Source: a virus
Direction: 5' to 3' (one strand)
IMG/VR virus record: IMGVR_UViG_3300021373_002787
Span: 22,217 to 86,216 of that record
Length of the DNA: 64,000 nt
Below are positions 1-64,000 of this stretch, in pieces. The first letter of the stretch is position 1; each line of letters opens with the position of its first letter. The translations under genes were made by a program, and so were the position numbers. The notes beneath the pieces were generated by a model. The model worked only from the letters and a program-made list of their open reading frames with translations, searched no databases and was not told the DNA's origin.

Positions 1-308
1 ATCTCACTAAAGATATCGATTCGGCTATAGTTCTTAACCATCTCTCCGACAACGTACCCGTATACATCGTTAATCTCGACCTTCTTTAACTTTGTGTTTC
101 TTCCATGTTCATCGATCTCATTAAACTTCTTAAATCTAGAGTTGATGACTAATTCGTGAATTGTTGTTGATATTAATTGGTAGTGAATCTTCTCCTCTTC
201 TGACTTTGAATCAGTCCAGCTAGGATCCAGATTAAATGAGAAGTTTGGAATTATCTCAAAATCTGGTGAATCAAAATTATTATCAAATATTTTATCTCTG
301 TTTTCCAT
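1..308 (-). CDS. Hypothetical protein, 3' end outside the window
   Basis: The reading frame opens at an ATG at 308-306 that overlaps the stop codon of the gp41 helicase gene by one base (TAATG), and stays open for 102 codons to the window edge, so the C-terminus is missing. It begins MENRDKIFDNNFDSPDFEI and is hydrophilic and acidic, with no membrane segment or motif that I recognise. The tight coupling to the helicase suggests co-translation and perhaps a replication-related role, but that is inference only. Confidence 0.7.
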   Translation of the reverse strand, partial: MENRDKIFDNNFDSPDFEIIPNFSFNLDPSWTDSKSEEEKIHYQLISTTIHELVINSRFKKFNEIDEHGRNTKLKKVEINDVYGYVVGEMVKNYSRIDIFSE

Positions 309-1624
309 TATATTCCGTGTAGATTGCTGTTTGTTATTTCGTCTGTTTCAATTAGACGCATATAATTCCAGTTTATATTTAACTTACATTTGGTGCCTTT
401 GCCTTCACCGTCTCTCATCTTTAAGATTTTAAGCCAGTACTCTTCACTTGCTCGCATTAAATCGTCTTGAATAATACCAAGCATAACATCTGCCGTGTGT
501 GAAAGACCTGCGGATTCAGCAATATCGCCCATCGTTATATCGCTTGAATTATAACCATTTCTAGTAATTTGTGTTGCCGTTACAATTAACCAATCATGTC
601 TTTGACCCATTGCTCTTAAATCTTCAGCAATTTGCTTAATCTTTAAGTACATGTTTTCACTATTTGGGTTTCGATAATTTGCTAAGATATTAATGTAATC
701 AATTACAACTGCTCCGATCTTAATTTGCTTTTCTTCTTCAAGTTGTGTAAGATATGCATCAATATCAAGTACAGTTGCCTGTGAAGTTGGCATTTGCTTA
801 ATAAAAAGCTGACCGGGAGGAGTAAATCCGTCGCCAACGGTTTCAAGTCTTCTCTTAACATATTCATAGTTCTTTGCTTTCTCTGCATAATCATTGATGT
901 CAATACTTAAAAGATTAGAACCAATTCTCTTTACAAATTTATGAGCTGCCATCTCCGCTGTAATGACGACGGTATTAACTCCCATCTTTACAAAATTAGC
1001 AGCATCATTTGCTAAATAAATTGATTTACCAATATTTTGCTCTCCAGCATATACAACTAAATTACCACCCTTATCATAACCGCCATTAAGTACTCGATTA
1101 ATAAAATTATATCCTGAGTCTATTTTTTCGGTTTCTTTCTGGTCATGATCTTCTGCGTTAAAGAAGTCAAGTCCCAGGTCTGAGTTAAAGGTAATGTTGT
1201 TTCTATCATTAATAAGACCTTTTACCTTCTGGATAATACTATCAGCATTCTCAGGTGTAACCTGTGTTGTTTTAATAAATTCAATAGTATCAATCAAAGA
1301 AGTATCGAAGGTTCTCCATTTGATCCATGATTCAGCTGTCGATGTCAACCATTCTTCATCGTATTGTGCAAGGTCAACGTCAAAGATGACATCAAGAATT
1401 CCGTCGGTAATCTTTTCTTTTGCCTTCTTGTAATTTTGTATTAGGAGTTTAAGTTGATCCTTTCCAGGAGTCTCGTTAAACTTAACATAGAATTTATTCG
1501 CAAGATAGCTTAAGACATCAATCTCTTCCGAAGTATAATATCCGGTTTTAATTGATTGAAGATACTTTGGCTTTTCTAATGATAGACGAAAGAATATTTT
1601 TTCGAAGTCTTGTCCGAACTGCAT
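308..1624 (-). CDS. 41: Replicative DNA helicase, T4 gp41 / DnaB type
   Basis: This is the hexameric 5'-3' helicase that unwinds the phage replication fork and works with the gp61 primase. The 438-aa protein has a predicted helical N-terminal domain (about 1-150) and a RecA-like ATPase domain. The Walker A motif is GEQNIGKS (194-201), and a Walker B-type strand IGAVVIDYINIL follows about 100 residues later. A DnaB-like stretch (DWLIVTATQITR) comes after that. The length is close to T4 gp41 (about 475 aa). It follows uvsX and precedes the partial gene at the window edge with a one-base overlap. The A-rich leader has no Shine-Dalgarno sequence. Confidence 0.88.
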   Translation of the reverse strand: MQFGQDFEKIFFRLSLEKPKYLQSIKTGYYTSEEIDVLSYLANKFYVKFNETPGKDQLKLLIQNYKKAKEKITDGILDVIFDVDLAQYDEEWLTSTAESWIKWRTFDTSLIDTIEFIKTTQVTPENADSIIQKVKGLINDRNNITFNSDLGLDFFNAEDHDQKETEKIDSGYNFINRVLNGGYDKGGNLVVYAGEQNIGKSIYLANDAANFVKMGVNTVVITAEMAAHKFVKRIGSNLLSIDINDYAEKAKNYEYVKRRLETVGDGFTPPGQLFIKQMPTSQATVLDIDAYLTQLEEEKQIKIGAVVIDYINILANYRNPNSENMYLKIKQIAEDLRAMGQRHDWLIVTATQITRNGYNSSDITMGDIAESAGLSHTADVMLGIIQDDLMRASEEYWLKILKMRDGEGKGTKCKLNINWNYMRLIETDEITNSNLHGI

Positions 1625-1654
1625 ATTAATCTTATTTAAAGGTTATAGAGCGGA

Positions 1655-2764
1655 CTAGTCCTCTGTTTCTTCCATCAATTCTTCATAATCAAATTCAACT
1701 TCAGTGCTGTAGTTAAATATTGGTTTGATTTTCTCTTCTATTTTTTCAAGAACTTCTTGTGTAAATACCTTCTCTGTAAAGAATTCACTGTTTGGTACTG
1801 TGTGGTCAAGGTGCTTACAGATCCAATTACGTGCTGTTTTCTTAGGAACATATTCACCCTTTTCAATTGTACCTTTAGTTATACCAATATCTTCCCAGTC
1901 GATATAGTTTTCAAGCCCAACAAAACGGTTCATACCCTCACTAAAGTGTAAGTGGAATTTAATTGGCTGTGGTTTTGCAAAACGATTCTTATTTGGTCTT
2001 GCTGTAACAATAATACCAGCCTTTTCTCCGCTTGAATCTTTAAGCTGTGCCTTATTAAGGAATAAAACGATAGATGCTGCGTATTCAGGACCGGTACCAC
2101 CGCCCGCAACTTGACGACTAATAAAGTCCTGTGTTTGGTATGTGTGATTTGTAAAAATAAAAGGTACCTTAAGATCTGCAAGTGGAGTCATAATAATACG
2201 GAAGATTGACTTAAGAATCTTTGAACGTGTCATATCTGCCTTTTCAGAACCACTAACTGCGTCATCAATTTCTTTTTGAGTTGCAAGGTTACCAGCAGAA
2301 TCAAGGATAATCATCATCTTTGGAAGATCAGCTCCACCTCTCTTTGCCTCTTGCATTCTCTTTGTAATTGTAGTCACAGAAGATCTAAACTCTTGAACAG
2401 TATTGATCGGCTGATAGTTAACTTTATCGGTATCGATTCCAAATTTTTTCATTAAGGTTTTATCAACTGCCGCTTCTGAATCATAGAAGATCACGTTGTA
2501 ACCCATATCAATTGCTCTGCGGATAGAATTTAAAACTAGATAAGTCTTACCGGTACCTGAAGGTCCAGCAATTGAACATGATCTGTTATTTGGCCATCCA
2601 CCAAATAGACTTCCCGATACACATGCATTTAGATGATAATTACCAGTGTCGATCCATTCTGTAACATCGCTAAATGTTGAATTAGACATAACTGAACCTA
2701 GCGGGTTTAATGTAGCCAGCTCTGCATTAATGTCGTCAAAACTAAATTGTTTACTTTTTGCCAT
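1655..2764 (-). CDS. uvsX: UvsX recombinase (RecA family)
   Basis: This is the strand-exchange ATPase that drives T4-type recombination-dependent replication, normally loaded by UvsY onto gp32-coated DNA. The 369-aa protein has Walker A GPSGTGKT (67-74), a Walker B-type stretch MMIILDSAGNL, and a RecA-like segment with FTNHTYQTQDF followed by GGGTGPEYAAS. The C-terminus is acidic (EELMEETED). The length is close to T4 UvsX (391 aa). The start overlaps the 3' end of the 63-aa gene upstream by 14 bases. The other recombination genes (uvsW, the uvsY-like gene and gene 32) lie in a separate block at 24-28 kb. Confidence 0.9.
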   Translation of the reverse strand: MAKSKQFSFDDINAELATLNPLGSVMSNSTFSDVTEWIDTGNYHLNACVSGSLFGGWPNNRSCSIAGPSGTGKTYLVLNSIRRAIDMGYNVIFYDSEAAVDKTLMKKFGIDTDKVNYQPINTVQEFRSSVTTITKRMQEAKRGGADLPKMMIILDSAGNLATQKEIDDAVSGSEKADMTRSKILKSIFRIIMTPLADLKVPFIFTNHTYQTQDFISRQVAGGGTGPEYAASIVLFLNKAQLKDSSGEKAGIIVTARPNKNRFAKPQPIKFHLHFSEGMNRFVGLENYIDWEDIGITKGTIEKGEYVPKKTARNWICKHLDHTVPNSEFFTEKVFTQEVLEKIEEKIKPIFNYSTEVEFDYEELMEETED

Positions 2765-2942
2765 TTTTTTCGTTTATTTTTTTATCTTTTTCTCGAAGAG
2801 CTTCAAGCTTTCCGATTAGGTCTTTTGCCTCCGCGCTTAACTCTGACATCTGAGACTCCAGATCCTGTAGTCGAGAATGAATTTGTTGGTATTCATTAAC
2901 GATTTGTTTTTGTTCTTCTGTGAGCTGATTAAAATCTATCAT
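2751..2942 (-). CDS. Small coiled-coil protein
   Basis: A 63-aa, highly charged protein that is almost certainly one long helix. Residues about 8-55 show heptad spacing of L/I (IHSRLQDLESQMSEL, then LIGKLEALREKD), with a lysine-rich tail. Its ATG overlaps the TGA of the 55-aa gene upstream (ATGA), and its 3' end overlaps uvsX by 14 bases, so it sits in a translationally coupled chain. I do not recognise the family. Its position suggests a small accessory of the recombination or replication machinery, which is an inference. Confidence 0.7.
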   Translation of the reverse strand: MIDFNQLTEEQKQIVNEYQQIHSRLQDLESQMSELSAEAKDLIGKLEALREKDKKINEKNGKK

Positions 2943-3106
2943 CTCTTTATCGAATCCATTTCTTTATTTAGAAAGATCGTAGGTTGGTTTGGGTCTACTT
3001 CTTGTTTTTCAAGAGACCATGCAATTTTTCTTACTTCTTCACCAAACTTAAAATTATTTGGATATTGCTTGTGTAGCTCTAAGATAAGTTGTTCTAAGTT
3101 TTCCAT
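2939..3106 (-). CDS. Very small hypothetical protein (55 aa)
   Basis: This short frame runs from ATG at 3106-3104 to TGA at 2941-2939 and encodes MENLEQLILELHKQYPNNFK followed by a 35-residue hydrophilic tail ending MDSIKR. It fills the gap between the polymerase C-terminal gene and the coiled-coil gene, starts two bases after the former stops, and shares an ATGA overlap with the latter. That spacing is typical of real genes in this window. It has no recognised domain. Without it there would be an unusual 166-bp gap inside an otherwise gapless operon. Confidence 0.65.
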   Translation of the reverse strand: MENLEQLILELHKQYPNNFKFGEEVRKIAWSLEKQEVDPNQPTIFLNKEMDSIKR

Positions 3107-3108
3107 AA

Positions 3109-4311
3109 TTAAAATAGTGCTGAAGCATAAATCAAATTAGTATCGAGAGTTTGAAGTCCAATTGCCTTTAAGACTCGATTAAGTGGATCAATCATTGACT
3201 TTTCAAATTGAGTGTCATAATCTACGGGTGGTGCAAATTCATAAGGATGCTCACTTGGCATATAGGCGAACATATCGCTAATATTACCTTTTACATGATA
3301 GATTTTTAACTTCTCTCCATTACCAATTAATTTATACTTGTTCTTGTATTTTTTATTGTTATTCAATAGGTAATTATAAAATCCTGCCGCCTTTACATTT
3401 GGAGGACATTTAGATCCGAATTGTAGTTCGATCTGGTCATCAACAATATATTTTTCAATATTGTTTGTTCTCTTGTTAAATGCGATGTCATCAACATCTG
3501 CTAATTTAAACTCTTTCTTTGCCTGTTTCATGAAATTAACCAACTCTTGTAAATCTTCTGCAGTCGGCTTTTCATGTTTCTTAAATAGAATCTTAAGTGC
3601 ATCTACAAGTTTTGCTCTCGCGAAAGAAGGAGTAGAAGACTGAATTGTATCAAATCCGATTGTCTTAACTTTCTTTAGAGATGGATGTCTATCAGTAACC
3701 TCAAGTTTATCATCCCATGCGATGTTTTGAATGTACTTCTTTTTACTCATCCAAATACCACTATATGCTATCGTCTCAAGTTCAAACATTAGGTAGTTAT
3801 CAGTATTTCTCTTCTCAGCATACTTTTCCATCGCTTTAACGATGTATTCTCTAAGTCTAAGTGCATATAATTCTATGATAAAAGTATCGATGCTTAATTT
3901 TTCATCGAGCCATTCAATAGAATTATACATTTCTTCAAACTGAACATAACAAGAATCCGTATCAATATAGATTACTGATGGTCTTTCAAGCTTGTGCTTT
4001 ACTTTAATATTAAAGTGCTCATGTACAGCTGTGTCTTTATGAAAGAATTCTTGGAAGTATTTGTTTAAGATAGCTTCAGAATAGAGGATGGCATCTTGAC
4101 CCTGTAGTGTGATCGATTCAGCCATGTCAATATTAAAGAAGTGAAACCACTTGTTACCAAATGCACCATAGATAGAGTTCAAAGTTACTTTTACCGCCTG
4201 TTCATAAGCCGTATACTTAGCAGAGAGCTCCTCATAATGCTTAATGAGGAGTTCTGCTTCGTCTTTGGTTAATTGATCAGTTGGTTTATTCTTTAACTCT
4301 TCTAGAATCAT
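3109..4311 (-). CDS. 43: DNA polymerase, C-terminal part (split gp43)
   Basis: The 400-aa protein is the palm/fingers/thumb half of a family B polymerase. It starts in the fingers region, has motif B KVTLNSIYGAFGN near residue 42, and motif C YIDTDS (catalytic aspartates) near residue 116. The exonuclease domain and motif A are absent; they are encoded at 9188-10588. Both parts together give 866 aa, close to T4 gp43 (898 aa). The C-terminus ends in a hydrophobic IYASALF tail, which could be the clamp-binding peptide. The start codon lies one base after the stop of the clamp gene, so clamp and polymerase part are coupled. Splits of gp43 in this region are known in some Aeromonas T4-like phages, but there the parts are nearly adjacent. 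Confidence 0.88.
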   Translation of the reverse strand: MILEELKNKPTDQLTKDEAELLIKHYEELSAKYTAYEQAVKVTLNSIYGAFGNKWFHFFNIDMAESITLQGQDAILYSEAILNKYFQEFFHKDTAVHEHFNIKVKHKLERPSVIYIDTDSCYVQFEEMYNSIEWLDEKLSIDTFIIELYALRLREYIVKAMEKYAEKRNTDNYLMFELETIAYSGIWMSKKKYIQNIAWDDKLEVTDRHPSLKKVKTIGFDTIQSSTPSFARAKLVDALKILFKKHEKPTAEDLQELVNFMKQAKKEFKLADVDDIAFNKRTNNIEKYIVDDQIELQFGSKCPPNVKAAGFYNYLLNNNKKYKNKYKLIGNGEKLKIYHVKGNISDMFAYMPSEHPYEFAPPVDYDTQFEKSMIDPLNRVLKAIGLQTLDTNLIYASALF

Positions 4312-4312
4312 A

Positions 4313-5056
4313 TTAGGCAGTTTGGCAAGTAGATACGGTTAGAAGTGTTTCGCTATCTTTTGATGCGAATAGTACCTTTGAAGAAGAGATAAAAACATTT
4401 TGCTCTTCCTTATCAAGTAGATTCAAGTACTTCTTGTAAACCGTTACATCACCACTACCATTACTTTCTGGATTAATTACAACATTAAAAGATTTACCTT
4501 TAACGTTTACTCCACTTCCATTTGCTTTGATTGCAAATGTTTCATCTTTATCAAGTGAGAAAAGATTCTTAACTTTGCTAATTGAATAAGTATCAAGTTC
4601 AAAGTTAAATTCGCTACCATCTTTAGAGAAGATTCCTTCAATTTGGTCTTGTGTAAGATCTTTGAATCCAAGAGAAGGCTCTGAACATGCAAGAGTAATT
4701 TCAAGCTCGTCGTTATGTAGACGAAGTGTTGAAGCTACTAGATCTTCATCATTCTCGATAAATTCAATTTCACCTTTAATAGCATCAGTATCAAAGTGCT
4801 TAATTGCATCAATAACTTTTGCGCCGTCAAAAAATGCAATCTTCATCTCTTTGTCAGTCTCTGGGGCCGCGTTTAACTTAAAGATAGCATCAGTGTTAAC
4901 AGCATGGTACTTAACGGCATCTCTCTGTGGGAGATAAACTGCCGATGTGATGCGATTCGGATCCATCTTCATGTAGATGAATGAATCGATTAGCTTTACT
5001 CGATTGATAAAATCAGTCAAAGCATGTTGGTCAACTCGATCAATTACTAGTTTCAT
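4313..5056 (-). CDS. 45: Sliding clamp (gp45-like)
   Basis: This is the processivity clamp for DNA polymerase; in T4 it is also the coactivator of late transcription. I take the ATG at 5056 (MKLVIDRVDQHALTDFINRV, 247 aa) as the start. The longer frame to 5104 adds 16 residues that do not look like a clamp N-terminus and would leave almost no leader after the terminator. The sequence shows clamp-like alternating strands and helices, with FKLNAAPETDKEMKIAFFDG and a C-terminal strand SSSKVLFASKDSETLLTVST. The length matches T4 gp45 (228 aa) within family range. It lies directly upstream of the polymerase C-part and behind a terminator, so it needs its own promoter or readthrough. Confidence 0.75.
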   Translation of the reverse strand: MKLVIDRVDQHALTDFINRVKLIDSFIYMKMDPNRITSAVYLPQRDAVKYHAVNTDAIFKLNAAPETDKEMKIAFFDGAKVIDAIKHFDTDAIKGEIEFIENDEDLVASTLRLHNDELEITLACSEPSLGFKDLTQDQIEGIFSKDGSEFNFELDTYSISKVKNLFSLDKDETFAIKANGSGVNVKGKSFNVVINPESNGSGDVTVYKKYLNLLDKEEQNVFISSSKVLFASKDSETLLTVSTCQTA

Positions 5057-5116
5057 ATTTTTTATTTGTTTAAAGAATTTGATTATTATATGAGGGCTAG
5101 CCAAACTGTTTCACAT

Positions 5117-5147
5117 AAAAAAGCCAGGGAATAGTGAATTCCCTGGC
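5117..5147 (-). terminator. Rho-independent terminator after the 5173-5583 gene
   Basis: A perfect 10-bp stem, GCCAGGGAAT (5123-5132) and ATTCCCTGGC (5138-5147), with a 5-base loop. On the minus strand it is followed directly by TTTTTT (5122-5117). It lies 26 bases after the stop codon of the leader-type gene. The core GCCAGG...CCTGGC is shared with the terminator at 5632-5663 on the other side of that gene. Confidence 0.88.
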
Positions 5148-5172
5148 ACGCTCTTTAAAAAATAAAAATAAC

Positions 5173-5583
5173 TTATTTTATTGTTGAATAGGCTTCAAAC
5201 CATTCAGGTGTTGAAATAATCTCGCTTATTACGCTTTTGTCATCGACATTGATTTGAATTAATCCACCTTGTTTTTGGATAGATTTCCAAAACTTCTTTA
5301 CAACTCCGATTTTTTTATATTGATTTTCATCAAATTCAAGAACTTCAATTCCAGTAATTTTTAAGACATCGGTCGGCCTAACAAAGGAATGCATTCCAGA
5401 TCCAACTGCATTTGTTTTTTCATCTCGACCCATTATTGTTCTTGAGTGAATAACTCCAAAATAGTTTAGTCTTACAAGGTCTGCTGGTTGAAAGGTTTTA
5501 GCATTCTTATATTTGCTTACAAAATCTTCTACCGACATATTTGCCTCGTTTACAAACTGTTCGAATAATTTTACGTGTTTCAT
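5173..5583 (-). CDS. Capsid-targeting-leader protein in a terminator-flanked cassette
   Basis: This 136-aa protein starts with the exact family leader MKHVKLFEQFVNEA, with a predicted prohead-protease site V11-N12-E13|A14. The rest is of unknown function; it has a beta-rich look (FQPADLVRLNYFGVIHSR, VLKITGIEVLEFDENQYKK) that could be a small SH3-like or OB-like fold. Unlike its relatives at 11.7-24 kb it sits alone between nrdA and the clamp gene, bracketed by two related terminators and with a TATATA box 30 bases upstream of the ATG. It therefore looks like an independently transcribed, recently inserted unit. The assignment as a virion-internal protein rests on the leader alone. Confidence 0.75.
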   Translation of the reverse strand: MKHVKLFEQFVNEANMSVEDFVSKYKNAKTFQPADLVRLNYFGVIHSRTIMGRDEKTNAVGSGMHSFVRPTDVLKITGIEVLEFDENQYKKIGVVKKFWKSIQKQGGLIQINVDDKSVISEIISTPEWFEAYSTIK

Positions 5584-5610
5584 GCTGTTACTTTTTATTT
5601 CTAACTTTAT

Positions 5611-5620
5611 CTATATATTC
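5611..5620 (-). promoter_or_regulatory. Candidate promoter box GAATATATAG
   Basis: On the minus strand the sequence reads GAATATATAG about 30 bases upstream of the ATG at 5583 and directly after the U-tract of the upstream terminator. It matches the recurrent GATATATA box of this window in position and nearly in sequence. A promoter is needed here, because the gene is isolated by terminators on both sides. Confidence 0.45.
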
Positions 5621-5631
5621 TTAATCTAAAT

Positions 5632-5663
5632 AAAAAAGCCAGGAAGTAGCGAATCTTCCTGGC
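5632..5663 (-). terminator. Rho-independent terminator after nrdA
   Basis: A 9-bp perfect stem, GCCAGGAAG (5638-5646) and CTTCCTGGC (5655-5663), with an 8-base loop, followed on the minus strand by TTTTTTA (5637-5631). It ends the nrdB-dioxygenase-nrdA operon and insulates the downstream leader gene. Confidence 0.88.
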
Positions 5664-5668
5664 AAAAT

Positions 5669-5709
5669 CCGTGAACTTTCACGGTCCTAAGACGAGGTCT
5701 TCAAACCTC
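5669..5709 (-). other. Two further hairpins between nrdA stop and terminator
   Basis: Between the nrdA stop codon (5717) and the terminator lie two more inverted repeats. GAGGT (5694-5698) pairs with ACCTC (5705-5709), and CCGTGAA (5669-5675) pairs with TTCACGG (5678-5684) over a very tight loop. With the terminator this gives three hairpins in a row in the nrdA 3' UTR, possibly protecting the mRNA end or forming a protein-binding site. No U-tract follows these two, so they are not terminators on their own. Confidence 0.5.
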
Positions 5710-5716
5710 ACCATCT

Positions 5717-7615
5717 TTATCCATCACATGATAAACAATCGGGATCCATTGCTCTTGTTGCAATATCTCCACGTAGAACGCTCTCCGTTCTCATGTAATA
5801 GAGTGTCTTAATACCTTGGTCATATGCTTCGAGATGAACTTGGTTAATAAACTTAGGTTCAGCCTCTTTTGGAAATGCCAAGTTTAATGATACTGATTGG
5901 TCAACATATTGTTGTCTAACTCCTGCCTGTCTCACCAATTCCATTTGATTGATTTCTTTAAATGTTCTAAAAACATCTTTCATTGGAATAAAGTTATCTT
6001 GATCTGCTGTTAGTTTTGATAACTCTTTTTTATGAATAGGTGTACCAAGACCGTTATTATCATTATATAATGTTCCGTGATGTACAAAGTAATCATCCAT
6101 CCAGGCAATTCCCTGAACGCTTCCTCCGTCCTCTAGTATCTTATTCCAAGTTGTTTTTGTATTCTTACCAATTGCCTCGAGTGCCGTTTCAAGTGTTGGG
6201 TTCTTGCGAATGAATGTTCCTTTTGCCGTTTGCTCAGTAAATACGTTTGCTGCCCATGGCTCTACTCCTGGAGAAACATTACCACTCAACTTTGAATTAG
6301 AAACTGTTGGAGCAACTGCTCGTAAGTGAGTGTTGCGCATTCCAGTACCAACACACCATAGAGGTTCTCCGTACTCTTTTGCCATATCACGACTTGCTTT
6401 CTCGCTTTCGGTCTTTAATTCACTAAAGATCTTACGGGTTTCAAATTGAGCTGATAAGCCTTCAAATGGAATGTTACGATCTTGTAGGTATGTGTGCCAT
6501 CCTAGGACTCCAAGTCCTAATGCTCTTCCTTTTTCTGCTGAACGAATAGAGTTCTCAAACCCTCGCATGTATTTTGCCTTTTGAATAAACTCTTCAAGAA
6601 CTCCATCAAGGAACCAAGTTGCTGTGTAAATTAGATCAGTATCTTTCCACTCATCATATTTAGTCAAGTTGAGTGATGATAGACAACATACAAAAGAATG
6701 GTTCTCGTCAGTATGGAGAGCAATTTCAGAACAGATGTTTGTCATAAATACTTTTAGACCATTATTCTTATATGCATCTGGGTTTGCATTATTTACATTA
6801 CCCTTAAACATAATGTATGGTTCTCCAGTAGCTCTTCTTTTTCTAAGAAGAGCTGCCCATCTCTTGCGAGCCTCTTTGTCTCCCTCTTTGATTCTTTGCA
6901 TAAACCCATCAGGAACAATAACACATTGATGAAGGTTAAGTGATTGTCTGTTTACGTCTCCTTTCGGTTCACGAATTTCTAACCATTCCCAAAAGTCTTT
7001 GTGTTCAATATCAATATTTACCGATGCTGCTCCTCTACGAACTGAGCCCTGATTTGTCGCAAGAATCGTTGAATCATAAATCTTACAAAACGGGACAACA
7101 CCATCACTGGTACCGTTTCCTCTAATTGTGGCTCCGGCTGGTCTGATTTGGTTGATTCCAATACCAACTCCACCTCCATGTTTTGCCAACAACATCATCT
7201 CTAGATTTTTTGCACCGATATCATGAATTGAATCGGCGACATCAATTCCAAAACAAGAGATTGGCAACCCTCGCTCGGTTCCAGTATTTGATAAAACTGG
7301 AGAAGCAAGGTTTAACCATCCCTTCCAAATATAATCAAAGAATTTACTTGCCATTTCAGGTCTTTGAAGTCTTTTTGCGACTGTTGTCGCTACTCTCCAA
7401 TAGGCATCTTTCGGGGTCTCACCTTCTAATAGGTAACCCTTACTTATGGTCTTAACATAAACTTCTGTATTTGCCCATGTTGGAAAATCAACTCCTAGCT
7501 CCCAATCAAGATGAGAACCCTGGTTTTTTTCTGATTGTTCTGAGAAACTGTTGCTAACTGCTTTTTTTTGTATTTCTTTTAATTCTTTTGAATATGCTTT
7601 ATCTTGTCTTTGCAT
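5717..7615 (-). CDS. nrdA: Ribonucleotide reductase large subunit, class I
   Basis: The protein makes deoxyribonucleotides from ribonucleoside diphosphates, together with NrdB. In the 632 aa I see the first active-site cysteine C121 (in GLPISCFG), the NICSEI motif with C295 and E297 (E. coli C439 and E441), the second redox cysteine C310, the radical-transfer tyrosines Y606-Y607, and a C-terminal CLSC pair (C627, C630) for reduction by thioredoxin or glutaredoxin. At 632 aa it is shorter than T4 NrdA (754), and the N-terminus before the catalytic domain is only about 40 residues long. It thus lacks an ATP-cone and is probably not shut off by dATP. It is co-transcribed with nrdB and the dioxygenase gene and ends in a strong terminator. 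Confidence 0.93.
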   Translation of the reverse strand: MQRQDKAYSKELKEIQKKAVSNSFSEQSEKNQGSHLDWELGVDFPTWANTEVYVKTISKGYLLEGETPKDAYWRVATTVAKRLQRPEMASKFFDYIWKGWLNLASPVLSNTGTERGLPISCFGIDVADSIHDIGAKNLEMMLLAKHGGGVGIGINQIRPAGATIRGNGTSDGVVPFCKIYDSTILATNQGSVRRGAASVNIDIEHKDFWEWLEIREPKGDVNRQSLNLHQCVIVPDGFMQRIKEGDKEARKRWAALLRKRRATGEPYIMFKGNVNNANPDAYKNNGLKVFMTNICSEIALHTDENHSFVCCLSSLNLTKYDEWKDTDLIYTATWFLDGVLEEFIQKAKYMRGFENSIRSAEKGRALGLGVLGWHTYLQDRNIPFEGLSAQFETRKIFSELKTESEKASRDMAKEYGEPLWCVGTGMRNTHLRAVAPTVSNSKLSGNVSPGVEPWAANVFTEQTAKGTFIRKNPTLETALEAIGKNTKTTWNKILEDGGSVQGIAWMDDYFVHHGTLYNDNNGLGTPIHKKELSKLTADQDNFIPMKDVFRTFKEINQMELVRQAGVRQQYVDQSVSLNLAFPKEAEPKFINQVHLEAYDQGIKTLYYMRTESVLRGDIATRAMDPDCLSCDG

Positions 7616-7632
7616 TTTTAAACATTTTAATT

Positions 7633-8064
7633 TTATATAAACATCAAGAAGACTGTTCTCTTGCCTTCATGTGAAGTAACCATATGCCATTCATCTGATG
7701 TATGCGCACATAGGTCGCCGATTGATCTTTCCTGCTTGACAACGTTGGTTTTTCCTTCATCATCAGCATAATATGTTTCTCCTCCTGTAAAAGATCCATT
7801 TAATAAGATAGAAACTCCTACCTGGCACCACAACATATGATTATTGTCACCAGTGTCTTTGTGCCATCCATGTCCTTGTGGCATTGTTTCTATTCTCCAA
7901 TAAGATTCGTCCTTAATTTCAAAGTTAAAATGTTCTCTTAACCTATCAATAACCTTACCGGCTATAGGATTCTGAACCTTATTAATCTTATAGGAACCAG
8001 GTTTTGTCCCTAATAAGAGGGATATTTCATCCATTGTTAAAAAATCTTTCTCGAATATTCTCAT
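7633..8064 (-). CDS. 2OG-Fe(II) dioxygenase (prolyl-hydroxylase-like)
   Basis: This is a small 2-oxoglutarate/Fe(II)-dependent oxygenase. Starting at MRIFEKDFLTMDE (ATG at 8064, two bases after the nrdB stop), the 143-aa protein has the HxD iron motif H68-K-D70 (in HGWHKD), the distal histidine H127 and the 2-oxoglutarate-binding arginine R136 (HEGKRTVFLMF). A longer frame begins at 8091 inside nrdB, but its extra residues MGRRRFVLT are unlike the family and I reject it. The substrate is unknown; such enzymes are common in marine T4-like phages and may hydroxylate a protein or modify a nucleic acid. Its place between nrdB and nrdA hints at coordinated use in nucleotide or DNA metabolism, which is inference. 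Confidence 0.8.
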   Translation of the reverse strand: MRIFEKDFLTMDEISLLLGTKPGSYKINKVQNPIAGKVIDRLREHFNFEIKDESYWRIETMPQGHGWHKDTGDNNHMLWCQVGVSILLNGSFTGGETYYADDEGKTNVVKQERSIGDLCAHTSDEWHMVTSHEGKRTVFLMFI

Positions 8065-8066
8065 TG

Positions 8067-9071
8067 TTAAAACAAATCGTCTTCGTCCCAATTTTCATCT
8101 TCTCCAGCCTTTGAGTAGTCAGTCGGCCTAATCGCAAAAAAGTCAGTGTGTGTTGTTCCTCCAGTCAAATGATAAAACCAATCTAATTCAGAGGCTTTTT
8201 CTTCATCAAACTCCATAAACGGCCCTTCAACATATCCAAGCTCCGCGATCTTTTCATTTGCCCTCTTTATGATAAAATGCTTTAGGTCATCTGCTTTAAG
8301 ATTCTCTAGATCGCCCATTTCGAACATCTTTTCGATAAACTTGTGTTCCATTTCGACCATTAACTCAGCGGCTCTGATAACATCATCTCGCACCTCATCT
8401 TTTAGTTCAGGGTATTCTTCACACATATGACGGAATAGTTGACATCCCATTCTGCTGTGTAATGATTCATCTCGAACTGACCATTTCATTTGTTGACCAA
8501 TACCTTTCAATAAGTTTCTCATTTGGAAAGAGTATAAAACAGCAAATGAACTGTAGAGAGAAACTCCCTCTGCAAATGCCGAAAAAATAGCAAGACTTCT
8601 TGCAACTTGTTTTCTGGCTTCTGAACTTTTTGCTAGGTCTTCGTGTGTCCAGTCTGCTTCAACTGATGTTAAGTGCTCGAATTTATCGGCTGTAGCTGGC
8701 TCATGTAGAAATGCGGTGAAATCTTCAAGTCCCAGTGTTTCGTTTAAATATGAGTAAGCAGTAGCATGGATCGTTTCTTGTGACCCGAACATCATTGCCA
8801 TTTGTTTTATTTCATGTTTTGGAAACCAATTTGTAACCATTCCAGTCCAATAGTCTGAAACCGCACATTCTGTTTGTGCAAATCCTAAAAGAATGTTACC
8901 TACCAGATTTTTCTCATGTGGTTCCATTCTTTCATTCCAATCTTTTACATCTCCTTGCATAGAGATTTCTGTATGCAGCCAAAATGCTTGTGCTTGTTTA
9001 AGCCAACCCTCCGTATAATAGATTGGATATTCAAATGGCTTAAATTCTATTCTTTCATGAAATAATGACAT
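8067..9071 (-). CDS. nrdB: Ribonucleotide reductase small subunit, class I
   Basis: This subunit holds the di-iron/tyrosyl-radical cofactor that starts catalysis in NrdA. The 334-aa ferritin-like protein has the ligand pattern QETIHATAY: E99, H102 and the radical tyrosine Y106 with the same spacing as E. coli E115-H118-Y122. Further ligands are E158 (FAEGVSLY) and a later DESLHS segment. Its acidic tail ends WDEDDLF, the kind of C-terminal peptide that docks to NrdA. It is the first gene of the nrdB-dioxygenase-nrdA operon. Upstream lie a 13-bp hairpin and a GATATATAAA box. Confidence 0.93.
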   Translation of the reverse strand: MSLFHERIEFKPFEYPIYYTEGWLKQAQAFWLHTEISMQGDVKDWNERMEPHEKNLVGNILLGFAQTECAVSDYWTGMVTNWFPKHEIKQMAMMFGSQETIHATAYSYLNETLGLEDFTAFLHEPATADKFEHLTSVEADWTHEDLAKSSEARKQVARSLAIFSAFAEGVSLYSSFAVLYSFQMRNLLKGIGQQMKWSVRDESLHSRMGCQLFRHMCEEYPELKDEVRDDVIRAAELMVEMEHKFIEKMFEMGDLENLKADDLKHFIIKRANEKIAELGYVEGPFMEFDEEKASELDWFYHLTGGTTHTDFFAIRPTDYSKAGEDENWDEDDLF

Positions 9072-9104
9072 AATATTCTTATAATACCTTATTTTTTAGA
9101 CTAC

Positions 9105-9134
9105 AAAGGGTCTAAATAGAGATTTAGACCCTTT
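9105..9134. other. Perfect 13-bp hairpin between polymerase N-part and nrdB
   Basis: AAAGGGTCTAAAT (9105-9117) and ATTTAGACCCTTT (9122-9134) form a perfect 13-bp stem with a 4-base loop. No U-tract follows immediately on either strand, so it is an imperfect terminator candidate. It lies between a GATATATAAA box and the nrdB ATG, that is, in the presumed 5' leader of nrdB, where it could attenuate or protect the transcript. Confidence 0.65.
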
Positions 9135-9151
9135 GGTTGTTGGTTGTTTTT

Positions 9152-9159
9152 TATATATC
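9152..9159 (-). promoter_or_regulatory. GATATATA box upstream of nrdB
   Basis: On the minus strand it reads GATATATAAA, 80 bases upstream of the nrdB ATG and just after the polymerase N-part gene. It belongs to the recurrent box described in the findings. The hairpin at 9105-9134 would lie inside the resulting leader RNA. Confidence 0.4.
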
Positions 9160-9187
9160 AAACTCTCCAAAGGGATGATGCACTTTT

Positions 9188-10588
9188 CTACTTAAATTTT
9201 TTTTTAAGTTCATGTGCTTTTTCGTAGTATTCATATGAGGTCTTTTTATAGTCTTTACGTTGAGCATATAGATCACTCAGGATTCTTTTAAGAATTGAGT
9301 CCTCTTTTGAATAGACTACACCATTTTCACAGACAATTTCATCAGGATTCTTCCTACGTTCTTCGATTTGATCCTTTGGTATCATATCGATATATGCATC
9401 AGGAGAAATGTTAAACTGTCTCATAACTGACGGATATAGGGATGCGAAGTCAAATGCACTTACTCCAGAATAATAACCGACGATTGGTTGTTTTACAAAT
9501 GCTCCAGCATATTTACCGTCCTTCTTGCCTTCTTCTCGATTGTAATCAACTCCAATCTTATGATTTGTTTCAGTAAGCTTTCTAGCCATTAGAGCCTCGG
9601 TAACTGCCACTGGAGAAGCTGCTTTGTAAAGTGGCATCTGTGTAATTGTTGCAAGAGTCAAGAGTACTTCCATTGACTTTAACTTTTGGTCAATGTAATA
9701 TACGAGTATTGAATCGACAACATTATAATAAACATACTTTTGAAAGTCGTTTTCATAAAGGTCCTGTAGACCTCCAGTATATTTAATCTTTGCGACATCA
9801 AGTACTTGACCTGAAACAAAATCGAGTTTATTTGACTCTTTTACTTTTACACTTCGATCATACTTATCATAAAGTTGCATATAATCGAGAATGCCCATAT
9901 GGAGAGGACGACTATCATTATTATCAAGAGAACCGGTAACTGCAACATCCGTTAAGTCAATTTGAAGTCTCTTACAACGATTAACAATATACTGCCAGTC
10001 ATAATTGATAAAGTTCCAGCCTGTCATCATTGGAAACTTAGGAAGGAATTTATGTAAGAACGTATACAACATATTGTATTCGTCTTTAAACTTATAATAA
10101 CTAAACTCCCAGTCCTGATCGTACTTTTTAAAGTGCTTAAGTGTATCGTCTTCGATCTTTTTAATTTGTTCAGCTGACAAATCTTCAAGACCCAGCACGA
10201 TTGCCTTTCTCTCAGGTGTGATTATTGAGAATGTTAAGATTCTACTCTTAGCCTCTTCTGCTCTTGGAAAACCATCGAGGATTTCAGTTTCAATATCGAC
10301 AAAGTATGTTCGTGGAATATTAAACTCAAATATTTCTTCGCGATCGCGTTCTGGTAGAGAATCCATAAAATAAACAAGCGAGAACTTATTAAATGATCTC
10401 GCTCGCTGTCTTTTAATAGGTCTTCCGTCCCAATTTGTGAAACTTCCGTCTTTCCACTTATCTTTTTCTTCTGTAACTACCCAATTCTCGAATTGACTGA
10501 CTGGGTACCTCTTAAATGCTACTTTACCCTCTTTGTTATAATATGATACGATTACCTCTTGGTCTTTTTGTTCTATATCTAATAGCAT
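9188..10588 (-). CDS. 43: DNA polymerase, N-terminal part (split gp43)
   Basis: The 466-aa protein holds the 3'-5' exonuclease domain and the first palm motif of a family B polymerase. Exo I is YFVDIETEI (D98, E100), Exo II lies in GWNFINYDWQYIV, Exo III is YYNVVDSILVYY, and polymerase motif A is FDFASLYPSVMRQ. The protein stops shortly after motif A at KAHELKKKFK, in the fingers region where T4 gp43 continues to motif B. Motifs B and C are encoded at 3109-4311, about 4.9 kb downstream. There are no intein-like residues at the break and no intron or homing endonuclease nearby, so two separate subunits that assemble are the simplest reading. Confidence 0.9.
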   Translation of the reverse strand: MLLDIEQKDQEVIVSYYNKEGKVAFKRYPVSQFENWVVTEEKDKWKDGSFTNWDGRPIKRQRARSFNKFSLVYFMDSLPERDREEIFEFNIPRTYFVDIETEILDGFPRAEEAKSRILTFSIITPERKAIVLGLEDLSAEQIKKIEDDTLKHFKKYDQDWEFSYYKFKDEYNMLYTFLHKFLPKFPMMTGWNFINYDWQYIVNRCKRLQIDLTDVAVTGSLDNNDSRPLHMGILDYMQLYDKYDRSVKVKESNKLDFVSGQVLDVAKIKYTGGLQDLYENDFQKYVYYNVVDSILVYYIDQKLKSMEVLLTLATITQMPLYKAASPVAVTEALMARKLTETNHKIGVDYNREEGKKDGKYAGAFVKQPIVGYYSGVSAFDFASLYPSVMRQFNISPDAYIDMIPKDQIEERRKNPDEIVCENGVVYSKEDSILKRILSDLYAQRKDYKKTSYEYYEKAHELKKKFK

Positions 10589-10611
10589 TCAACTTATATT
10601 TTAATTAGTGT

Positions 10612-11013
10612 TTATATACGAGAATCGTGAGATGTTTCCACCCGGCTACTTAAATATTTAGCAATAATATGGGCTGCTTTATAATTTGTTGCAAGCGGTA
10701 CATTATGAACATCACATAGCCGCATTAGCATTGAAATATCTACATCATGTGGGTGTTTGTCGAGTGGGTCTCTAAAAAAGATAACTGCATCCATTTCTTT
10801 TCGGGCAACCATTGCTCCGATTTCTGCATCTCCTCCAAGAGGACCACTGTTGACGCGCTCTACCTTTTCCACTCCAGCGTGCAAGATGCTGGATCCTGTT
10901 GTTCCCGTTGCTACAAGTTCTACGTCTTCCCGGTTGAAAAAGTCTAGTCTCTTCATAACAAAGGCAACCATGTCGGCCTTTTTGCCATCGTGTGCTATTA
11001 GTGCTATTTTCAT
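10612..11013 (-). CDS. mgsA: Methylglyoxal synthase
   Basis: The enzyme converts dihydroxyacetone phosphate to methylglyoxal and phosphate, a glycolytic bypass that releases phosphate. The 133-aa protein carries the family signature almost intact: IALIAHDGKK with H8, the phosphate loop ATGTTGS (35-41), SGPLGGDAEIGA with catalytic D62, and FFRDPLDKHPHDVD with D82, H89 and D92. R81 replaces the tryptophan found in E. coli MgsA (FFWDPL). The length is slightly below the E. coli enzyme (152 aa), which has a longer C-terminus. It overlaps the HAD-type gene upstream by four bases and precedes the polymerase N-part, so it is expressed with replication genes. This is a likely auxiliary metabolic gene. 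Confidence 0.88.
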   Translation of the reverse strand: MKIALIAHDGKKADMVAFVMKRLDFFNREDVELVATGTTGSSILHAGVEKVERVNSGPLGGDAEIGAMVARKEMDAVIFFRDPLDKHPHDVDISMLMRLCDVHNVPLATNYKAAHIIAKYLSSRVETSHDSRI

Positions 11014-11615
11014 TTATTATCATTTAAAAATTTAAGTATTTTATCCTTTATGCCGGACTGCTTAATTCCTTCGTTAGATCTTGGAGTATGTACAAAATTG
11101 ATTAAACCTGGCTTATTATCCGAGCCATCTTTTGCCGCAAACCTATCTCCTAAGAATTCAACTCCCATATCTAAATCATCAATTGCAACCCAGTCCGTAA
11201 CCTCGTTGTTATCTAACCAGTGTTGAATTTCCATACTGCGCTCTAATTCAAGATCTGCCCTAGATCTCAACCTCGACCATTCACTTGGAAATAAGTCTTT
11301 AAACATTCCAGTAGCGTCAATCGGTCTCTTTATAATACCCTGAGACTCGTAGTAATCTCCCAATTCTTCCAGGTTTGCATGAAATCTCCAATCTGATGAT
11401 ACTACTATCTCCGCTCCTGTTTCTTCTAGGATTGAGTTAAGTAATTTGACTGCTTTCTTGTCAAAGTTATCGAAACGCACTTCAACTGGCCCATTAGCAC
11501 CAAAGCCTCTACGGGGGTTATCTTCGGTAAAGAATGCCCTCTGTTTTTTAAAGCGAGTGCCCCAGTTATTTGAGAGGCAGATTACACCATCATTGTCCAA
11601 AAAGATTACCTTCAT
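11010..11615 (-). CDS. HAD-family phosphatase-like protein
   Basis: I take the ATG at 11615 as the start (201 aa, beginning MKVIFLDNDGV). The longer frame from 11705 runs through a strong terminator hairpin and its extra 30 residues look random. The HAD motif I is FLDNDGV (D7 nucleophile, D9), motif II lies in EIVVSSDWR, and an acidic motif IV-like WVAIDDLDM occurs near residue 160. This pattern resembles the small HAD domain found in nucleic-acid repair contexts (the 'Swiss Army Knife' HAD type), so a nucleotide or 5'/3'-phosphate substrate is plausible. The 3' end overlaps methylglyoxal synthase. A TATATAAAC box ends only four bases before the ATG. Confidence 0.65.
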   Translation of the reverse strand: MKVIFLDNDGVICLSNNWGTRFKKQRAFFTEDNPRRGFGANGPVEVRFDNFDKKAVKLLNSILEETGAEIVVSSDWRFHANLEELGDYYESQGIIKRPIDATGMFKDLFPSEWSRLRSRADLELERSMEIQHWLDNNEVTDWVAIDDLDMGVEFLGDRFAAKDGSDNKPGLINFVHTPRSNEGIKQSGIKDKILKFLNDNK

Positions 11616-11619
11616 ATCG

Positions 11620-11627
11620 TTTATATA
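11620..11627 (-). promoter_or_regulatory. TATATAAA box immediately before the HAD gene
   Basis: The minus strand reads TATATAAAC, with only four bases between the box and the ATG at 11615. If it works as a -10 element, transcription would start at or inside the first codons. The gene lies behind a terminator, so a promoter close by is expected. Confidence 0.35.
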
Positions 11628-11663
11628 GGCAGGTTTACACTTGTTTCCTATGCTAATATAAAC

Positions 11664-11691
11664 AAAAAGCCTGACATAAAAAATGTCAGGC
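11664..11691 (-). terminator. Rho-independent terminator at the end of the internal-protein operon
   Basis: A perfect 9-bp stem, GCCTGACAT (11669-11677) and ATGTCAGGC (11683-11691), with a 5-base loop, followed on the minus strand by TTTTTG (11668-11663). It lies 37 bases after the stop of the 11728-12048 gene and closes the long leader-protein cluster. Confidence 0.88.
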
Positions 11692-11727
11692 CAATTATTT
11701 TGCAAAAGTGAGTGTTTTATTTATATC

Positions 11728-12048
11728 TTAATAAAGATCATCAAGTAGTGTTTGTAGACGATACACTAACTCACCCCACATATCAGAACCTGTTGAGACA
11801 GGTTCTAACCCAAGTTTATCAAAGCGTTTTGTTTTAGGTTTATATTTTCTCTTAATATTTTTTAGAGATTGTTCTAAATCTTTTTTTGCATCTGTTACTA
11901 AAGATTCATATTCATCTACAAGGCTATTGTAATCATCAACCCATTTATTTATGTCTTCTGCATCACTTTCTACAAGATCTTGAAGCGACATGGCCTCATT
12001 AACGAAGTCATTGCTTAAAAAGCTCTCAAATGTTTTTAAATGTTTCAT
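11728..12048 (-). CDS. Capsid-targeting-leader protein, charged/helical
   Basis: A 106-aa protein with a variant leader: MKHLKTFESF, then an inserted LSND, then FVNEA, giving a predicted cleavage site V16-N17-E18|A19. After the leader comes MSLQDLVES, a 'x-Q-D-L-V' stretch also seen in the neighbouring 183-aa protein (TFQDLVNKY). The body (about 25-80) is a charged helix with coiled-coil character, then a lysine-rich patch (IKRKYKPKTKRF) that could bind DNA. It is the last gene of the cluster before the terminator. The function is unknown; small basic internal proteins of T4 heads are an attractive analogy. Confidence 0.72.
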   Translation of the reverse strand: MKHLKTFESFLSNDFVNEAMSLQDLVESDAEDINKWVDDYNSLVDEYESLVTDAKKDLEQSLKNIKRKYKPKTKRFDKLGLEPVSTGSDMWGELVYRLQTLLDDLY

Positions 12049-12100
12049 TTTTCTACGTTTTTTTTCAGTGCCGCTAGTTTAATAAAGTAAAGTGAGTATT

Positions 12101-12652
12101 TTATCTAAAGTCCGCTCTAACTTTAAACTTTCTATCTTTAATAATGTTATTCATCTCGTTAGAAAGGTAGGCTAAGATTTCCATCTGAGCATTCTTAGCA
12201 GCTTCATCAACAGAATCTTCGGACATATATCTTGAAAAATCTTCCCAATTATTTGCAGTTTCTTTATACCAATCTTTAAACTCTTCAATTAGGTTCGTTG
12301 CTGGTACATCAAAACTCGGTAGTTCAATATATTCTTCATTGACTTTAGATTCATTAACTGTAAGTTCGTATCTGTACTTAAATGCTTTATCTGCTGTAGA
12401 CTTTGACATCGTTTTAGCTTTGATGCCCATCTTTTTAAGTTTAGCTTCAGTTTCTTTGCGATCGTAATTATCTTCAAATCTTAAAACTAATTGATTACCC
12501 CAGTTTTCACTTTCGACATACTCAACAGAGTTTGCACCTATGCCATATGGGTTGTCTTTATACTTATTTACAAGATCTTGAAATGTGATTGCCTCATTTG
12601 TAAGTTCACTAGCTTCATTTACAAATGATTCAAAGTTATTTAAGTGTTTCAT
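12101..12652 (-). CDS. Capsid-targeting-leader protein (183 aa)
   Basis: It begins MKHLNNFESFVNEA, followed at once by a second site-like repeat SELTNEA, so cleavage is predicted after E13 and possibly after E20. The stretch ITFQDLVNKYKDNPYG is shared in part with the downstream gene product. Residues about 45-105 look like a small alpha/beta domain (VEYVESENWGNQLVLRF), followed by a helical, acidic C-terminal domain. The first 10 residues equal those of the internal start in the next upstream gene (MKHLNNFESF), so these two are close relatives at the leader. No enzyme motif is visible. Confidence 0.72.
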   Translation of the reverse strand: MKHLNNFESFVNEASELTNEAITFQDLVNKYKDNPYGIGANSVEYVESENWGNQLVLRFEDNYDRKETEAKLKKMGIKAKTMSKSTADKAFKYRYELTVNESKVNEEYIELPSFDVPATNLIEEFKDWYKETANNWEDFSRYMSEDSVDEAAKNAQMEILAYLSNEMNNIIKDRKFKVRADFR

Positions 12653-12663
12653 AATTATTTAAT

Positions 12664-13269
12664 TTATTTTACTTTAATTTCAGTTCTAATCTGTAAGGTC
12701 GATCTTCCTCCATAAATACCGATAACAAATGAAGGTATAATTTTATTTATGTCAAGCAAATATTGAAATGGAACAGCAGTTACCGGCAATTCTATAAACC
12801 AGACCCCATAATTATTATTAGCACTCATTTGATATTTTTTGAATGGTAATATTTTCACCAATTCGTTAATGATGTTTTCAACCTCTTGAGGGTATTCTCC
12901 AGTTTTGGCTTCATTTACAAAGGATTCAAAGTTATTTAAGTGTTTCATTTTTCTTTTCTTTTTTTTGTATTCCTCTTCTGCATCGCCTTGGCCTGCAGGA
13001 ACATCACCAGAACCGTTCTCTGTAGATGTTGGAAGCTTGACTGGTCCGATTCCTCCGACGCTATCAATTGAGATATTTTCAACAACCTCTGGGAGGCCTT
13101 CGTGTTTTGTTTCTGCAAAACCTTTTAATTGTTTTAGAGTCATACCACTGACAAGATCTTTTACTTTGTCTCTATAATCTGAATCGACGTCCGAAATCTG
13201 CATATCGCCCTTTTTAACAGCGTATGCTACTCCCATTAATCTTTGCTGTGTTTTACTTTGACTTGGCAT
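12664..13269 (-). CDS. DUF3008-like protein fused to a capsid-targeting-leader protein
   Basis: The 201-aa frame has two parts. Residues 1-60 (MPSQSKTQQRLMGVAYAVKK, then MTLKQLKGFAETKHEGLPE) match my memory of the DUF3008 pattern of small phage and bacterial proteins. A Gly/Pro-rich linker (GNGSGDV-like, 85-100) and a lysine run YKKKKRK follow. Then at M108 a complete family leader starts, MKHLNNFESFVNEAK, and leads a 94-aa domain of unknown function. M108 (ATG at 12948) has an A-rich upstream context just like the true starts of the neighbours, so it may be used as an internal start. Two products, or one polyprotein cut at E120, are possible. Confidence 0.7.
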   Translation of the reverse strand: MPSQSKTQQRLMGVAYAVKKGDMQISDVDSDYRDKVKDLVSGMTLKQLKGFAETKHEGLPEVVENISIDSVGGIGPVKLPTSTENGSGDVPAGQGDAEEEYKKKKRKMKHLNNFESFVNEAKTGEYPQEVENIINELVKILPFKKYQMSANNNYGVWFIELPVTAVPFQYLLDINKIIPSFVIGIYGGRSTLQIRTEIKVK

Positions 13270-13315
13270 TTACGAAATCTTCATATAGTTTTACGTGCTC
13301 TATTGTTTAAATATT

Positions 13316-13681
13316 TTATAGCTTTAGCCCTATCGAAATTGCAGTTACATATTCTTTGGCGTAAGCAGGTGATCTTTTAGATTTACTTACAAATGGTAAT
13401 TTCTTAATGCTTGATATGGCCCGCTTTACATCAAACTTATCTAATACATGGTTTCGTTCTGCTAGGTCTGTTGCCGTTGCCGTTAAATTATATCCACCAA
13501 TTTTATTATCATAACTTGGCAAAGCTTGTATTTTCCAGTACATGTGTCCTGTTGCTTTATAAAGATCATCTTTGATTTCCTTTTTGTGGGCGTCTACTGC
13601 ATCGACAACTTTTTTGTAATCTTCTCTGCTCATAGATTCATTTACGATTAAGAATTCTTCAAATAATTTTACGTGTTTCAT
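13316..13681 (-). CDS. Capsid-targeting-leader protein (121 aa)
   Basis: It starts MKHVKLFEEFLIVNES, the family leader with a two-residue insertion before VNES; the predicted cleavage is after E15. The remaining 106 residues are mixed alpha/beta (KVVDAVDAHKKEIKDDLYK, then MYWKIQALPSYDN, then YVTAISIGLKL) and have no known motif. The arrangement of helix, strands, helix and strand could be a small ferredoxin-like fold, similar to other phage internal proteins in size. It lies between the DUF3008 fusion gene and a 64-aa leader gene, and is probably co-transcribed with both. Confidence 0.7.
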   Translation of the reverse strand: MKHVKLFEEFLIVNESMSREDYKKVVDAVDAHKKEIKDDLYKATGHMYWKIQALPSYDNKIGGYNLTATATDLAERNHVLDKFDVKRAISSIKKLPFVSKSKRSPAYAKEYVTAISIGLKL

Positions 13682-13692
13682 TTTTATTTTGA

Positions 13693-13887
13693 TTAGAATT
13701 TTTGATATTTTGATGTAAAATCTATCATTTGGGGTCCCATTTTCCTAATAAAATCAATAGTTTGTTGAGATATATCTGAAGTGTTTTCTAAATAATCACA
13801 AGCTTCTTCAATTTCTTTCTTTAATGCTGATGTAGAGATTACCTTTGCTTCATTTACGAAATGTTCAAGTAATTTTACGTGTTTCAT
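13693..13887 (-). CDS. Smallest capsid-targeting-leader protein (64 aa)
   Basis: It begins MKHVKLLEHFVNEA with the site V11-N12-E13|A14, so the mature peptide would have only 51 residues. That peptide is helical with both acidic and basic faces (LKKEIEEACDYLENTSDISQ, then FIRKMGPQMIDFTSKY). It has one cysteine and no signal peptide or membrane segment. In T4, small cleaved internal peptides of the head and IPI-type inhibitors of host nucleases have this size. A host-inhibitor role is possible but not shown by the sequence. Confidence 0.68.
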   Translation of the reverse strand: MKHVKLLEHFVNEAKVISTSALKKEIEEACDYLENTSDISQQTIDFIRKMGPQMIDFTSKYQKF

Positions 13888-13908
13888 TTTTATTAGTATA
13901 GTTTTTAA

Positions 13909-16005
13909 TTACCAAACGTAATCCATTTTTTTAATCTTAGAGATTCTGTCTTTAATTGACTTAGCGTAGTTCTTCACTTCTCTTGAATAGTAATTGCTAC
14001 TATATCCTTCTTCTTCTTCACGCTTTGCTTGATTTGTATAGTCTACATATCTGTTAAAATCATCTAGAAGATTTTGCATTGCGTTTGAAGCATCTCTTAG
14101 TTTAACCTCACGGCCTTTAGGATCCTTTCCGATGATAACATCTCCCCATTTTCCTTTAGCACCAGTAGCTAAACCATCTTTAATTTGAGAGGTAACTACA
14201 TCAATTGCATTTAAGACTTCTTTATCGATAGGCATTTTAGCAGCTCTATCTGCTAGGATCATGTGGTATCTGTCAAGATTTTCTTTCTTAAAGTCTTTAT
14301 CATTTTTAAACGCGATTGCTCCTTTTCTTGCAGTAGTTCTTTCATCACGTTTTGCCGAGGTAGAATATCTTGCTTTTAAAATGTCAAGATCAAGAACATA
14401 TGCTCTATCAGCAAGTTCAGCTACTTTAGTAATACTTGAGATTCCAGATCCCCATGAGTCTCTAGCGTTAGATTTATTAAACCCAACAGCATCTTCTTTT
14501 TTAGATGTTTTTAATGTTCTATCTCTTGATCCTCCTAGTCTCCTTTGATATCCACTGGCAAGCCATTCATTTTTTCCATTAGTTGCACCTAATAGTGTGT
14601 TTGCGGGAATAGTTTTGTGCCAGGAGTCCGCTGCATATGGGTTCTCCTTTTCATTGGTTGTAAAATACAGATAAACCGCATTGTTTCTCTTTTCTTTTCT
14701 TGCTTCAACTGGATCCATTTCGATAATATCTACATCTTGGATTTTATCAAGTTGAATCTTTGCCATACCGTAGAACACTTTAGCAAAATCTTTTTGCATA
14801 GAGCTTGCGCCCGTTAAGATTGACTGTAACTTCATTGATTGAAATGCTTCTGCAATCATCTCTTCAGATTCATTAACTGACTCTTTTAGTGTTTCAACGA
14901 ATTCATTAAATGATTCGTATATAAAATTATTTTTCATTTCTTTATTATTTTTATTATTTTTTGATTCAAATGTTCCTGTTGATGCTAGGTTGTAAAGGTG
15001 GTCGGCAATCTTTTTAGCTTTTGAACCTTTATGTCCATAAGTTGCAACTGTTTCTTCAGCCTCTTCGGGCATCATCTCTGTTAATTCCCACGGATCAAAC
15101 TCATCCATTAAATCATTTAAGATTTGTTTAGCCTCTTTTTCAAATTTATCAGCTTCGTTAACAAAAGATTCATCGAAGTTCCATCCTGTAATTTCTTCTT
15201 CAGGGATATCAATGTAATCCATTAAATACTCTGCAAACTCTTCTGCATCATCTCTATTCTTAAATTCGAATGTATTGGCAGAAGTCATCTTACCCATTTT
15301 AGAGTAATCAACTCTAAATGCTTCACCAGCTTCTCTAGCGTATCTTACAGACACTTCAATTGCTGGCTTTTTGGATTTAGATAGGTGGGTAGGTTTTTTA
15401 TGTTTTTTTAACCAATCGGTCTCGTGAAGTTGATCATCATCTTCTTCGTCTTCAACACCATCGCCGTCCTCATCATCGATTACGCTAGCATCAAGGCCAG
15501 TTCCTCTAGGTACACCAATTGTATCTGCTAGGGCTCCTGTAAGTCCTGGAGCCAGCTTTTTAGCTAGGTTTGGAGCTTTTTCCTCTAACTCTTCTTCTAG
15601 CTCTTCTGAGTTTTCTTTAATTGTAACTGGGAAAGTTTCTCCGTCAAATTCAAATTCTTCTTTACCTTCGTCTTTTGCTTTCTTAGCGGCAGCTACAAAC
15701 GCTCTTCCTTCTTCAATGATTGCAATTTGCGAAAGCGCTCTTTTTCCAAATGTAGAAAGCGAGATACCTTCTTCCGAAACGTTAAAGTATTTTGTATTTC
15801 TTCTGATCCACTTTGAAGAATCTTTAGAATATTCTTTTAAGATTGCATCAAATTCTTCCTGCGTAATTTTTCCGTCGGCAATTGCTTCAAGCATTTTATT
15901 TCTAACTCTAGCGCTTTTTCCAACTTGTACTGCAGGGTGATTTTCAGTGTATCTTCTCTTAAGGGTTATTTTACTTCCCTCATTTAAAAAATCTTGAAAA
16001 TTCAT
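13909..16005 (-). CDS. Large multi-site internal (polyprotein-like) protein
   Basis: The 698-aa protein starts MNFQDFLNEG, a short leader with the site L7-N8-E9|G10. Further sites of the same type lie at V282-N283-E284|A285 (SFVNEAD), V377-N378-E379|S380 and I384-A385-E386|A387 (MIAEA, as in the T4 leader). Residues about 103-131 (AKDEGKEEFEFDGETFPVT) are shared with the 649-aa protein at 22106. Then come a Glu-rich stretch, an Asp-rich linker (177-191), and a C-terminal half of about 310 residues without a known motif. M357, preceded by an Asn/Lys-rich stretch, looks like a former separate gene start. It could be a head-core component or a precursor cut into several injected proteins. Confidence 0.72.
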   Translation of the reverse strand: MNFQDFLNEGSKITLKRRYTENHPAVQVGKSARVRNKMLEAIADGKITQEEFDAILKEYSKDSSKWIRRNTKYFNVSEEGISLSTFGKRALSQIAIIEEGRAFVAAAKKAKDEGKEEFEFDGETFPVTIKENSEELEEELEEKAPNLAKKLAPGLTGALADTIGVPRGTGLDASVIDDEDGDGVEDEEDDDQLHETDWLKKHKKPTHLSKSKKPAIEVSVRYAREAGEAFRVDYSKMGKMTSANTFEFKNRDDAEEFAEYLMDYIDIPEEEITGWNFDESFVNEADKFEKEAKQILNDLMDEFDPWELTEMMPEEAEETVATYGHKGSKAKKIADHLYNLASTGTFESKNNKNNKEMKNNFIYESFNEFVETLKESVNESEEMIAEAFQSMKLQSILTGASSMQKDFAKVFYGMAKIQLDKIQDVDIIEMDPVEARKEKRNNAVYLYFTTNEKENPYAADSWHKTIPANTLLGATNGKNEWLASGYQRRLGGSRDRTLKTSKKEDAVGFNKSNARDSWGSGISSITKVAELADRAYVLDLDILKARYSTSAKRDERTTARKGAIAFKNDKDFKKENLDRYHMILADRAAKMPIDKEVLNAIDVVTSQIKDGLATGAKGKWGDVIIGKDPKGREVKLRDASNAMQNLLDDFNRYVDYTNQAKREEEEGYSSNYYSREVKNYAKSIKDRISKIKKMDYVW

Positions 16006-16027
16006 ATTTAATTGTTTCTTTGTTTTT

Positions 16028-17293
16028 TTATATATCTTTCTTAACTAAGAACTGAGAAAACGTAAGAAGATTCGACTCATCGATAGGACTCTCTTGTGTT
16101 TTTAACTTTTGATGGTTCAAATAAGTCTTAAAAGGCATTACGCTTGATTCGTTACTCTTTAACATAACAATTGCCTCAATTTTATCGACAATTGTATTGA
16201 TTTGCTCCATTAAGTCTGCATTTATAATATCAGTCTCTTTTGCTCTTTTCTTTCTAAATGAACCAATTGCAATCTTATATAGTTCTGAAAGAACCCTATT
16301 GTTTACGTATTCAATTGTCTTTTCGTTCTTGATAAATTTAGTATTCAATTCAAATTCAGGTCGATCACTAAAGTCTGCGGAATCAAAACTAACACCAACA
16401 TATTTTGCTGCATTCTCATTAACATATGCGTTAAATACATTTGAAATTAGTTCAATGTATCTCTCGTCTGCTTGGTCTGATTCAAGTTGAATATTATCAA
16501 CATCATATTCAGAAAAGAACTCAACTAGGTCTAATAGTGAAATTTGATATGTGTCGCTTGGTTTTCTAGACTCACTAACCTCAGTTTTTGTTCCACTAAG
16601 TTTAAAGTTTTTTACCGTCTTGCCATCAAAGAAATTAATAACTAAAGAATCAATATCTCCATCAAGATCTTCATTAAGAGCCGTCTTACTTAACGAATTA
16701 TTAAAAATGTTATATGCTCTTCTGGTAAAACTTAACGCTTCATATGCTTGATTTCTTTCGGCATCACTCATTTCTAATAGTTTTACTAGCTCATCTTTCT
16801 GATGAGAACTCAATACTCCTTTAAAAACAACCTGTGGTCTTTGAACATCTAATTTATCTGCCCATTCAAAAAGAACCTTTGGGTCTCTAATAACCTTCTT
16901 TATTAGTGTATTGTCTAGAGGGTTCATTACCTGAATATGTGTTAAGATAAGCCCGTTCTTTGGTGTTTGATCGTATTTAATGTCAATTGTTTGACTGTCT
17001 GTCATGTAGTCAAAACCAAACTTCCAGTCAAGCGGCATTTCAGCCTTTGTCACGTCGTCAACCGATTCAAAATATTTAATTGCATTCTCATAATATTTAG
17101 CGATTGTGCGATCTACTTTATCCAACGGCTTCTTTTTACCACTCTTAAAATAGGTGTAACCAACTGAATCGTTTTGAACGTGAAACGAAGATGCCTGTAC
17201 TTTTTCAGTAACAACACATGGAGACTTTAGCATCTCCATAAAATCTTCTCTATTCGTTGATTCAAAATATGTATGTAAGCTTTGTAGTGCCAT
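16028..17293 (-). CDS. Ligase-like nucleotidyltransferase, divergent motif I
   Basis: A 421-aa protein with a segment TEKVQASSFHVQ near residues 29-40. This resembles motif I of RNA-ligase-type nucleotidyltransferases (T4 Rnl2-like EKIHG), with K31 as the candidate for covalent AMP attachment and alanine (A34) in place of the usual glycine. It continues with FKSGKKKPLDKVDRTIAKYYE, a pattern I remember from uncharacterised phage proteins. A motif such as KFGFDYM follows, and VVFKGVLSS later on. The start MALQSLHTYF lacks the family leader, but the gene lies inside the leader cluster. The role may be RNA or DNA repair; catalytic competence is uncertain because of the altered motif. Confidence 0.55.
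   Translation of the reverse strand: MALQSLHTYFESTNREDFMEMLKSPCVVTEKVQASSFHVQNDSVGYTYFKSGKKKPLDKVDRTIAKYYENAIKYFESVDDVTKAEMPLDWKFGFDYMTDSQTIDIKYDQTPKNGLILTHIQVMNPLDNTLIKKVIRDPKVLFEWADKLDVQRPQVVFKGVLSSHQKDELVKLLEMSDAERNQAYEALSFTRRAYNIFNNSLSKTALNEDLDGDIDSLVINFFDGKTVKNFKLSGTKTEVSESRKPSDTYQISLLDLVEFFSEYDVDNIQLESDQADERYIELISNVFNAYVNENAAKYVGVSFDSADFSDRPEFELNTKFIKNEKTIEYVNNRVLSELYKIAIGSFRKKRAKETDIINADLMEQINTIVDKIEAIVMLKSNESSVMPFKTYLNHQKLKTQESPIDESNLLTFSQFLVKKDI
16029..16036 (-). promoter_or_regulatory. GATATATA box upstream of the 698-aa gene
   Basis: The minus strand reads AAGATATATAAAAAAAC, 23 bases upstream of the ATG at 16005, overlapping the stop codon of the ligase-like gene. It is one of the recurrent boxes and could give extra transcription of the distal half of the cluster. 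Confidence 0.4.
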
Positions 17294-17300
17294 AGTTTTA

Positions 17301-18416
17301 TTATTTAGCGATGTCTTCTGGTAGAGGCAGACCTGACATTCCTAGTTTAACTTCAAATTCTTTAAAGATCTCATCTCTCTTTTTAGGAAACTTAAACATT
17401 GATGAGTTAATTAAATCTCTTAAACTCTCATATGTCATTAAATCACTTACTTTTGCGCCATCGAAGAGAAGGTCTGCTATCTCTTCTGGTAGTCTTGTAA
17501 TTTCTTTATCGAATTCTTTTAGTAACTTTGCGTTTTTAACCAATCCTCTCTTACCAACAAATGATTTACGAACCTTTACAACTCCTTGATTCAAGCGAAT
17601 TACATATGCTTCGTACTCTTTTGTTTCTCCCTCTTCTGTTTGATCTATAATCTCAACAAATGATTTACCAATTGCCGACATTAGGAGGATGTTTCTATAT
17701 GCACCTTTATATTTTGACTCGTCTTTTGTAAAGTCTGGAGAGTGGTACATAAATCTACTCCAATTAATATCTCTTGATAACATTAGGTCGACTTGACCTA
17801 CTCCATTATTTGATTTACCCTCAATAGGAGCAGCGATTGATACCTGCTGGAATCCTACAGCCATTGAGGTGTCTAACCCTTTTTCTTTCAATAAATCATT
17901 CATATCGAAAAGAACTTTAGCCAGTGAAGTGTCTAAGTGTCCTGCAATCTTATCGGCAGAAACAGCAATATCAATATCTCCGCTAGTCTCTCCTGGATTC
18001 TTTTTTCCAGCGCTTCCAATAACTGCAGCATCCTCTCCGATACCAGCAATTCCAATATGAGGAAAAACATTTTTCTCGATCCATTCTAGAGTTGCTGCAA
18101 CTTCATGTTGTTCAAATGGTCTGGACTGTGCAATTGCATTACCACTTTCACTTACAAACTGTTCAAACGCAGCTGCAACATATTTACGACCGTGTTTATT
18201 ATGTAATATGTCTGAGATTAGACCTTCTTTGTCAATCCCTTTAGGGTTACCAATTTTATAACTTAGCGACCACATCTTTCTTAATTCAGCAGTTGACGTC
18301 TTTTTAAGTTTTTTGTACTCTCTGCGGATTGATTCAGGATCCCTCTTTGAAGAAAAGTTTGATCGCGGAATCTTATCTTCACTTACAAACTGTTCAAATA
18401 ATTTAACGTATTTCAT
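17301..18416 (-). CDS. Pol-beta-type nucleotidyltransferase with two capsid-targeting leaders
   Basis: The 371-aa protein starts MKYVKLFEQFVSED (site after E13). A domain of about 70 residues follows, then a second leader-like segment KYVAAAFEQFVSES with the site V88-S89-E90|S91. At the DNA level 21 bases are identical between the two copies. The main domain has the nucleotidyltransferase signature: G134-S135, the pair D147-x-D149 in SGDIDIAVS, and a third acidic residue D210 in GQVDLMLS. It would transfer a nucleotide to an RNA, protein or small molecule. Cleavage at both sites would release a small peptide and a free enzyme of about 280 residues. Confidence 0.72.
   Translation of the reverse strand: MKYVKLFEQFVSEDKIPRSNFSSKRDPESIRREYKKLKKTSTAELRKMWSLSYKIGNPKGIDKEGLISDILHNKHGRKYVAAAFEQFVSESGNAIAQSRPFEQHEVAATLEWIEKNVFPHIGIAGIGEDAAVIGSAGKKNPGETSGDIDIAVSADKIAGHLDTSLAKVLFDMNDLLKEKGLDTSMAVGFQQVSIAAPIEGKSNNGVGQVDLMLSRDINWSRFMYHSPDFTKDESKYKGAYRNILLMSAIGKSFVEIIDQTEEGETKEYEAYVIRLNQGVVKVRKSFVGKRGLVKNAKLLKEFDKEITRLPEEIADLLFDGAKVSDLMTYESLRDLINSSMFKFPKKRDEIFKEFEVKLGMSGLPLPEDIAK
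18147..18167 (-). repeat. Internal copy of the leader-coding repeat
   Basis: These 21 bases, encoding FEQFVSE plus flanking sequence inside the nucleotidyltransferase gene, are identical to the leader-coding bases near the start of the same gene (about 18378-18398). The same segment, with one to five changes, begins at least ten other genes between 5.1 and 20.8 kb, so the leader-coding sequence is a dispersed DNA repeat of about 40 bp. Confidence 0.7.
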
Positions 18417-18424
18417 CTCTATTT

Positions 18425-18778
18425 TTACTTATTATGATATTCTATTTGGTCTTTTAAAAATTCCTTAATTGTTGGAATTACATCATCTTCAGAATTAATT
18501 TCATCAGCCCAGTTGTCATCACCAAAAACCTCTCCATTTCTAAAAAATCGAATAGATCCGTAATCACGATCATTATCTTTGTATTTAGGTCCAGTCAGAA
18601 TATAATCCATTCTATTTGCCAGAATTCCCTCTTTTTCAATAGTTGCCGGATACCCAGCCTTTTTAAGTATCTTAGCCGCTTTTCTCAGGTTTAATTTTAC
18701 ACCTCTATCTCTTCCTACTTCTTTAGCAGTTATCGTGTATTCACCTATAAACTGCTCAAATAATTTAACGTATCTCAT
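18425..18778 (-). CDS. Capsid-targeting-leader protein (117 aa)
   Basis: It starts MRYVKLFEQFIGEY, with I11-G12-E13|Y14 as the predicted cleavage site (a tyrosine after the cut is atypical). The body has a basic helix (GVKLNLRKAAKILKKAGYP), then strands with an aromatic core (MDYILTGPKYKDNDRDYGSI, RFFRNGEVFGDDNW), and an acidic C-terminal helix. It resembles no family I know. It lies directly downstream of the NMN-adenylyltransferase-like gene. Confidence 0.68.
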   Translation of the reverse strand: MRYVKLFEQFIGEYTITAKEVGRDRGVKLNLRKAAKILKKAGYPATIEKEGILANRMDYILTGPKYKDNDRDYGSIRFFRNGEVFGDDNWADEINSEDDVIPTIKEFLKDQIEYHNK

Positions 18779-18844
18779 TATTAGTTGTTTGTTTTTAATT
18801 ACAGTACTAATATAATTAAAAAGTCTGACATAAAAAATTCTGGC

Positions 18845-19450
18845 TTATTTTATTATGTGTTTTCTTAATTTGTCATAGTATTTATAAAGATATTTCGGCA
18901 CCATCTTTTCGAATGCTTCTCTATCATCATTTGCAAGTGCTTCTCTAGTCTTTGTACCGCTAGGTCCTCCTTCTGCTCTTGCATCTACCATTTCTAGTTT
19001 AAAATCCGGATGTACAACCGTATCGGTCTTTGGTCCAGTAACATATTTAATCTGTGGTGTGTATGCCTTGATTCTGTCGCTTCCAGCACCTACACCAACA
19101 GTCTCATATCCTTGCTCTCTTAAGAATCTAACAAACCAAGGAATTACTGTTCTACCATAGCTATTTGGGTAAATAAAGAAATCTGCGATCTCCTTCTCGT
19201 TCTTTGCAACCTCTTGTCCAATTTGAAGTAGAAGGCTTTCTGGGAATGGAGACTCTTCACGCTTTGAAACTATTTGCATCGCAACTACTGGCTTACCAAA
19301 CATTTTGGCAGCATTTTTAAGGGCTGCGATATGTCCATTATGAAATGGCTGGAATCTACCAGGCATTACCACGACTTCAGTACCCTCAATTGGTTGAGTG
19401 GTGTCTACCGCCTCACTAATAAACTGCTCGAATAGTTTTACGTGTTTCAT
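18845..19450 (-). CDS. Nucleotidylyltransferase (NMN-adenylyltransferase-like) with capsid-targeting leader
   Basis: After the leader MKHVKLFEQFISEA (site I11-S12-E13|A14) comes a complete HIGH-superfamily nucleotidylyltransferase. The nucleotide-binding motif is GRFQPFHNGH (31-40, with the HxGH histidines H37 and H40), the GVGAGSDRIKAY segment lies near 120, and the C-terminal SGTKTRE (164-170) matches the ISSTKxR signature. The length without leader (188 aa) fits NMN adenylyltransferases. It would make NAD from NMN and ATP, or activate a similar phosphate ester. Such an enzyme carried in the virion could act at once after injection, for example to restore NAD, but that is inference. A cytidylyltransferase-type substrate is the main alternative. 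Confidence 0.78.
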   Translation of the reverse strand: MKHVKLFEQFISEAVDTTQPIEGTEVVVMPGRFQPFHNGHIAALKNAAKMFGKPVVAMQIVSKREESPFPESLLLQIGQEVAKNEKEIADFFIYPNSYGRTVIPWFVRFLREQGYETVGVGAGSDRIKAYTPQIKYVTGPKTDTVVHPDFKLEMVDARAEGGPSGTKTREALANDDREAFEKMVPKYLYKYYDKLRKHIIK

Positions 19451-19469
19451 CTTTTTCTTTATTTTTTGC

Positions 19470-19916
19470 TTAGCCTATATAATAGCTACTAGATTTATCT
19501 ATATTAAGTTCTTTACCATAGTCATCAGTAAATGCATTGTATGGTTTTTTAGCACTTAGTGAAAATGAATTTGCGTCAATTTCTTGGATTAAGAAATGTA
19601 AAGATTCTACTCTAGCCATTCTTTCTAAACCTGGTCTAATAGTTTCTATAGCTTGGTCAATATCAAACCCATCTTTGGCGTTAAATGTCATAAATGTTTT
19701 AGAACCTGGTTTAATTGTAACTCTACTAGTTGATAAAGATTGAATATCACTAGGTTTTACGAATTTTTTAACCGATGAAACAAAACCCTTTGAATTTTTC
19801 CATGGCATATAATTAGTAGATGCTCCTATTCCACCTGCTCTCATTTCAGTATCGCGGTCTACTCCATAGTACTCGGCTTCATTTACAAATTGTTCAAATA
19901 GTTTTACGTGTTTCAT
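19470..19916 (-). CDS. Capsid-targeting-leader protein (148 aa)
   Basis: It begins with the exact leader MKHVKLFEQFVNEA. The mature part (135 aa) starts EYYGVDRDTEMRAGGIGAS and has strand-rich segments (SRVTIKPGSKTFMTFNAKDG, then SLHFLIQEIDANSFSL) separated by a helix (IDQAIETIRPGLERMARV). It has no cysteine, membrane segment or known motif. The gene lies between the NMN-adenylyltransferase-like gene and the first of two duplicated small genes. Confidence 0.7.
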   Translation of the reverse strand: MKHVKLFEQFVNEAEYYGVDRDTEMRAGGIGASTNYMPWKNSKGFVSSVKKFVKPSDIQSLSTSRVTIKPGSKTFMTFNAKDGFDIDQAIETIRPGLERMARVESLHFLIQEIDANSFSLSAKKPYNAFTDDYGKELNIDKSSSYYIG

Positions 19917-19958
19917 TTTGATGCTATATTTTATTTAAATTAGATGTTTTCCAGCTTT

Positions 19959-20216
19959 CTAACATCTGCACATCGCATAACCTAGAACGTTTTCAACATA
20001 TGATTCTAATTCTTCTATAGTAGCATATATTTCATCTGGATCTGTATTTGGATCGTAAAGACCTTTATCCATTAAATAGTCAATAAACATGTCCATGTCT
20101 TCGTTATCCCAAACATCTCTTCCTTTCATTGTTTTAGCCCACCATTTTTTAGCCTCTTTCTCGATTTTCTTATCGGCTTCATTTACAAATTGTTCGAATA
20201 GTTTTATGTGTTTCAT
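19959..20216 (-). CDS. Capsid-targeting-leader protein, paralogue A (85 aa)
   Basis: It starts MKHIKLFEQFVNEA, and the rest is nearly the same as the protein at 20559-20807: both have DKKIEKEAKKWWAKTMKGRD (K or T before WW), MDMFIDYLMDKGL and EELESYV. The tail here ends in GYAMCRC with two cysteines, where the paralogue has GYEFDY. It is a small, acidic, helical protein with a Trp-rich helix at about 20-30. It is a recent duplicate, with the gene at 20226 lying between the copies. Confidence 0.75.
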   Translation of the reverse strand: MKHIKLFEQFVNEADKKIEKEAKKWWAKTMKGRDVWDNEDMDMFIDYLMDKGLYDPNTDPDEIYATIEELESYVENVLGYAMCRC

Positions 20217-20225
20217 TGCTTCTTT

Positions 20226-20540
20226 TTATCTTTTAATTTCTATATTATAATAATGTTCATTATCACCATTTTCTTTAACAACCTGTAGAGCTTTTGCACC
20301 AAAATCTTTAATAGCCTCTCTAATATCTTTTGCAATAGATTGGCCCTTCATACCTCTATATGTTATGAAAATATTTTTTGTGTCTTTAGGTCCTTTTGGA
20401 AAAGCATAAGGAACAAATTTACTTTTCATTTCTTGAGCAGTGCCATGATTCCAATCAAGTTCATTTTCAAGGTGCTTGATTAATTCATCAACGTTTACAG
20501 ATTCATTAATATATTGTTCGAATAGTTTTATGTGTTTCAT
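20226..20540 (-). CDS. Capsid-targeting-leader protein (104 aa)
   Basis: It starts MKHIKLFEQYINES, site I11-N12-E13|S14. The mature 91 residues contain a helix pair (VDELIKHLENELDWNHGTAQ, then EMKSKFVPYAFPKG) and a small strand-helix-strand unit (NIFITYRGMKGQSIAKDIRE, then YYNIEIKR). The function is unknown. The gene sits between the two paralogous genes at 19959 and 20559, so it was probably enclosed or moved when the duplication formed. Confidence 0.7.
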   Translation of the reverse strand: MKHIKLFEQYINESVNVDELIKHLENELDWNHGTAQEMKSKFVPYAFPKGPKDTKNIFITYRGMKGQSIAKDIREAIKDFGAKALQVVKENGDNEHYYNIEIKR

Positions 20541-20558
20541 CTTGGTGTTATATTTTAT

Positions 20559-20807
20559 TTAATAGTCAAACTCATAACCTAGAACGTTATCAACATATGA
20601 TTCTAGTTCTTCTCTAGTATCACTTAGTTCATCTGAATTTGGATCTACTAGACCTTTATCCATTAAATAGTCGATGAACATGTCCATGTCTTCGGCATCC
20701 CAAGAATCTCTTCCCTTCATTGTTTTAGCCCACCATGTTTTAGCCTCTTTCTCGATTTTCTTATCGGCTTCATTTACAAATTGTTCAAATAGCTTTACGT
20801 GTTTCAT
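20559..20807 (-). CDS. Capsid-targeting-leader protein, paralogue B (82 aa)
   Basis: It starts with the exact leader MKHVKLFEQFVNEA, followed by DKKIEKEAKTWWAKTMKGRD and an acidic helical body ending in GYEFDY. It is the close paralogue of the 85-aa protein at 19959-20216. The upstream sequence AATAAGGAGTAAAATG is one of the few in this window that resembles a Shine-Dalgarno site. Confidence 0.75.
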   Translation of the reverse strand: MKHVKLFEQFVNEADKKIEKEAKTWWAKTMKGRDSWDAEDMDMFIDYLMDKGLVDPNSDELSDTREELESYVDNVLGYEFDY

Positions 20808-20815
20808 TTTACTCC

Positions 20816-22105
20816 TTATTTTTTGTATGCTAAGATACTTCTAATTTGATGGATTGGTGCAAAAATACCAGTGTACTTATAGACTTTACCTTTATAAACA
20901 AATGTAATACCTTCGGTAGGTACAATGTTCTCTAATCCTCCAACTGCTGCAACTCTACTTAATTCATGTTCAAGTTTTTCAACATCTGTCGCATCTCCAT
21001 TTTTTCTAATAGTATTAATAGCAGTCTCGATCTCTTTGCGCATCTGCTCTCCAGCCTGTGTTGGGTTTGCGGATAAGAAAGCCTCCATATGTTGCATCAT
21101 CTCTGTACCAACCTCTAGGAAAAGATTTTCAAGAGGAGCATAGATTTGCTTCTTAATCATCTTTTCATTCTTTTTCTCGAAATCACTGTACTCCTTTGTT
21201 AAATCGGGACCCATGTCCTTTTTCATTTTAGCAACACTATATGATTTGTTGATCCCTCCAAGTCGATTAGCAATTCCTTCAATTGACTCTTCTGGAATAT
21301 CTATGTCAAGTCCTCTAACGACGTTAACCGCTCTACCAACGACAAAATCCTGTACTGTTGAATTTAAGTTAATACCTGCATCCTGCATGATACCTTTTAG
21401 TTTGTCATTATAATACTTTGCTCTCGCTTTGGTATTCTTAAATGGCTTGATAGGAATATCCTGTGGTCCACGAACATAGAACATCTCTTGTGCTGCAGCG
21501 TTTGCGTCTGCTATCATCTTACCAAGATCTCTACCGGCTTGTTTATCTTCTCCAACTACTTTTCCATCAATGTCGTATTCTACAATACCATGAAATACTA
21601 GAAGGTCTTGACCATAAGGAACTGTGTTCTGTGTTACTGGAGTCATAATTTCGACGCTTGCGAATTTTGTACCTTCACCAAACATCTTTTCTTTATCACC
21701 AGGAGAAAGGGCTCCAATTGAAGCACTTAGATCGCGCATTGCTGTGTTGTATGCAATTTCAATGTCTCCTCTGTCTTTGAATTTTGCGGCAAGATCGGCT
21801 GCTGTCATTGCGTTTTCACCAGCATTCTTAAGATGACTCTTATTTCTTGCAGCAATTAGTTGACCATTCTTCCATGAAATTGAAAGCTGCTGTCCGTCAG
21901 TTTTTTCTTGAACGAAGTTTTCTGGACCAAATGCTCCTTGAACTGTAGCATCAATCATATCTTTTACATCCGCCATTGTTAAACCTAAGTCTTCAAACGG
22001 ATGGGTAAGGTGGCCATATGCTCCACCTTCAAATAACGGTTCGAGGTCAGTATTTCTGACCTCTCTTTCCGTTAAAAATTCTTCGTATGTATATAATTTA
22101 TTCAT
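20816..22105 (-). CDS. Ligase-like nucleotidyltransferase (KxDG) with leader-like N-terminus
   Basis: The 429-aa protein starts MNKLYTYEEFLTERE, close to the T4 capsid-targeting pattern, with the site L11-T12-E13|R14. Motif I of covalent nucleotidyltransferases is clear: FVQEKTDGQQLSISW with K68-T-D70-G71. Downstream are IAARNK, an acidic strand KFASVEIMTP and LLVFHGIVEYD, which fit motifs III to IV of DNA/RNA ligases. A helical domain of about 200 residues follows, and a small C-terminal domain ends FVYKGKVYKYTGIFAPIHQI. It is likely an ATP-dependent RNA or DNA ligase carried in the head or made at the same time. The substrate is not decided by the sequence. Confidence 0.68.
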   Translation of the reverse strand: MNKLYTYEEFLTEREVRNTDLEPLFEGGAYGHLTHPFEDLGLTMADVKDMIDATVQGAFGPENFVQEKTDGQQLSISWKNGQLIAARNKSHLKNAGENAMTAADLAAKFKDRGDIEIAYNTAMRDLSASIGALSPGDKEKMFGEGTKFASVEIMTPVTQNTVPYGQDLLVFHGIVEYDIDGKVVGEDKQAGRDLGKMIADANAAAQEMFYVRGPQDIPIKPFKNTKARAKYYNDKLKGIMQDAGINLNSTVQDFVVGRAVNVVRGLDIDIPEESIEGIANRLGGINKSYSVAKMKKDMGPDLTKEYSDFEKKNEKMIKKQIYAPLENLFLEVGTEMMQHMEAFLSANPTQAGEQMRKEIETAINTIRKNGDATDVEKLEHELSRVAAVGGLENIVPTEGITFVYKGKVYKYTGIFAPIHQIRSILAYKK

Positions 22106-24055
22106 TTATCCTAGTGAAGATTGTAAAGCTCCTACCATAGAACCATAATCTCCTTTATGTTTTGAAATTAAACCATCGACTATTTCTTGTGCTTTTTCTT
22201 CGTCAAATTTATCTCCAAATGCTTTTTGAAGTACTGCAAAAGCATATTCTTTGAAGTCATCATCTGATTTTACTTCAGCTTCGGTAACTGCTGATTCTTT
22301 AATATCAAATGAATGAACTCCACCACCTGACATAATATCTCTCCACTCAACGTGATTTAACTCTACTTCTGGATATAGTGTCTTTACTTGATCGATTACA
22401 TAGTCTGGATTTACTTTAAATCCGTATCTAACCTCTAGTTTTTTCTTATCAAGTTTTGTAACTTTTGGTGGTGTATTACCACTATACGCTATGCGAAGTT
22501 GATATTGTACATCGCTCTTATTTAGACCTTCGCTTACTTCAACATCCGCTGATTCCATTGGCTCAAACATTTTAACCATCATTTCAAAGTCTTTCTTAAA
22601 ATAACTTCTTAGGTAACCTCTAACCGCATCGTCAATTAAACCATCTCTATCTCTTTTGTATTCTGGCCAATCATCCCAGTGCCAATCAACTGCATTTTCC
22701 GCAGCATCTCTTAGTTTTCTATCAAAAGGTGATGGCATTTTCTTAGGACTACCAGCATCTTTATGGATTTGTTGATTCATGATGCTTTGATCTGAAGAAC
22801 CCCATTCGTTGACTACTGATTCTCCTGCAAAGTCTTCTGCATTCTCTTTGTCCTCTTTATCTACTGAAGTTACTTTGTACGTTTCACCGTCAACCTCAAA
22901 TTCATCTTCACCGTCTGCGATTGCCTTTGCTCTTGCAGCTCCAAACTCATTTCCTTCAAGAATTCTAGCCTCTAGTACTTCTTTACTTTCGAATTGAGCG
23001 TGAAAATCAGCGATTAATTTTGCGGCCATTGTTTTCTCTCCAATAGAATCTAGGTATAGTGCAGTTCCTTCAACGATTCCTTGTCCTCCCCAGCCAGCGG
23101 CATTTGAAATTCTAGAAGCTTCATTATATAATGCGACTTTAATTCTATCCGCTGAAACTTTAACTTCAATATTACCAAGTCCGCTTGGTTTTGTTACGAT
23201 CGGAGAAAGTGCTCCTTTGATATTTTTAGCAATTGCATTTCCCTCTCTAGAAAAATTAGCGTCCTCCATTGCAGCTTGGAAAATAACTTTAACTGCCCCA
23301 AGTTGCATATTTTTACCATCTACTAAACTTGTGTACATCTTACCAAATAGGTGATTGTATTGAGTTACTACCTTCTTAGCATCTCTCTTATATTCGATTG
23401 GAAAACTTCCAGTTGCTTCAAAAACAAACTTTTCAAAACGAGTAGTTTCAACTGTTTCAAATGCAGGTTTTAGGTCATTATCTTCATAAGTATCTGCCAT
23501 ATACCATTTTCCGTCTCTTTCATCATATAGATAGATGAATTCTGCCCATGACTGTTTAGCATCTCCAATAAAGTCTCTAATGTAGCCTGCGTTTCCTGAC
23601 ATTGTCTCCGTATCGTCGTTATAATAATTAATCTTCTTTGGATCAGCCTCTAAACCAGATCCTGCTCCATTTTGAATAACAACGTCGATGTTTTTTCTCT
23701 TAGATCCTGAGTAACCCTTCTTGATTAGTGGTAACATATTTTCTGGATAACCGTCATAATGCATATAAACAGCTTGAATGTCTCCCTTTTTATTAATTTT
23801 ACCAAAGAATGAACGTGTTCCCTCTTCAATTAGAGAAAGTGATTCATTAAGATCAGTACCTTCTAATCTTGAAAAGAACTCTCCTCTCTTTTCTTCGTCT
23901 AGTTCAGATACTTTTGTTACTCCGTATTCTGCCAATAGATCTTTGAAACTGCGTGCAGTTTCTTCTCTAGCCTCTGTTTGTTTTTGTGCTTCCTCTTCAG
24001 CTAATCTTTGTGATCTAGCCTTTGTGAAGTCTTCAAATGAATTTAATCCAGCCAT
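22106..24055 (-). CDS. Large internal protein with HYDGYP domain and several cleavage-site-like motifs
   Basis: A 649-aa protein whose N-terminus MAGLNSFEDFTKARSQRLAE is a diverged leader (possible site L18-A19-E20|E21). A charged helix follows, then at about 90-210 a domain with GDIQAVYMHYDGYPENMLPL, a pattern I remember from many small phage proteins of unknown function (IYxHxDGYP). The stretch IADGEDEFEVDGETYKVTSV is shared with the 698-aa protein at 13909, and near it comes SVVNEWGSSDQS, which resembles a leader site. The C-terminal 200 residues are alpha/beta. The end is directly coupled to the ligase-like gene. It may be a packaged multidomain protein or a head-core component. Confidence 0.7.
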   Translation of the reverse strand: MAGLNSFEDFTKARSQRLAEEEAQKQTEAREETARSFKDLLAEYGVTKVSELDEEKRGEFFSRLEGTDLNESLSLIEEGTRSFFGKINKKGDIQAVYMHYDGYPENMLPLIKKGYSGSKRKNIDVVIQNGAGSGLEADPKKINYYNDDTETMSGNAGYIRDFIGDAKQSWAEFIYLYDERDGKWYMADTYEDNDLKPAFETVETTRFEKFVFEATGSFPIEYKRDAKKVVTQYNHLFGKMYTSLVDGKNMQLGAVKVIFQAAMEDANFSREGNAIAKNIKGALSPIVTKPSGLGNIEVKVSADRIKVALYNEASRISNAAGWGGQGIVEGTALYLDSIGEKTMAAKLIADFHAQFESKEVLEARILEGNEFGAARAKAIADGEDEFEVDGETYKVTSVDKEDKENAEDFAGESVVNEWGSSDQSIMNQQIHKDAGSPKKMPSPFDRKLRDAAENAVDWHWDDWPEYKRDRDGLIDDAVRGYLRSYFKKDFEMMVKMFEPMESADVEVSEGLNKSDVQYQLRIAYSGNTPPKVTKLDKKKLEVRYGFKVNPDYVIDQVKTLYPEVELNHVEWRDIMSGGGVHSFDIKESAVTEAEVKSDDDFKEYAFAVLQKAFGDKFDEEKAQEIVDGLISKHKGDYGSMVGALQSSLG

Positions 24056-24091
24056 TGTATTATTTTATTTTTTGATTATGTCTGTACTTTT

Positions 24092-25600
24092 TTATATATC
24101 TCCGTCAAACTTTACCTTTTTAATGTCATACTGAAACTTCTGCTCCTTGTATATCTTACGCCTAGCTTTCGAGTGTCTCATTAAATAGTTGTCCCAGTCT
24201 GGTGAGCTAATGTCATCTACAAAGTCAACGATCGTTACACTATCTTTTGACTCATGTTGTCTTAATCCACGACCAATTGATTGTCGAATTATCACCTCTG
24301 ATTTAAAAGATTCTGTGAAGAATATATTGTGAATTTTCTTAATTGAAATACCAGTAGAGAAGGTACCATAGCTTGCTACGATAACGACCTCTTCTCCGAT
24401 CTCCATTTTCTTTTTGTATTCTTCGCGAATGTCCTTATCGGTACCGCCGTCAACATAGTAAACGGTCTTGTCGCTATCATTGCGAAGTTTTTCATATATC
24501 TTCTGGCCATGTTCAATCCTGTGGAAAAGTACAAGGGAATTGCCGCGTACTCTGGAAATGATGTTACAAATAAAATTGAGCCTGCCCTCCGAATTAATGA
24601 TATAGTTTTGTTCAAATTTGAAAACGTCTTTACTTTCATATTTATTAAATGCCATTTCTCTGAAAGCCTCTTTTGCTTTTTCAGGTGCATAGTCCATCTC
24701 AATAACTTTTACGCGACAGTTTGCAATGTAACCCTCAGTTTGAAGGAAATTTGCGCTTACCTCGGTAATTAGTGGACCAGTATAGGCCATTAGTGTTAGT
24801 CGATCCAGTGTTCCAGACTTTGGTATAGTACCGGAAAGGCCATATCGATAGTCGGCATTTTTACACTTCGATAGGATCGTTTTAATTGACTGTGATTTTG
24901 CTTTGTGAGTTTCATCAATGATCACAGCATCAAATTGGTCAAAGTATTCAGCTTTCTTCTTAATTAATGATTGATATGTACCGATCACTACGTTTCTGCC
25001 AGCTCTGATCTTTTGACCACTATAAATTTGCTGAATCTTGATGTTTACCTGGTTTCGATAGTTATAGTCCATAAAGTCCTCACTTGCTTGAATTACAAGT
25101 GAAACGTTTGGTACGATAAACAGGATCTTTTCAGCCTTTTGTTTCTCTAAAATATATGCAACTGTTAGGAATGAGATTAGTGTCTTACCAGCAGATGTTG
25201 CAAGCTCTGAAAGACACTTTCTAAATTTTAATATGTTATATGCAGCGTCGATTTGATAGTCGCGGGGTGTTATCTCTGAATCATCAAAGAAATCTAATGC
25301 CCATTTTTCAAAAGACTCGGCACTAATGTCCCTATCGAAAAGTTCGGTAATTCCATTAATCTTTAGCTCGTACTTGTATTCCTTACAAATGTCAACCACC
25401 TCTTTCCAAAGACCAGATGGAATCCATTTATCGTCCTTGACATAGGAAATGTAGCCGTCCCATACCCCCTTTTTGACAAGTGGATTGAATCTCCACGAGT
25501 CAATTCTTTTGGTAAGTGATATATTCAGCTGCTCGAGTTCTAATGAAGTCGCATCATCGATTCTAAGCAACTGTTTATTTTCAGTTAAACTGAGCTCCAT
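24092..25600 (-). CDS. uvsW: UvsW-type DNA helicase
   Basis: This is a superfamily 2 helicase that in T4 unwinds R-loops and branched DNA, switching replication to the recombination-dependent mode. The 502-aa protein has the Q-like motif TPRDYQIDAA, Walker A ATSAGKT (134-140), the DEAD-type box VIIDETHKA, motif III LSGTIPKS, and motif VI RQSIGRGLRQ. The N-terminal 100 residues match the small UvsW accessory domain in size. The length agrees with T4 UvsW (503 aa). It follows the UvsY-like gene, the same neighbourhood as in T4. Confidence 0.88.
   Translation of the reverse strand: MELSLTENKQLLRIDDATSLELEQLNISLTKRIDSWRFNPLVKKGVWDGYISYVKDDKWIPSGLWKEVVDICKEYKYELKINGITELFDRDISAESFEKWALDFFDDSEITPRDYQIDAAYNILKFRKCLSELATSAGKTLISFLTVAYILEKQKAEKILFIVPNVSLVIQASEDFMDYNYRNQVNIKIQQIYSGQKIRAGRNVVIGTYQSLIKKKAEYFDQFDAVIIDETHKAKSQSIKTILSKCKNADYRYGLSGTIPKSGTLDRLTLMAYTGPLITEVSANFLQTEGYIANCRVKVIEMDYAPEKAKEAFREMAFNKYESKDVFKFEQNYIINSEGRLNFICNIISRVRGNSLVLFHRIEHGQKIYEKLRNDSDKTVYYVDGGTDKDIREEYKKKMEIGEEVVIVASYGTFSTGISIKKIHNIFFTESFKSEVIIRQSIGRGLRQHESKDSVTIVDFVDDISSPDWDNYLMRHSKARRKIYKEQKFQYDIKKVKFDGDI
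24093..24100 (-). promoter_or_regulatory. GATATATA box upstream of the leader-protein cluster
   Basis: The minus strand reads GATATATAAAAAAG, 37 bases upstream of the ATG at 24055 and overlapping the uvsW stop. It is a candidate late promoter for the whole internal-protein cluster, which would suit proteins that must be present during head assembly. Confidence 0.45.
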
Positions 25601-25625
25601 TCATGATAGAGTCTTTTTATTCTCC

Positions 25626-26054
25626 TTACAGGTCTTTAATGGCTAACCTGTTTCGGATGGCAAAGCCCATATTATCTAGGGTTTTTACCGACTCCTTGAA
25701 AAAGTCTAATTGATTTTCAAGGTGTGAGAGTATGGCATTTTCGTCAGCTAGGTCGGCCTCGATGAATCGCTCTTTTTGCTTTTCACCAAGTTTGTAGTCA
25801 TACTCATAGTAACGTAGATATGCTTCTCTATAACGATCTGCTATCTTACGCTTCTGATCTTTAATCTTCACATTGATATATGCGATGTGATCGATCATCT
25901 TTTGGCGATTGGAGAGAACCATTGCAATAGTGTCCTCCATGCCATTTATGTATCTTAGTGATTTTGCTAGGTCCTGGATCTTTAAAGTCCATTCTTCTCG
26001 CTGTTCACTTAATTTCTTATCCAGTGCTAGGATCTTTTCTCTATTTGACATCAA
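25626..26054 (-). CDS. uvsY: UvsY-like recombination mediator
   Basis: UvsY loads UvsX onto gp32-coated single-stranded DNA. This 142-aa protein is all-helical and has the length of T4 UvsY (137 aa). Its C-terminal segment (LENQLDFFKESVKTLDNMGF, then AIRNRLA) matches the T4 pattern in which an LDF helix is followed by RGFAIKH. It lies beside uvsW as in T4. The N-terminal two thirds are much less conserved, so I call it UvsY-like. The alternative is an unrelated coiled-coil protein. Confidence 0.6.
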   Translation of the reverse strand: MMSNREKILALDKKLSEQREEWTLKIQDLAKSLRYINGMEDTIAMVLSNRQKMIDHIAYINVKIKDQKRKIADRYREAYLRYYEYDYKLGEKQKERFIEADLADENAILSHLENQLDFFKESVKTLDNMGFAIRNRLAIKDL

Positions 26055-26062
26055 TATTATTA

Positions 26063-26284
26063 TTAAAACAGTCCCTTGTCCTTGTTATTCTTTCTTATAA
26101 ACTCCGATACCCTTAATTTCTTTTTAAACTTCGGCTTCTCAATATCGATCTTTGGAGCATCATGGTCATAATTGGCGGAAGTAAAGCCAAGCATGGCTTT
26201 CATCCCTTTAAACCTGTCTCGGTCCCTGTAAAAATCATCAAGATCCTTGTCTACCATCTCTGTAATTCCTTCTATACGTACCAT
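26063..26284 (-). CDS. Small hypothetical protein in the recombination operon
   Basis: A 73-aa basic, acidic-patch protein: an N-terminal helix rich in D and R (DKDLDDFYRDRDRFKGMKAM), a middle of unclear structure and a lysine-rich end. Its start overlaps the primase stop codon region by 13 bases, and it ends 9 bases before the UvsY-like gene, so it is coupled on both sides. I do not recognise it. Confidence 0.65.
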   Translation of the reverse strand: MVRIEGITEMVDKDLDDFYRDRDRFKGMKAMLGFTSANYDHDAPKIDIEKPKFKKKLRVSEFIRKNNKDKGLF

Positions 26285-27348
26285 AGATCTAATTGACTTG
26301 AAGTGAAATAATCATCCAGTTTTTTAATTGCTGGGTTCTTTAGCTCGAAACACTTAATAACCAAATCGTTCAGATCTTTTATATCATATGTATCTAATTT
26401 ATTTTCTTTTAAAAATTTAGACCACATAAATACAGATCTGCCCTTCTTTAATTTTTCAGCCATCTTTTTCTTACCAGTTTTGTCATTATCAAACATATAA
26501 CGAACAGTTGCCATTTGGTCGAACTCTTCAGTGTTACGACCAGCCGTTGCAAGTGCAAGGCTATTAGTCATAAACTTAGAGTCGATTGGACCCTCAAAAA
26601 TCGTAACTGGTCGTTGGAAATTTATTTGCATAATTCCAAACAGAGTCGATAGTTTTGTTATCTTTTCAAGTTCTTCTTGACTGACTTCTAATTCCTTACC
26701 TAGCTCTTCATATAATTTTGGAAGGTCATATGTTAGGTATCTTTGTCCCTTTCCTTTCATTCTTCGACTTTGTGCCGACATAATCTTACCATCTCCAGTA
26801 AAATTAAGAATCCAAAGGCGATTGTCTCTTGGGCTAAATAGGAACTCTTCACTCTTTTTATGAAGCAGTCTCTTTTTTAGATAGAGCCAAATCCAGTCTC
26901 CAGGTTCTATTTCTCTCGCAGCAAATCCACGCTTAAACTCTTCAACTGATATTGCTAAGTCACTTACACTTTGAAATACAGAATGTGTTAGGGTATCTGC
27001 CTGTGATGTTACTGACCTATTGTGTTTGATATAGTCAATAATAGTAAATGAATCCTCTGAACTGGGAAGTCTTACCTCGTTCTCGCGAAGAAGTGTCTTA
27101 AGATCGGTGTGATAACCACAGTTGTAACAATGATATTGGAGGGTGTCCCAGTACATGTTACCCCTCTTCTTTGTATCGTCATTATGCGAATCCCCACAAT
27201 AAGGACACGCCATAGTAATTCTACCAGGCATGTCCTTTAGCATTTGCTTGTTGGGATTTGAATGCGCCGTTAGACATACGTCCTTCAGCGCTTTCATAAT
27301 CTTTAATCTAAGCTCTTCAGTAAGCTGTGGATTAGATGTCGAGGTCAT
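26272..27348 (-). CDS. 61: DNA primase (gp61-like)
   Basis: This enzyme makes RNA primers on the lagging strand and acts with the gp41 helicase. The 358-aa protein has an N-terminal zinc ribbon with C48-x2-C51 (CPYCG) and C74-x2-C77 (CYNCG). A TOPRIM-type segment follows, VTIFEGPIDSKFM with the conserved E-G, then an acidic loop RYMFDNDKTGKK that gives the DxD. The length is close to T4 gp61 (342 aa). The start overlaps gene 32 by 17 bases. Confidence 0.88.
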   Translation of the reverse strand: MTSTSNPQLTEELRLKIMKALKDVCLTAHSNPNKQMLKDMPGRITMACPYCGDSHNDDTKKRGNMYWDTLQYHCYNCGYHTDLKTLLRENEVRLPSSEDSFTIIDYIKHNRSVTSQADTLTHSVFQSVSDLAISVEEFKRGFAAREIEPGDWIWLYLKKRLLHKKSEEFLFSPRDNRLWILNFTGDGKIMSAQSRRMKGKGQRYLTYDLPKLYEELGKELEVSQEELEKITKLSTLFGIMQINFQRPVTIFEGPIDSKFMTNSLALATAGRNTEEFDQMATVRYMFDNDKTGKKKMAEKLKKGRSVFMWSKFLKENKLDTYDIKDLNDLVIKCFELKNPAIKKLDDYFTSSQLDLWYV

Positions 27349-28240
27349 CTAGGAAAGAGTCTAGATCGTCATCACTTGAAACTTCAGTGGTTGAAGATTC
27401 TGTACCCGCAGTTTCTGCAACTTTTTCTTTCTTAGGAGCAGCTTTCTTAGCCTCTTTTTTAGGAGCTGAAGAAGTTACTTCAGAAATTGCATCACCTGGA
27501 TTTAGGTACATCTTCAATACACCATTTACAAAGTCTCTTGTTTCACCGTCCCATGCTTTGTATTCATAAGATGTGAGTGAAGGTGCGTTTTCTAGCTCTT
27601 CTTTGATCGCTGCCATCGATTCCTTTGTGCGTTCTGCTGGAGAACCCGAAACATCGATTGCTGAACGAGATGAAGAGAACTTCGACTTGTCATAGTTATT
27701 GTATTCACCTTGACGGGTAATGATTAACTCAAAGTTCTTTCCTTCAAATAGATCGAATACTTGAGTTGGTTCGCCAAAGTCTGGTTTTAGTTCTGCGTCA
27801 ATCTTCTCTTTGATCTTGTAACCGAACTTGTAAATCATGTAAGTTCCTTCCAAGTCTGGATTTTGTGGATCCTTAATAATCTTGATTAGAGAATAGTATT
27901 GTTGACGTCTCTTAAGTTTTTCTGATGCTTTACGGTCAACTGCTGAATCAGAGTTGCGAAGCTTCCAGAATACGTCTGCGATTGGGCATTTTTCACCAAT
28001 TGAAGATGGTGAGTCAACCAATTTACCGTCACCGTTTGAGTCTGTCAACCAGTGAACGTATTTTTGAACTAGAGAATTACGAGGATTCTCAGGGTTTGGA
28101 ACGAAGCGGATTAGCGCTTTGTAAGTTCCGTCTTTTCCATCGTCAGCTGTTGGTTTGTAAACCTCACTAACGGAGTTTGTTGTGGGCTGATGCGTTTCTA
28201 CGTCTTCTACGCCCAAATTAAAAATGTCAAAATCTGCCAT
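27332..28240 (-). CDS. 32: Single-stranded DNA-binding protein (gp32-like)
   Basis: The protein coats single-stranded DNA during replication, recombination and repair. The 302-aa length matches T4 gp32 (301 aa). Visible features are an N-terminal cooperativity region, a core with QYVHWLTDSNGDGKLVDSP and YYSLIKIIKDPQNPDLEGTY, a linker rich in Ala, Lys and Pro (about 255-275), and a strongly acidic tail ending SSDDDLDSFLDDLDI that recruits partner proteins. The entire protein has one cysteine (in GEKCPIAD), so the zinc site of T4 gp32 (one His, three Cys) is not present. It is the first gene of the gp32-primase-uvsY-uvsW operon, behind a 307-bp non-coding region. Confidence 0.85.
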   Translation of the reverse strand: MADFDIFNLGVEDVETHQPTTNSVSEVYKPTADDGKDGTYKALIRFVPNPENPRNSLVQKYVHWLTDSNGDGKLVDSPSSIGEKCPIADVFWKLRNSDSAVDRKASEKLKRRQQYYSLIKIIKDPQNPDLEGTYMIYKFGYKIKEKIDAELKPDFGEPTQVFDLFEGKNFELIITRQGEYNNYDKSKFSSSRSAIDVSGSPAERTKESMAAIKEELENAPSLTSYEYKAWDGETRDFVNGVLKMYLNPGDAISEVTSSAPKKEAKKAAPKKEKVAETAGTESSTTEVSSDDDLDSFLDDLDI

Positions 28241-28547
28241 GTCTTTAATTTACCTTTAATTTTTGTTAAACTTTAATAGTACTTATATTACTTAAAATGA
28301 CAATGTTTCAAATTCAGCTAAAACATCCTACTAATTCTATGTTACCTACGCGGTCGACGTTACTCCTAATTGAGTCTACTTTGTGATTAGTAAGAATGAA
28401 TTAAGACAAAATAAGTTATCCATCATCATAGTTTATATATCTCACGTAACATAAGTTTCAATGTTGCTTGAAAACTTTTTTACTTATTTTTGAAACAAAA
28501 TAGAGATGCTTGCATAAAACCTTTAAGTTCTTGAAGGAGAGATAAGG
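28241..28547 (-). promoter_or_regulatory. Non-coding region with the gene 32 leader and promoter
   Basis: The longest gene-free stretch of the window (307 bp) separates the RuvC-like gene from gene 32. It is AT-rich and has no frame with a plausible product. A GATATATAAAC box lies at 28434-28441, 193 bases upstream of the gene 32 ATG, so a long leader RNA would result. In T4 the gene 32 leader holds a pseudoknot and autoregulatory site, and a similar role is possible here. I found no strong terminator hairpin. Confidence 0.5.
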
Positions 28548-29201
28548 TTACTTGGACTGCGGAAGGGAAATCATGGCTGCGAGGAAAAAAGCGTCTACCA
28601 AATCATCAATAGGCTTAGGAATCTTTTTCCCAAAGTCCTGACTCTTGATCCACTCATAAAAAGGACTCTTCTCTAGATTTTCGTCCCCTATCCCATTATT
28701 AAAAAAGACCTCAAAGAGCTGACTCTTGTTCATGTTACCTTTCCCAGCGAATTTCTTAATCGTAGTAGGCGCGACTGTCATTAGGTCTTCTGGCATGAGA
28801 GTCTTTAAAAGTTTTAGCTTAAGGATAGCGGCACCAGCCGCCATATCGATCATATTATTAGTGCCCATCTTAGATCCATAGCTGGTCCCCTCAAAGGCAA
28901 TTGTAAATCCATCACCTTTAAAACTTTCCTGTAAAACTAAATTGATAATGTCATCAGCCATTCGATCATATCTCTTGATCTTTGCTAATTCAACACTTGA
29001 GAATTCCTCCTCTTTACTAAAATCAGGTTGGCTAACAAGAGTCACGTCTTTTAATAGACTCATCTCTTCTTGAAGTTTTTGATCCTTCTTTGTACCGGTA
29101 CCCGGCTTCATATATGAAATGAAGTGGTACTTTTTACTCTTATCATTATAGAGACAAACTCCTGGAGAATTTAAAGAAAAGTCAACTGCTAGGTAATTCA
29201 T
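28548..29201 (-). CDS. RuvC-like Holliday junction resolvase
   Basis: A 217-aa RNase H-fold nuclease. The acidic catalytic set of RuvC-type enzymes is visible: D7 in LAVDFSLNSPG, E104 in IAFEGTSYGS, and D200/D203 in the C-terminal helix PIDDLVDAFFLAAM. The segment TIKKFAGKGNMNKSQ resembles the RuvC stretch VKQAVTGKGxAxKxQV. T4 itself uses an unrelated resolvase (gp49), so this phage has probably replaced it. Its place next to the gene 32 region fits a role in resolving recombination intermediates before packaging. Confidence 0.7.
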   Translation of the reverse strand: MNYLAVDFSLNSPGVCLYNDKSKKYHFISYMKPGTGTKKDQKLQEEMSLLKDVTLVSQPDFSKEEEFSSVELAKIKRYDRMADDIINLVLQESFKGDGFTIAFEGTSYGSKMGTNNMIDMAAGAAILKLKLLKTLMPEDLMTVAPTTIKKFAGKGNMNKSQLFEVFFNNGIGDENLEKSPFYEWIKSQDFGKKIPKPIDDLVDAFFLAAMISLPQSK

Positions 29202-29582
29202 TTAGATTCTTTTACCAAGTGCAGATCCCAATGCGGCACCTACTAACCTTGAAGTTAATAAATCATATAGAATTCCCTTTTGAATCCCAAGAACTTTAGC
29301 GACCATCTTACCTACTGTTTTACCAAGTGCAAATCCAGCTAAACCACCAAAAATAGAACCTAACATACCTTCATTAGTTACCTCTTCATTAAATCTATTA
29401 ATGTCTAGTTCTCCATTCTCGTTTGAGTATTCTATTATAAATTCTTCTAGAGCTGCATCTACCTTAGCCTCTAACTCGTCGGTCCATTCCTCTTGTAAAC
29501 CTTCTGTCAAGATTCTCAAATCTTCTTCTGTAACATGCTGTTCAGTAAGGTACTCGTTAAATGTTTTAATTGTATTGCTCAT
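29202..29582 (-). CDS. Acidic pro-region plus glycine-rich hydrophobic domain, leader-like start
   Basis: The 126-aa protein begins MSNTIKTFNEYLTEQ, like a T4 capsid-targeting leader (site L12-T13-E14|Q15), and has a second good site L25-T26-E27|G28. Residues 15-71 are very acidic. From about 72 it changes to a glycine/alanine-rich hydrophobic domain (GMLGSIFGGLAGFALGKTVG, later LVGAALGSALGKRI) with GxxxG spacing, like a membrane-inserting peptide. The predicted order is acidic pro-region, possible cut after E71 (P3 is Thr, so less certain), then a 55-residue mature peptide. It could be a small head-core protein or an injected membrane-active peptide. It lies directly upstream of the RuvC-like gene. 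Confidence 0.62.
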   Translation of the reverse strand: MSNTIKTFNEYLTEQHVTEEDLRILTEGLQEEWTDELEAKVDAALEEFIIEYSNENGELDINRFNEEVTNEGMLGSIFGGLAGFALGKTVGKMVAKVLGIQKGILYDLLTSRLVGAALGSALGKRI

Positions 29583-29589
29583 AATTTAG

Positions 29590-30141
29590 TTATTGTATTT
29601 CTAACTCTATATTTATCTTATTATAAAAGAACGTTACTTCAAACGTACTAAAATCTGCGACATTCTCACTCATGTTAAGGTTTAACTCATTGATCGAGTT
29701 CATGATTGGGTTCTCAAACTTAAAATATGCAACACTTGCGCCTTCAGCATCTAAAACCCTTAGAGTCAAGTCCTGTGTATATGGCTCTTCAGTTGATCTT
29801 GCGTAATAATACAAGAGAGTGTCTTGCATAATCCAATAATTAATGAAGCCATCGAGAAGTTGCATCGTTACGGTAAACTGTCTCTCTACCGTGTTTTGGA
29901 TTGGAATAGCACCTCTATGGTATCTAATCGTACCATCACTATCTTGTTGGGTTACAGGGTCGAAACTCATTCCAGGTACATTTAGTCCTTGGATTGAATA
30001 ATTTATAAAGTCAATCGGTTCTGCAAGAAGATTACCTGGAATTTTTTCCAAATATTTCTTATACTTGTTTGCAACCTCTTCCGGAATAAACTTTCTTGGA
30101 AACCTAAAGTCGTATGTATTATTTCTACTATTTAAAATCAT
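29590..30141 (-). CDS. Tail-tube-like structural protein
   Basis: A 183-aa protein with the features of contractile-tail tube proteins: small size, many beta strands, a segment RQFTVTMQLLDGFINYWIMQ ending in a Tyr-rich turn, and a C-terminal strand pair STFEVTFFYNKINIELEI. The tube fold recurs in gp19, gp54 and gp48-type proteins. It has no signal peptide or coiled coil. It overlaps by one base with the 694-aa structural gene upstream. I cannot say whether it is the main tube protein or an end cap. Confidence 0.45.
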   Translation of the reverse strand: MILNSRNNTYDFRFPRKFIPEEVANKYKKYLEKIPGNLLAEPIDFINYSIQGLNVPGMSFDPVTQQDSDGTIRYHRGAIPIQNTVERQFTVTMQLLDGFINYWIMQDTLLYYYARSTEEPYTQDLTLRVLDAEGASVAYFKFENPIMNSINELNLNMSENVADFSTFEVTFFYNKINIELEIQ

Positions 30142-32225
30142 TACTCAACTGTAAAGTTACCTTTGATGACCGCGGTTTCTTCGCTACCATTATCAAGTCC
30201 GATATAGAATTTTCTTGCTGTCATTCCTCTAACTTCAGCCGCATTTCCCTCATCGACTCTAAACAGAATTTCTCCTGCGCTCATATCAATATCTTTATTC
30301 GGAATATGATTAAACCTTTTACGAACTTTTCCATCTACAAAGTTGAGCGTCATATTTTCTGCTGAAGTAAAGTCAAGCATTTCAAAGTCGTCTCCATTCT
30401 TTTTAGCGATTTTAAACTTAAAGTATGTTGTCATTGGATAGATTCCAATTTCTAACTTGTCTGAAGTTAAAAAGTTAGGACTATCAAAATATCTATCGTT
30501 TACTGCAGCAAGGTCACCAATGTCATTTACTGAACTTTCAGCAGGGTTAGCGACTGCAACTACATTATATCTTTCAACAAAAGTCTTAACATTCTTAGTT
30601 GTTCTTGGAATAGTTGCAGCAATTGCGTCTCTAACGCTTCTATTTCCAGACAGGTTTGGTAGAGTATTGAATACCTCGGTAATTGTATTACTACCTGAAA
30701 TATTTACACCTCCTAAGAATTTTCCGTATTTTGGAGCCTGGTTTACGGTTAAACTTGCTCTTTTAACGATTTGTGTATTATCAGTCTCATTATAAATTCT
30801 CATCGTTACATCGATTGAGAAGTTAACTGCAACATTTGCATTTTGAATTACTGGACGGTATAAAATTGGTGTGTCAAAATCTTCTGCTTGCGTAAATGTA
30901 GTATCAAACGTCTTGATTTGATTTAAACCAACTTGCTCATACGTCTCAACCTCATATAAAACGACAATATCGTCAGAACTTGTATTGATTCTATTTAAGA
31001 TATATGCCTCAAATGCACTTGCACTTCCATCTCTTTCTCCATAAATTTTAAAGTAATCTCCATCTTCAGCATCTTCTACAACAACAGTAAAGTCTTGGAA
31101 TTCATCTTCTCTTGCGATTGTAAACGCATTTTCTTCTCCTAAATGAATATAGTCAAATCCTGATTCAGTCGATATTCTATCAATCAGTGTAAATCTAATC
31201 CCATAGTTAGATGTTGGGTCAAGATTGGAACTTCCTGCGGTCCCATCGCCAAAAAAGAAATCATTAAATTCAGGGTTCTGATTGCCAATAACCGTTGGAA
31301 CTTTAATTTCAATAAATTTAGCAAAAAGAGTTTCACCCAAAACAAATGGCTTTGGATTTGAAATCTCATAATTACTTTGATTTAAGTAGACTAATTGAGT
31401 TAAATTATTCTGAACACCACCGGTTCTATCAGCTAGAACTTGGAATAAAAATCCTTCATATCCTCTAGCAGCAAAATTATAACCGCTTCTTAAATGTAGT
31501 CTTATTTTATCGTATCGAATAAAGTTAATCGCAGTATATGCAGCAGCTTGCGATGTTATTAAATCAGCCTCATCTCCACCCGTCCAACTATCATTATTGT
31601 TTATATAGTTGAATTGGTCATATGCTCCAGTAGAATCATATCCAAGTAGTGCCCATTTTGTAGCGTCTGCTGGTGTTTTTACCGCATGAAATCTACCTCT
31701 TAATTGGTTAATGTCGTTTCCAGTGTCCTCATCTGGTGTAGAAAAAAGTGGATTTGCCTTCTCAGAAACATTTATAACTCCTCCTTTCAGTAATATCGAA
31801 GTATCATTATATTCATATGCTACTGTACCGACACCATTAGGGATAAACGTACATACTTGAGTGGCTGGAGAATACGTACATATTCCAAGATTCCCAGTAA
31901 TTACAAATTTAGTTGGATCTGGAAGAGCACTTAAATCAAACTTATATGATTTTCCAACCTGTAAAAGTAACTTTCTAGCCGCAAAACCTTCAATTGCTAA
32001 ATATCCAGCGCTATAGGTAACGTCAAAGTTAACTACATCTCCACCAAGCTCGTGAATTAGATGCCTCTTCGAAAACGAATCACCATCGACAGTATCAAGA
32101 ACTTTGATCTCGCTGCCGTTATCGTCAACCTCAATATCGTATAGAGTTGGGTTTGACTGATCGTGATAGATGAATTCTAAAAGAACATCTTCATCGATTC
32201 TAAAGTATGTTGATGATTGCGCCAT
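30141..32225 (-). CDS. Large beta-rich virion protein (694 aa)
   Basis: The protein is rich in Asp, Asn, Thr and aromatic residues and in short strands, as in fibre or baseplate-appendage proteins. It starts MAQSSTYFRIDEDVLLEFIY and has several repeated-looking beta units (for example AFTIAREDEFQDFTVVVEDA). It has no transmembrane segment and no enzyme motif. It lies between the membrane-anchored coiled-coil gene and the tube-like gene, and all of them are packed without gaps. A structural or host-attachment role is likely. Confidence 0.55.
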   Translation of the reverse strand: MAQSSTYFRIDEDVLLEFIYHDQSNPTLYDIEVDDNGSEIKVLDTVDGDSFSKRHLIHELGGDVVNFDVTYSAGYLAIEGFAARKLLLQVGKSYKFDLSALPDPTKFVITGNLGICTYSPATQVCTFIPNGVGTVAYEYNDTSILLKGGVINVSEKANPLFSTPDEDTGNDINQLRGRFHAVKTPADATKWALLGYDSTGAYDQFNYINNNDSWTGGDEADLITSQAAAYTAINFIRYDKIRLHLRSGYNFAARGYEGFLFQVLADRTGGVQNNLTQLVYLNQSNYEISNPKPFVLGETLFAKFIEIKVPTVIGNQNPEFNDFFFGDGTAGSSNLDPTSNYGIRFTLIDRISTESGFDYIHLGEENAFTIAREDEFQDFTVVVEDAEDGDYFKIYGERDGSASAFEAYILNRINTSSDDIVVLYEVETYEQVGLNQIKTFDTTFTQAEDFDTPILYRPVIQNANVAVNFSIDVTMRIYNETDNTQIVKRASLTVNQAPKYGKFLGGVNISGSNTITEVFNTLPNLSGNRSVRDAIAATIPRTTKNVKTFVERYNVVAVANPAESSVNDIGDLAAVNDRYFDSPNFLTSDKLEIGIYPMTTYFKFKIAKKNGDDFEMLDFTSAENMTLNFVDGKVRKRFNHIPNKDIDMSAGEILFRVDEGNAAEVRGMTARKFYIGLDNGSEETAVIKGNFTVE

Positions 32226-32226
32226 A

Positions 32227-33060
32227 TTAAAATCTTAACCATTTTGGAGACCAATATAGACCAACATTAATTGATGGTCCAAAGACAACATTTGAAGATG
32301 ATGGATCATAATTTAAACCATATCCAATCCCCATTCCAATGTTGAATCCTCCTGTTTTATCTATCTTATTTTCTTTATTCAACCTATCGTTAATCAAATT
32401 AATATTCTCAATCCCAGTAATGGTCATTCCTGGATAAGAACTTGAAATTTTAAGCACGTCTCTTCCTTCACTTTCAGCAATCGCCGCTCTTAGTGATAGA
32501 GTTTGAGCGATTGATAAATTTACTGGAGAACTATAAAATCCTTTCGATACCGTGTCATAAGTTACCGTTAGGTCTCCAATAACACTGCGAGTATTTCCAG
32601 AACCAAAGTCGTCCTTTTTCGTAAAGTCAATTTTACTAGTTAAATCGTTAATTGATGTAACTGATGTAAGAGCCAATAAACTGTCTTTAACCTTTATCTC
32701 TGCAGAAAGAAGTGAGTTAACTCCAATTAAGTCTCTATTTAGTCCAAGTACTCGAACGTATTTATTATTGATGTCAATATTTGTCTTCTCTAAATCGCTC
32801 AACTGAAATTCAAAGCTTGAGATTTTAGCAACTTTATCACCGAGTTCGTTTTCAAAGTATTCAATAGAATCTTTTGCTGCCAGGTAATTATTAAAATTGG
32901 TTGCTGAAACCTCTTTCTGAAATTGTAAGTCCTCTTTTAGATTCGAGATAGTATTACATTGTCTCATCATAAAGAGCATAAGAATTGCTCCTCCGATAAA
33001 AGCAAGTGTCTTTGTATCAAGATTCTTTAGAAAGCTGTATATTTTAAGTAAATAGTTCAT
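32227..33060 (-). CDS. Membrane-anchored coiled-coil protein (spanin-like?)
   Basis: The 277-aa protein has an N-terminal membrane anchor (about 17-33, LAFIGGAILMLFMM), then a long heptad-like coiled coil (about 38-125). A globular C-terminal part follows that ends in a short glycine-rich beta segment (GMGIGYGLNY, then VGLYWSPKWLRF). An inner-membrane anchor with a periplasmic coiled coil is the design of i-spanins, but the beta-like C-terminus is unusual and the lysis cassette partners are not visible. The alternative is a structural protein or a superinfection-exclusion factor. Confidence 0.4.
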   Translation of the reverse strand: MNYLLKIYSFLKNLDTKTLAFIGGAILMLFMMRQCNTISNLKEDLQFQKEVSATNFNNYLAAKDSIEYFENELGDKVAKISSFEFQLSDLEKTNIDINNKYVRVLGLNRDLIGVNSLLSAEIKVKDSLLALTSVTSINDLTSKIDFTKKDDFGSGNTRSVIGDLTVTYDTVSKGFYSSPVNLSIAQTLSLRAAIAESEGRDVLKISSSYPGMTITGIENINLINDRLNKENKIDKTGGFNIGMGIGYGLNYDPSSSNVVFGPSINVGLYWSPKWLRF

Positions 33061-33074
33061 TTATTTAGTTTATA

Positions 33075-34961
33075 TTAAGCGCCTTGAAATTGCTGTACTC
33101 CACCTCCGGTAGAATATGTTGTTCTACCAGTATTAACTATCGTTGGCATATTAAAGCTAAACGCTATCTCCATCGGCGTTGCTGTTGTACTAGCAAGTCT
33201 ATTAATTTGACCAGGAGAAAGAGACTTTTTCCTCATTTCTAAGTCTGTTGCAGTACCACTAGTTGCTACATTTTGTTGTATAAAATATAGTTTAATAAAG
33301 CCTTTACCAGGCGGAATCAGTCCAAATATTTCAACATTTTGATATTCTTTAACATGTTGAGTAGCCGAAGTGTGTGTATTTATATCAACTCCCCATATTT
33401 TAACATCAACTAAAATATCTGAGTCGCTACTATTTATGAATGGGAATTGAGATGCATTTGAACTATCTCCACCGTTTTCTCCTAAGCCAATAATCAAAGT
33501 ATCGTTAGTATCATCTGCGTTTGCATTATTAGGAAAAGTTGCAGGTAGCTGAATTTGATAATAACCATTGACAAACACCTGATGTCCTATCTTAGTATAT
33601 GTTACTTTAGTATCGCTCTCTTTTACAAATTCCCCGGAACCTGTTCCTTGATTAAACCAAATTGGAGTTAATCCATCAGCATTAGCATATCCAAAAACCC
33701 AAGCATCTCCACTGGTTGCGGCTGGAGAATAAGAATCCATATAGAAGTAGTCGTTCAAGTTCCTCGTTGATTCAGCCGAATTATAACTTGGAGAAGAATA
33801 TTGAGCTTGATTATTTGGTGGAAGAGAATTTGGTTGTAAACTTCCAGCAGGATAAATTACCCCTTCATCATTTCCAAGAATATAAATATCATGTCCGCTA
33901 TCTACTCTAACATCTTGATACACATCAACCGCCGTATTACTCGTCTTAATTACATCACTTCCAGTAGTGTCCTTAATCTTTACCTCAGTACTTGAAACAC
34001 TGACCATCTTATTTCCTTGAGTAACAAGGTTAATTTTAAGCCCCTCACTATCCGCATAGTCATTATCTTGCTCTACTGAAACATAGACTGTCTTTTGTGC
34101 ATTTGAAAGTCTTTGAAAATCTCTCCAAGTTCCAGTATAACCTTCAAATTTACCAGTCGTACTGTTATATCTCATCATCCCAGTTGCTGGGGTAAATATT
34201 GATGGATCTCTCTGTGCTGTTGTTCCAACTGGAGCCTTTAAATAACTAGTTGAATTAACGGAAACATAATCAGCAAAATTAGCAGCTCCTGTCACATCAA
34301 GATAACCTGAAATGTCAGCTCCATCGTTATGTATGTTAGTAACTCCATTTCCAGTAACTTCCACGTCACCAGCTGCATCGATATTAACATTTCCATCTGA
34401 TGAAATACTGATTAGTTTTGCATTTATTAGAATTTCAGTATCTGTTGCTTGACCCTCTGGTTGAATAATCCACTTAGTTGCAGGGCTTTGGCCAACTCCA
34501 GCCTCTCCTCTAATCGATAGATTATCAGTACCTGACGAAGGAATCCATTTTTGATTGTAAAAGTATGAATCAGCATATACGGTCAACTGTGCTGAAGGGT
34601 CTAATTCTCCATCAGCATTACCTTCATCATACGCAATATCGCCAATAATAACCGCAGCCTGATCGTCTCCTGTGTTATTTTTAGGTTTTATAACCCATGA
34701 AGTTATACCCTGTGTTGTGCTTGAATATCTTTCCCAGTAATTTGTTGAGGTTCCAGTAGCTCCTTTTTCACCAAGGTCTCCCTTTTCTCCTTTATCTCCT
34801 GTTGTTCCAACAATTCCAGTTGGACCAACAGATCCCTTATCACCTTTAGGACCCTCTTTACCGCCAGTCGCGATAATTTGGTCAAAGTTATAATTAACCT
34901 TTTCCCATTTGATCGAATCACTGTCACTTGGATATAGTATTTCTTGAATATTAATCGGCAT
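33075..34961 (-). CDS. Collagen-like tail fibre protein
   Basis: A 628-aa protein starting MPINIQEILYPSDSDSIKW. At about 33-72 it has a run of Gly-X-Y triplets (GPKGDKGSVGPTG, then GDKGEKGDLGEKG), which would form a collagen-like triple helix or trimerisation segment. Then come beta-rich modules, including DGNVNIDAAGDVEVTGNGV, which look like a beta-helix fibre, and MMRYNSTTGKFEGYTGTWRD, a motif common near the tips of phage fibres. The C-terminal 200 residues are a separate beta domain with many Asn and Thr. It probably takes part in receptor binding. Confidence 0.65.
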   Translation of the reverse strand: MPINIQEILYPSDSDSIKWEKVNYNFDQIIATGGKEGPKGDKGSVGPTGIVGTTGDKGEKGDLGEKGATGTSTNYWERYSSTTQGITSWVIKPKNNTGDDQAAVIIGDIAYDEGNADGELDPSAQLTVYADSYFYNQKWIPSSGTDNLSIRGEAGVGQSPATKWIIQPEGQATDTEILINAKLISISSDGNVNIDAAGDVEVTGNGVTNIHNDGADISGYLDVTGAANFADYVSVNSTSYLKAPVGTTAQRDPSIFTPATGMMRYNSTTGKFEGYTGTWRDFQRLSNAQKTVYVSVEQDNDYADSEGLKINLVTQGNKMVSVSSTEVKIKDTTGSDVIKTSNTAVDVYQDVRVDSGHDIYILGNDEGVIYPAGSLQPNSLPPNNQAQYSSPSYNSAESTRNLNDYFYMDSYSPAATSGDAWVFGYANADGLTPIWFNQGTGSGEFVKESDTKVTYTKIGHQVFVNGYYQIQLPATFPNNANADDTNDTLIIGLGENGGDSSNASQFPFINSSDSDILVDVKIWGVDINTHTSATQHVKEYQNVEIFGLIPPGKGFIKLYFIQQNVATSGTATDLEMRKKSLSPGQINRLASTTATPMEIAFSFNMPTIVNTGRTTYSTGGGVQQFQGA

Positions 34962-34962
34962 T

Positions 34963-37900
34963 TTACGATTGTATTTTTATCAGGGCTCTTATGCTATAAG
35001 AATAACCTAGCTTTTTGTTATATATTAACCTAAAATTAAGTGACTTTTTACCATGAACCTCATATGTGAAGTTATTGTCATTTTCATACCCACCATTATC
35101 GATTAAATCAATTGACGCTGATGAAACGACCTCAGAACCCGATCCCTTAAATTTGTTTGTGTAAATATCGATGCTATCAATATTATAGAGAGGAACCATA
35201 TTATCAAGAGCATACAATATCGCATCGTCTTCAACCGTTTCTTTGTCTCCGGCTGAATTAGCAGGGTCAACAAATTTTTCTATTGTCGCGCTTAATCCGT
35301 CCTCTCCAATTATCTTTGCAATTAAGTCATCCAAATAGAAGTCAGCAAGTATTACATCTTTATCCTCGAAGAACACTACGTCTGTTGTATTGTTTGACTT
35401 AAGCTTGATTCCATCGAGCGTAGTCTCAGAATTAACAGAAGATGTTGTAAATTCATAGATTGCGTAAGAAGGTTTCGTCTTTACAGCAGAAGAACCTAAG
35501 TAAGATTTCTCTTCAAGAGTTGATATTGTTCCTGGAACGCTTTCAACTCCTCCACCATTTAGAGATCTTGTATAATATCCAGCCTCCCATGAAGACTTAA
35601 AGACGTTTACATCTTTCTTATCAATCGCAACCTCTCCAATTAGAGGGTACTGCGGAAGATACTCACTACTTTCTGACAATTTAGTTACTGAAAGAGTATT
35701 AATCTCATTAACCTTGTGGTAGAAGTGATTCTTAATCATTCCCCAATCTTTATCATGTTCTCCTCCATCACTAATAAATCCAAGATTGAAAGCAACTCCA
35801 AGTCTATTAAATTTATTATAGAACGCAAGAGACTTATAAATATCATAGGTTGAAGAAATTCTCATTTTATAGTAGGGCTCTTTCAGCGATCTATTAAATG
35901 GCTCATAGTCCTTTTGGTTTCTTAAAACCTTGTTAAAACTATAGATGTCGGTAAATGTAACAACTGGTTTTAAACCAACCGTGTAATTTCCGTTATGTCT
36001 AATTAGGAAAGGATAGTATGGATTTTGGCTTACAATATCATATCCAATTGTTTGTTTGCTAAGCTTAAACGACTTTGGTCTGTTTACATCATCAACTGCA
36101 ACCAACGTAGATTCTTTAACAATTTCATTACCATCGTCTAAGCCTACTGCATACTGGTTAGTTAGACTTGTTCCATTCTCAGAAATAGTAGTAAATGTTA
36201 CCTCTCCAGGGTTATTATTAACTAAATTGCTAAAGTAATTAGCCGAAAGCTGGTTAAATAGAACCTCATATGCGTTAACACCACCTCCAATATATGTGTA
36301 TGTTGCTGCTGTCTGAACAGAGTAAGGTATTGCTAATGGGTTTAGGTTAACTTTTAACCCAGTGTTTGCATCTGTATAATATGGCGGGCCTGAAATTTGT
36401 AGTTGCTCATTCCCTAAGACACTTACAACATCAATAAAGACATCTTCACCATTTGGCGTATAGTTTTGACCATAATCTATCTTAATTCTTCCAAATGTAC
36501 CATCTCTTCCTGGGGCTATTTGTTGGTCAAATCTAGATACCGTTCCGTTATTGTGGGGTATTCCAGTAGCAACATAAGGACCCGGTTGGTTAAATTGAAT
36601 ATTTGTTACATCAATCGCACCATCAATTTCAACATCAGCATATACATAAATTGGGTTACCACTTGTATCAAATGAGCTTACAATTCTATGTTGAAGCTCG
36701 TACATGTATTTTCTATTAATATAATTAACAAACGAATCATCAATATTAATATCAATCATCAAGATTATAAACTTAAACTTATCGTTCTTGATAAACTCAT
36801 AATCTATTGAATTGGTTCCAGAGTTAGTTCTTGTCTTAGCTAGAACCGAGAATCTATAACCATTAAAATCAGAGTTCTTCACAAACTCTGTTGCAACTAT
36901 AGACTGGTCCTCTTTTCTCTTTTTAAACGTGAATTTTAACCCTTTAAATATTGTAGAACTAAAATCAACATCAGAACCTCCATCAATTAGAGTATATTTC
37001 TTGGTTAGATTTGCTTTAGACCAGAAAATTGGATTGTATAAAACTCCTCCATCATTAATAAATGTTGAAGTTTCCGTTCCTTCTCCAACCATGAATCTAT
37101 CAAAGTAATCATATTGAGTTGATTCAAATAGAGACTTTGTTATTTCAAAATCATTAACAAAATTAATGTAGCTGAATCCTTTGTTAAAGTCGTCTGAATA
37201 CGCACCAATGTTTCCAGAATTTACAGTATCTGGCATAAAGTAAGTCGGCCAATTATCAATATAGAACCACTCATGTGTAAATGACCCAGGTTCTCTTCCC
37301 TCTTTTGTTATATCAGGAGAGAAATTAGTTCTACCAAAGGCCTCGTTTGTGTTCAAATGATATGGTTCTTCTCTAACTGTAGTTCCATCTTTTAGAACCC
37401 ATTTATTAATCGTAGGAACAACTCTTGAATCGGTTGATTTTTCCTTTGTGTAATTTTCTTTAAGTCTATCATACTCACTGTAGATCTTCTCAGTCTCAAC
37501 TGTTTTAGAGTCTTCATTCTTTAACAGTGGTAATAGATTTCCAAAATAGTCTATTGGATCGTTTCCAAATTCAGGAGATATAATTTCATTCTTAGAGTCC
37601 TCAAGAGTTCCAACACCAAGAGTTACGGCTGGATCATTTGAATCTACCTGTGGCTGATATGTCACATTGGTTGAATTCTCAAGATCTAGCTCTTTTAGGT
37701 CTGAATTTGAAGTACTATAAAAGTCAAAGTCCATATCATACATATCATATGCTGAGAATAGACCTAATGTAACTCTATTGTTTGCAAAGATATTATAGTC
37801 TCTGGTTTTTAGAGCATTCTTATCTTTCAATACTAATTTTTTATATGTTCCATTTCTATTGGTCGTGTCATCGGAAATGTGTATCACTTGATTGTAAACT

Positions 37901-40900
37901 CCAGTGTAGTTTGTTGGAATAAAGTCTCCAGCCTCAATAACGCCAACTGTCTCAGAAGGAACAAATACTGATTTTCCAGCTGAATTACCTCCTGTAAAGA
38001 AGTGAGCATTAAATAACGAAAGTATGTCGCCTCCAAGATTTAATTTATTTGAAGTGTCTACATTTTCAGCTTGAATAAACTGGGTTAGATTAGAACTTCT
38101 AATTAATAGAGTCGCATTTTTTAAGTCATATCCATTTACCTTGCTCTTAACATATACTGCATCTCCGATACTATATGAATCGAAGTCACTATTATTTCTT
38201 ATAGCACTTGATAGAGCAAACGCAATATCATTATAAGATCCAAGTCCAGAAAAACTATCGCTAGTAAATCTTTTTCTTCCAAGACCTCCTGAAATATCGG
38301 CAAAGAAATTACCAATTGTTGGATTAACGTTTGTGTAAATCTCATCAGCTGCAATAATTGTAGAACCGGTTGAAGTAACAACTAGCTCATTGTCTACTAA
38401 GTTTGATTTTCTCTCGACAAATACGACCGAATTGTTTTGGTTTGTTATTTCGAGGCTTAAATCATATCTATTGTAAAATGCATGTTCTGCTGCTGAATAG
38501 ATTCCCGTGTTGTTTTCAATATCATATTCAACCTCACTCCATTTTAAAGATAGATTGTTCCAAGTATCGTTTCCAGTAGCTCCTGTAGAAAACTCAACGT
38601 AATTACCCGCAAAATCAGTTATCGTAATTGTTTCACCGTTTACGTTCTTAATAACTTTAAACCTTACCGCCTCTTTTTTAATCATTGAAACCTTGATCGA
38701 GTCATTTAACCCGGGAGTTCCAACAATTTTAAACTTAATATAATCAGCATCTGCGTTTGGATTATTAATCAATTCGGCGCTAACTTCTTTACTTGTAATT
38801 CCAAGCCTAGACTTTACAACCTCGTCATTTGCCCCAATAGAAACATTAAACCTTTTAGCATCATATGTTTTTAGAGGATCAAGCGTATAAAAATCATCTC
38901 TTATTTTTGCATATGCTAGAAGACCAGTATCTCTTAATAGCCTGTGTTCTGGAATAGCAAATGTTGGATCTCCTCCTTGTAAATATGAGTCAATGCTTTT
39001 AAATTTAATTATCCTATCCTGTACATAAGAAACCTCACCAATTCCTGAATCAAAATCATCAACGTATAGACCAAAGTATCTGTTAACTGAATATTCTCCA
39101 GCAGTTGGATCGTCAAACATAAACTCTAGGTTAACTAAATTAGCACATGCAACCTTGTTTCTTCTAAATCCATCAGTAATAAAGTCATTCGCATCGGTCA
39201 TCGAAAGATCCGACTTTACATAATCATCATAAATGTATTCTCCTTTTTGAACAAATCCACCTTTAATCAAGTCAATCCCATTGAATGTTGATTTTTCACC
39301 TTCTTCCATCGTCACTGTGATTGGAGAACTTGGGAAAAACTCATCTTGAACATATGACCTTAAGTATTTACCAATTGAACTTTGTTTTGAAAGATCAAAT
39401 ACCTTTACAATTTCTGAATTTGCAACTGCTTTTAAGATTCTGCTCTTTTTACCAACTGCACCATCTCCTAAATCCAAATCAGGGTTAGGATTGTTCAATC
39501 GGTAAATTACAAACTTTTTAGGTACATTTAAGTCTAACCAAATAGGAGCAAGAATTCTGTACTCTTCGTCATATAACTTAGACTTGTTTATTTTTGTACC
39601 ATATTGATACATTTCTTCGATTTGTTTTCTATATTGATCTAATACAGAAAAGTCTGAGTATTCTCTAAATACATCGAAAGTTGAATCAATCGGTGTTTTA
39701 TTATCACTGTAGAATCTAGAAACATCATATGCATAACTAGAATCTGCGCTAATTTCGTATCTCTTATATTTTGAATCTGCTAAATTTTGATTAGCATCGA
39801 AAGAATCCATATAGATGTTATCTAAACCATCAACGACAACCTTAACATTGGTGCTGAGTTTTGGATTAGTTCTTAAAAGAGGCTTTGATACATTATCTAG
39901 CTCATAGTTCTTCTCAATATCCATATTTGGACCAGGAACTATTGGGGCAGGAGTCTCATACTCTGCCATCGTATAGAGCAATGGATTATTTGCAATTGCA
40001 CAGTTTCCACAGTCTGGGAATAATGAAACAACCTCTAAGCTTCCTATTCCAATTTCAGTTGGAGAAACATCAACCACGTTTGGATAGTAATTTTCCAATA
40101 ACAACTTAGCGCTATCAATATCTTCAGAACGGAGCGTATGTGCGTATTCTAAACACTGACATACCCCGTTCACAGCACTTGAAAGTACAAGCTTATTCTG
40201 AACCTTCATATAATCAATAAGATCAGATATCGGACTTGTCTCTCCAATTCTGTGTAAACCATCTACGACATACATTGTATGTGCATCAAAACTGGTTGGT
40301 GAGGACTGGTTTATTGCGGTAGGATTACATCCATAAAACACATAGAATACATTATATCCTCCATCATCTAATAATTCTGACTCACTAATTGAAGGACTTA
40401 CAACCAAGGGGCATGTAAGTCCATTTGTCATACCTGTATTTGGTATTTGCTGGTATGTAGTTTGTACATTCCCAGAAGAATCTCTACCGATATAATACCC
40501 TCCAGTAAATTGCAAATATTCGTCACTTACAATACTACCATCTGCCGCCATTAATAACACGTCGCTTCCCTCACCAACAATTAAATTGTAGTCGCTATTA
40601 ATTGCAGCCTGTTCTGTCGTATATAGGTAAATATTGTATTGCGCTAGCGTTATTAAGTCAACTGTAGCGGCTGACATATAATAAAGAGTGGTTGTCTCTT
40701 TTGGATAGTGACAAATTGATAAGACGTTATTGCTTGTATCACATTTCGCTAAATTAACATCAATTGACCTAGGGGTAAGATTTCCACCTAAAATACAATT
40801 ACCCGTAGTTCCCCATCCACTTGCACCTATAAACTGTGTATAAAATATGGTGTTTTCTCCATAATACCCTAGTGGTGCAAATCCACTTGTTAATGTCTGA

Positions 40901-42633
40901 GGGCAATAATAAAATCCAACCGCATCTTCTAGGTTTGTAAATAACGGAATGTTATAATCACTAACTATTTCATCATATGTTAAAGTTTCACCGCCATAGT
41001 AGTAGTAAAATGTAGTTTGCGTGGCAGAACTACAATAGTCAGTAGCGTCGTTAGAATAGTATAGGCTTATTTCTGTACCCGCACTTGGAATATTATTTGC
41101 ACATTTAAAAGGAAGATATGCGTTTAGTGCAACTCCACCTAAAGAATCAAAGTTTTCATAATCAAATGGATCACCATCCGCGTGATGCCAATCACCATTA
41201 GTATCAAATAGATAAAACTCATTAATATCATCACCATAGTAACCTGCAAAGCTACCATCAAATGGTCGCATTCCAGGAGTGGTAGCTAAATCAGAAATCG
41301 AAACAGTCTCCGGTGGAGGACATGTTTCAAATATGTAAAGAGTCTCTGGAGTACCTGCGTTTTCTTGATTGTATATTAATTCTTCAATTGAAGAAAATTC
41401 AGTACCGCTCAGGTAATAAAAAGTTACCTGACCCTTTTCAATACAATATTCGCCATTTGGACTATTAGGATCGGTCAGAGAAAAGTATGCCGTCAATGAC
41501 CTTATTTCAGGATAACCTAAACCATCAAAAACACATGGAGTTGGATATTGACCATCGACCCTTCCTCCGTTTTGTAATCTCCAAGGGGCTATTGAACCGG
41601 CAACTGTGTTATCAAACGCTACTTCTGAAATCCATCCATTTTCAGGAGGTTCACCAAACGAACCTGGAGTATCAGTTATAAATGTCGGTATATTAGCGCT
41701 ATTAAGCTGTGTTAACGTCATTCCTAACTGTGCACCTGGGCTAGAAGGAGAATAATATAACCTATATTGACCGCTCAGTGCACCTGAATCAGCAGGAGTT
41801 CCGGTTGTTCCGTATAAATCATCGTGATTTGAAAGACATGGATTATTCCCATTACCTGCAACGGTTATATCGTTCTTATAAAAGACATCAACGAAATAAT
41901 TACCATTAGGAGAAGTAAGTCCTTCGTCATCTAATATCGTAATATTAGCTTCGGGTGTTGTAATCGTCGCTCCTGTAGATGGACTAGTTGTTTCAGCTAG
42001 GGTAAGGGTAAGTGTCTCATTGTTTGAGTCAGCATCATTATTAACCTCAATTTCTATGTAGCTTGTCCCACTTTGATTAAATGTAAGTGTGTTTGTAAGA
42101 AGCTGAACACTGCTTCCGCTATATGTCATTGTAACCGATAAATCAACCTGGCTAGATATATTTGTAGCAACTACACCAAGCTGAAACGTCTGTGTTTGGT
42201 TTGTTTCAGTGAATGTATATGATGATTGTTCAAACCCGATTTGGATTATTGTTGAAGCACATGTCGTTGGGTTAGGTTGAATTTGCCCGTTACTTACTTG
42301 AAAAACATCTGAATCAGTTAATTGCGTTCCGTCAAATTCACCATTTGAGTAAACTCCATCTGGTGGTAAATCGGCTGGGTCTAAATCTCCAGAAGCATAA
42401 ATAGTAATACTTGCTACTTGAAGCTCTTCGAGTGTTGCATTTGCTCCTATTTGTTGACCCTGCCCATTATCAAGAGTTTCGTCGTACCATACAAGATATC
42501 CGCCACCAGAAGAGGTTAACGCTGTTTGCCCTAATCCATCAAGCGGTTCATCGTGATTACCTGGACATGGATCTCCATTATTACCTACAACGGTAGATGG
42601 ATTTTTATAGTATATGAGCATGCTTACTGCCAT
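34963..42633 (-). CDS. Giant modular tail/adhesin protein (2556 aa)
   Basis: The N-terminal third holds at least two similar units with YYKNPSTVVGNNGDPCPGNHD (about 8-28) and FYKNDITVAGNGNNPCLSNHD (about 250-272), between them a Calx-beta-like domain (about 128-238, ending ANITILDDEG), and then several Cys-rich units with TFYYLSG or TFYYYYGG motifs. From about residue 920 a different long region begins (PLLRTNPKLSTNVKVVVDGL) that I remember from large structural proteins of Bacteroidota phages. The C-terminus is beta-rich. There is no signal peptide. It is the longest gene here and probably builds a host-contacting appendage. A GATATATA box lies 30 bases upstream. Confidence 0.62.
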   Translation of the reverse strand: MAVSMLIYYKNPSTVVGNNGDPCPGNHDEPLDGLGQTALTSSGGGYLVWYDETLDNGQGQQIGANATLEELQVASITIYASGDLDPADLPPDGVYSNGEFDGTQLTDSDVFQVSNGQIQPNPTTCASTIIQIGFEQSSYTFTETNQTQTFQLGVVATNISSQVDLSVTMTYSGSSVQLLTNTLTFNQSGTSYIEIEVNNDADSNNETLTLTLAETTSPSTGATITTPEANITILDDEGLTSPNGNYFVDVFYKNDITVAGNGNNPCLSNHDDLYGTTGTPADSGALSGQYRLYYSPSSPGAQLGMTLTQLNSANIPTFITDTPGSFGEPPENGWISEVAFDNTVAGSIAPWRLQNGGRVDGQYPTPCVFDGLGYPEIRSLTAYFSLTDPNSPNGEYCIEKGQVTFYYLSGTEFSSIEELIYNQENAGTPETLYIFETCPPPETVSISDLATTPGMRPFDGSFAGYYGDDINEFYLFDTNGDWHHADGDPFDYENFDSLGGVALNAYLPFKCANNIPSAGTEISLYYSNDATDYCSSATQTTFYYYYGGETLTYDEIVSDYNIPLFTNLEDAVGFYYCPQTLTSGFAPLGYYGENTIFYTQFIGASGWGTTGNCILGGNLTPRSIDVNLAKCDTSNNVLSICHYPKETTTLYYMSAATVDLITLAQYNIYLYTTEQAAINSDYNLIVGEGSDVLLMAADGSIVSDEYLQFTGGYYIGRDSSGNVQTTYQQIPNTGMTNGLTCPLVVSPSISESELLDDGGYNVFYVFYGCNPTAINQSSPTSFDAHTMYVVDGLHRIGETSPISDLIDYMKVQNKLVLSSAVNGVCQCLEYAHTLRSEDIDSAKLLLENYYPNVVDVSPTEIGIGSLEVVSLFPDCGNCAIANNPLLYTMAEYETPAPIVPGPNMDIEKNYELDNVSKPLLRTNPKLSTNVKVVVDGLDNIYMDSFDANQNLADSKYKRYEISADSSYAYDVSRFYSDNKTPIDSTFDVFREYSDFSVLDQYRKQIEEMYQYGTKINKSKLYDEEYRILAPIWLDLNVPKKFVIYRLNNPNPDLDLGDGAVGKKSRILKAVANSEIVKVFDLSKQSSIGKYLRSYVQDEFFPSSPITVTMEEGEKSTFNGIDLIKGGFVQKGEYIYDDYVKSDLSMTDANDFITDGFRRNKVACANLVNLEFMFDDPTAGEYSVNRYFGLYVDDFDSGIGEVSYVQDRIIKFKSIDSYLQGGDPTFAIPEHRLLRDTGLLAYAKIRDDFYTLDPLKTYDAKRFNVSIGANDEVVKSRLGITSKEVSAELINNPNADADYIKFKIVGTPGLNDSIKVSMIKKEAVRFKVIKNVNGETITITDFAGNYVEFSTGATGNDTWNNLSLKWSEVEYDIENNTGIYSAAEHAFYNRYDLSLEITNQNNSVVFVERKSNLVDNELVVTSTGSTIIAADEIYTNVNPTIGNFFADISGGLGRKRFTSDSFSGLGSYNDIAFALSSAIRNNSDFDSYSIGDAVYVKSKVNGYDLKNATLLIRSSNLTQFIQAENVDTSNKLNLGGDILSLFNAHFFTGGNSAGKSVFVPSETVGVIEAGDFIPTNYTGVYNQVIHISDDTTNRNGTYKKLVLKDKNALKTRDYNIFANNRVTLGLFSAYDMYDMDFDFYSTSNSDLKELDLENSTNVTYQPQVDSNDPAVTLGVGTLEDSKNEIISPEFGNDPIDYFGNLLPLLKNEDSKTVETEKIYSEYDRLKENYTKEKSTDSRVVPTINKWVLKDGTTVREEPYHLNTNEAFGRTNFSPDITKEGREPGSFTHEWFYIDNWPTYFMPDTVNSGNIGAYSDDFNKGFSYINFVNDFEITKSLFESTQYDYFDRFMVGEGTETSTFINDGGVLYNPIFWSKANLTKKYTLIDGGSDVDFSSTIFKGLKFTFKKRKEDQSIVATEFVKNSDFNGYRFSVLAKTRTNSGTNSIDYEFIKNDKFKFIILMIDINIDDSFVNYINRKYMYELQHRIVSSFDTSGNPIYVYADVEIDGAIDVTNIQFNQPGPYVATGIPHNNGTVSRFDQQIAPGRDGTFGRIKIDYGQNYTPNGEDVFIDVVSVLGNEQLQISGPPYYTDANTGLKVNLNPLAIPYSVQTAATYTYIGGGVNAYEVLFNQLSANYFSNLVNNNPGEVTFTTISENGTSLTNQYAVGLDDGNEIVKESTLVAVDDVNRPKSFKLSKQTIGYDIVSQNPYYPFLIRHNGNYTVGLKPVVTFTDIYSFNKVLRNQKDYEPFNRSLKEPYYKMRISSTYDIYKSLAFYNKFNRLGVAFNLGFISDGGEHDKDWGMIKNHFYHKVNEINTLSVTKLSESSEYLPQYPLIGEVAIDKKDVNVFKSSWEAGYYTRSLNGGGVESVPGTISTLEEKSYLGSSAVKTKPSYAIYEFTTSSVNSETTLDGIKLKSNNTTDVVFFEDKDVILADFYLDDLIAKIIGEDGLSATIEKFVDPANSAGDKETVEDDAILYALDNMVPLYNIDSIDIYTNKFKGSGSEVVSSASIDLIDNGGYENDNNFTYEVHGKKSLNFRLIYNKKLGYSYSIRALIKIQS

Positions 42634-42662
42634 TCGAACTTAATAATTTTATAGTACTATAC

Positions 42663-42686
42663 TATATATCAGTAAAACATACTGAT
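42663..42686 (-). promoter_or_regulatory. GATATATA box with a small hairpin upstream of the giant adhesin gene
   Basis: The minus-strand box GATATATA (42663-42670) lies 29 bases upstream of the ATG at 42633. Just before it, ATCAGTA and TACTGAT form a 7-bp stem over a 5-base loop (42668-42686), right after the stop of the 1210-aa gene. No U-tract follows, so the hairpin is a weak terminator at best. This looks like a break between two transcription units. Confidence 0.45.
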
Positions 42687-42688
42687 GA

Positions 42689-45600
42689 TTATATACTAAG
42701 TTGAGCAGCTTTGATAGAATTCTTGTTAGATCCAGCGGATTTGTATTTTGCAAATACTTCTAAGTCAAATGAGAATTGTTCGCTATCAGAATCAAAGATA
42801 TCGATACCAATTCTCTTAGCATATGTGAGGTTAGTTATGTTAGTACCAAGTTGACCTCCAACTAGACCGATATCAGATGCAGGATTGTCTCCTGCATAGT
42901 CAGTCATTCTATATTGGAAAACAACATCAATTGAAACTGCGTTTGCCTCTCCAGTAGTTACATATTTTCTACCAAACTTATTATCACCATCAACTAATAA
43001 CGAATCAGTATTTGTTGGTGAAATGAATAGGTAAGAGCCACAAGATCTACCTCCAAGTAAATATTGATCATTTGCGTCAAATGACATTTTTAACGTTCTT
43101 GTGTCTACTCCATTTGGAAGAGAAGAGCTTCTATATCCTAGCTGCTTTTTACCATCTGTTGCCTCTCCATCATATGTTGATAGAATAGACATTGTGTATA
43201 GAGCATTATTATTTATTGATGCGATTGCTGTGTTCATCTCCGTAGCAGTCATTGCTGTGTTGTCAGCAGCAGAAGCAGAGTATGAAGTATATAGGTTTGC
43301 TAGATCTGGATGATCCTTATGTAAGAAAATTCCACTATCGTATGCCGTCGTTCCAACGCCCGAACCTGATCCTACCGAAATAACATCAACAACTGAGTCA
43401 CCGAACGATACTGAAAGATCATATGTAGTTCCAGCTGGGTTTAATCCATTTGCTGTCGCAATTCCAAATGAACCAGCCCATAAGAAGTTAGAAGTTGTAG
43501 CGTCTTCAGTTAGGTTAGTTGACGCCACAGAATATGATGTCCCATACTCATAATCAAATATTGTTCCAAGAGTATCAAGAGGGGTTACAGTATAGAGCTC
43601 TCTGTCATTTGCGATATCTGCAAATCTAGAGTATACAAATTGTCCTCTCCTCTGTGAAGACTGGTAGGGAGCTGAATAATTATATGTAGATCCTTCATAG
43701 GTTAATGAGTCTTCACCCTGAGATAAATTCTGGTATTGTATTGGTACTAAATCATATTTACCTTCAGTAGTATAGTAAGTGTCATCGATTACTTTGCCAT
43801 TAATCGATGCATTAACGTCTGGATTAACACCAAACCCATTAGTTACTGCGTCCGAAGCACTTGAAGAAGATCTGTAGGCTGGTAAATCTCTATCACCAAC
43901 AATTCTTGCAATTAATTCAAGTTGGGTTGCGTTTGTATTTTCAAGAAGAAGTTTAAATGTTTTAGTTACAATATGTCCCTTCTTAACCGTTAAGTCAGCA
44001 ACTTCTTCACTATAATATCCAGCAAATACTTTATTATTTGTGTTCTTATTAATGTTAGTTACGGTTCCCTCTTCACTTACAAGTTTAACTGAAAGTTCTC
44101 CTTTAATTCCAGAAATGGTTTCTTGTAGAGACTGAACTTCATTTTGAAGAGCATTCAACTTATCAAATAGTGAAATTGGTGTTTGTTCTGGCGATAAGAA
44201 TCCAGATGCAATTGTCGTAGCCGTGTGCGCGAAATATTTTTCATTTGCGACAAATGAGTCATCGACGTGCGAATAAACTCCTTTTGATTCAAGGTCTTCA
44301 TTTACCCTTACAATTGCAGATTCTGTCTCGTTCTCAGCAACAAGCGTTGAAATATCTGCAGTATCAAGAGTTCCTTCTGGGAAAGATACTCTAACAACAT
44401 CGCTCCAGTCTGATGTAATTGGATTTGCAGGGAAACCAGCTTCAGAGACTGATTTAACTCTAATTTCAACAAGCTCTCCCTTTTGAATTGGAATGTCTAA
44501 TTGGTTAAAGTTGACCTCTTGTCCGTCTTCTACTGAAGTTTCTCCCCAATAATATTTACCGGTCGTAGCATCTTTAATTCTTGATCTTACGCCTGATTTA
44601 ATTTCATTCCAATTTGAGAACACTCCAGTTCTTTCAGTAGAACCATCACTAAACTTAATTTGTGCAGCTTTTGACGTTTTACCGCTTGCTGAAAGATAGC
44701 GATATTGAACAACAAACTGAACCACCTCTTGTGGAATTGTTTCAGCAACAATCTTTGGTTCTGGAACCGACCAGAATCCTCTGATTCTAAACTTAGGTTC
44801 AATCTTAGTTATTTGCTGGTCACTTGCAACTGCTTTAATTTGGTTAACAATTGATCCATATAATTTTGCTTCAGAAGATCTCGTATCAATTAACGACTTA
44901 AGCTCGTTTCTATCTCTATCTCTTTCAATTAGAGACATATACTTCTTCGTTGAAACGGTTGATCTTTTCTTAACGATAGTATCGTCAAGATTTTTAAGAG
45001 CCTCTTGAACGTTAATCTTATCAGTGTTCAACCTCTTTACTTTTACTGTCGCATCGTTTTGTGTTAAGTGTTCGTTGATCTGAACCACTTGGAAGTTTTC
45101 AGCTTCAATTGTTGGAGCGTTTGGAGTTTTACCAAGCGTCGCAGGAGGAATAGCATCTTCTTTTAACGCTTTAATAAATTGACCAAAATCAGCAACCTCT
45201 TCTTTATAATATTCAGCTAATGTCTTTTTAACACCACTGTCCAATATTGTTGTTAAATCATTTGAATAGATTCCAACACCTGCCGACCAGTTTTCCGAAA
45301 GTATATTAGAATCAGGATCGATTGCTTTAATAAAGACAATCATGCTTTCGTCGAAACCGACATTGATTTCTACCTCAGTCTTAATTTCATTCGCCTTGTA
45401 AATTCTAAGAACATCTGTTCCAATTCTAATAGCCTCATAACCCTGTATAAGTTCAAGTGCAATTTGTCGGGTTGAGTTGATAATGTTCTTAATTCTATAT
45501 TTTGTACTCTTTTTACCGCTGTTTACAATTAGCTCATCACCAGTTCTTAAAAGCTCAGTATTATTTAGATCTTTTTCAGAATCAGTGTATGTTAATTGAT

Positions 45601-46321
45601 CGATCGTATATAATTTTACGTCTTTAGTAACTTCTTGTCCTTCTTTAATAACAGAACTCTGAACATTGTCGATTGAAGTGACATCAAACGTTCCATAGTA
45701 TTGAGTACTCTTATATGGAAGATCTCTTACCTCCTCATCTTCAAAGAATGGAATGTTGTTTGATGAAAGATCAGAAATAAACGATGAATATCCAATGTCT
45801 TCTGCCTCTTTGTATGGTTCGAACCATTCTTTTGCAAATTCAAAAGACGTGTCGATAATATACCTCTTAATCAGGACCCTTTCAGTGTCTGAGCTGATTT
45901 GCCCACTAACATCAAATTTAGTAGTTAGTAGTGGGTTTAAGAAGTCTTCAAAGAAATAGTTAGATTTAATTCCAAACTCTGATGGACTAACTAATTCTGC
46001 AATATCGTTTGCCGGAGACTTAAGAGTTCCAGTATAGATTCTTTGGTAAGTTCCATCCGGTAATTTTACCTTTGAAGTTGAATCGCCTAAATCAGTTAGA
46101 GCCCTGACATTTTGATCAAGTCTCTCTAACTCTCTTTTCATATAACCAAACGCAGGAACATAAACAGTCTTCGTGGTTCCGTCACTTGCTAGCAATTCCA
46201 ATGGAATGGTTTGCTTTTCAGTTGTAACGGCCTCGTTTATTCTCTCAAATGTCTTTAAAGAATTTACGTTAATTTCAAGCAATTGCTTGATAACTGAGGA
46301 TATAGAGTTATTTGTGTTCAT
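42689..46321 (-). CDS. Large baseplate/fibre protein (1210 aa)
   Basis: A 1210-aa protein of the tail-appendage block. The N-terminal 110 residues are helical (VIKQLLEINVNSLKTFERIN, then YMKRELERLDQNVRALTDLG), typical of the part that joins a wedge or fibre to the baseplate. The middle has fibronectin-III-like strands (about 540-640, VQFVVQYRYLSASGKTS), and at about 700-750 a short coiled coil (DKLNALQNEVQSLQETISGI). The C-terminal 450 residues form Asn/Ser/Thr-rich beta domains. Its N-terminus holds KTFERINEA, which resembles a capsid-leader site but lies at residues 23-31 of a tail-type protein, so I treat it as chance. It is coupled to the 648-aa gene. Confidence 0.58.
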   Translation of the reverse strand: MNTNNSISSVIKQLLEINVNSLKTFERINEAVTTEKQTIPLELLASDGTTKTVYVPAFGYMKRELERLDQNVRALTDLGDSTSKVKLPDGTYQRIYTGTLKSPANDIAELVSPSEFGIKSNYFFEDFLNPLLTTKFDVSGQISSDTERVLIKRYIIDTSFEFAKEWFEPYKEAEDIGYSSFISDLSSNNIPFFEDEEVRDLPYKSTQYYGTFDVTSIDNVQSSVIKEGQEVTKDVKLYTIDQLTYTDSEKDLNNTELLRTGDELIVNSGKKSTKYRIKNIINSTRQIALELIQGYEAIRIGTDVLRIYKANEIKTEVEINVGFDESMIVFIKAIDPDSNILSENWSAGVGIYSNDLTTILDSGVKKTLAEYYKEEVADFGQFIKALKEDAIPPATLGKTPNAPTIEAENFQVVQINEHLTQNDATVKVKRLNTDKINVQEALKNLDDTIVKKRSTVSTKKYMSLIERDRDRNELKSLIDTRSSEAKLYGSIVNQIKAVASDQQITKIEPKFRIRGFWSVPEPKIVAETIPQEVVQFVVQYRYLSASGKTSKAAQIKFSDGSTERTGVFSNWNEIKSGVRSRIKDATTGKYYWGETSVEDGQEVNFNQLDIPIQKGELVEIRVKSVSEAGFPANPITSDWSDVVRVSFPEGTLDTADISTLVAENETESAIVRVNEDLESKGVYSHVDDSFVANEKYFAHTATTIASGFLSPEQTPISLFDKLNALQNEVQSLQETISGIKGELSVKLVSEEGTVTNINKNTNNKVFAGYYSEEVADLTVKKGHIVTKTFKLLLENTNATQLELIARIVGDRDLPAYRSSSSASDAVTNGFGVNPDVNASINGKVIDDTYYTTEGKYDLVPIQYQNLSQGEDSLTYEGSTYNYSAPYQSSQRRGQFVYSRFADIANDRELYTVTPLDTLGTIFDYEYGTSYSVASTNLTEDATTSNFLWAGSFGIATANGLNPAGTTYDLSVSFGDSVVDVISVGSGSGVGTTAYDSGIFLHKDHPDLANLYTSYSASAADNTAMTATEMNTAIASINNNALYTMSILSTYDGEATDGKKQLGYRSSSLPNGVDTRTLKMSFDANDQYLLGGRSCGSYLFISPTNTDSLLVDGDNKFGRKYVTTGEANAVSIDVVFQYRMTDYAGDNPASDIGLVGGQLGTNITNLTYAKRIGIDIFDSDSEQFSFDLEVFAKYKSAGSNKNSIKAAQLSI

Positions 46322-46322
46322 A

Positions 46323-48269
46323 TTATCTTATGATGTCTACTTCAAATTCGTAAGTTACTGGATCGATACAGATAACTTCGATATATGGTTTATTTGTTAT
46401 CAATTCTGCCGGTATAATATCAGCGATAGTTACGTCAAATCCACCAGAAGTCCTAGTATAGATTTTAATGTTATTACCATCCATATTAATCGTCTCGAAC
46501 GATATTTTAACGATTTGACCTTCTTTCCAGCCGTTAGTCGAGTCGTCTATGTATATATTGAGATCATCGCTGGAATCACTTGTAGAAAACTTGTTAATGA
46601 AGCTAATTCTATTTGTAAATGGCTTAAGCTTACACCAAATTCCAAATTGGCTTAGTCCAGAGTTTGGATCCGCGATGTCAAATTGATTAGTTGTTGTAAT
46701 CGCATCTGAAACTGAATTATTTCCAAGATCCCACTTAAATAGGTTAAGGTTCTCATAACCTTTAACAGTACTGTTTACCTTAATTTTATTTTCTACTGAT
46801 TTATCTACCTGTGTTCCTATACCGTTAAACAGAACATCTGTATTATATTGTAACTCCACTGGAATAGTTCCATCAATTAAGGAGTTAAGTTTATCATGTG
46901 CCTTTGTAATCAACTTAAGCAAAGAGTCAGAATCCTCTAATTGAGTTGATGTATTTAGGAAGTCTGCCTCTAATTGTGCAATTCTAGCCTCTAGGTCTTC
47001 AGCGCTTTCTGAAGCCAAGACAAGTTTTTCCATCACATCAAGTCTATCTGTAATTGAACTATACCTTTCATTTGCTCTAATTAACAGCTCAGCAGCGTTC
47101 TCAAGCAATGTTGTTGTGTCCATGAAAAGATCCATTGAGAACGTCGTAAAGTCATTTACATTTGTCTCAACACCAACATTATCAAGAGAAGTGTTAAATT
47201 TAATATTTAATTTTAATGAATATGCGTTACCATTTAAACCGGTAACTTCATTTGGCTTATATTTAATTTGCTCATGAATTCTTGATCCAATTCCTCCTAA
47301 ATCCTTAACATCGTCAAGAATCAATATTCCATATAGGTTGGTTGACCTGTTTGCTGGAACAGAAGAACTATATAAATCATAGTAAACTAGAACTGCATTA
47401 AATCTAAAGTCCTGTCCCTTCTTTGAGAAGTCATTAAAGTTCTTTACAGTCGAATCACTTGTAATCGCATAATATGATTGTTCGCTCCAGTCAATTCCAA
47501 CGGCATTTGAACCGTTTGTATTGATGTCATAATAAGGACCCGTTGCAGAATCATATGCATCAACTACTGGGCTCAAGTCTAAGTTTGAATCAGGGTGCGT
47601 TTGCCCATCTCTTCCCTCGATAAACTGAGGATCAGCGTATAATTTAGTTGCTGTTGTGTTAAAGTTTCCTGGTTCAAAAAGAACGGTTGGTGTAGAACCA
47701 GCCGAAGATGGAACATTAATGTAAACTTCATGATATGCATTTCCTTTATATGCAATATCGTTCTCAGCATCAATCGTGCCTAGGTATTTTACGATTCGAT
47801 CATATACTTGACCGGTTTGTGTAGAGTTAGGGTCTTCGGAATAGTTTCCAACGTTACTCTCTGTTGAATCTGCTCCTCTAAATCTAATTGAACCCGTAGA
47901 GCTTAACCACTTAAAGAATAATTTTTCAGCATCCGACTTATATAATACTGGATCGAAATCATCGTCTTGTAAGATCAATTCCTCTGTGTTCAATACGTAA
48001 TTTTGGAAAGTATTTGCAAAGTCTACTCCTGGCCCATTTTGCGATGGCAGATAGCTTGCACCTGAAGTATCTTTTAAGAGTGAATAGTCGATCGTATTCG
48101 AATTATTAACAGACGTTGTAAAGTCAGGCAAATCCAATAGGGCATACCTGCTAAACTCAAATTTAAGGTCTGAGTTATTAAAAGCTCTCGTGATGTCTCT
48201 CGCTGCTGAAGCGAAAGCATACATTGTCCCACCTTGGGGTTGTGGTATTCTAACTAATGGTGTAGCCAT
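46323..48269 (-). CDS. Structural tail protein with coiled coil (648 aa)
   Basis: The protein starts MATPLVRIPQPQGGTMYAFA and has beta-rich segments on both sides of a coiled coil at about 375-445 (LLENAAELLIRANERYSSIT, then ASESAEDLEARIAQLEADFL). The coil suggests trimerisation. The C-terminal 180 residues again look like a compact beta domain. No known family is visible. It lies directly upstream of the 1210-aa gene with a one-base gap, so they are probably made together and may form one appendage. Confidence 0.55.
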   Translation of the reverse strand: MATPLVRIPQPQGGTMYAFASAARDITRAFNNSDLKFEFSRYALLDLPDFTTSVNNSNTIDYSLLKDTSGASYLPSQNGPGVDFANTFQNYVLNTEELILQDDDFDPVLYKSDAEKLFFKWLSSTGSIRFRGADSTESNVGNYSEDPNSTQTGQVYDRIVKYLGTIDAENDIAYKGNAYHEVYINVPSSAGSTPTVLFEPGNFNTTATKLYADPQFIEGRDGQTHPDSNLDLSPVVDAYDSATGPYYDINTNGSNAVGIDWSEQSYYAITSDSTVKNFNDFSKKGQDFRFNAVLVYYDLYSSSVPANRSTNLYGILILDDVKDLGGIGSRIHEQIKYKPNEVTGLNGNAYSLKLNIKFNTSLDNVGVETNVNDFTTFSMDLFMDTTTLLENAAELLIRANERYSSITDRLDVMEKLVLASESAEDLEARIAQLEADFLNTSTQLEDSDSLLKLITKAHDKLNSLIDGTIPVELQYNTDVLFNGIGTQVDKSVENKIKVNSTVKGYENLNLFKWDLGNNSVSDAITTTNQFDIADPNSGLSQFGIWCKLKPFTNRISFINKFSTSDSSDDLNIYIDDSTNGWKEGQIVKISFETINMDGNNIKIYTRTSGGFDVTIADIIPAELITNKPYIEVICIDPVTYEFEVDIIR

Positions 48270-48285
48270 TTATTCTTTAAATTAT

Positions 48286-48876
48286 TTATGACCAAGTAAT
48301 GTCGTGCGAAGCAACGATGTACCAGGTATTTGTTCCACTGAAGTATCTTAAGGTTACTGAAGAATTAACATTGTCAAGCACTAAACTTGTAGCACCCAAC
48401 GTTCCAGCACCAGAAACAACTTCTACTCCACTTGCGTTTGTACTCATAATAAGGACCTCTTGACCATCTTCTCCTGTTGGTAACTGAATAGTTGCAGCAT
48501 TAGCAAAGAATGTGCTAATCGCTGAAAAATCGGGAGTTCCTGATGCAGATCCATTTCCTGAACCTGGAGCACCTTGCTTACCAGACTTAATAACTGCTTT
48601 TGTTAGGTTAGCAGATTGTCCAAAACTAGCAGCAACGCTAAACGTCGCGGTAGTTGAGTCTACTTGTAAAATTGCAGTATTAACGTTATTAACAATTGTT
48701 GAAAGAGTTAATTGTTGCGCAGAAATGCTATCAATTCCAGTAATTGTTGAGGTTACTGGATCAATAAGTGCTGTAATATCAGCGATCTCGTTGTTTAATG
48801 CCGTAAAATTACTGTTAATTGTTGGTCTAGAGCCAGATAATGAATCAGTTCCTAGAATTTCTGTAATGTTTGCCAT
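48286..48876 (-). CDS. Small fibre-type structural protein (196 aa)
   Basis: A 196-aa protein rich in Ser, Thr, Ala and Asn, with few charged residues. It starts MANITEILGTDSLSGSRPTI, a form common among the N-termini of phage fibre proteins. A glycine/serine hinge (GSGNGSASGT, about 105-115) separates two beta regions, and the C-terminal one (VTLRYFSGTNTWYIVA) looks like a fibre-tip module. It is placed between the gp7-position gene and the 648-aa gene. Confidence 0.55.
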   Translation of the reverse strand: MANITEILGTDSLSGSRPTINSNFTALNNEIADITALIDPVTSTITGIDSISAQQLTLSTIVNNVNTAILQVDSTTATFSVAASFGQSANLTKAVIKSGKQGAPGSGNGSASGTPDFSAISTFFANAATIQLPTGEDGQEVLIMSTNASGVEVVSGAGTLGATSLVLDNVNSSVTLRYFSGTNTWYIVASHDITWS

Positions 48877-48889
48877 CTTTTTATTTTAT

Positions 48890-51625
48890 TTAGTTTACTT
48901 TTAACATATTTCTATGTATTGAGTTAGTATTACCATTCGAATCTTCAACCTCTAACGAAATAGTGTACTCGCCAGGGTGTCTGAATAGATATGTTAACAC
49001 TATATCACCATAATATATATCACTTTTATCTGGTGCAGTATTATTAGTTATTGTCCATTTGTTTAATTTCATTCCCGGCATCTTAGAGAATTCAGGGCAG
49101 AATGTAACATGGGTTGATCTATTAACGCTTCTCCAGTCGCTGTAGATTTCAGTATCGTCAAAGGTTGGATTGTATGCTCTTCCATGATATTCGCCATCGG
49201 TTGTTCCATTAGTAAGAGTTACTGAATCATAGTCAAATGTTCTAGAGTAGCCCTTTCCGACAACTAAAATATAGATGAAAGTCTCGGTTCCATTTATATC
49301 TTCGAACACTGGGTTGAAATTAAATTTAGAGATAATAGGATCTGTAGAAGCGTTAAGTTCGTCAGCAAGGGCTTGCCATCCTGTAATATCAACGTTTGAT
49401 ACAGGTGTAGCAACAGTTACCTCAACGCTTCCTGTCTCTATCTCGTTCGTTGAAGGGTTCGTGTGTACTATCTCAAGTACTGAACCGTTCTGTATTGTTT
49501 GAATAATAAACGATGAGGTTGTATCAGATCCGACTCTAGTAGCATCCCACCAAAGATCTTCTGTCCATCTCCAATCAAAATCACTATTATCCCAAGAGTA
49601 TGGCCCAGCGGTTTCGCTAAACCCATCTTCAGAAAAAATGTCTTTATATCTTGAAACTGTTGAGAAGTTAATGTCTTCTGGTGAAGTTGTATCATGTACA
49701 TAATTTGCTCTATCAAGCCCTAAATACCAACTAGCATTAATTTCATCTAGTATGTTTTCATTTTGATATGGAGCGTCCCAATATCCTCCTGCCTGGTCGA
49801 ATTTAACCTCTTTTTTATCATTCCATGTGTTTTTACCTCTTCTTTTATAAAACGCATATAGCTCAACCTCTTTAAGATAGACGTCAAGCATGTCATTTTT
49901 AAAGTCGTATGATCTGTGTCCAAACAGGTCGTATGTTCTCATTTCAACGCTATAGGCTCCTTCATATGGTAAAAATACCGGGAATCTTAAATAGTCATCA
50001 ATTGGTCCTCTAAAAGAATGTTCCCATCCATTAGGACCTGTAACGATCCATTCAATTTCATATACCCATCTTTTCCACCAATTATCCCAAGTTACTTGAG
50101 GATCGATTGAATCATTCCAATTGAATTGTGCAGAGTCCCATGTATATTCAAATGTCTTTTGACCATCAAGAATTACTGGACAACCTACAGGAACTTGGGT
50201 ACTATTTGAAATAGAATAATTGAAAGTATCTAGTGGTTGATCGTAATAAGTCTGGTAAAACAGGGTAAATGCCTCTCTAAGATCTGACAATTGTTGAGAA
50301 CTAAGTGTATCGTAGTCTTCAAATGCAGTATTTAAAATTGCTTGAGTATCGGCATATCCGGTTCCGACTGTATCGCTTGGGTCATAAACTTTCTTTAATA
50401 TTAAAGCAACGTCTTCTACAAAAAGCGTTCTTTCGATCGGAAAATGTTCGTATTTAATATCGATACCTTCTGTTACAAATGTAATCGGATTCTGATTATT
50501 CCAAATATTTTGATTCTTTTGTGCAAAGAAGTCTGCCTCTCCGGTAATGTCGACGATTTTAGCATTTAGTGGAAGATATTCTTTGTGTAACTTTCTTTTT
50601 AAGCCATACAATTTAATTAATACCTCTTCTGGCGTAAAATCAAAAACCTCATCTACCTTTGGAATGTCCCATTCATCAACTTCACCATTCGGTACATTAA
50701 TCTTATAGACAAGACTAAAACGACTTGTCTTCTTAAGATTGCTCGAAGGAAGTTCAATATCGAGTTTCTTTCTAATAGCCTCTCCATATTTGCTTGAGTT
50801 TGCAACCGGAATAGCCTTCAACTTACCGAAAGAATTGCTGCCAGTATTAATATTTAACCAATATTCCTTTAGAGTCAAATTATTATACCCAAAAAAGTCA
50901 ATTGCATTTAGAACGGCTTTATATGTTCCAATGAACGGCTTGATATTTGAAAGTTCTAATAAGAGCTCTCTTCTCTTTTGATTTAATAGGATCTGGTCTG
51001 GAGCCATCTCAGTAATATCGTGCTCTTTGAATAGGATAAAATCGCCATCGTCAAGAGTTGCTCCAAAGTTTTGAAGTAGTATCTTTAATCTCTCATCTTC
51101 GCCAACAACCTCTCCGTAGATAAAAATCTTTGCGATAAGTGTTCTAGTACCTCCATTATTTTCATAAACTAGAAGTGTTCTTTGGTGCCTTCCCTCTTCT
51201 CCAGAGCTTAACGCAACATTGATTTGAATAGCTTCATTATCTACTTCAGTTACTTGATTTAATCCATCTACATTTTGTCCAACTGAAGTAGTAGAATCAA
51301 GGATCGGAGCCTCTTTCTCTCCGTCTGTAATCTTTAATACTCCTCCTTGTAAACTCGCACCATATAGATTAATGTCCTCCGATTCGTAGATATTTTCACT
51401 CCACTTGTATTCAAATTTAGAAGCACCTGTCGAAATCGCGATCGGTTTGTTAAGATACACATCACCATTAAGCTCAACCTCTTCCATGATAAAGATATTT
51501 ACTGACTCATATAGGCCAGTAGAAACCTCATCTAAAAAGATCGAAGCTTCCCAAACACCATCTCCATTTTGAACAGCGTTTAAGTTGTACTCGGTACCTT
51601 TAAATATTTTAAGGTTATTGTGCAT
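48890..51625 (-). CDS. Baseplate wedge-type protein in gp7 position (911 aa)
   Basis: The gene follows gp6 and the 90-aa gene, the place of the gp7 gene in T4. The 911-aa protein has an N-terminal beta region, an FFGYNNLTLKEYWLNINTGS segment, and a Trp-rich middle (SAQFNWNDSIDPQVTWDNWW). It also has at least two PKD-like beta domains: FLPYEGAYSVEMRTYDLFGH near 560, and the C-terminal FRHPGEYTISLEVEDSNGNT. The PKD-like parts suggest that it also reaches outward. The assignment rests mainly on order and size (T4 gp7 has 1032 aa). Confidence 0.5.
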   Translation of the reverse strand: MHNNLKIFKGTEYNLNAVQNGDGVWEASIFLDEVSTGLYESVNIFIMEEVELNGDVYLNKPIAISTGASKFEYKWSENIYESEDINLYGASLQGGVLKITDGEKEAPILDSTTSVGQNVDGLNQVTEVDNEAIQINVALSSGEEGRHQRTLLVYENNGGTRTLIAKIFIYGEVVGEDERLKILLQNFGATLDDGDFILFKEHDITEMAPDQILLNQKRRELLLELSNIKPFIGTYKAVLNAIDFFGYNNLTLKEYWLNINTGSNSFGKLKAIPVANSSKYGEAIRKKLDIELPSSNLKKTSRFSLVYKINVPNGEVDEWDIPKVDEVFDFTPEEVLIKLYGLKRKLHKEYLPLNAKIVDITGEADFFAQKNQNIWNNQNPITFVTEGIDIKYEHFPIERTLFVEDVALILKKVYDPSDTVGTGYADTQAILNTAFEDYDTLSSQQLSDLREAFTLFYQTYYDQPLDTFNYSISNSTQVPVGCPVILDGQKTFEYTWDSAQFNWNDSIDPQVTWDNWWKRWVYEIEWIVTGPNGWEHSFRGPIDDYLRFPVFLPYEGAYSVEMRTYDLFGHRSYDFKNDMLDVYLKEVELYAFYKRRGKNTWNDKKEVKFDQAGGYWDAPYQNENILDEINASWYLGLDRANYVHDTTSPEDINFSTVSRYKDIFSEDGFSETAGPYSWDNSDFDWRWTEDLWWDATRVGSDTTSSFIIQTIQNGSVLEIVHTNPSTNEIETGSVEVTVATPVSNVDITGWQALADELNASTDPIISKFNFNPVFEDINGTETFIYILVVGKGYSRTFDYDSVTLTNGTTDGEYHGRAYNPTFDDTEIYSDWRSVNRSTHVTFCPEFSKMPGMKLNKWTITNNTAPDKSDIYYGDIVLTYLFRHPGEYTISLEVEDSNGNTNSIHRNMLKVN

Positions 51626-51897
51626 TATTTAACGTTTGTGTTATCTTTTTTAACCGTAAAGTTTTTCCACTGTTGCAATTTCTTTACTGAGTTAATAATC
51701 TCGTTTAAATAATCATTAATGAAAGAGATAAAATCACTCATTGTTTGATTTCTTAAAATATGCCCTGAAAGATTTCTCTGCATTAGACTCTCAGAATAGT
51801 CGAATCCTTGATTTTTCAAGTCATTCTTTCTAGTCTTCGCTCCTGAATAGAGATTCTTAAGTTTATATTTTAATAAGTCCTTATATAAAGATTCCAT
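51625..51897 (-). CDS. Small structural or assembly protein (90 aa)
   Basis: A 90-aa basic, mostly helical protein beginning MESLYKDLLKYKLKNLYSGA, with no membrane segment. It sits between the gp6 and gp7-position genes and overlaps both neighbours by one base, so it is translated together with the baseplate proteins. It may be a small wedge component or a chaperone. Confidence 0.6.
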   Translation of the reverse strand: MESLYKDLLKYKLKNLYSGAKTRKNDLKNQGFDYSESLMQRNLSGHILRNQTMSDFISFINDYLNEIINSVKKLQQWKNFTVKKDNTNVK

Positions 51898-53723
51898 TAT
51901 AATGCTTTTCTTGTTCCAGCCTGTAATCTAGTATAAACTGTTCTAGGTACTGGCGTTTCGTCAAATGTTACAGAAAGACTTGCTTCTTCGTTAATTTTAG
52001 GAGTGTCTTCAATTAGGTCACCGTCACGGTCTAACCAACCGCCTCTAAATACAGCAACTTCCTCTTTTTCCATAATGATATCGCCCCATTGGTCGAGACC
52101 TGCAATATCATAAGGAATTGAATCGTTCGGCTCAATATTAACCTTCTTTACATCGTCGATTTTCTTAAAGAAGACGTACTTTTGTTTTCCGTTTCCAATA
52201 TCTTCAAGAGTTACAGGTTCTTGAGCTGCTATTGTTGTTGTTACTGACTCATAATATCCAAGTCTTCTTGCTGTCTCTTCGGTTTCACTTCTAAACTGAA
52301 CGTTTACCGCATCTACGCCTTCAACCTCTTCCAAGATGTAGATAATATCACTCTTCGGTAACTTATCTCTTCTTGTAATGTTTAACATATAGTTTGACAC
52401 TGCAGTTCTTATATCATTAAAGATGTCCTCTTTGCTAAATCCTTCAAAATATCTAACTGAAATATCAATAGCATATTTACGAATCTTTGGTCTTACGAAC
52501 TGAACCTCACTTGTTACCATCATTTGACCGCTCTCTTGTAAAACTTCATACATTTTATCGTATTCCGTTTGGTCAAAGAACATTTCCTGCTGTGGAATTG
52601 AGAAGTAGTCCTGATTTTTTGCTAGCTTCTTATTAATATCTGGAACCGCAAAAATATAAACAACATTATCGTCGTCAATATATCCATCATCGCTCGTGTT
52701 ATAAGCATCAATATATGAGAATATTCCATATCTTGATAGGAAATATTCATAATTATCTGGGGTTGCAAGAACAAATGACTTACTTGCAAATGGAGCAATC
52801 ATCTTAGTAAATTCAGTAGATTCAGGCTCCGACCCCATTTTAGGAGCTGAAGTAACCTCAACGTCTAACAATTCGTTTAAGTCGTAGAAATTTCCAGCAG
52901 CATCTTTACCCTCATCAACCCATTTAATTTTTAGGTCTTCTGCATCTTCAATGTTTCCTTTGGCGCCTTCATGTATAATATACTCAACTTCAATTGTCGA
53001 TCCAAGTACTGGAATTGATCCAAAGTTATTTGTTCCAAAATAGATGTCAAGCCCACCGCTAATACCGGTCTTTACAATAAATCCTTTATCGCCTGAGTTC
53101 ATTTCATAGATTGAATTAAATTTAGACCATTGTTCACCATTAACAGAAACCTTAACCAAGTTATGATCAGTTTTTCCGGTTTGTATATTATATGTCTGGA
53201 AACTTTCACCGTCTCCCGTAAGAGTTTGTGTCTCTACTTTACCCTGTACAATAACTGCTTTAATCTTCTCTACTTGAGATTTTGAAATTCTAAACAAGTC
53301 TTTTGATGTTCTTACCATATATGAAAGACCATTTGCCTCAAGTTTAAATTCAGCGTTTGCAGGAATAGAAATACCATCGCCTGCAATTTTGGTGAAATCA
53401 CCAGACTCTGGTTTTAATCTAATCGATATTTCTCCAGTTGCCGCGAACCCTCTAGTTGGATCGTGTCCAGTAAGTCTTGCTAGACCATAAATAGATTCAG
53501 GCTGCTGAGCAGTATAGATGTTTTGTTCTACTGTCGAGTCTTCAACATAGAATAGAATAAGTTCTCCAAGTTCAGAAAGTACTCTTAAGATCTGAGCAAA
53601 TGGAGAAGCGTTAGTAAATAGAGTGTTTGACCTTTCGTAAAGCCTAGAAATATAGGTTCGAGTGTCCTCGAATATCTGTTGAGCCGTTGCTCTTGTTTTT
53701 GTTAAGAATTTTAATTCAGCCAT
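51897..53723 (-). CDS. 6: Baseplate wedge protein gp6 (baseplate J-like)
   Basis: gp6 joins the wedges into the ring of the contractile baseplate. The 608-aa length is close to T4 gp6 (660 aa). The N-terminus has the helical FEDTRTYISRLYERSNTLFT and then FAQILRVLSELGELILFYVE, a helix-rich start common to gp6/J proteins. The middle has strand pairs (VKVSVNGEQWSKFNSIYEMN, then GLDIYFGTNNFGSIP) typical of the J-like domain, and the C-terminal half has KYAIDISVRYFEGFSKEDIF, then KSDIIYILEEVEGVDAVNVQ. Its position directly after gp25 supports the call. Confidence 0.75.
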   Translation of the reverse strand: MAELKFLTKTRATAQQIFEDTRTYISRLYERSNTLFTNASPFAQILRVLSELGELILFYVEDSTVEQNIYTAQQPESIYGLARLTGHDPTRGFAATGEISIRLKPESGDFTKIAGDGISIPANAEFKLEANGLSYMVRTSKDLFRISKSQVEKIKAVIVQGKVETQTLTGDGESFQTYNIQTGKTDHNLVKVSVNGEQWSKFNSIYEMNSGDKGFIVKTGISGGLDIYFGTNNFGSIPVLGSTIEVEYIIHEGAKGNIEDAEDLKIKWVDEGKDAAGNFYDLNELLDVEVTSAPKMGSEPESTEFTKMIAPFASKSFVLATPDNYEYFLSRYGIFSYIDAYNTSDDGYIDDDNVVYIFAVPDINKKLAKNQDYFSIPQQEMFFDQTEYDKMYEVLQESGQMMVTSEVQFVRPKIRKYAIDISVRYFEGFSKEDIFNDIRTAVSNYMLNITRRDKLPKSDIIYILEEVEGVDAVNVQFRSETEETARRLGYYESVTTTIAAQEPVTLEDIGNGKQKYVFFKKIDDVKKVNIEPNDSIPYDIAGLDQWGDIIMEKEEVAVFRGGWLDRDGDLIEDTPKINEEASLSVTFDETPVPRTVYTRLQAGTRKAL

Positions 53724-53741
53724 CTATCTGGTTTCAATTTT

Positions 53742-54095
53742 TTAAGCAGCTACTGAGACCACAAACGTGTTATCAATAGTAATATCTATATATGCCTCGT
53801 CTCTAATCTCTCCTCTAACGAAAGCAATATCAACATCTACTCCATATTTTCCAGCAAGTGGACAATACTTTGAGATCTGTCTTGTTATCTCGTTTTTTAT
53901 TGTAAATTCATTGGCATTTAATGAATATAAAAGATCGTTAAGACTACATCCAAACTCAACATCGCCCAATACTTCTCCCTTATTGGTAAAAAGTATCGTT
54001 TCGATTTGTGTAATCAATTTCTGAACCTCATCATTTGTTTGAAGTTCAGTTGATCGATAGTTAGGATCTCCTACGGTCTTTATATACAATTCCAT
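53742..54095 (-). CDS. 25: Baseplate wedge protein gp25
   Basis: The 117-aa protein is a member of the GPW/gp25 family (T4 gp25: 132 aa), which links the wedge to the tail sheath and starts sheath polymerisation. The family signature is clear: a helix with QKLITQIETILFTNKGEVLG, then DVEFGCSLNDLLYSLN, then a helix and two strands (KYGVDVDIAFVRGE, YIDITIDNTFVVSV). It lies directly before gp6, as expected. Confidence 0.85.
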   Translation of the reverse strand: MELYIKTVGDPNYRSTELQTNDEVQKLITQIETILFTNKGEVLGDVEFGCSLNDLLYSLNANEFTIKNEITRQISKYCPLAGKYGVDVDIAFVRGEIRDEAYIDITIDNTFVVSVAA

Positions 54096-54111
54096 ATTCT
54101 ATTTATTATAA

Positions 54112-54954
54112 TTAGCTGTGGAACATCCAGTCAACTCCTTCGTCTCCTTTAATTTCTTCATTAATTTCAGCAAGTTCCTCGTCTCCCATTGACTTAATAG
54201 CGTCATAGTCGAAGTCAACATTTCCAGGAAGAGCAAACTTAAAGATTCCAAGTTTAGCACCGAGAGACTGTTTAATCTTAGCACTTACATATCTAAAGAA
54301 AATCTCATCATTGTACAGTGCACAGTCGCTAATTGTTTCATAAACTTGAAGAATCACATCACCCTTTGGGGTGTCTCCCATAAACTTTAACTCTCCAGTT
54401 AATTGTGAATATGAGAATGAAATTGGATTCTCTAGGATTTGTCTAGCTAAATCGACAAGTGAAGCATTAACAACATAATATTGTAACTCTTCTGCAAACT
54501 CGGCAGGACCTGAACCTTCATATGCATCTCTAAATAACATCTTATCAATTGCAAAGTCATTTCCACCTTCAAATCGAAGATCCATTCCTCCACCGCCGCC
54601 TTGCCAGCCGCTTGTTAGGTCCCAAAGACCAAATACTGAATAGACCTCACCAGATCCATCAGGTCTCGCTCCTGGAAGATGTAGAGCTCTGTGGTTTTTA
54701 AAGTATTCACTACTAAAAACAGTTTTCGGAATGTGATAAAAGTTCTCAGTTACCGAATACTCATACTTTTTATAGAACCATTTTTTAGCTCTTTTAATAA
54801 TGTTTAGGATTTCTCGTTGAGGAAGGTTTACCGGAACCATACATGCGCCGGTGATTTCATCTCCAATTTCTTCAAGAAATGCGTTCAAGCAATTATCACC
54901 AAAATCTCTTGGTGTAGTTAGTCCTGAATCGCTTCCACTTCTAATTTCGCTCAT
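54112..54954 (-). CDS. Neck protein, possibly gp13-like
   Basis: A 280-aa protein with an N-terminal segment LPQREILNIIKRAKKWFYKK that I associate with T4-like neck protein gp13 (T4: 309 aa). A glycine-rich loop (SGWQGGGGG, about 115-123), FAIDKMLFRDAY, and a long helical region (LVDLARQILENPISFSYS, then FFRYVSAKIKQSLGAKLGIF) follow. The acidic C-terminus ends WMFHS. The placement next to gp25 fits an order of head-to-tail connection genes, but it is not conclusive. Confidence 0.45.
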   Translation of the reverse strand: MSEIRSGSDSGLTTPRDFGDNCLNAFLEEIGDEITGACMVPVNLPQREILNIIKRAKKWFYKKYEYSVTENFYHIPKTVFSSEYFKNHRALHLPGARPDGSGEVYSVFGLWDLTSGWQGGGGGMDLRFEGGNDFAIDKMLFRDAYEGSGPAEFAEELQYYVVNASLVDLARQILENPISFSYSQLTGELKFMGDTPKGDVILQVYETISDCALYNDEIFFRYVSAKIKQSLGAKLGIFKFALPGNVDFDYDAIKSMGDEELAEINEEIKGDEGVDWMFHS

Positions 54955-54955
54955 T

Positions 54956-56269
54956 TTATGAGTTTATTTTTTTACTTACGACAACTTCAGCGTCGTCAAA
55001 TCTTGTTTCATCACTTACAAACCCCTCTCTAAAAATACCACCAATCATCTTTCCTTTGAAAACCCCATCTCTTCCAAACACATAACAGTTTTTAGCAGTG
55101 ACACTACCATTAACATAAGAAGATTTGATCTTTGATTCGGTAACTTCAGTTCCTTGATAAAGATTACAGTATTCTATTGTTGAGTTTTTAACCTTACAAT
55201 TATAAAAGTTCGAATTAAATACATTTCCATTAACCTCACAGTCAACAAGATCAAAACCATCAAGCTCGTAACAAACTGGGAATTTACCATCTTTCACCTG
55301 AATTGCTCCTAAGTCTGAGTCATAGTTAATTATGCCATCTACAAGTCCTCCAACCGATAGAGCAGAAACAATCTTATGTTTAATTCTTTCCCATTGCAAT
55401 CTTATTACGGTGTCTGATTCTTGCAAATCAACCATTAGATCAATTTTCGGAAAATGCTTCTTTAAGTTTTTATGGTCCTTCAATATTTCTCTATATGGAA
55501 GGTTTCTATTAAGAATCTTTTTCAATTCAACTTTATTAGTGTCTGTAAATTCCGTATGAAAGCAAGACTTCCACATTTGAATAATAAATCTATCTAATAG
55601 GTAAAATATATTGTCCTTCTTTTCTTCGTAGTCTTTTCCTCCAACATACCTAAACTCAAGATAATTTTTAATCTTCTTGTCAAAATTTATTCCGTAATAT
55701 TTTGTGTTAGGAAAATTGAAATTATTTACAGTTAAAAAACTATCATTAAAATAGAAAGACTCGTGTTTAGGCATAACCCACTTAATAGACTTTGCATAAA
55801 TTGAATCTTTTCGGTTTGGAAATAATTTATAAACTTGATCCTCATTGAACTCAAGGATAAACTTAAGAACGTTCATCTTTGAGATTGTGTTATTGTCTTC
55901 AAGATAATTCTTATCGAATGAAAGATTTAAGTGAATTGAAGACCTGTCGGTAGTGTAGCCATTTTCTTTTATCCATCCTAGCATTTTTAAGATTACTATT
56001 CTGGCGTTTTTATATGGCATCGCACCGGTAACTAACTCAATTAAGCCTTTACCTCCCGACATGTCAGGTTCTATCTTAAACACCTTATCATCGGGCTGAA
56101 AATCAGAGTGTGCTTTATCTTCGAGCTGTATTTTACGCCCAAGAAGTTCAGAAACTTTTTGTTGAGTTTCCTCTAGACTGTAATTAGAGTAAAACTCAAA
56201 CTCGATCCCAACAAGAGAAGCGTTGAGCACCGAGTTTGAGTCTGAATGTCTATTTAGTGTTTGCATCAA
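54956..56269 (-). CDS. Amidoligase-like enzyme fused to a pentapeptide-like beta-helix
   Basis: The 437-aa protein starts with a catalytic-looking domain: VGIEFEFYSNY (about 20-30), FKIEPDMSGGKGLIELVTGA (about 65-85) and SSIHLNLSFD (about 113-122). These fit the pattern of amidoligases of the glutamine-synthetase fold (GxExE and HxN motifs), which join amino groups to carboxylates. From about 335 to 420 the sequence changes to a beta-helix-like run with repeated N, C, V and S positions (VNGNVFNSNFYNCKVKNSTI, then VNGSVTAKNCYVFGRDGVFK). Such a fusion next to tail genes is unusual. It could modify a virion or host-surface protein. The substrate is unknown. Confidence 0.55.
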   Translation of the reverse strand: MMQTLNRHSDSNSVLNASLVGIEFEFYSNYSLEETQQKVSELLGRKIQLEDKAHSDFQPDDKVFKIEPDMSGGKGLIELVTGAMPYKNARIVILKMLGWIKENGYTTDRSSIHLNLSFDKNYLEDNNTISKMNVLKFILEFNEDQVYKLFPNRKDSIYAKSIKWVMPKHESFYFNDSFLTVNNFNFPNTKYYGINFDKKIKNYLEFRYVGGKDYEEKKDNIFYLLDRFIIQMWKSCFHTEFTDTNKVELKKILNRNLPYREILKDHKNLKKHFPKIDLMVDLQESDTVIRLQWERIKHKIVSALSVGGLVDGIINYDSDLGAIQVKDGKFPVCYELDGFDLVDCEVNGNVFNSNFYNCKVKNSTIEYCNLYQGTEVTESKIKSSYVNGSVTAKNCYVFGRDGVFKGKMIGGIFREGFVSDETRFDDAEVVVSKKINS

Positions 56270-56297
56270 ATGATTATGATATTATACCTTTGTTTAG

Positions 56298-56305
56298 TAT
56301 ATATC
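56298..56305 (-). promoter_or_regulatory. GATATATA box upstream of the amidoligase-like gene
   Basis: The minus strand reads GTGATATATACTAAAC, 28 bases upstream of the ATG at 56269, in the 55-bp gap after the S1-domain gene. The spacing is the same as for the box before the S1-domain gene. Confidence 0.45.
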
Positions 56306-56324
56306 ACTATCAGTATTGTGCAAT

Positions 56325-57599
56325 TTATTCTGGAAGCTTAAGAAAGATCTTTTGAGAATCTTTATCAATTCTACTAATCTGAACGGTTATCTTATCTCCT
56401 GCATTATATAAATCCATCACTGATGGTTCTAATTCACTAACATGCAAAAGACCAACCAGTCCGGTATCAACTGTTATAAACAACCCGTAATCTTTTTTAG
56501 TTTTTACGGTAGCCTCGACAGTACATGGGCATTTAAACTTTTTATCAACATCTCTCCATGGATTATCGATTGTTTCTGCCTTTTGACTTAACGTTATTTT
56601 AGAATTACTAATTATGTCTTTTACCCAGAATTCAATCACATCTCCTGGTTTAATTTCTCTTGACTTAAATTTAGAGAGCGTGTCAGCGTCTAAATCGTTA
56701 GTGTGAATCATTCCAGTAAGACATGTGTCAAACTCAACAAATACACCATATTTAGCAGTTCCTGTTACACTACCAGTTAGCTTATCTTCGATCTTCGCCT
56801 TTAGCTCTTCAATTTTACCAGGTATAAGAGCTTTTAAGTATTTTCTGTGAGAAACTACAATCGTACCTCTTTCCGCTGAGAAGGATACGGGTACTACATA
56901 TAATTCTTCTCCAAGAATAGAATTAAAGTCGTGTAGCTTGTTGATTCCAGCTAGTGATCCTGGCATGAAACAATCAACTCCTTGAATATTGACGATATAA
57001 CCACCGTTCTCGATTAATCTATCAATCTTACCAACCCATGCTGTATCTCCATCTTCTACTCCAGCCTGTAAGTCTCTAAATACTTTTTGTTTCATTCCAC
57101 CAGAGATAGAACCTAAAACGTGGTCCTCTTTGGCTTGAACAAGAACAGAAACATCATCACCTGGACGATATTCTTCGATAATATATCGAGGTTCTTTAGA
57201 AGTTTTAACATAGACCATTTCTCTCCAGTTAACATCAACTGTAATCCATTCTGAACTAATAGCAAACACTTTACCGTCGATAATTTCACCTTCAGTTACT
57301 GAAGATCTCATATTCGACATGCTATTATGTCCTTCCATTAGGTCATACATCTCTTGAGCATATGGCTCTCTAGAGTAGACCCTGTCTCCTTCTTTAGTCT
57401 TAATGTGTGGATTTGGTTTTCGATAGACTGTAATGCAGGTTGCTTCATAAGCAGCCCAGTCAAATTCACCATTGGCGTCTAGCCAGTTTTCGATGCGGTC
57501 AGCGCCGCCGTCATTTTCAGAATCTGGAGTTTTAACTTCCAGAGTTTCTACGGGAGTAAGTTCTTTCTTCTTAATCCTCGCTCTTTTTTTGTCTGTCAT
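56325..57599 (-). CDS. S1-domain (ribosomal protein S1-like) RNA-binding protein
   Basis: A 424-aa protein with about 100 N-terminal residues of its own (acidic and helical), followed by four OB-type S1 domains at about 103-165, 185-255, 272-340 and 356-423. Typical S1 stretches are GKIDRLIENGGYIVNIQGVD, GSVTGTAKYGVFVEFDTCLT (then GMIH), and VKTKKDYGLFITVDTGLVGL (then LHVSEL). S1 recruits mRNA to the 30S subunit and is especially important where Shine-Dalgarno sites are missing, as in Bacteroidota and in this phage. It could redirect ribosomes to phage mRNA, or protect or process RNA. It has its own box upstream and stands among late tail genes, which is an odd place for a translation factor. 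Confidence 0.8.
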   Translation of the reverse strand: MTDKKRARIKKKELTPVETLEVKTPDSENDGGADRIENWLDANGEFDWAAYEATCITVYRKPNPHIKTKEGDRVYSREPYAQEMYDLMEGHNSMSNMRSSVTEGEIIDGKVFAISSEWITVDVNWREMVYVKTSKEPRYIIEEYRPGDDVSVLVQAKEDHVLGSISGGMKQKVFRDLQAGVEDGDTAWVGKIDRLIENGGYIVNIQGVDCFMPGSLAGINKLHDFNSILGEELYVVPVSFSAERGTIVVSHRKYLKALIPGKIEELKAKIEDKLTGSVTGTAKYGVFVEFDTCLTGMIHTNDLDADTLSKFKSREIKPGDVIEFWVKDIISNSKITLSQKAETIDNPWRDVDKKFKCPCTVEATVKTKKDYGLFITVDTGLVGLLHVSELEPSVMDLYNAGDKITVQISRIDKDSQKIFLKLPE

Positions 57600-57627
57600 T
57601 TATTTTTAGATTAAAAGTGTAACAATG

Positions 57628-57635
57628 TATATATC
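57628..57635 (-). promoter_or_regulatory. GATATATA box upstream of the S1-domain gene
   Basis: The minus strand reads AAGGATATATACATTG, 28 bases upstream of the ATG at 57599, in the 43-bp gap after the 214-aa gene. It belongs to the recurrent candidate promoters. Confidence 0.45.
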
Positions 57636-57642
57636 CTTTAAA

Positions 57643-58287
57643 TTAGAGTGGTCTCATTCCAGTCCATGGAGTTGGCAATGGAAATGGTGGAGTCCCAGGA
57701 ACCAGACCAATATATGCTCCTGTGATTGATAACATATGCTGCTCAAGCCCTTTTCTAATATCACTTGCCATATCTTTGTATGCTTGTTCCTGTGAATTGG
57801 TGTTAAAGTTTCTAGTAAATGCATTCTTAAACCCGTTCGTTACCGAAATTGGATTTCCAGGAAAGAATAAAAGAGATCCTGGAAGAGGAGCCCTTAAAAC
57901 TGCATATTGGGCGGGTGGTGGAAAGGGGCTTATAGATCCTGGAACAGCGGCGGCTCCCCAATATGCAACTACGGCTGCACCAATTGGAGACATCAAGACC
58001 ATGTTAGGTTTGATATTTGTCAATTGCATAGTTTTAAGAGCAGAAAAAATGGCTGCTTGAATTCCAATTTTAGCACCGCTTAAGAGCCCTGTTCCAATAG
58101 GAGTAAGTGGTCTCTTAAAAGTAATAAGTGTTCCTTCCACCGAAGCGATAGCAACTTGATGATACAAATCAGTGATTATCGTTGCAGTCTTAATAAGTTC
58201 AATATCGGGAGAACTTGGCTCTTCTGAAACATCTGCCCTCTCCTGTAACTTTTGCGCTAATTGCTGTTCAAATGTTGCCCAATTCAT
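57643..58287 (-). CDS. Structural protein, Pro/Gly/Ala-rich (214 aa)
   Basis: The 214-aa protein has a helical N-terminus (ATFEQQLAQKLQERADVSEE) and a middle rich in Pro, Gly and Ala (about 90-150, with PIGAAVVAYWGAAAVPGSIS and PFPPPAQYAVLRAPLPGSLL). A helix (QAYKDMASDIRKGLEQHMLS) and a Pro-rich end, PGTPPFPLPTPWTGMRPL, follow. It is translationally coupled to the 296-aa gene. The family is not recognised. Its location in the baseplate/spike block suggests a structural role. Confidence 0.55.
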   Translation of the reverse strand: MNWATFEQQLAQKLQERADVSEEPSSPDIELIKTATIITDLYHQVAIASVEGTLITFKRPLTPIGTGLLSGAKIGIQAAIFSALKTMQLTNIKPNMVLMSPIGAAVVAYWGAAAVPGSISPFPPPAQYAVLRAPLPGSLLFFPGNPISVTNGFKNAFTRNFNTNSQEQAYKDMASDIRKGLEQHMLSITGAYIGLVPGTPPFPLPTPWTGMRPL

Positions 58288-59177
58288 TATTCTTCTAGTT
58301 TAATATCTTCGATTTCAACATCGAACGGTTCTTTATCAAATGGAGTAGTCTCAACTCTAATATCGTTTCCAACCTCTTGAATTGAATATGAATGATATTC
58401 CTTACCTATTTGCGGATCCATCAAATCTTTCATCTCCTGAACTATCTCATCCTTCTCTAGTTCTATAAAAGTTGATGTGCCGTCTTCCTCAATCACTGTT
58501 TTCCAATTACCTATCTCAGGAGTCTCTATTGTTTCAATTGTTGTTTCTCCCTTCTTCTTTAAAACTCCAAGAGCGGTAACAGTCTGGTCCTCTAAATATC
58601 TTTTAATAGAGTTGAGTAATATATTTGTCTGTGTGTTTATTTTATAATCATACAATTTTGATGTTTGGTTATAGGTGTAACTTGTAGACACGGTGTTTCT
58701 TCCAATAAACTGTCCCTCTTTAGGCTTTATTGAAATTGTCATAATTTCTTTATCATCTCCTTCAAGAGTTTCAAACTCTCTTTCAGCCTTAAAATAACTT
58801 TCCCATAAGTCTTCATTTTCAAATAACTGTTCAATTTTTACATTTACTGAAAAAAGAGAAGAACTTGGTCCGTAACCGCTACCATCCGCAAACCTTTTAA
58901 GAGCATTTGATAATTCTTCGCCTACCTGATACTTAATTGGATCTTTAACGGAAGCCCTAAATTTTAAAGGAGAAAGATTTCCATTGTTAAGACTTCCCGT
59001 TATATCAGCGTTTATTAAGGCACTAAAATAACTTTCAACGTCTTCTGTAAATTCTTTGATTCTATCCAACTCTACGGCTGAAATATCATACGCATATTCA
59101 TAGTACTCAATAACATTGGTAGTTACCGTAAAAGTGAAACTATAGCCCCATTTATTTAATAGTTCATCAAGTGTCAT
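58287..59177 (-). CDS. Structural protein downstream of the gp5-like gene (296 aa)
   Basis: The 296-aa protein starts MTLDELLNKWGYSFTFTVTT and is an alpha/beta protein with a long amphipathic middle (EQLFENEDLWESYFKAEREF) and an acidic end (IEDIKLEE). Strands such as TVSTSYTYNQTSKLYDYKIN occur in the centre. It overlaps by one base with both the gp5-like gene and the 214-aa gene, so the three are translated together. No known family is visible. Confidence 0.55.
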   Translation of the reverse strand: MTLDELLNKWGYSFTFTVTTNVIEYYEYAYDISAVELDRIKEFTEDVESYFSALINADITGSLNNGNLSPLKFRASVKDPIKYQVGEELSNALKRFADGSGYGPSSSLFSVNVKIEQLFENEDLWESYFKAEREFETLEGDDKEIMTISIKPKEGQFIGRNTVSTSYTYNQTSKLYDYKINTQTNILLNSIKRYLEDQTVTALGVLKKKGETTIETIETPEIGNWKTVIEEDGTSTFIELEKDEIVQEMKDLMDPQIGKEYHSYSIQEVGNDIRVETTPFDKEPFDVEIEDIKLEE

Positions 59178-59866
59178 TATTTACCAGTTTGTTGATAGTT
59201 ACTGTGTTCGCCTTTTAATTGACCCACTGTCGGTGTCGTGGGTGGAAGTGGAGGACCACTAGGACCAACCCCAGTTGGATGTGTATGCGCTAAATAATCA
59301 TCTAATAGTTTATTTAACCATTCTTCAAGTGACTTACCACGAACGGCTGGTTCACTCTCATCAGTACCATCATTTGTTGCTATAAAAATATCGCCTGAAT
59401 TAATAAAGATCTGTCCCTCTGGGCTAAATCGAATCATTGGGGCCTCGGTGTTTGATTCTCCAGTTGTAATTACAAGGCCGTCTTCGACTGAGTAATAGAC
59501 TCTTAGATTTCTTTCATCATCATAAACAAGAGAAATAACGTTTTGCGGCTCTTCACTATTCTCAAGAACCTCACTCTTCAGGGTATCATTCTGGTTCACC
59601 TGGAACCAATATTCCGGGTGATATATGTTACCATTATCAAAACGTACTGATACAATATCACCAACCCTAGGAACTGCATGGGAACCTGGAAGGTTTCTAT
59701 TCATTGGAGTTGCCCATGGAATAGCCTCTTCTGGTAAGAGGTCAAACTTACCAAACACTTTGATTCTACATCTACCTGAATAAAGCGGATCTTCATTGTT
59801 TACCACTTCACCAAGCCAATGAGAATCTCGAGTGTTGTCTCTATATAGCTCGTTAGTAGTCTCCAT
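59177..59866 (-). CDS. 5: gp5-like baseplate spike protein (OB domain, no lysozyme)
   Basis: The 229-aa protein has the N-terminal OB-fold of T4 gp5/VgrG-type spike proteins: WLGEVVNNEDPLYSGRCRIK followed by VFGKFD (about 17-42), then IPWATPMNRNLPGSHAVPRVGD and VSVRFDNGNIYHPEYW. The C-terminal part is a short beta region with LAHTHPTGVGPSGPPLPP, an HxH pattern as found in metal-binding spike tips. The lysozyme domain of T4 gp5 is absent, so peptidoglycan must be cut by another protein. It is coupled to both neighbours by one-base overlaps. Confidence 0.68.
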   Translation of the reverse strand: METTNELYRDNTRDSHWLGEVVNNEDPLYSGRCRIKVFGKFDLLPEEAIPWATPMNRNLPGSHAVPRVGDIVSVRFDNGNIYHPEYWFQVNQNDTLKSEVLENSEEPQNVISLVYDDERNLRVYYSVEDGLVITTGESNTEAPMIRFSPEGQIFINSGDIFIATNDGTDESEPAVRGKSLEEWLNKLLDDYLAHTHPTGVGPSGPPLPPTTPTVGQLKGEHSNYQQTGK

Positions 59867-61023
59867 TATTTATGTACGTTGTCATTAAGCGGTCCTTCAG
59901 AATCTTGAGGAGACCGATCATATACGTTAGCACCGATCGGCCCTTCGCTATCTTGTGGGCGCCTATCATGAATGTTTTCTTTAATTGGTCCTTCAGAATC
60001 TTTAGGAACCGGATCATATGCTGCTCCAAGTTCTCCTTTAGGAATCGTAGTCGGTCTATCTCCAGCCCCGCCTCCGCCAACAAGGTTTGCGATTCCATTA
60101 ACTGATCCGGCAGAAATAGCGTCTTGTACGGTTGATAGAGTATTTGCACCATGGACATTACCAAGTAGTAACTGTCCTTTAATGTTTTCTACAGTTCGAT
60201 CAACTGCGCTATCAATAATTTCGCCGGCTGCCTCTTTTGCAACGTCTCCAATCATTTGACCAATAGTTCTATTTTGATCTTGTAACATTGAATTGGCATA
60301 TTCACCCTTTCCACTGCTTTTCTCCCATTTAATTTTAATTTTAGGAGCTGCTGCCGCTTCAGGACTTCTATTTAGTCCTTCAAATATTTCACTAGTAGAA
60401 TTTAGGTCAAACTCACAGTGCCCAAGATCAATTGCAAAATGAGGTCTCTCAGCCTTTACTCCACCTTGACTTCCTAAAACATCAAGATTTGCGTTGGGTA
60501 CTGCTGCATTAAATACAGTTGAAGCTTTTTTAAGAATTCCTTTTCCACTGTTAAACGTTCTTACTTCAGAAACATAGATATGCAATCCAAAGGTTCGTAA
60601 GTTTTTTGGGATAACTTCAACCCATCTATTAAAATCAAATGCAGCATTTCGATAGAGATCCATCATACCAGAAACGGTAAGCTCAACAGTTTCTAGACAT
60701 TCAATTTCTATTTCTTGTTCTCCCCGAAAGGGCTCTGCCATATTCCACTGTCTTGTCTTTTCTAAACCACTAACAGACTGCCAAAACCAAGGGTATTGCG
60801 AATTTACCTTCTTTAAAATCTTAATAAAGTTTTTAAGACTATCTGCTCTTTCATCATCTTGACAGACATTCCTTAAATAGTCTTCTGCCATACCGTTAAG
60901 CAGGGGAGAATGATCACTATAATAGTCAAACATAAAGAAAAACGACAAATATGTCGGGTCCTCATGCATGGTATCAAATAGCTTGATCTTTCTAAAGTCT
61001 TTTGTGGTTCTAAAGTCCTGCAT
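59866..61023 (-). CDS. Structural protein with C-terminal DSEGP repeats (385 aa)
   Basis: Residues 1-220 form a mixed domain beginning MQDFRTTKDFRKIKLFDTMH, with FNRWVEVIPKNLRTFGLHIY and HFAIDLGHCEFDLNST. A helical stretch (IGQMIGDVAKEAAGEIIDSA) follows. The last 50 residues hold three tandem units of about 16 residues, each with (K/Q)DSEGP(I/L) and an N-(I/V) or N-V step: KDSEGPIKENIHDRRP, QDSEGPIGANVYDRSP, QDSEGPLNDNVHK. Such a repeat may be a flexible attachment tail. It lies between the hub and spike genes and overlaps the gp5-like gene by one base. Confidence 0.58.
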   Translation of the reverse strand: MQDFRTTKDFRKIKLFDTMHEDPTYLSFFFMFDYYSDHSPLLNGMAEDYLRNVCQDDERADSLKNFIKILKKVNSQYPWFWQSVSGLEKTRQWNMAEPFRGEQEIEIECLETVELTVSGMMDLYRNAAFDFNRWVEVIPKNLRTFGLHIYVSEVRTFNSGKGILKKASTVFNAAVPNANLDVLGSQGGVKAERPHFAIDLGHCEFDLNSTSEIFEGLNRSPEAAAAPKIKIKWEKSSGKGEYANSMLQDQNRTIGQMIGDVAKEAAGEIIDSAVDRTVENIKGQLLLGNVHGANTLSTVQDAISAGSVNGIANLVGGGGAGDRPTTIPKGELGAAYDPVPKDSEGPIKENIHDRRPQDSEGPIGANVYDRSPQDSEGPLNDNVHK

Positions 61024-61039
61024 ACTCTATTTATTATAA

Positions 61040-62548
61040 TTATCCAGCTGACTTAGCAGCATTTATTCTTGCCGGCCATTCTCTTCTTGTCAATATAACT
61101 TTTTGAGAATAGTTTCCTACAGAACCTTTATAAATTATATCAATCGATTCTATAATATAATAGCCGCTTAAGAACTGATCCAACATTTGCTCTGGTCTCT
61201 CTTCTTCACTCTTTCCATTATCAATAGCAGAGTCCTTAAATCCAGCATCTTCTTTCGCATCTTTTAGGTTACCTGCCTCGACAAGTCTTTGTCTGTCAAC
61301 ATGGTATATTAATACCGGTACCTTCATATATCTATAGAGACTTGCATTAAACGTAGGTATAGTGACCTCTAGTTTTATCTTTTGAGTCTCATCAAAGTTT
61401 CTCTTATTGTGCAGCTGGGAAAATATGTGGTTTGGATGAACATTTCCAAGACCCTCTTCACCGACATCTTGGCGACCCATATATTTATGTTTTACCAAGT
61501 CAAGATATTCTTCACTCTCCCTGTTTCCCTTTAAAGGTTCTTGAAGATCGATTAAATTTTCAGGGTCGGTTGAAAGAGCTTCGATTCTAAACTCGTCTAG
61601 TCTCTCCTCTGCATTATCATCATAGATTTGAATGTCTCTAAAATGACCGTGCAGTTCATTTACCGAATTTGATTGATTTAAAATCCTATATTTTTCAAAC
61701 CAATTATTAGTTGACTTAAAAGAAAGCTTGTTTGTTAAAAATAACTTAAACGGAGTATTATCGACACTAGTATCACTTTCCATCTCTTCGCTCATTGTTG
61801 TTGGAGGAGACGTCATAGTATCTTGAAAGTCTTGAATGCTTGGATTAGAAGCATTAAAAATCTTATTAATATCGATAAAATTCAAATAGTAATATTGGTC
61901 AATGAAGAAGTGTTGAAAGGCTTCGTCAGAGACATAAGATGTCGATACAATTTGTTTTATAAAGTCAAGGTAATTAATAAACGGCTGAATCCTGATTTGC
62001 TCATCAACCGTCTCGTCTATGTTTGATGCTAAACCCAGCTTTAATTCCTTAACAACTGCAGTCAAGTGCTCAAGAGATGTATTTGTTTCTAAGTGCTGAC
62101 AGTTTTCTGCAAATAATTTAGGAACGCTAACTCTACCAGCGATTGAAATCTTCGAAGGCTGTCCCTCCTTTGGAGGAGCCGATGTTATATCTGTGATTTC
62201 AAAGTCGAGATGAATTGATTTGTAAGTTGCTTCATTCTTTGATCCAATATATACGGTCATCTTGTCGCCGTCTCTTGGAAAACTATCAACTCCAAAAATA
62301 TTCTTACTATCAATTAGAGTAGCTGAAACAGTAGGGTAAGCGCCTTCAGATGAAAGAGTAAAAGACTTTACGTCATTCATTGAGAATGCATAATCGTTAA
62401 CAAAGATAAGAGGCTTTTCAATACCGATAGTCTTTGTTACCTTATCGTTCTTTTCAGCTGACTCTGCTGGATCAGGAGCCTCTATTTTTTTAGGCTCGAT
62501 GGCTGGCTCGACTAGAGCCAATATATTATTTTCTAAGTCTACTGCCAT
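61040..62548 (-). CDS. Baseplate hub protein, gp27/gpD-like
   Basis: A 502-aa protein in the position of the hub gene, between the LysM protein and the gp5 region. The strands FVNDYAFSMNDVKSFTLSSE and MTVYIGSKNEATYKSIHLDF, and the segment QLHNKRNFDETQKIKLEVTI, fit the tandem barrel fold of gp27-type hubs that hold the spike. The C-terminus ends in GSVGNYSQKVILTRREW. It has no enzyme motif. Its start overlaps the LysM gene by one base. Confidence 0.55.
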   Translation of the reverse strand: MAVDLENNILALVEPAIEPKKIEAPDPAESAEKNDKVTKTIGIEKPLIFVNDYAFSMNDVKSFTLSSEGAYPTVSATLIDSKNIFGVDSFPRDGDKMTVYIGSKNEATYKSIHLDFEITDITSAPPKEGQPSKISIAGRVSVPKLFAENCQHLETNTSLEHLTAVVKELKLGLASNIDETVDEQIRIQPFINYLDFIKQIVSTSYVSDEAFQHFFIDQYYYLNFIDINKIFNASNPSIQDFQDTMTSPPTTMSEEMESDTSVDNTPFKLFLTNKLSFKSTNNWFEKYRILNQSNSVNELHGHFRDIQIYDDNAEERLDEFRIEALSTDPENLIDLQEPLKGNRESEEYLDLVKHKYMGRQDVGEEGLGNVHPNHIFSQLHNKRNFDETQKIKLEVTIPTFNASLYRYMKVPVLIYHVDRQRLVEAGNLKDAKEDAGFKDSAIDNGKSEEERPEQMLDQFLSGYYIIESIDIIYKGSVGNYSQKVILTRREWPARINAAKSAG

Positions 62549-63117
62549 TATGCTTCGTTATTAGGTATTGTCTTAGTTGTTGTATTTGTGTTAACATCCT
62601 TTATTACCTTTTCAGCAACTGGATCGCTGTATGCCTGCTTTCCAAATACAATCTTACCTCTTTCAAACTTAAAGTTTTTCTTACCAACTGCAATTACGTT
62701 CGGTGGAAGAAGATTTTCCTTATCGTACTTCTTTTTAAGAGATTCAACCCGCTTAGCATCTTTTTCGGTAAGTCTTTTTGTATCGACAAACTGCTGCTTA
62801 ACAATATTCTCTTCTACTTGAGGTGCTCTATTAAACTTTTTAGTTCCAACCTCTGCAACCGGTATCTTAAGATATTGCCCTTCAACTATTGAGAATGGAT
62901 TCGATATATTATTAAACTTTAAAATAATATCTAATAGACTAGCGTCTCCATAGTATTTAGCGGCAATCAGATCTGGCCTTGCCTCTTGAAACTTATCAAC
63001 TCTATGTGCCTTTTCAAGCAATAGCGCCTCTTCTTTATTTTGAAAAAGAAGAGTCGGAATCATTAATAATAATTTTGTTCCGTCAGCTATTTTGTTTACT
63101 ATAGTTTTTAATTCCAT
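62548..63117 (-). CDS. 53: Baseplate wedge protein gp53-like, with LysM domain
   Basis: The 189-aa protein has a LysM-type segment at about 45-85 (RPDLIAAKYYGDASLLDIIL, then NPFSIVEGQYLKIP), as in T4 gp53 (196 aa), which closes the baseplate ring. The C-terminal half is basic and contains KKNFKFERGKIVFGKQAY. It sits between the hub gene and the tube/baseplate gene, with one-base and short gaps, consistent with the gp53 place in T4-like genomes. Confidence 0.68.
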   Translation of the reverse strand: MELKTIVNKIADGTKLLLMIPTLLFQNKEEALLLEKAHRVDKFQEARPDLIAAKYYGDASLLDIILKFNNISNPFSIVEGQYLKIPVAEVGTKKFNRAPQVEENIVKQQFVDTKRLTEKDAKRVESLKKKYDKENLLPPNVIAVGKKNFKFERGKIVFGKQAYSDPVAEKVIKDVNTNTTTKTIPNNEA

Positions 63118-63126
63118 CTTTAAGTA

Positions 63127-64000
63127 TTATCCATTTGCAATGTCAGAAACTCTAGTGTCCATGCCATCTGCAGGTCTTTGTTTACCGTAAGGTGTAGTAA
63201 TAACTTCACTACTTCCTGGGTTGTAGGCATCTGATTGAAGATACATTCTACCTCTACCGGCGTTAAACATGCTTTCAATTTCACCTTTGTCTCTCGCTCT
63301 ACCAGGTTTAAGAGTTATTGTAACCTTTAATTTACTTGGGAACCCTTCATAACCAAGAGGTCCTTCAAACGCAAATTCAGCATCTTGTAGAGTTAAGTTA
63401 CCCGCAACAATCATTGGATTCATTGGATTTCCTATCGTTAAGTGCCAATTACCCGTCGGATCACCAGCAACAAATGCATTTACAACAGTACCTCCTTGAG
63501 GACCTCCAAGTAGCTTCATTAGTCCTCCTCCAATAACGTTATCGAAAACTTTACCGTCTCCTTTAAAAAATCCTTCAAATCCTTCTTTAAGACTAGAAAA
63601 TCCACCCATTATCTGGTCTCCTAACCCTTCAAAATAACCTTTATAATCTCCACTTGCAAGTTTCTTAAAATCACCAAATGGTTTACCAACACTACCACTA
63701 CCAAGATACCTTGTAGCACCTCCCCAGAAAGGAGCATTGTTATATGTTAGAGCAAGCAAGTTAGACATTGTGTCCATAAACGCTGCCTTTGGAGATGTAT
63801 TACCATAGCCTCTAATATCATAATAGAATGTTAATGAAAAATCTTGTTCAAAAACCATCCCTCTTTCACGTGTTAAAATCTTGTCAATAACATTGTAGGG
63901 ACCAAATACTTTATTTGGATAGGTTTCTTTTGTAGGATCCCAGCCTCCTCCTTTATCTCTAATCATTGCGGCAGACGCTGCACTTCTACCAACTGCTGCA
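63127..64000 (-). CDS. Tail tube / baseplate-junction protein, 5' end outside the window
   Basis: The frame is open to the window end: upstream of the first ATG (63966) the codons continue as AAVGRSAASAA, so that methionine is probably not the start and the N-terminus is missing. The visible part has a beta strand FEQDFSLTFYYDIRGYG and a Gly-rich linker (about 100-165). A C-terminal domain with NWHLTIGNPMNPMIVAGNLT and LQDAEFAFEGPLGYEGFP follows, and it ends with KPGRARDKGEIESMFNAGRG. This resembles proteins that cap the baseplate end of the tail tube (gp48/gp54-type), but the exact role is open. Confidence 0.55.
   Translation of the reverse strand, partial: AAVGRSAASAAMIRDKGGGWDPTKETYPNKVFGPYNVIDKILTRERGMVFEQDFSLTFYYDIRGYGNTSPKAAFMDTMSNLLALTYNNAPFWGGATRYLGSGSVGKPFGDFKKLASGDYKGYFEGLGDQIMGGFSSLKEGFEGFFKGDGKVFDNVIGGGLMKLLGGPQGGTVVNAFVAGDPTGNWHLTIGNPMNPMIVAGNLTLQDAEFAFEGPLGYEGFPSKLKVTITLKPGRARDKGEIESMFNAGRGRMYLQSDAYNPGSSEVITTPYGKQRPADGMDTRVSDIANG

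Follow-up and report, generated by a model that had tools for sequence, protein, structure and literature searches.

Phages carrying rpS1 have been known since 2020, and the closest described systems are the rpS1 genes of huge phages and Lak phages (Al-Shayeb 2020, PMC7162821). In the part of that report considered here, rpS1 is correlated with SD-poor genomes, while a fixed position among tail genes, a late box, a leader and an SD control do not feature in it. Another phage-encoded bS1 is known from the cyanophage PhiMa05; it groups with Vampirovibrionia proteins and represents a separate capture (PMC13157829). It was not among the matches in our search for relatives of the S1 protein described below. 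In Bacteroidetes phages, bS21 genes (Chen 2022, PMC9723584) likewise encode a ribosomal protein beside late structural genes, are expressed late and have led to the proposal of a late hijack of the ribosomes of Bacteroidetes. They concern a different protein, whereas both bS1 and bS21 occur in the present lineage. Attention to phage ribosomal proteins as mRNA selectors has centred mostly on bS21; PMC6375957 left bS1 aside owing to the ambiguity of S1 domains.

We analysed a stretch of 64,000 nt (the window), part of an 86-kb virus record, in which a sequence-only reading had considered a four-domain S1 protein to be notable. With respect to novelty this is only half the case: the fixed position, the timing and the details of the leader are new relative to the considered part of PMC7162821, but rpS1 in huge phages poor in SD sites had already been described there. 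The reading we favour, at a probability of roughly 60%, is a late phage-owned bS1 that would act on host 30S subunits and deliver SD-less late mRNAs. The widespread lineage would offer a clean test case, since its S1 is a core gene of unambiguous bS1 homology, apparently old and placed for late expression.

Homology and domain make-up of the phage S1 protein

The S1 protein and its elements are located as follows.

56325..57599, minus strand: phage bS1-like protein, 424 aa, ATG start, four OB/S1 folds corresponding to bS1 D1-D4, without D5-D6
57447..57464, minus strand: FDWAAY motif, residues 46-51, common to the Bacteroidia bS1 N-terminus
57336..57362, minus strand: YAQEMYDLM helix, residues 80-88, at the place of the E. 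coli uS2-binding helix SFAQLFEES
57105..57293, minus strand: S1 fold 1, approx. residues 103-165, R126 where E. coli has Lys43
56850..57044, minus strand: S1 fold 2, approx. residues 186-250, phage signature CFMPGSLAGINKLHDF replacing AFLPGSQIDVKPIRD
56580..56795, minus strand: S1 fold 3, approx. residues 269-340, RNA-binding positions Y284, F287 and H299
56334..56534, minus strand: S1 fold 4, approx. residues 356-422, RNA-binding positions Y371, F374 and H386

The ORF is matched by the Pfam S1 family (PF00575) at E 2.2e-21 with two stretches being significant independently; the remaining two folds are visible via the collinear profile alignment to bS1 D1-D4 and the AlphaFold2 model. A single collinear stretch of the bS1 profile models spans residues 73-420, and profile-profile alignment with cellular bS1 (hhalign) runs from D1 to D4 over 321 columns (E 5.4e-37). 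Four beta-barrel folds are predicted by AlphaFold2 with good local confidence (pLDDT 77), the inter-domain arrangement being unsure at a pTM of 0.49. The best matching solved structures are bS1 chains in 30S mRNA-delivery complexes. Judged by profiles and model, the protein is unambiguously homologous to bS1 with D1-D4 collinear, and the description as a four-domain S1 protein thus proved right. Nevertheless it reaches only 143.7 bits against TIGR00717, the curated bS1 equivalog, far under the cut-off of 577 bits, and has no good match in PHROGs.

We retrieved 117 copies from IMG/VR loci. Protein identity is as low as 39% and fourfold-degenerate sites are only ~44% identical, which argues for a real ORF and not one open by chance. 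Bacteroidota bS1 comprises six S1 domains (PMC6705787), but only four are present in the phage protein. D5-D6 were not found in any relative examined, and full-length copies of the lineage (380-452 aa) end after D4. This corresponds to a known working size, since E. coli tolerates the loss of D5-D6 from its bS1, and D1-D3 are enough for 30S binding (PMC3858243). Further differences from Bacteroidota bS1 are an identity of 25-30%, the N-terminal insert NPHIKTKNGDKVYS and the domain-2 signature CFMPGSLAGINKLHDF; the collinear D1-D4, the N-terminal motif and the RNA-binding positions are shared.

The catalytic domain of S1-domain nucleases (RNase R/II/E, PNPase) is not present in the protein, which carries S1-type domains only. 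As host S1 is reported to activate the T4 endoribonuclease RegB (PMC9409239), the phage protein could in principle serve a phage endoribonuclease as cofactor. No RegB match was obtained in four lineage genomes, a weak search without positive control, and we regard this role as barely conceivable.

The protein had been described as having its own N-terminal region. This applies to the phage-specific insert, whereas the N-terminal 100 aa are partly ancestral: they retain an anchor-like helix and, as in Bacteroidia bS1, the motif F-[DN]-W-xx-[FY]. Among 38 diverse copies of the lineage, F46 and W48 of the motif are found in 35 and 37, respectively. The helix is conserved to a similar degree (Y80 34/38, A81 38/38, Q82 37/38, Y85 37/38), and R126 is present in 36 copies, the other two having Lys. 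Contacts of E. coli bS1 with uS2 are made by Lys43 and by Phe5, Gln7 and Phe9 of the N-terminal helix, and its domains 1-2 bind the ribosome and not RNA (PMC10123108). Position and motif hence suggest that residues 80-88 together with R126 are equivalent to the uS2 anchor of E. coli; the hhalign alignment begins C-terminal of the helix and leaves the helix itself unaligned. The helix and domain 1 would thus anchor the phage protein to uS2 of the host 30S subunit, where it may take or share the place of host bS1.

RNA-binding positions, chosen from general knowledge of the S1 fold, are strongly conserved in the same 38 copies: in fold 3, Y284 is kept in 35 (Phe in the other three), F287 in 38 and H299 in 37, while Y371, F374 and H386 of fold 4 are invariant. 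This conservation would also suit an RNA chaperone or mRNA-stability factor off the ribosome, which protects or unfolds late A/U-rich phage transcripts without replacing host bS1. S1 folds resemble general RNA binders as well, and the long divergence from cellular bS1 (stem of >3 changes per site, see below) points in the same direction. However, domains 1-2, which bind the ribosome in E. coli (PMC10123108), are retained, the longest invariant run of the whole protein is the domain-2 signature, and the anchor-like helix is conserved. We therefore consider an action off the ribosome rather unlikely.

A shortened bS1 with an anchor-like helix and without D5-D6 also resembles a competitive inhibitor in outline. 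It might sit on uS2 as a decoy, block the delivery of host mRNAs and so contribute to host shut-off. The RNA-binding positions of D3-D4, kept in 35-38 of the 38 copies, speak against this; moreover E. coli still grows with a bS1 that lacks D5-D6 (PMC3858243), and the late promoter-type box described below would be ill-timed for shut-off. A decoy is accordingly improbable. On the favoured reading as a working bS1, domains 2-4 would guide the late phage mRNAs, which are A/U-rich, unstructured and SD-less, to the decoding channel.

Relatives and origin

A 98.6%-identical copy is encoded by a 166-kb relative. The genome is T4-like, with DnaB-like helicase, primase, gp32-type SSB, DNA helicase, baseplate wedge and hub. 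Further S1 relatives are found in uncultured huge phages of 462, 634, 636, 642 and 735 kb as well as in Prevotella Lak phages, whose copies differ by stopping after D3.

A comparison with host S1 by phylogeny had been suggested. We built a tree from 15 phage copies, 43 Bacteroidota sequences and 12 others, mostly cellular. All 15 phage copies, including those from huge and Lak phages, are set off by a branch with SH-aLRT 100 and form one clade apart from cellular bS1, although the stem of this clade is very long (>3 changes per site), such that attraction is possible and may exaggerate the split. The phage copies share the CFMPGSLAGINKLHDF-type domain 2, VTGTxxxGxFxEF in domain 3 and the common truncation. 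Owing to the single clade and these shared features, the data speak for one old acquisition from a cellular bS1, retained as four-domain form. A recent capture from the host was considered and is rejected by the tree, with the same reservation about long branches.

The source of the gene was probably a Bacteroidota bS1. Support for the Bacteroidota side is 29 in the tree, and it is the N-terminal motif alone that points to this phylum. The host itself probably belongs to the Bacteroidota as well; pointers to this are the nearest relatives in culture, the presence of bS21 and the motif at the N-terminus of S1.

Tail-gene position, promoter-type box and leader

The surroundings of S1 contain the following features.

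51897..53723, minus strand: baseplate wedge subunit, phrog_219
54112..54954, minus strand: head-tail adaptor / neck protein, phrog_211, with neck protein homologues in T4-like phages
54956..56266, minus strand: amidoligase-like protein, PF12224 in 12/35 relatives, pentapeptide/beta-helix-like C-terminus, follows S1 throughout the lineage
56297..56305, minus strand: GATATATAC box of the amidoligase-like gene, box in 38/38 relatives
57600..57635, minus strand: conserved S1 leader including the box, TTACACTTTTAAT element at 57610-57622, unstructured
57627..57635, minus strand: GATATATAC box, candidate late promoter of S1, 28-36 nt upstream of the ATG
59177..59866, minus strand: baseplate hub/spike OB-domain protein, PF04717, phrog_430

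As proposed from the sequence, S1 stands among tail and baseplate genes (phrog_211, phrog_219, PF04717/phrog_430). In loci retrieved with the amidoligase-like and adaptor genes as queries and S1 unused, S1 is located directly upstream of the amidoligase-like gene in 105 of the 109 loci having the latter (~10 contigs are counted twice). Two of the four exceptions end at the contig edge, one has an intervening ORF and one a 74-aa ORF at the contig edge. The order S1-amidoligase-adaptor-wedge is fixed while the genes between hub and S1 vary freely. S1 is thus a core gene of the lineage. The same gene order, with insertions, is found in the 462-kb huge phage LR756500; the larger huge phages encode the amidoligase-like gene as well, but distant from S1.

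The amidoligase-like gene is Amidoligase_2-like and occurs in the same huge phages; in many relatives its leader seems capable of folding into a hairpin that includes the box. In one contig, both S1 and the amidoligase-like gene are seemingly split into two ORFs, maybe by frameshifts.

The fixed cassette, together with the proximity of S1 to tail genes in the huge phages of 634-642 kb, could indicate a protein that is packaged in the tail or baseplate or needed for building them. Yet no S1 was found in T4-like phages whose wedge and neck proteins are homologous, and the functional positions of bS1 are conserved. Moreover S1 begins with MTDKKRARIKKK and lacks a peptide like MKHVKLFEQFVNEA, which resembles the capsid-targeting sequence (CTS) of T4 and is carried by other proteins of the same phage. 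The earlier suggestion that S1 may be packaged is not borne out by this comparison, and a virion or assembly role is very improbable. About a dozen ORFs of the window (5173-20807, minus strand) start with the nearly identical MKHVKLFEQFVNEA and may be internal head proteins; one of them (18845-19450) looks NMNAT-like by eye.

A promoter-type box of its own had also been ascribed to S1, and [GA]ATATATA is indeed found in 35/38 S1 leaders, usually ~36 nt ahead of the ATG. In the 166-kb relative the box also precedes many structural genes elsewhere. The late promoter sequence of T4 is TATAAATA. By analogy, the GATATATA-type box is a putative late promoter from which S1 would be transcribed alongside the tail genes. 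Late expression, as surmised before, is likely from this box and the position in the tail module.

The 36-nt S1 leader shows a mean identity of 84% to that of the window; the corresponding values are 44% for fourfold sites within S1 and 57% for the sequence upstream of the leader. The TTACACTTTTAAT element occurs once in the genome on the coding strand. AC[CT][CT]TT is found in 32/38 S1 leaders, 5 amidoligase leaders and 8/151 other starts, and the leader element is not recognisable upstream of S1 in huge phages and Lak. The start region is almost unstructured (MFE -0.7 vs -2.1 at other starts). We speculate that the leader is a target of self-regulation by S1. Unique conservation of the S1 leader was considered and dropped: three genome comparisons rank it 1st, 2nd and only 9 of 23, the last suggesting that box-bearing leaders in general are fairly conserved.

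Shine-Dalgarno sites and ribosomal proteins

The window had been described as having A-rich leaders without GGAGG at almost all starts, and this is confirmed. SD-like 4-mers are observed at 0.056 vs 0.047 after shuffling, GGAGG is absent and the A fraction of leaders is ~0.5. The 166-kb relative (152 starts) likewise lacks SD sites at the same A fraction, and the shuffled level is found in the window and four lineage genomes alike. T4 late genes, the positive control for the count, give 0.64 vs 0.17.

It had been argued that such leaders call for a dedicated S1. This does not stand up to comparison with the T4-like Bacteroidota phages PTm1, MaF61 and MA9V-1 (Tenacibaculum, Flavobacterium, Chryseobacterium), which encode wedge homologues. 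Neither S1 nor bS21 was found in them, in a search that for S1 had no built-in positive control while the same collection elsewhere gave relatives of 30-35% identity. Their SD-like 4-mers are also at the shuffled level, and Bacteroidia hosts themselves ignore SD (PMC9976891, PMC6847099). Missing SD sites are thus a feature of the host phylum and do not count as evidence for phage S1, and a need for phage S1 is not supported, as S1-less phages use similar leaders. Accordingly, we discarded SD absence as a sign of S1 function. The lineage shares the few-SD trait of huge rpS1 phages, but this trait is unspecific and common to S1-less relatives. The published link of phage rpS1 to missing SD sites would hence be at least partly a host-phylum effect. 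The phage crAss001 was dropped as an SD-free control because it is slightly SD-enriched (0.178 vs 0.109).

Delivery of SD-less late mRNAs by a phage bS1 would be consistent with the finding that F. johnsoniae bS1 raised initiation ~twofold on one SD-less mRNA (PMC9976891). A second ribosomal protein, bS21, is encoded by the 166-kb relative and by 8/14 further lineage contigs (9 contigs in total), many of them fragments, as well as by 4/6 S1-bearing huge phages. Judged by eye, the bS21 of the 166-kb relative has a Tyr that corresponds to Tyr54 of F. johnsoniae, so that it need not free the anti-SD. Tentatively, and with considerable doubt, both phage subunits may refit host ribosomes late in infection, which would give the phage a 30S platform of its own for late mRNAs without SD; the amount of S1 would be set by feedback on its conserved leader, and the adjacent amidoligase-like enzyme may modify a partner.

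In the 166-kb relative, the bS21 gene (142512-142703, minus strand; L023 2512-2703) overlaps the end of the preceding gene and has no SD. Several small ORFs of the same genome (L016 1-2000) share the leader ACACCAAAGAGAG immediately 5' of the ATG.
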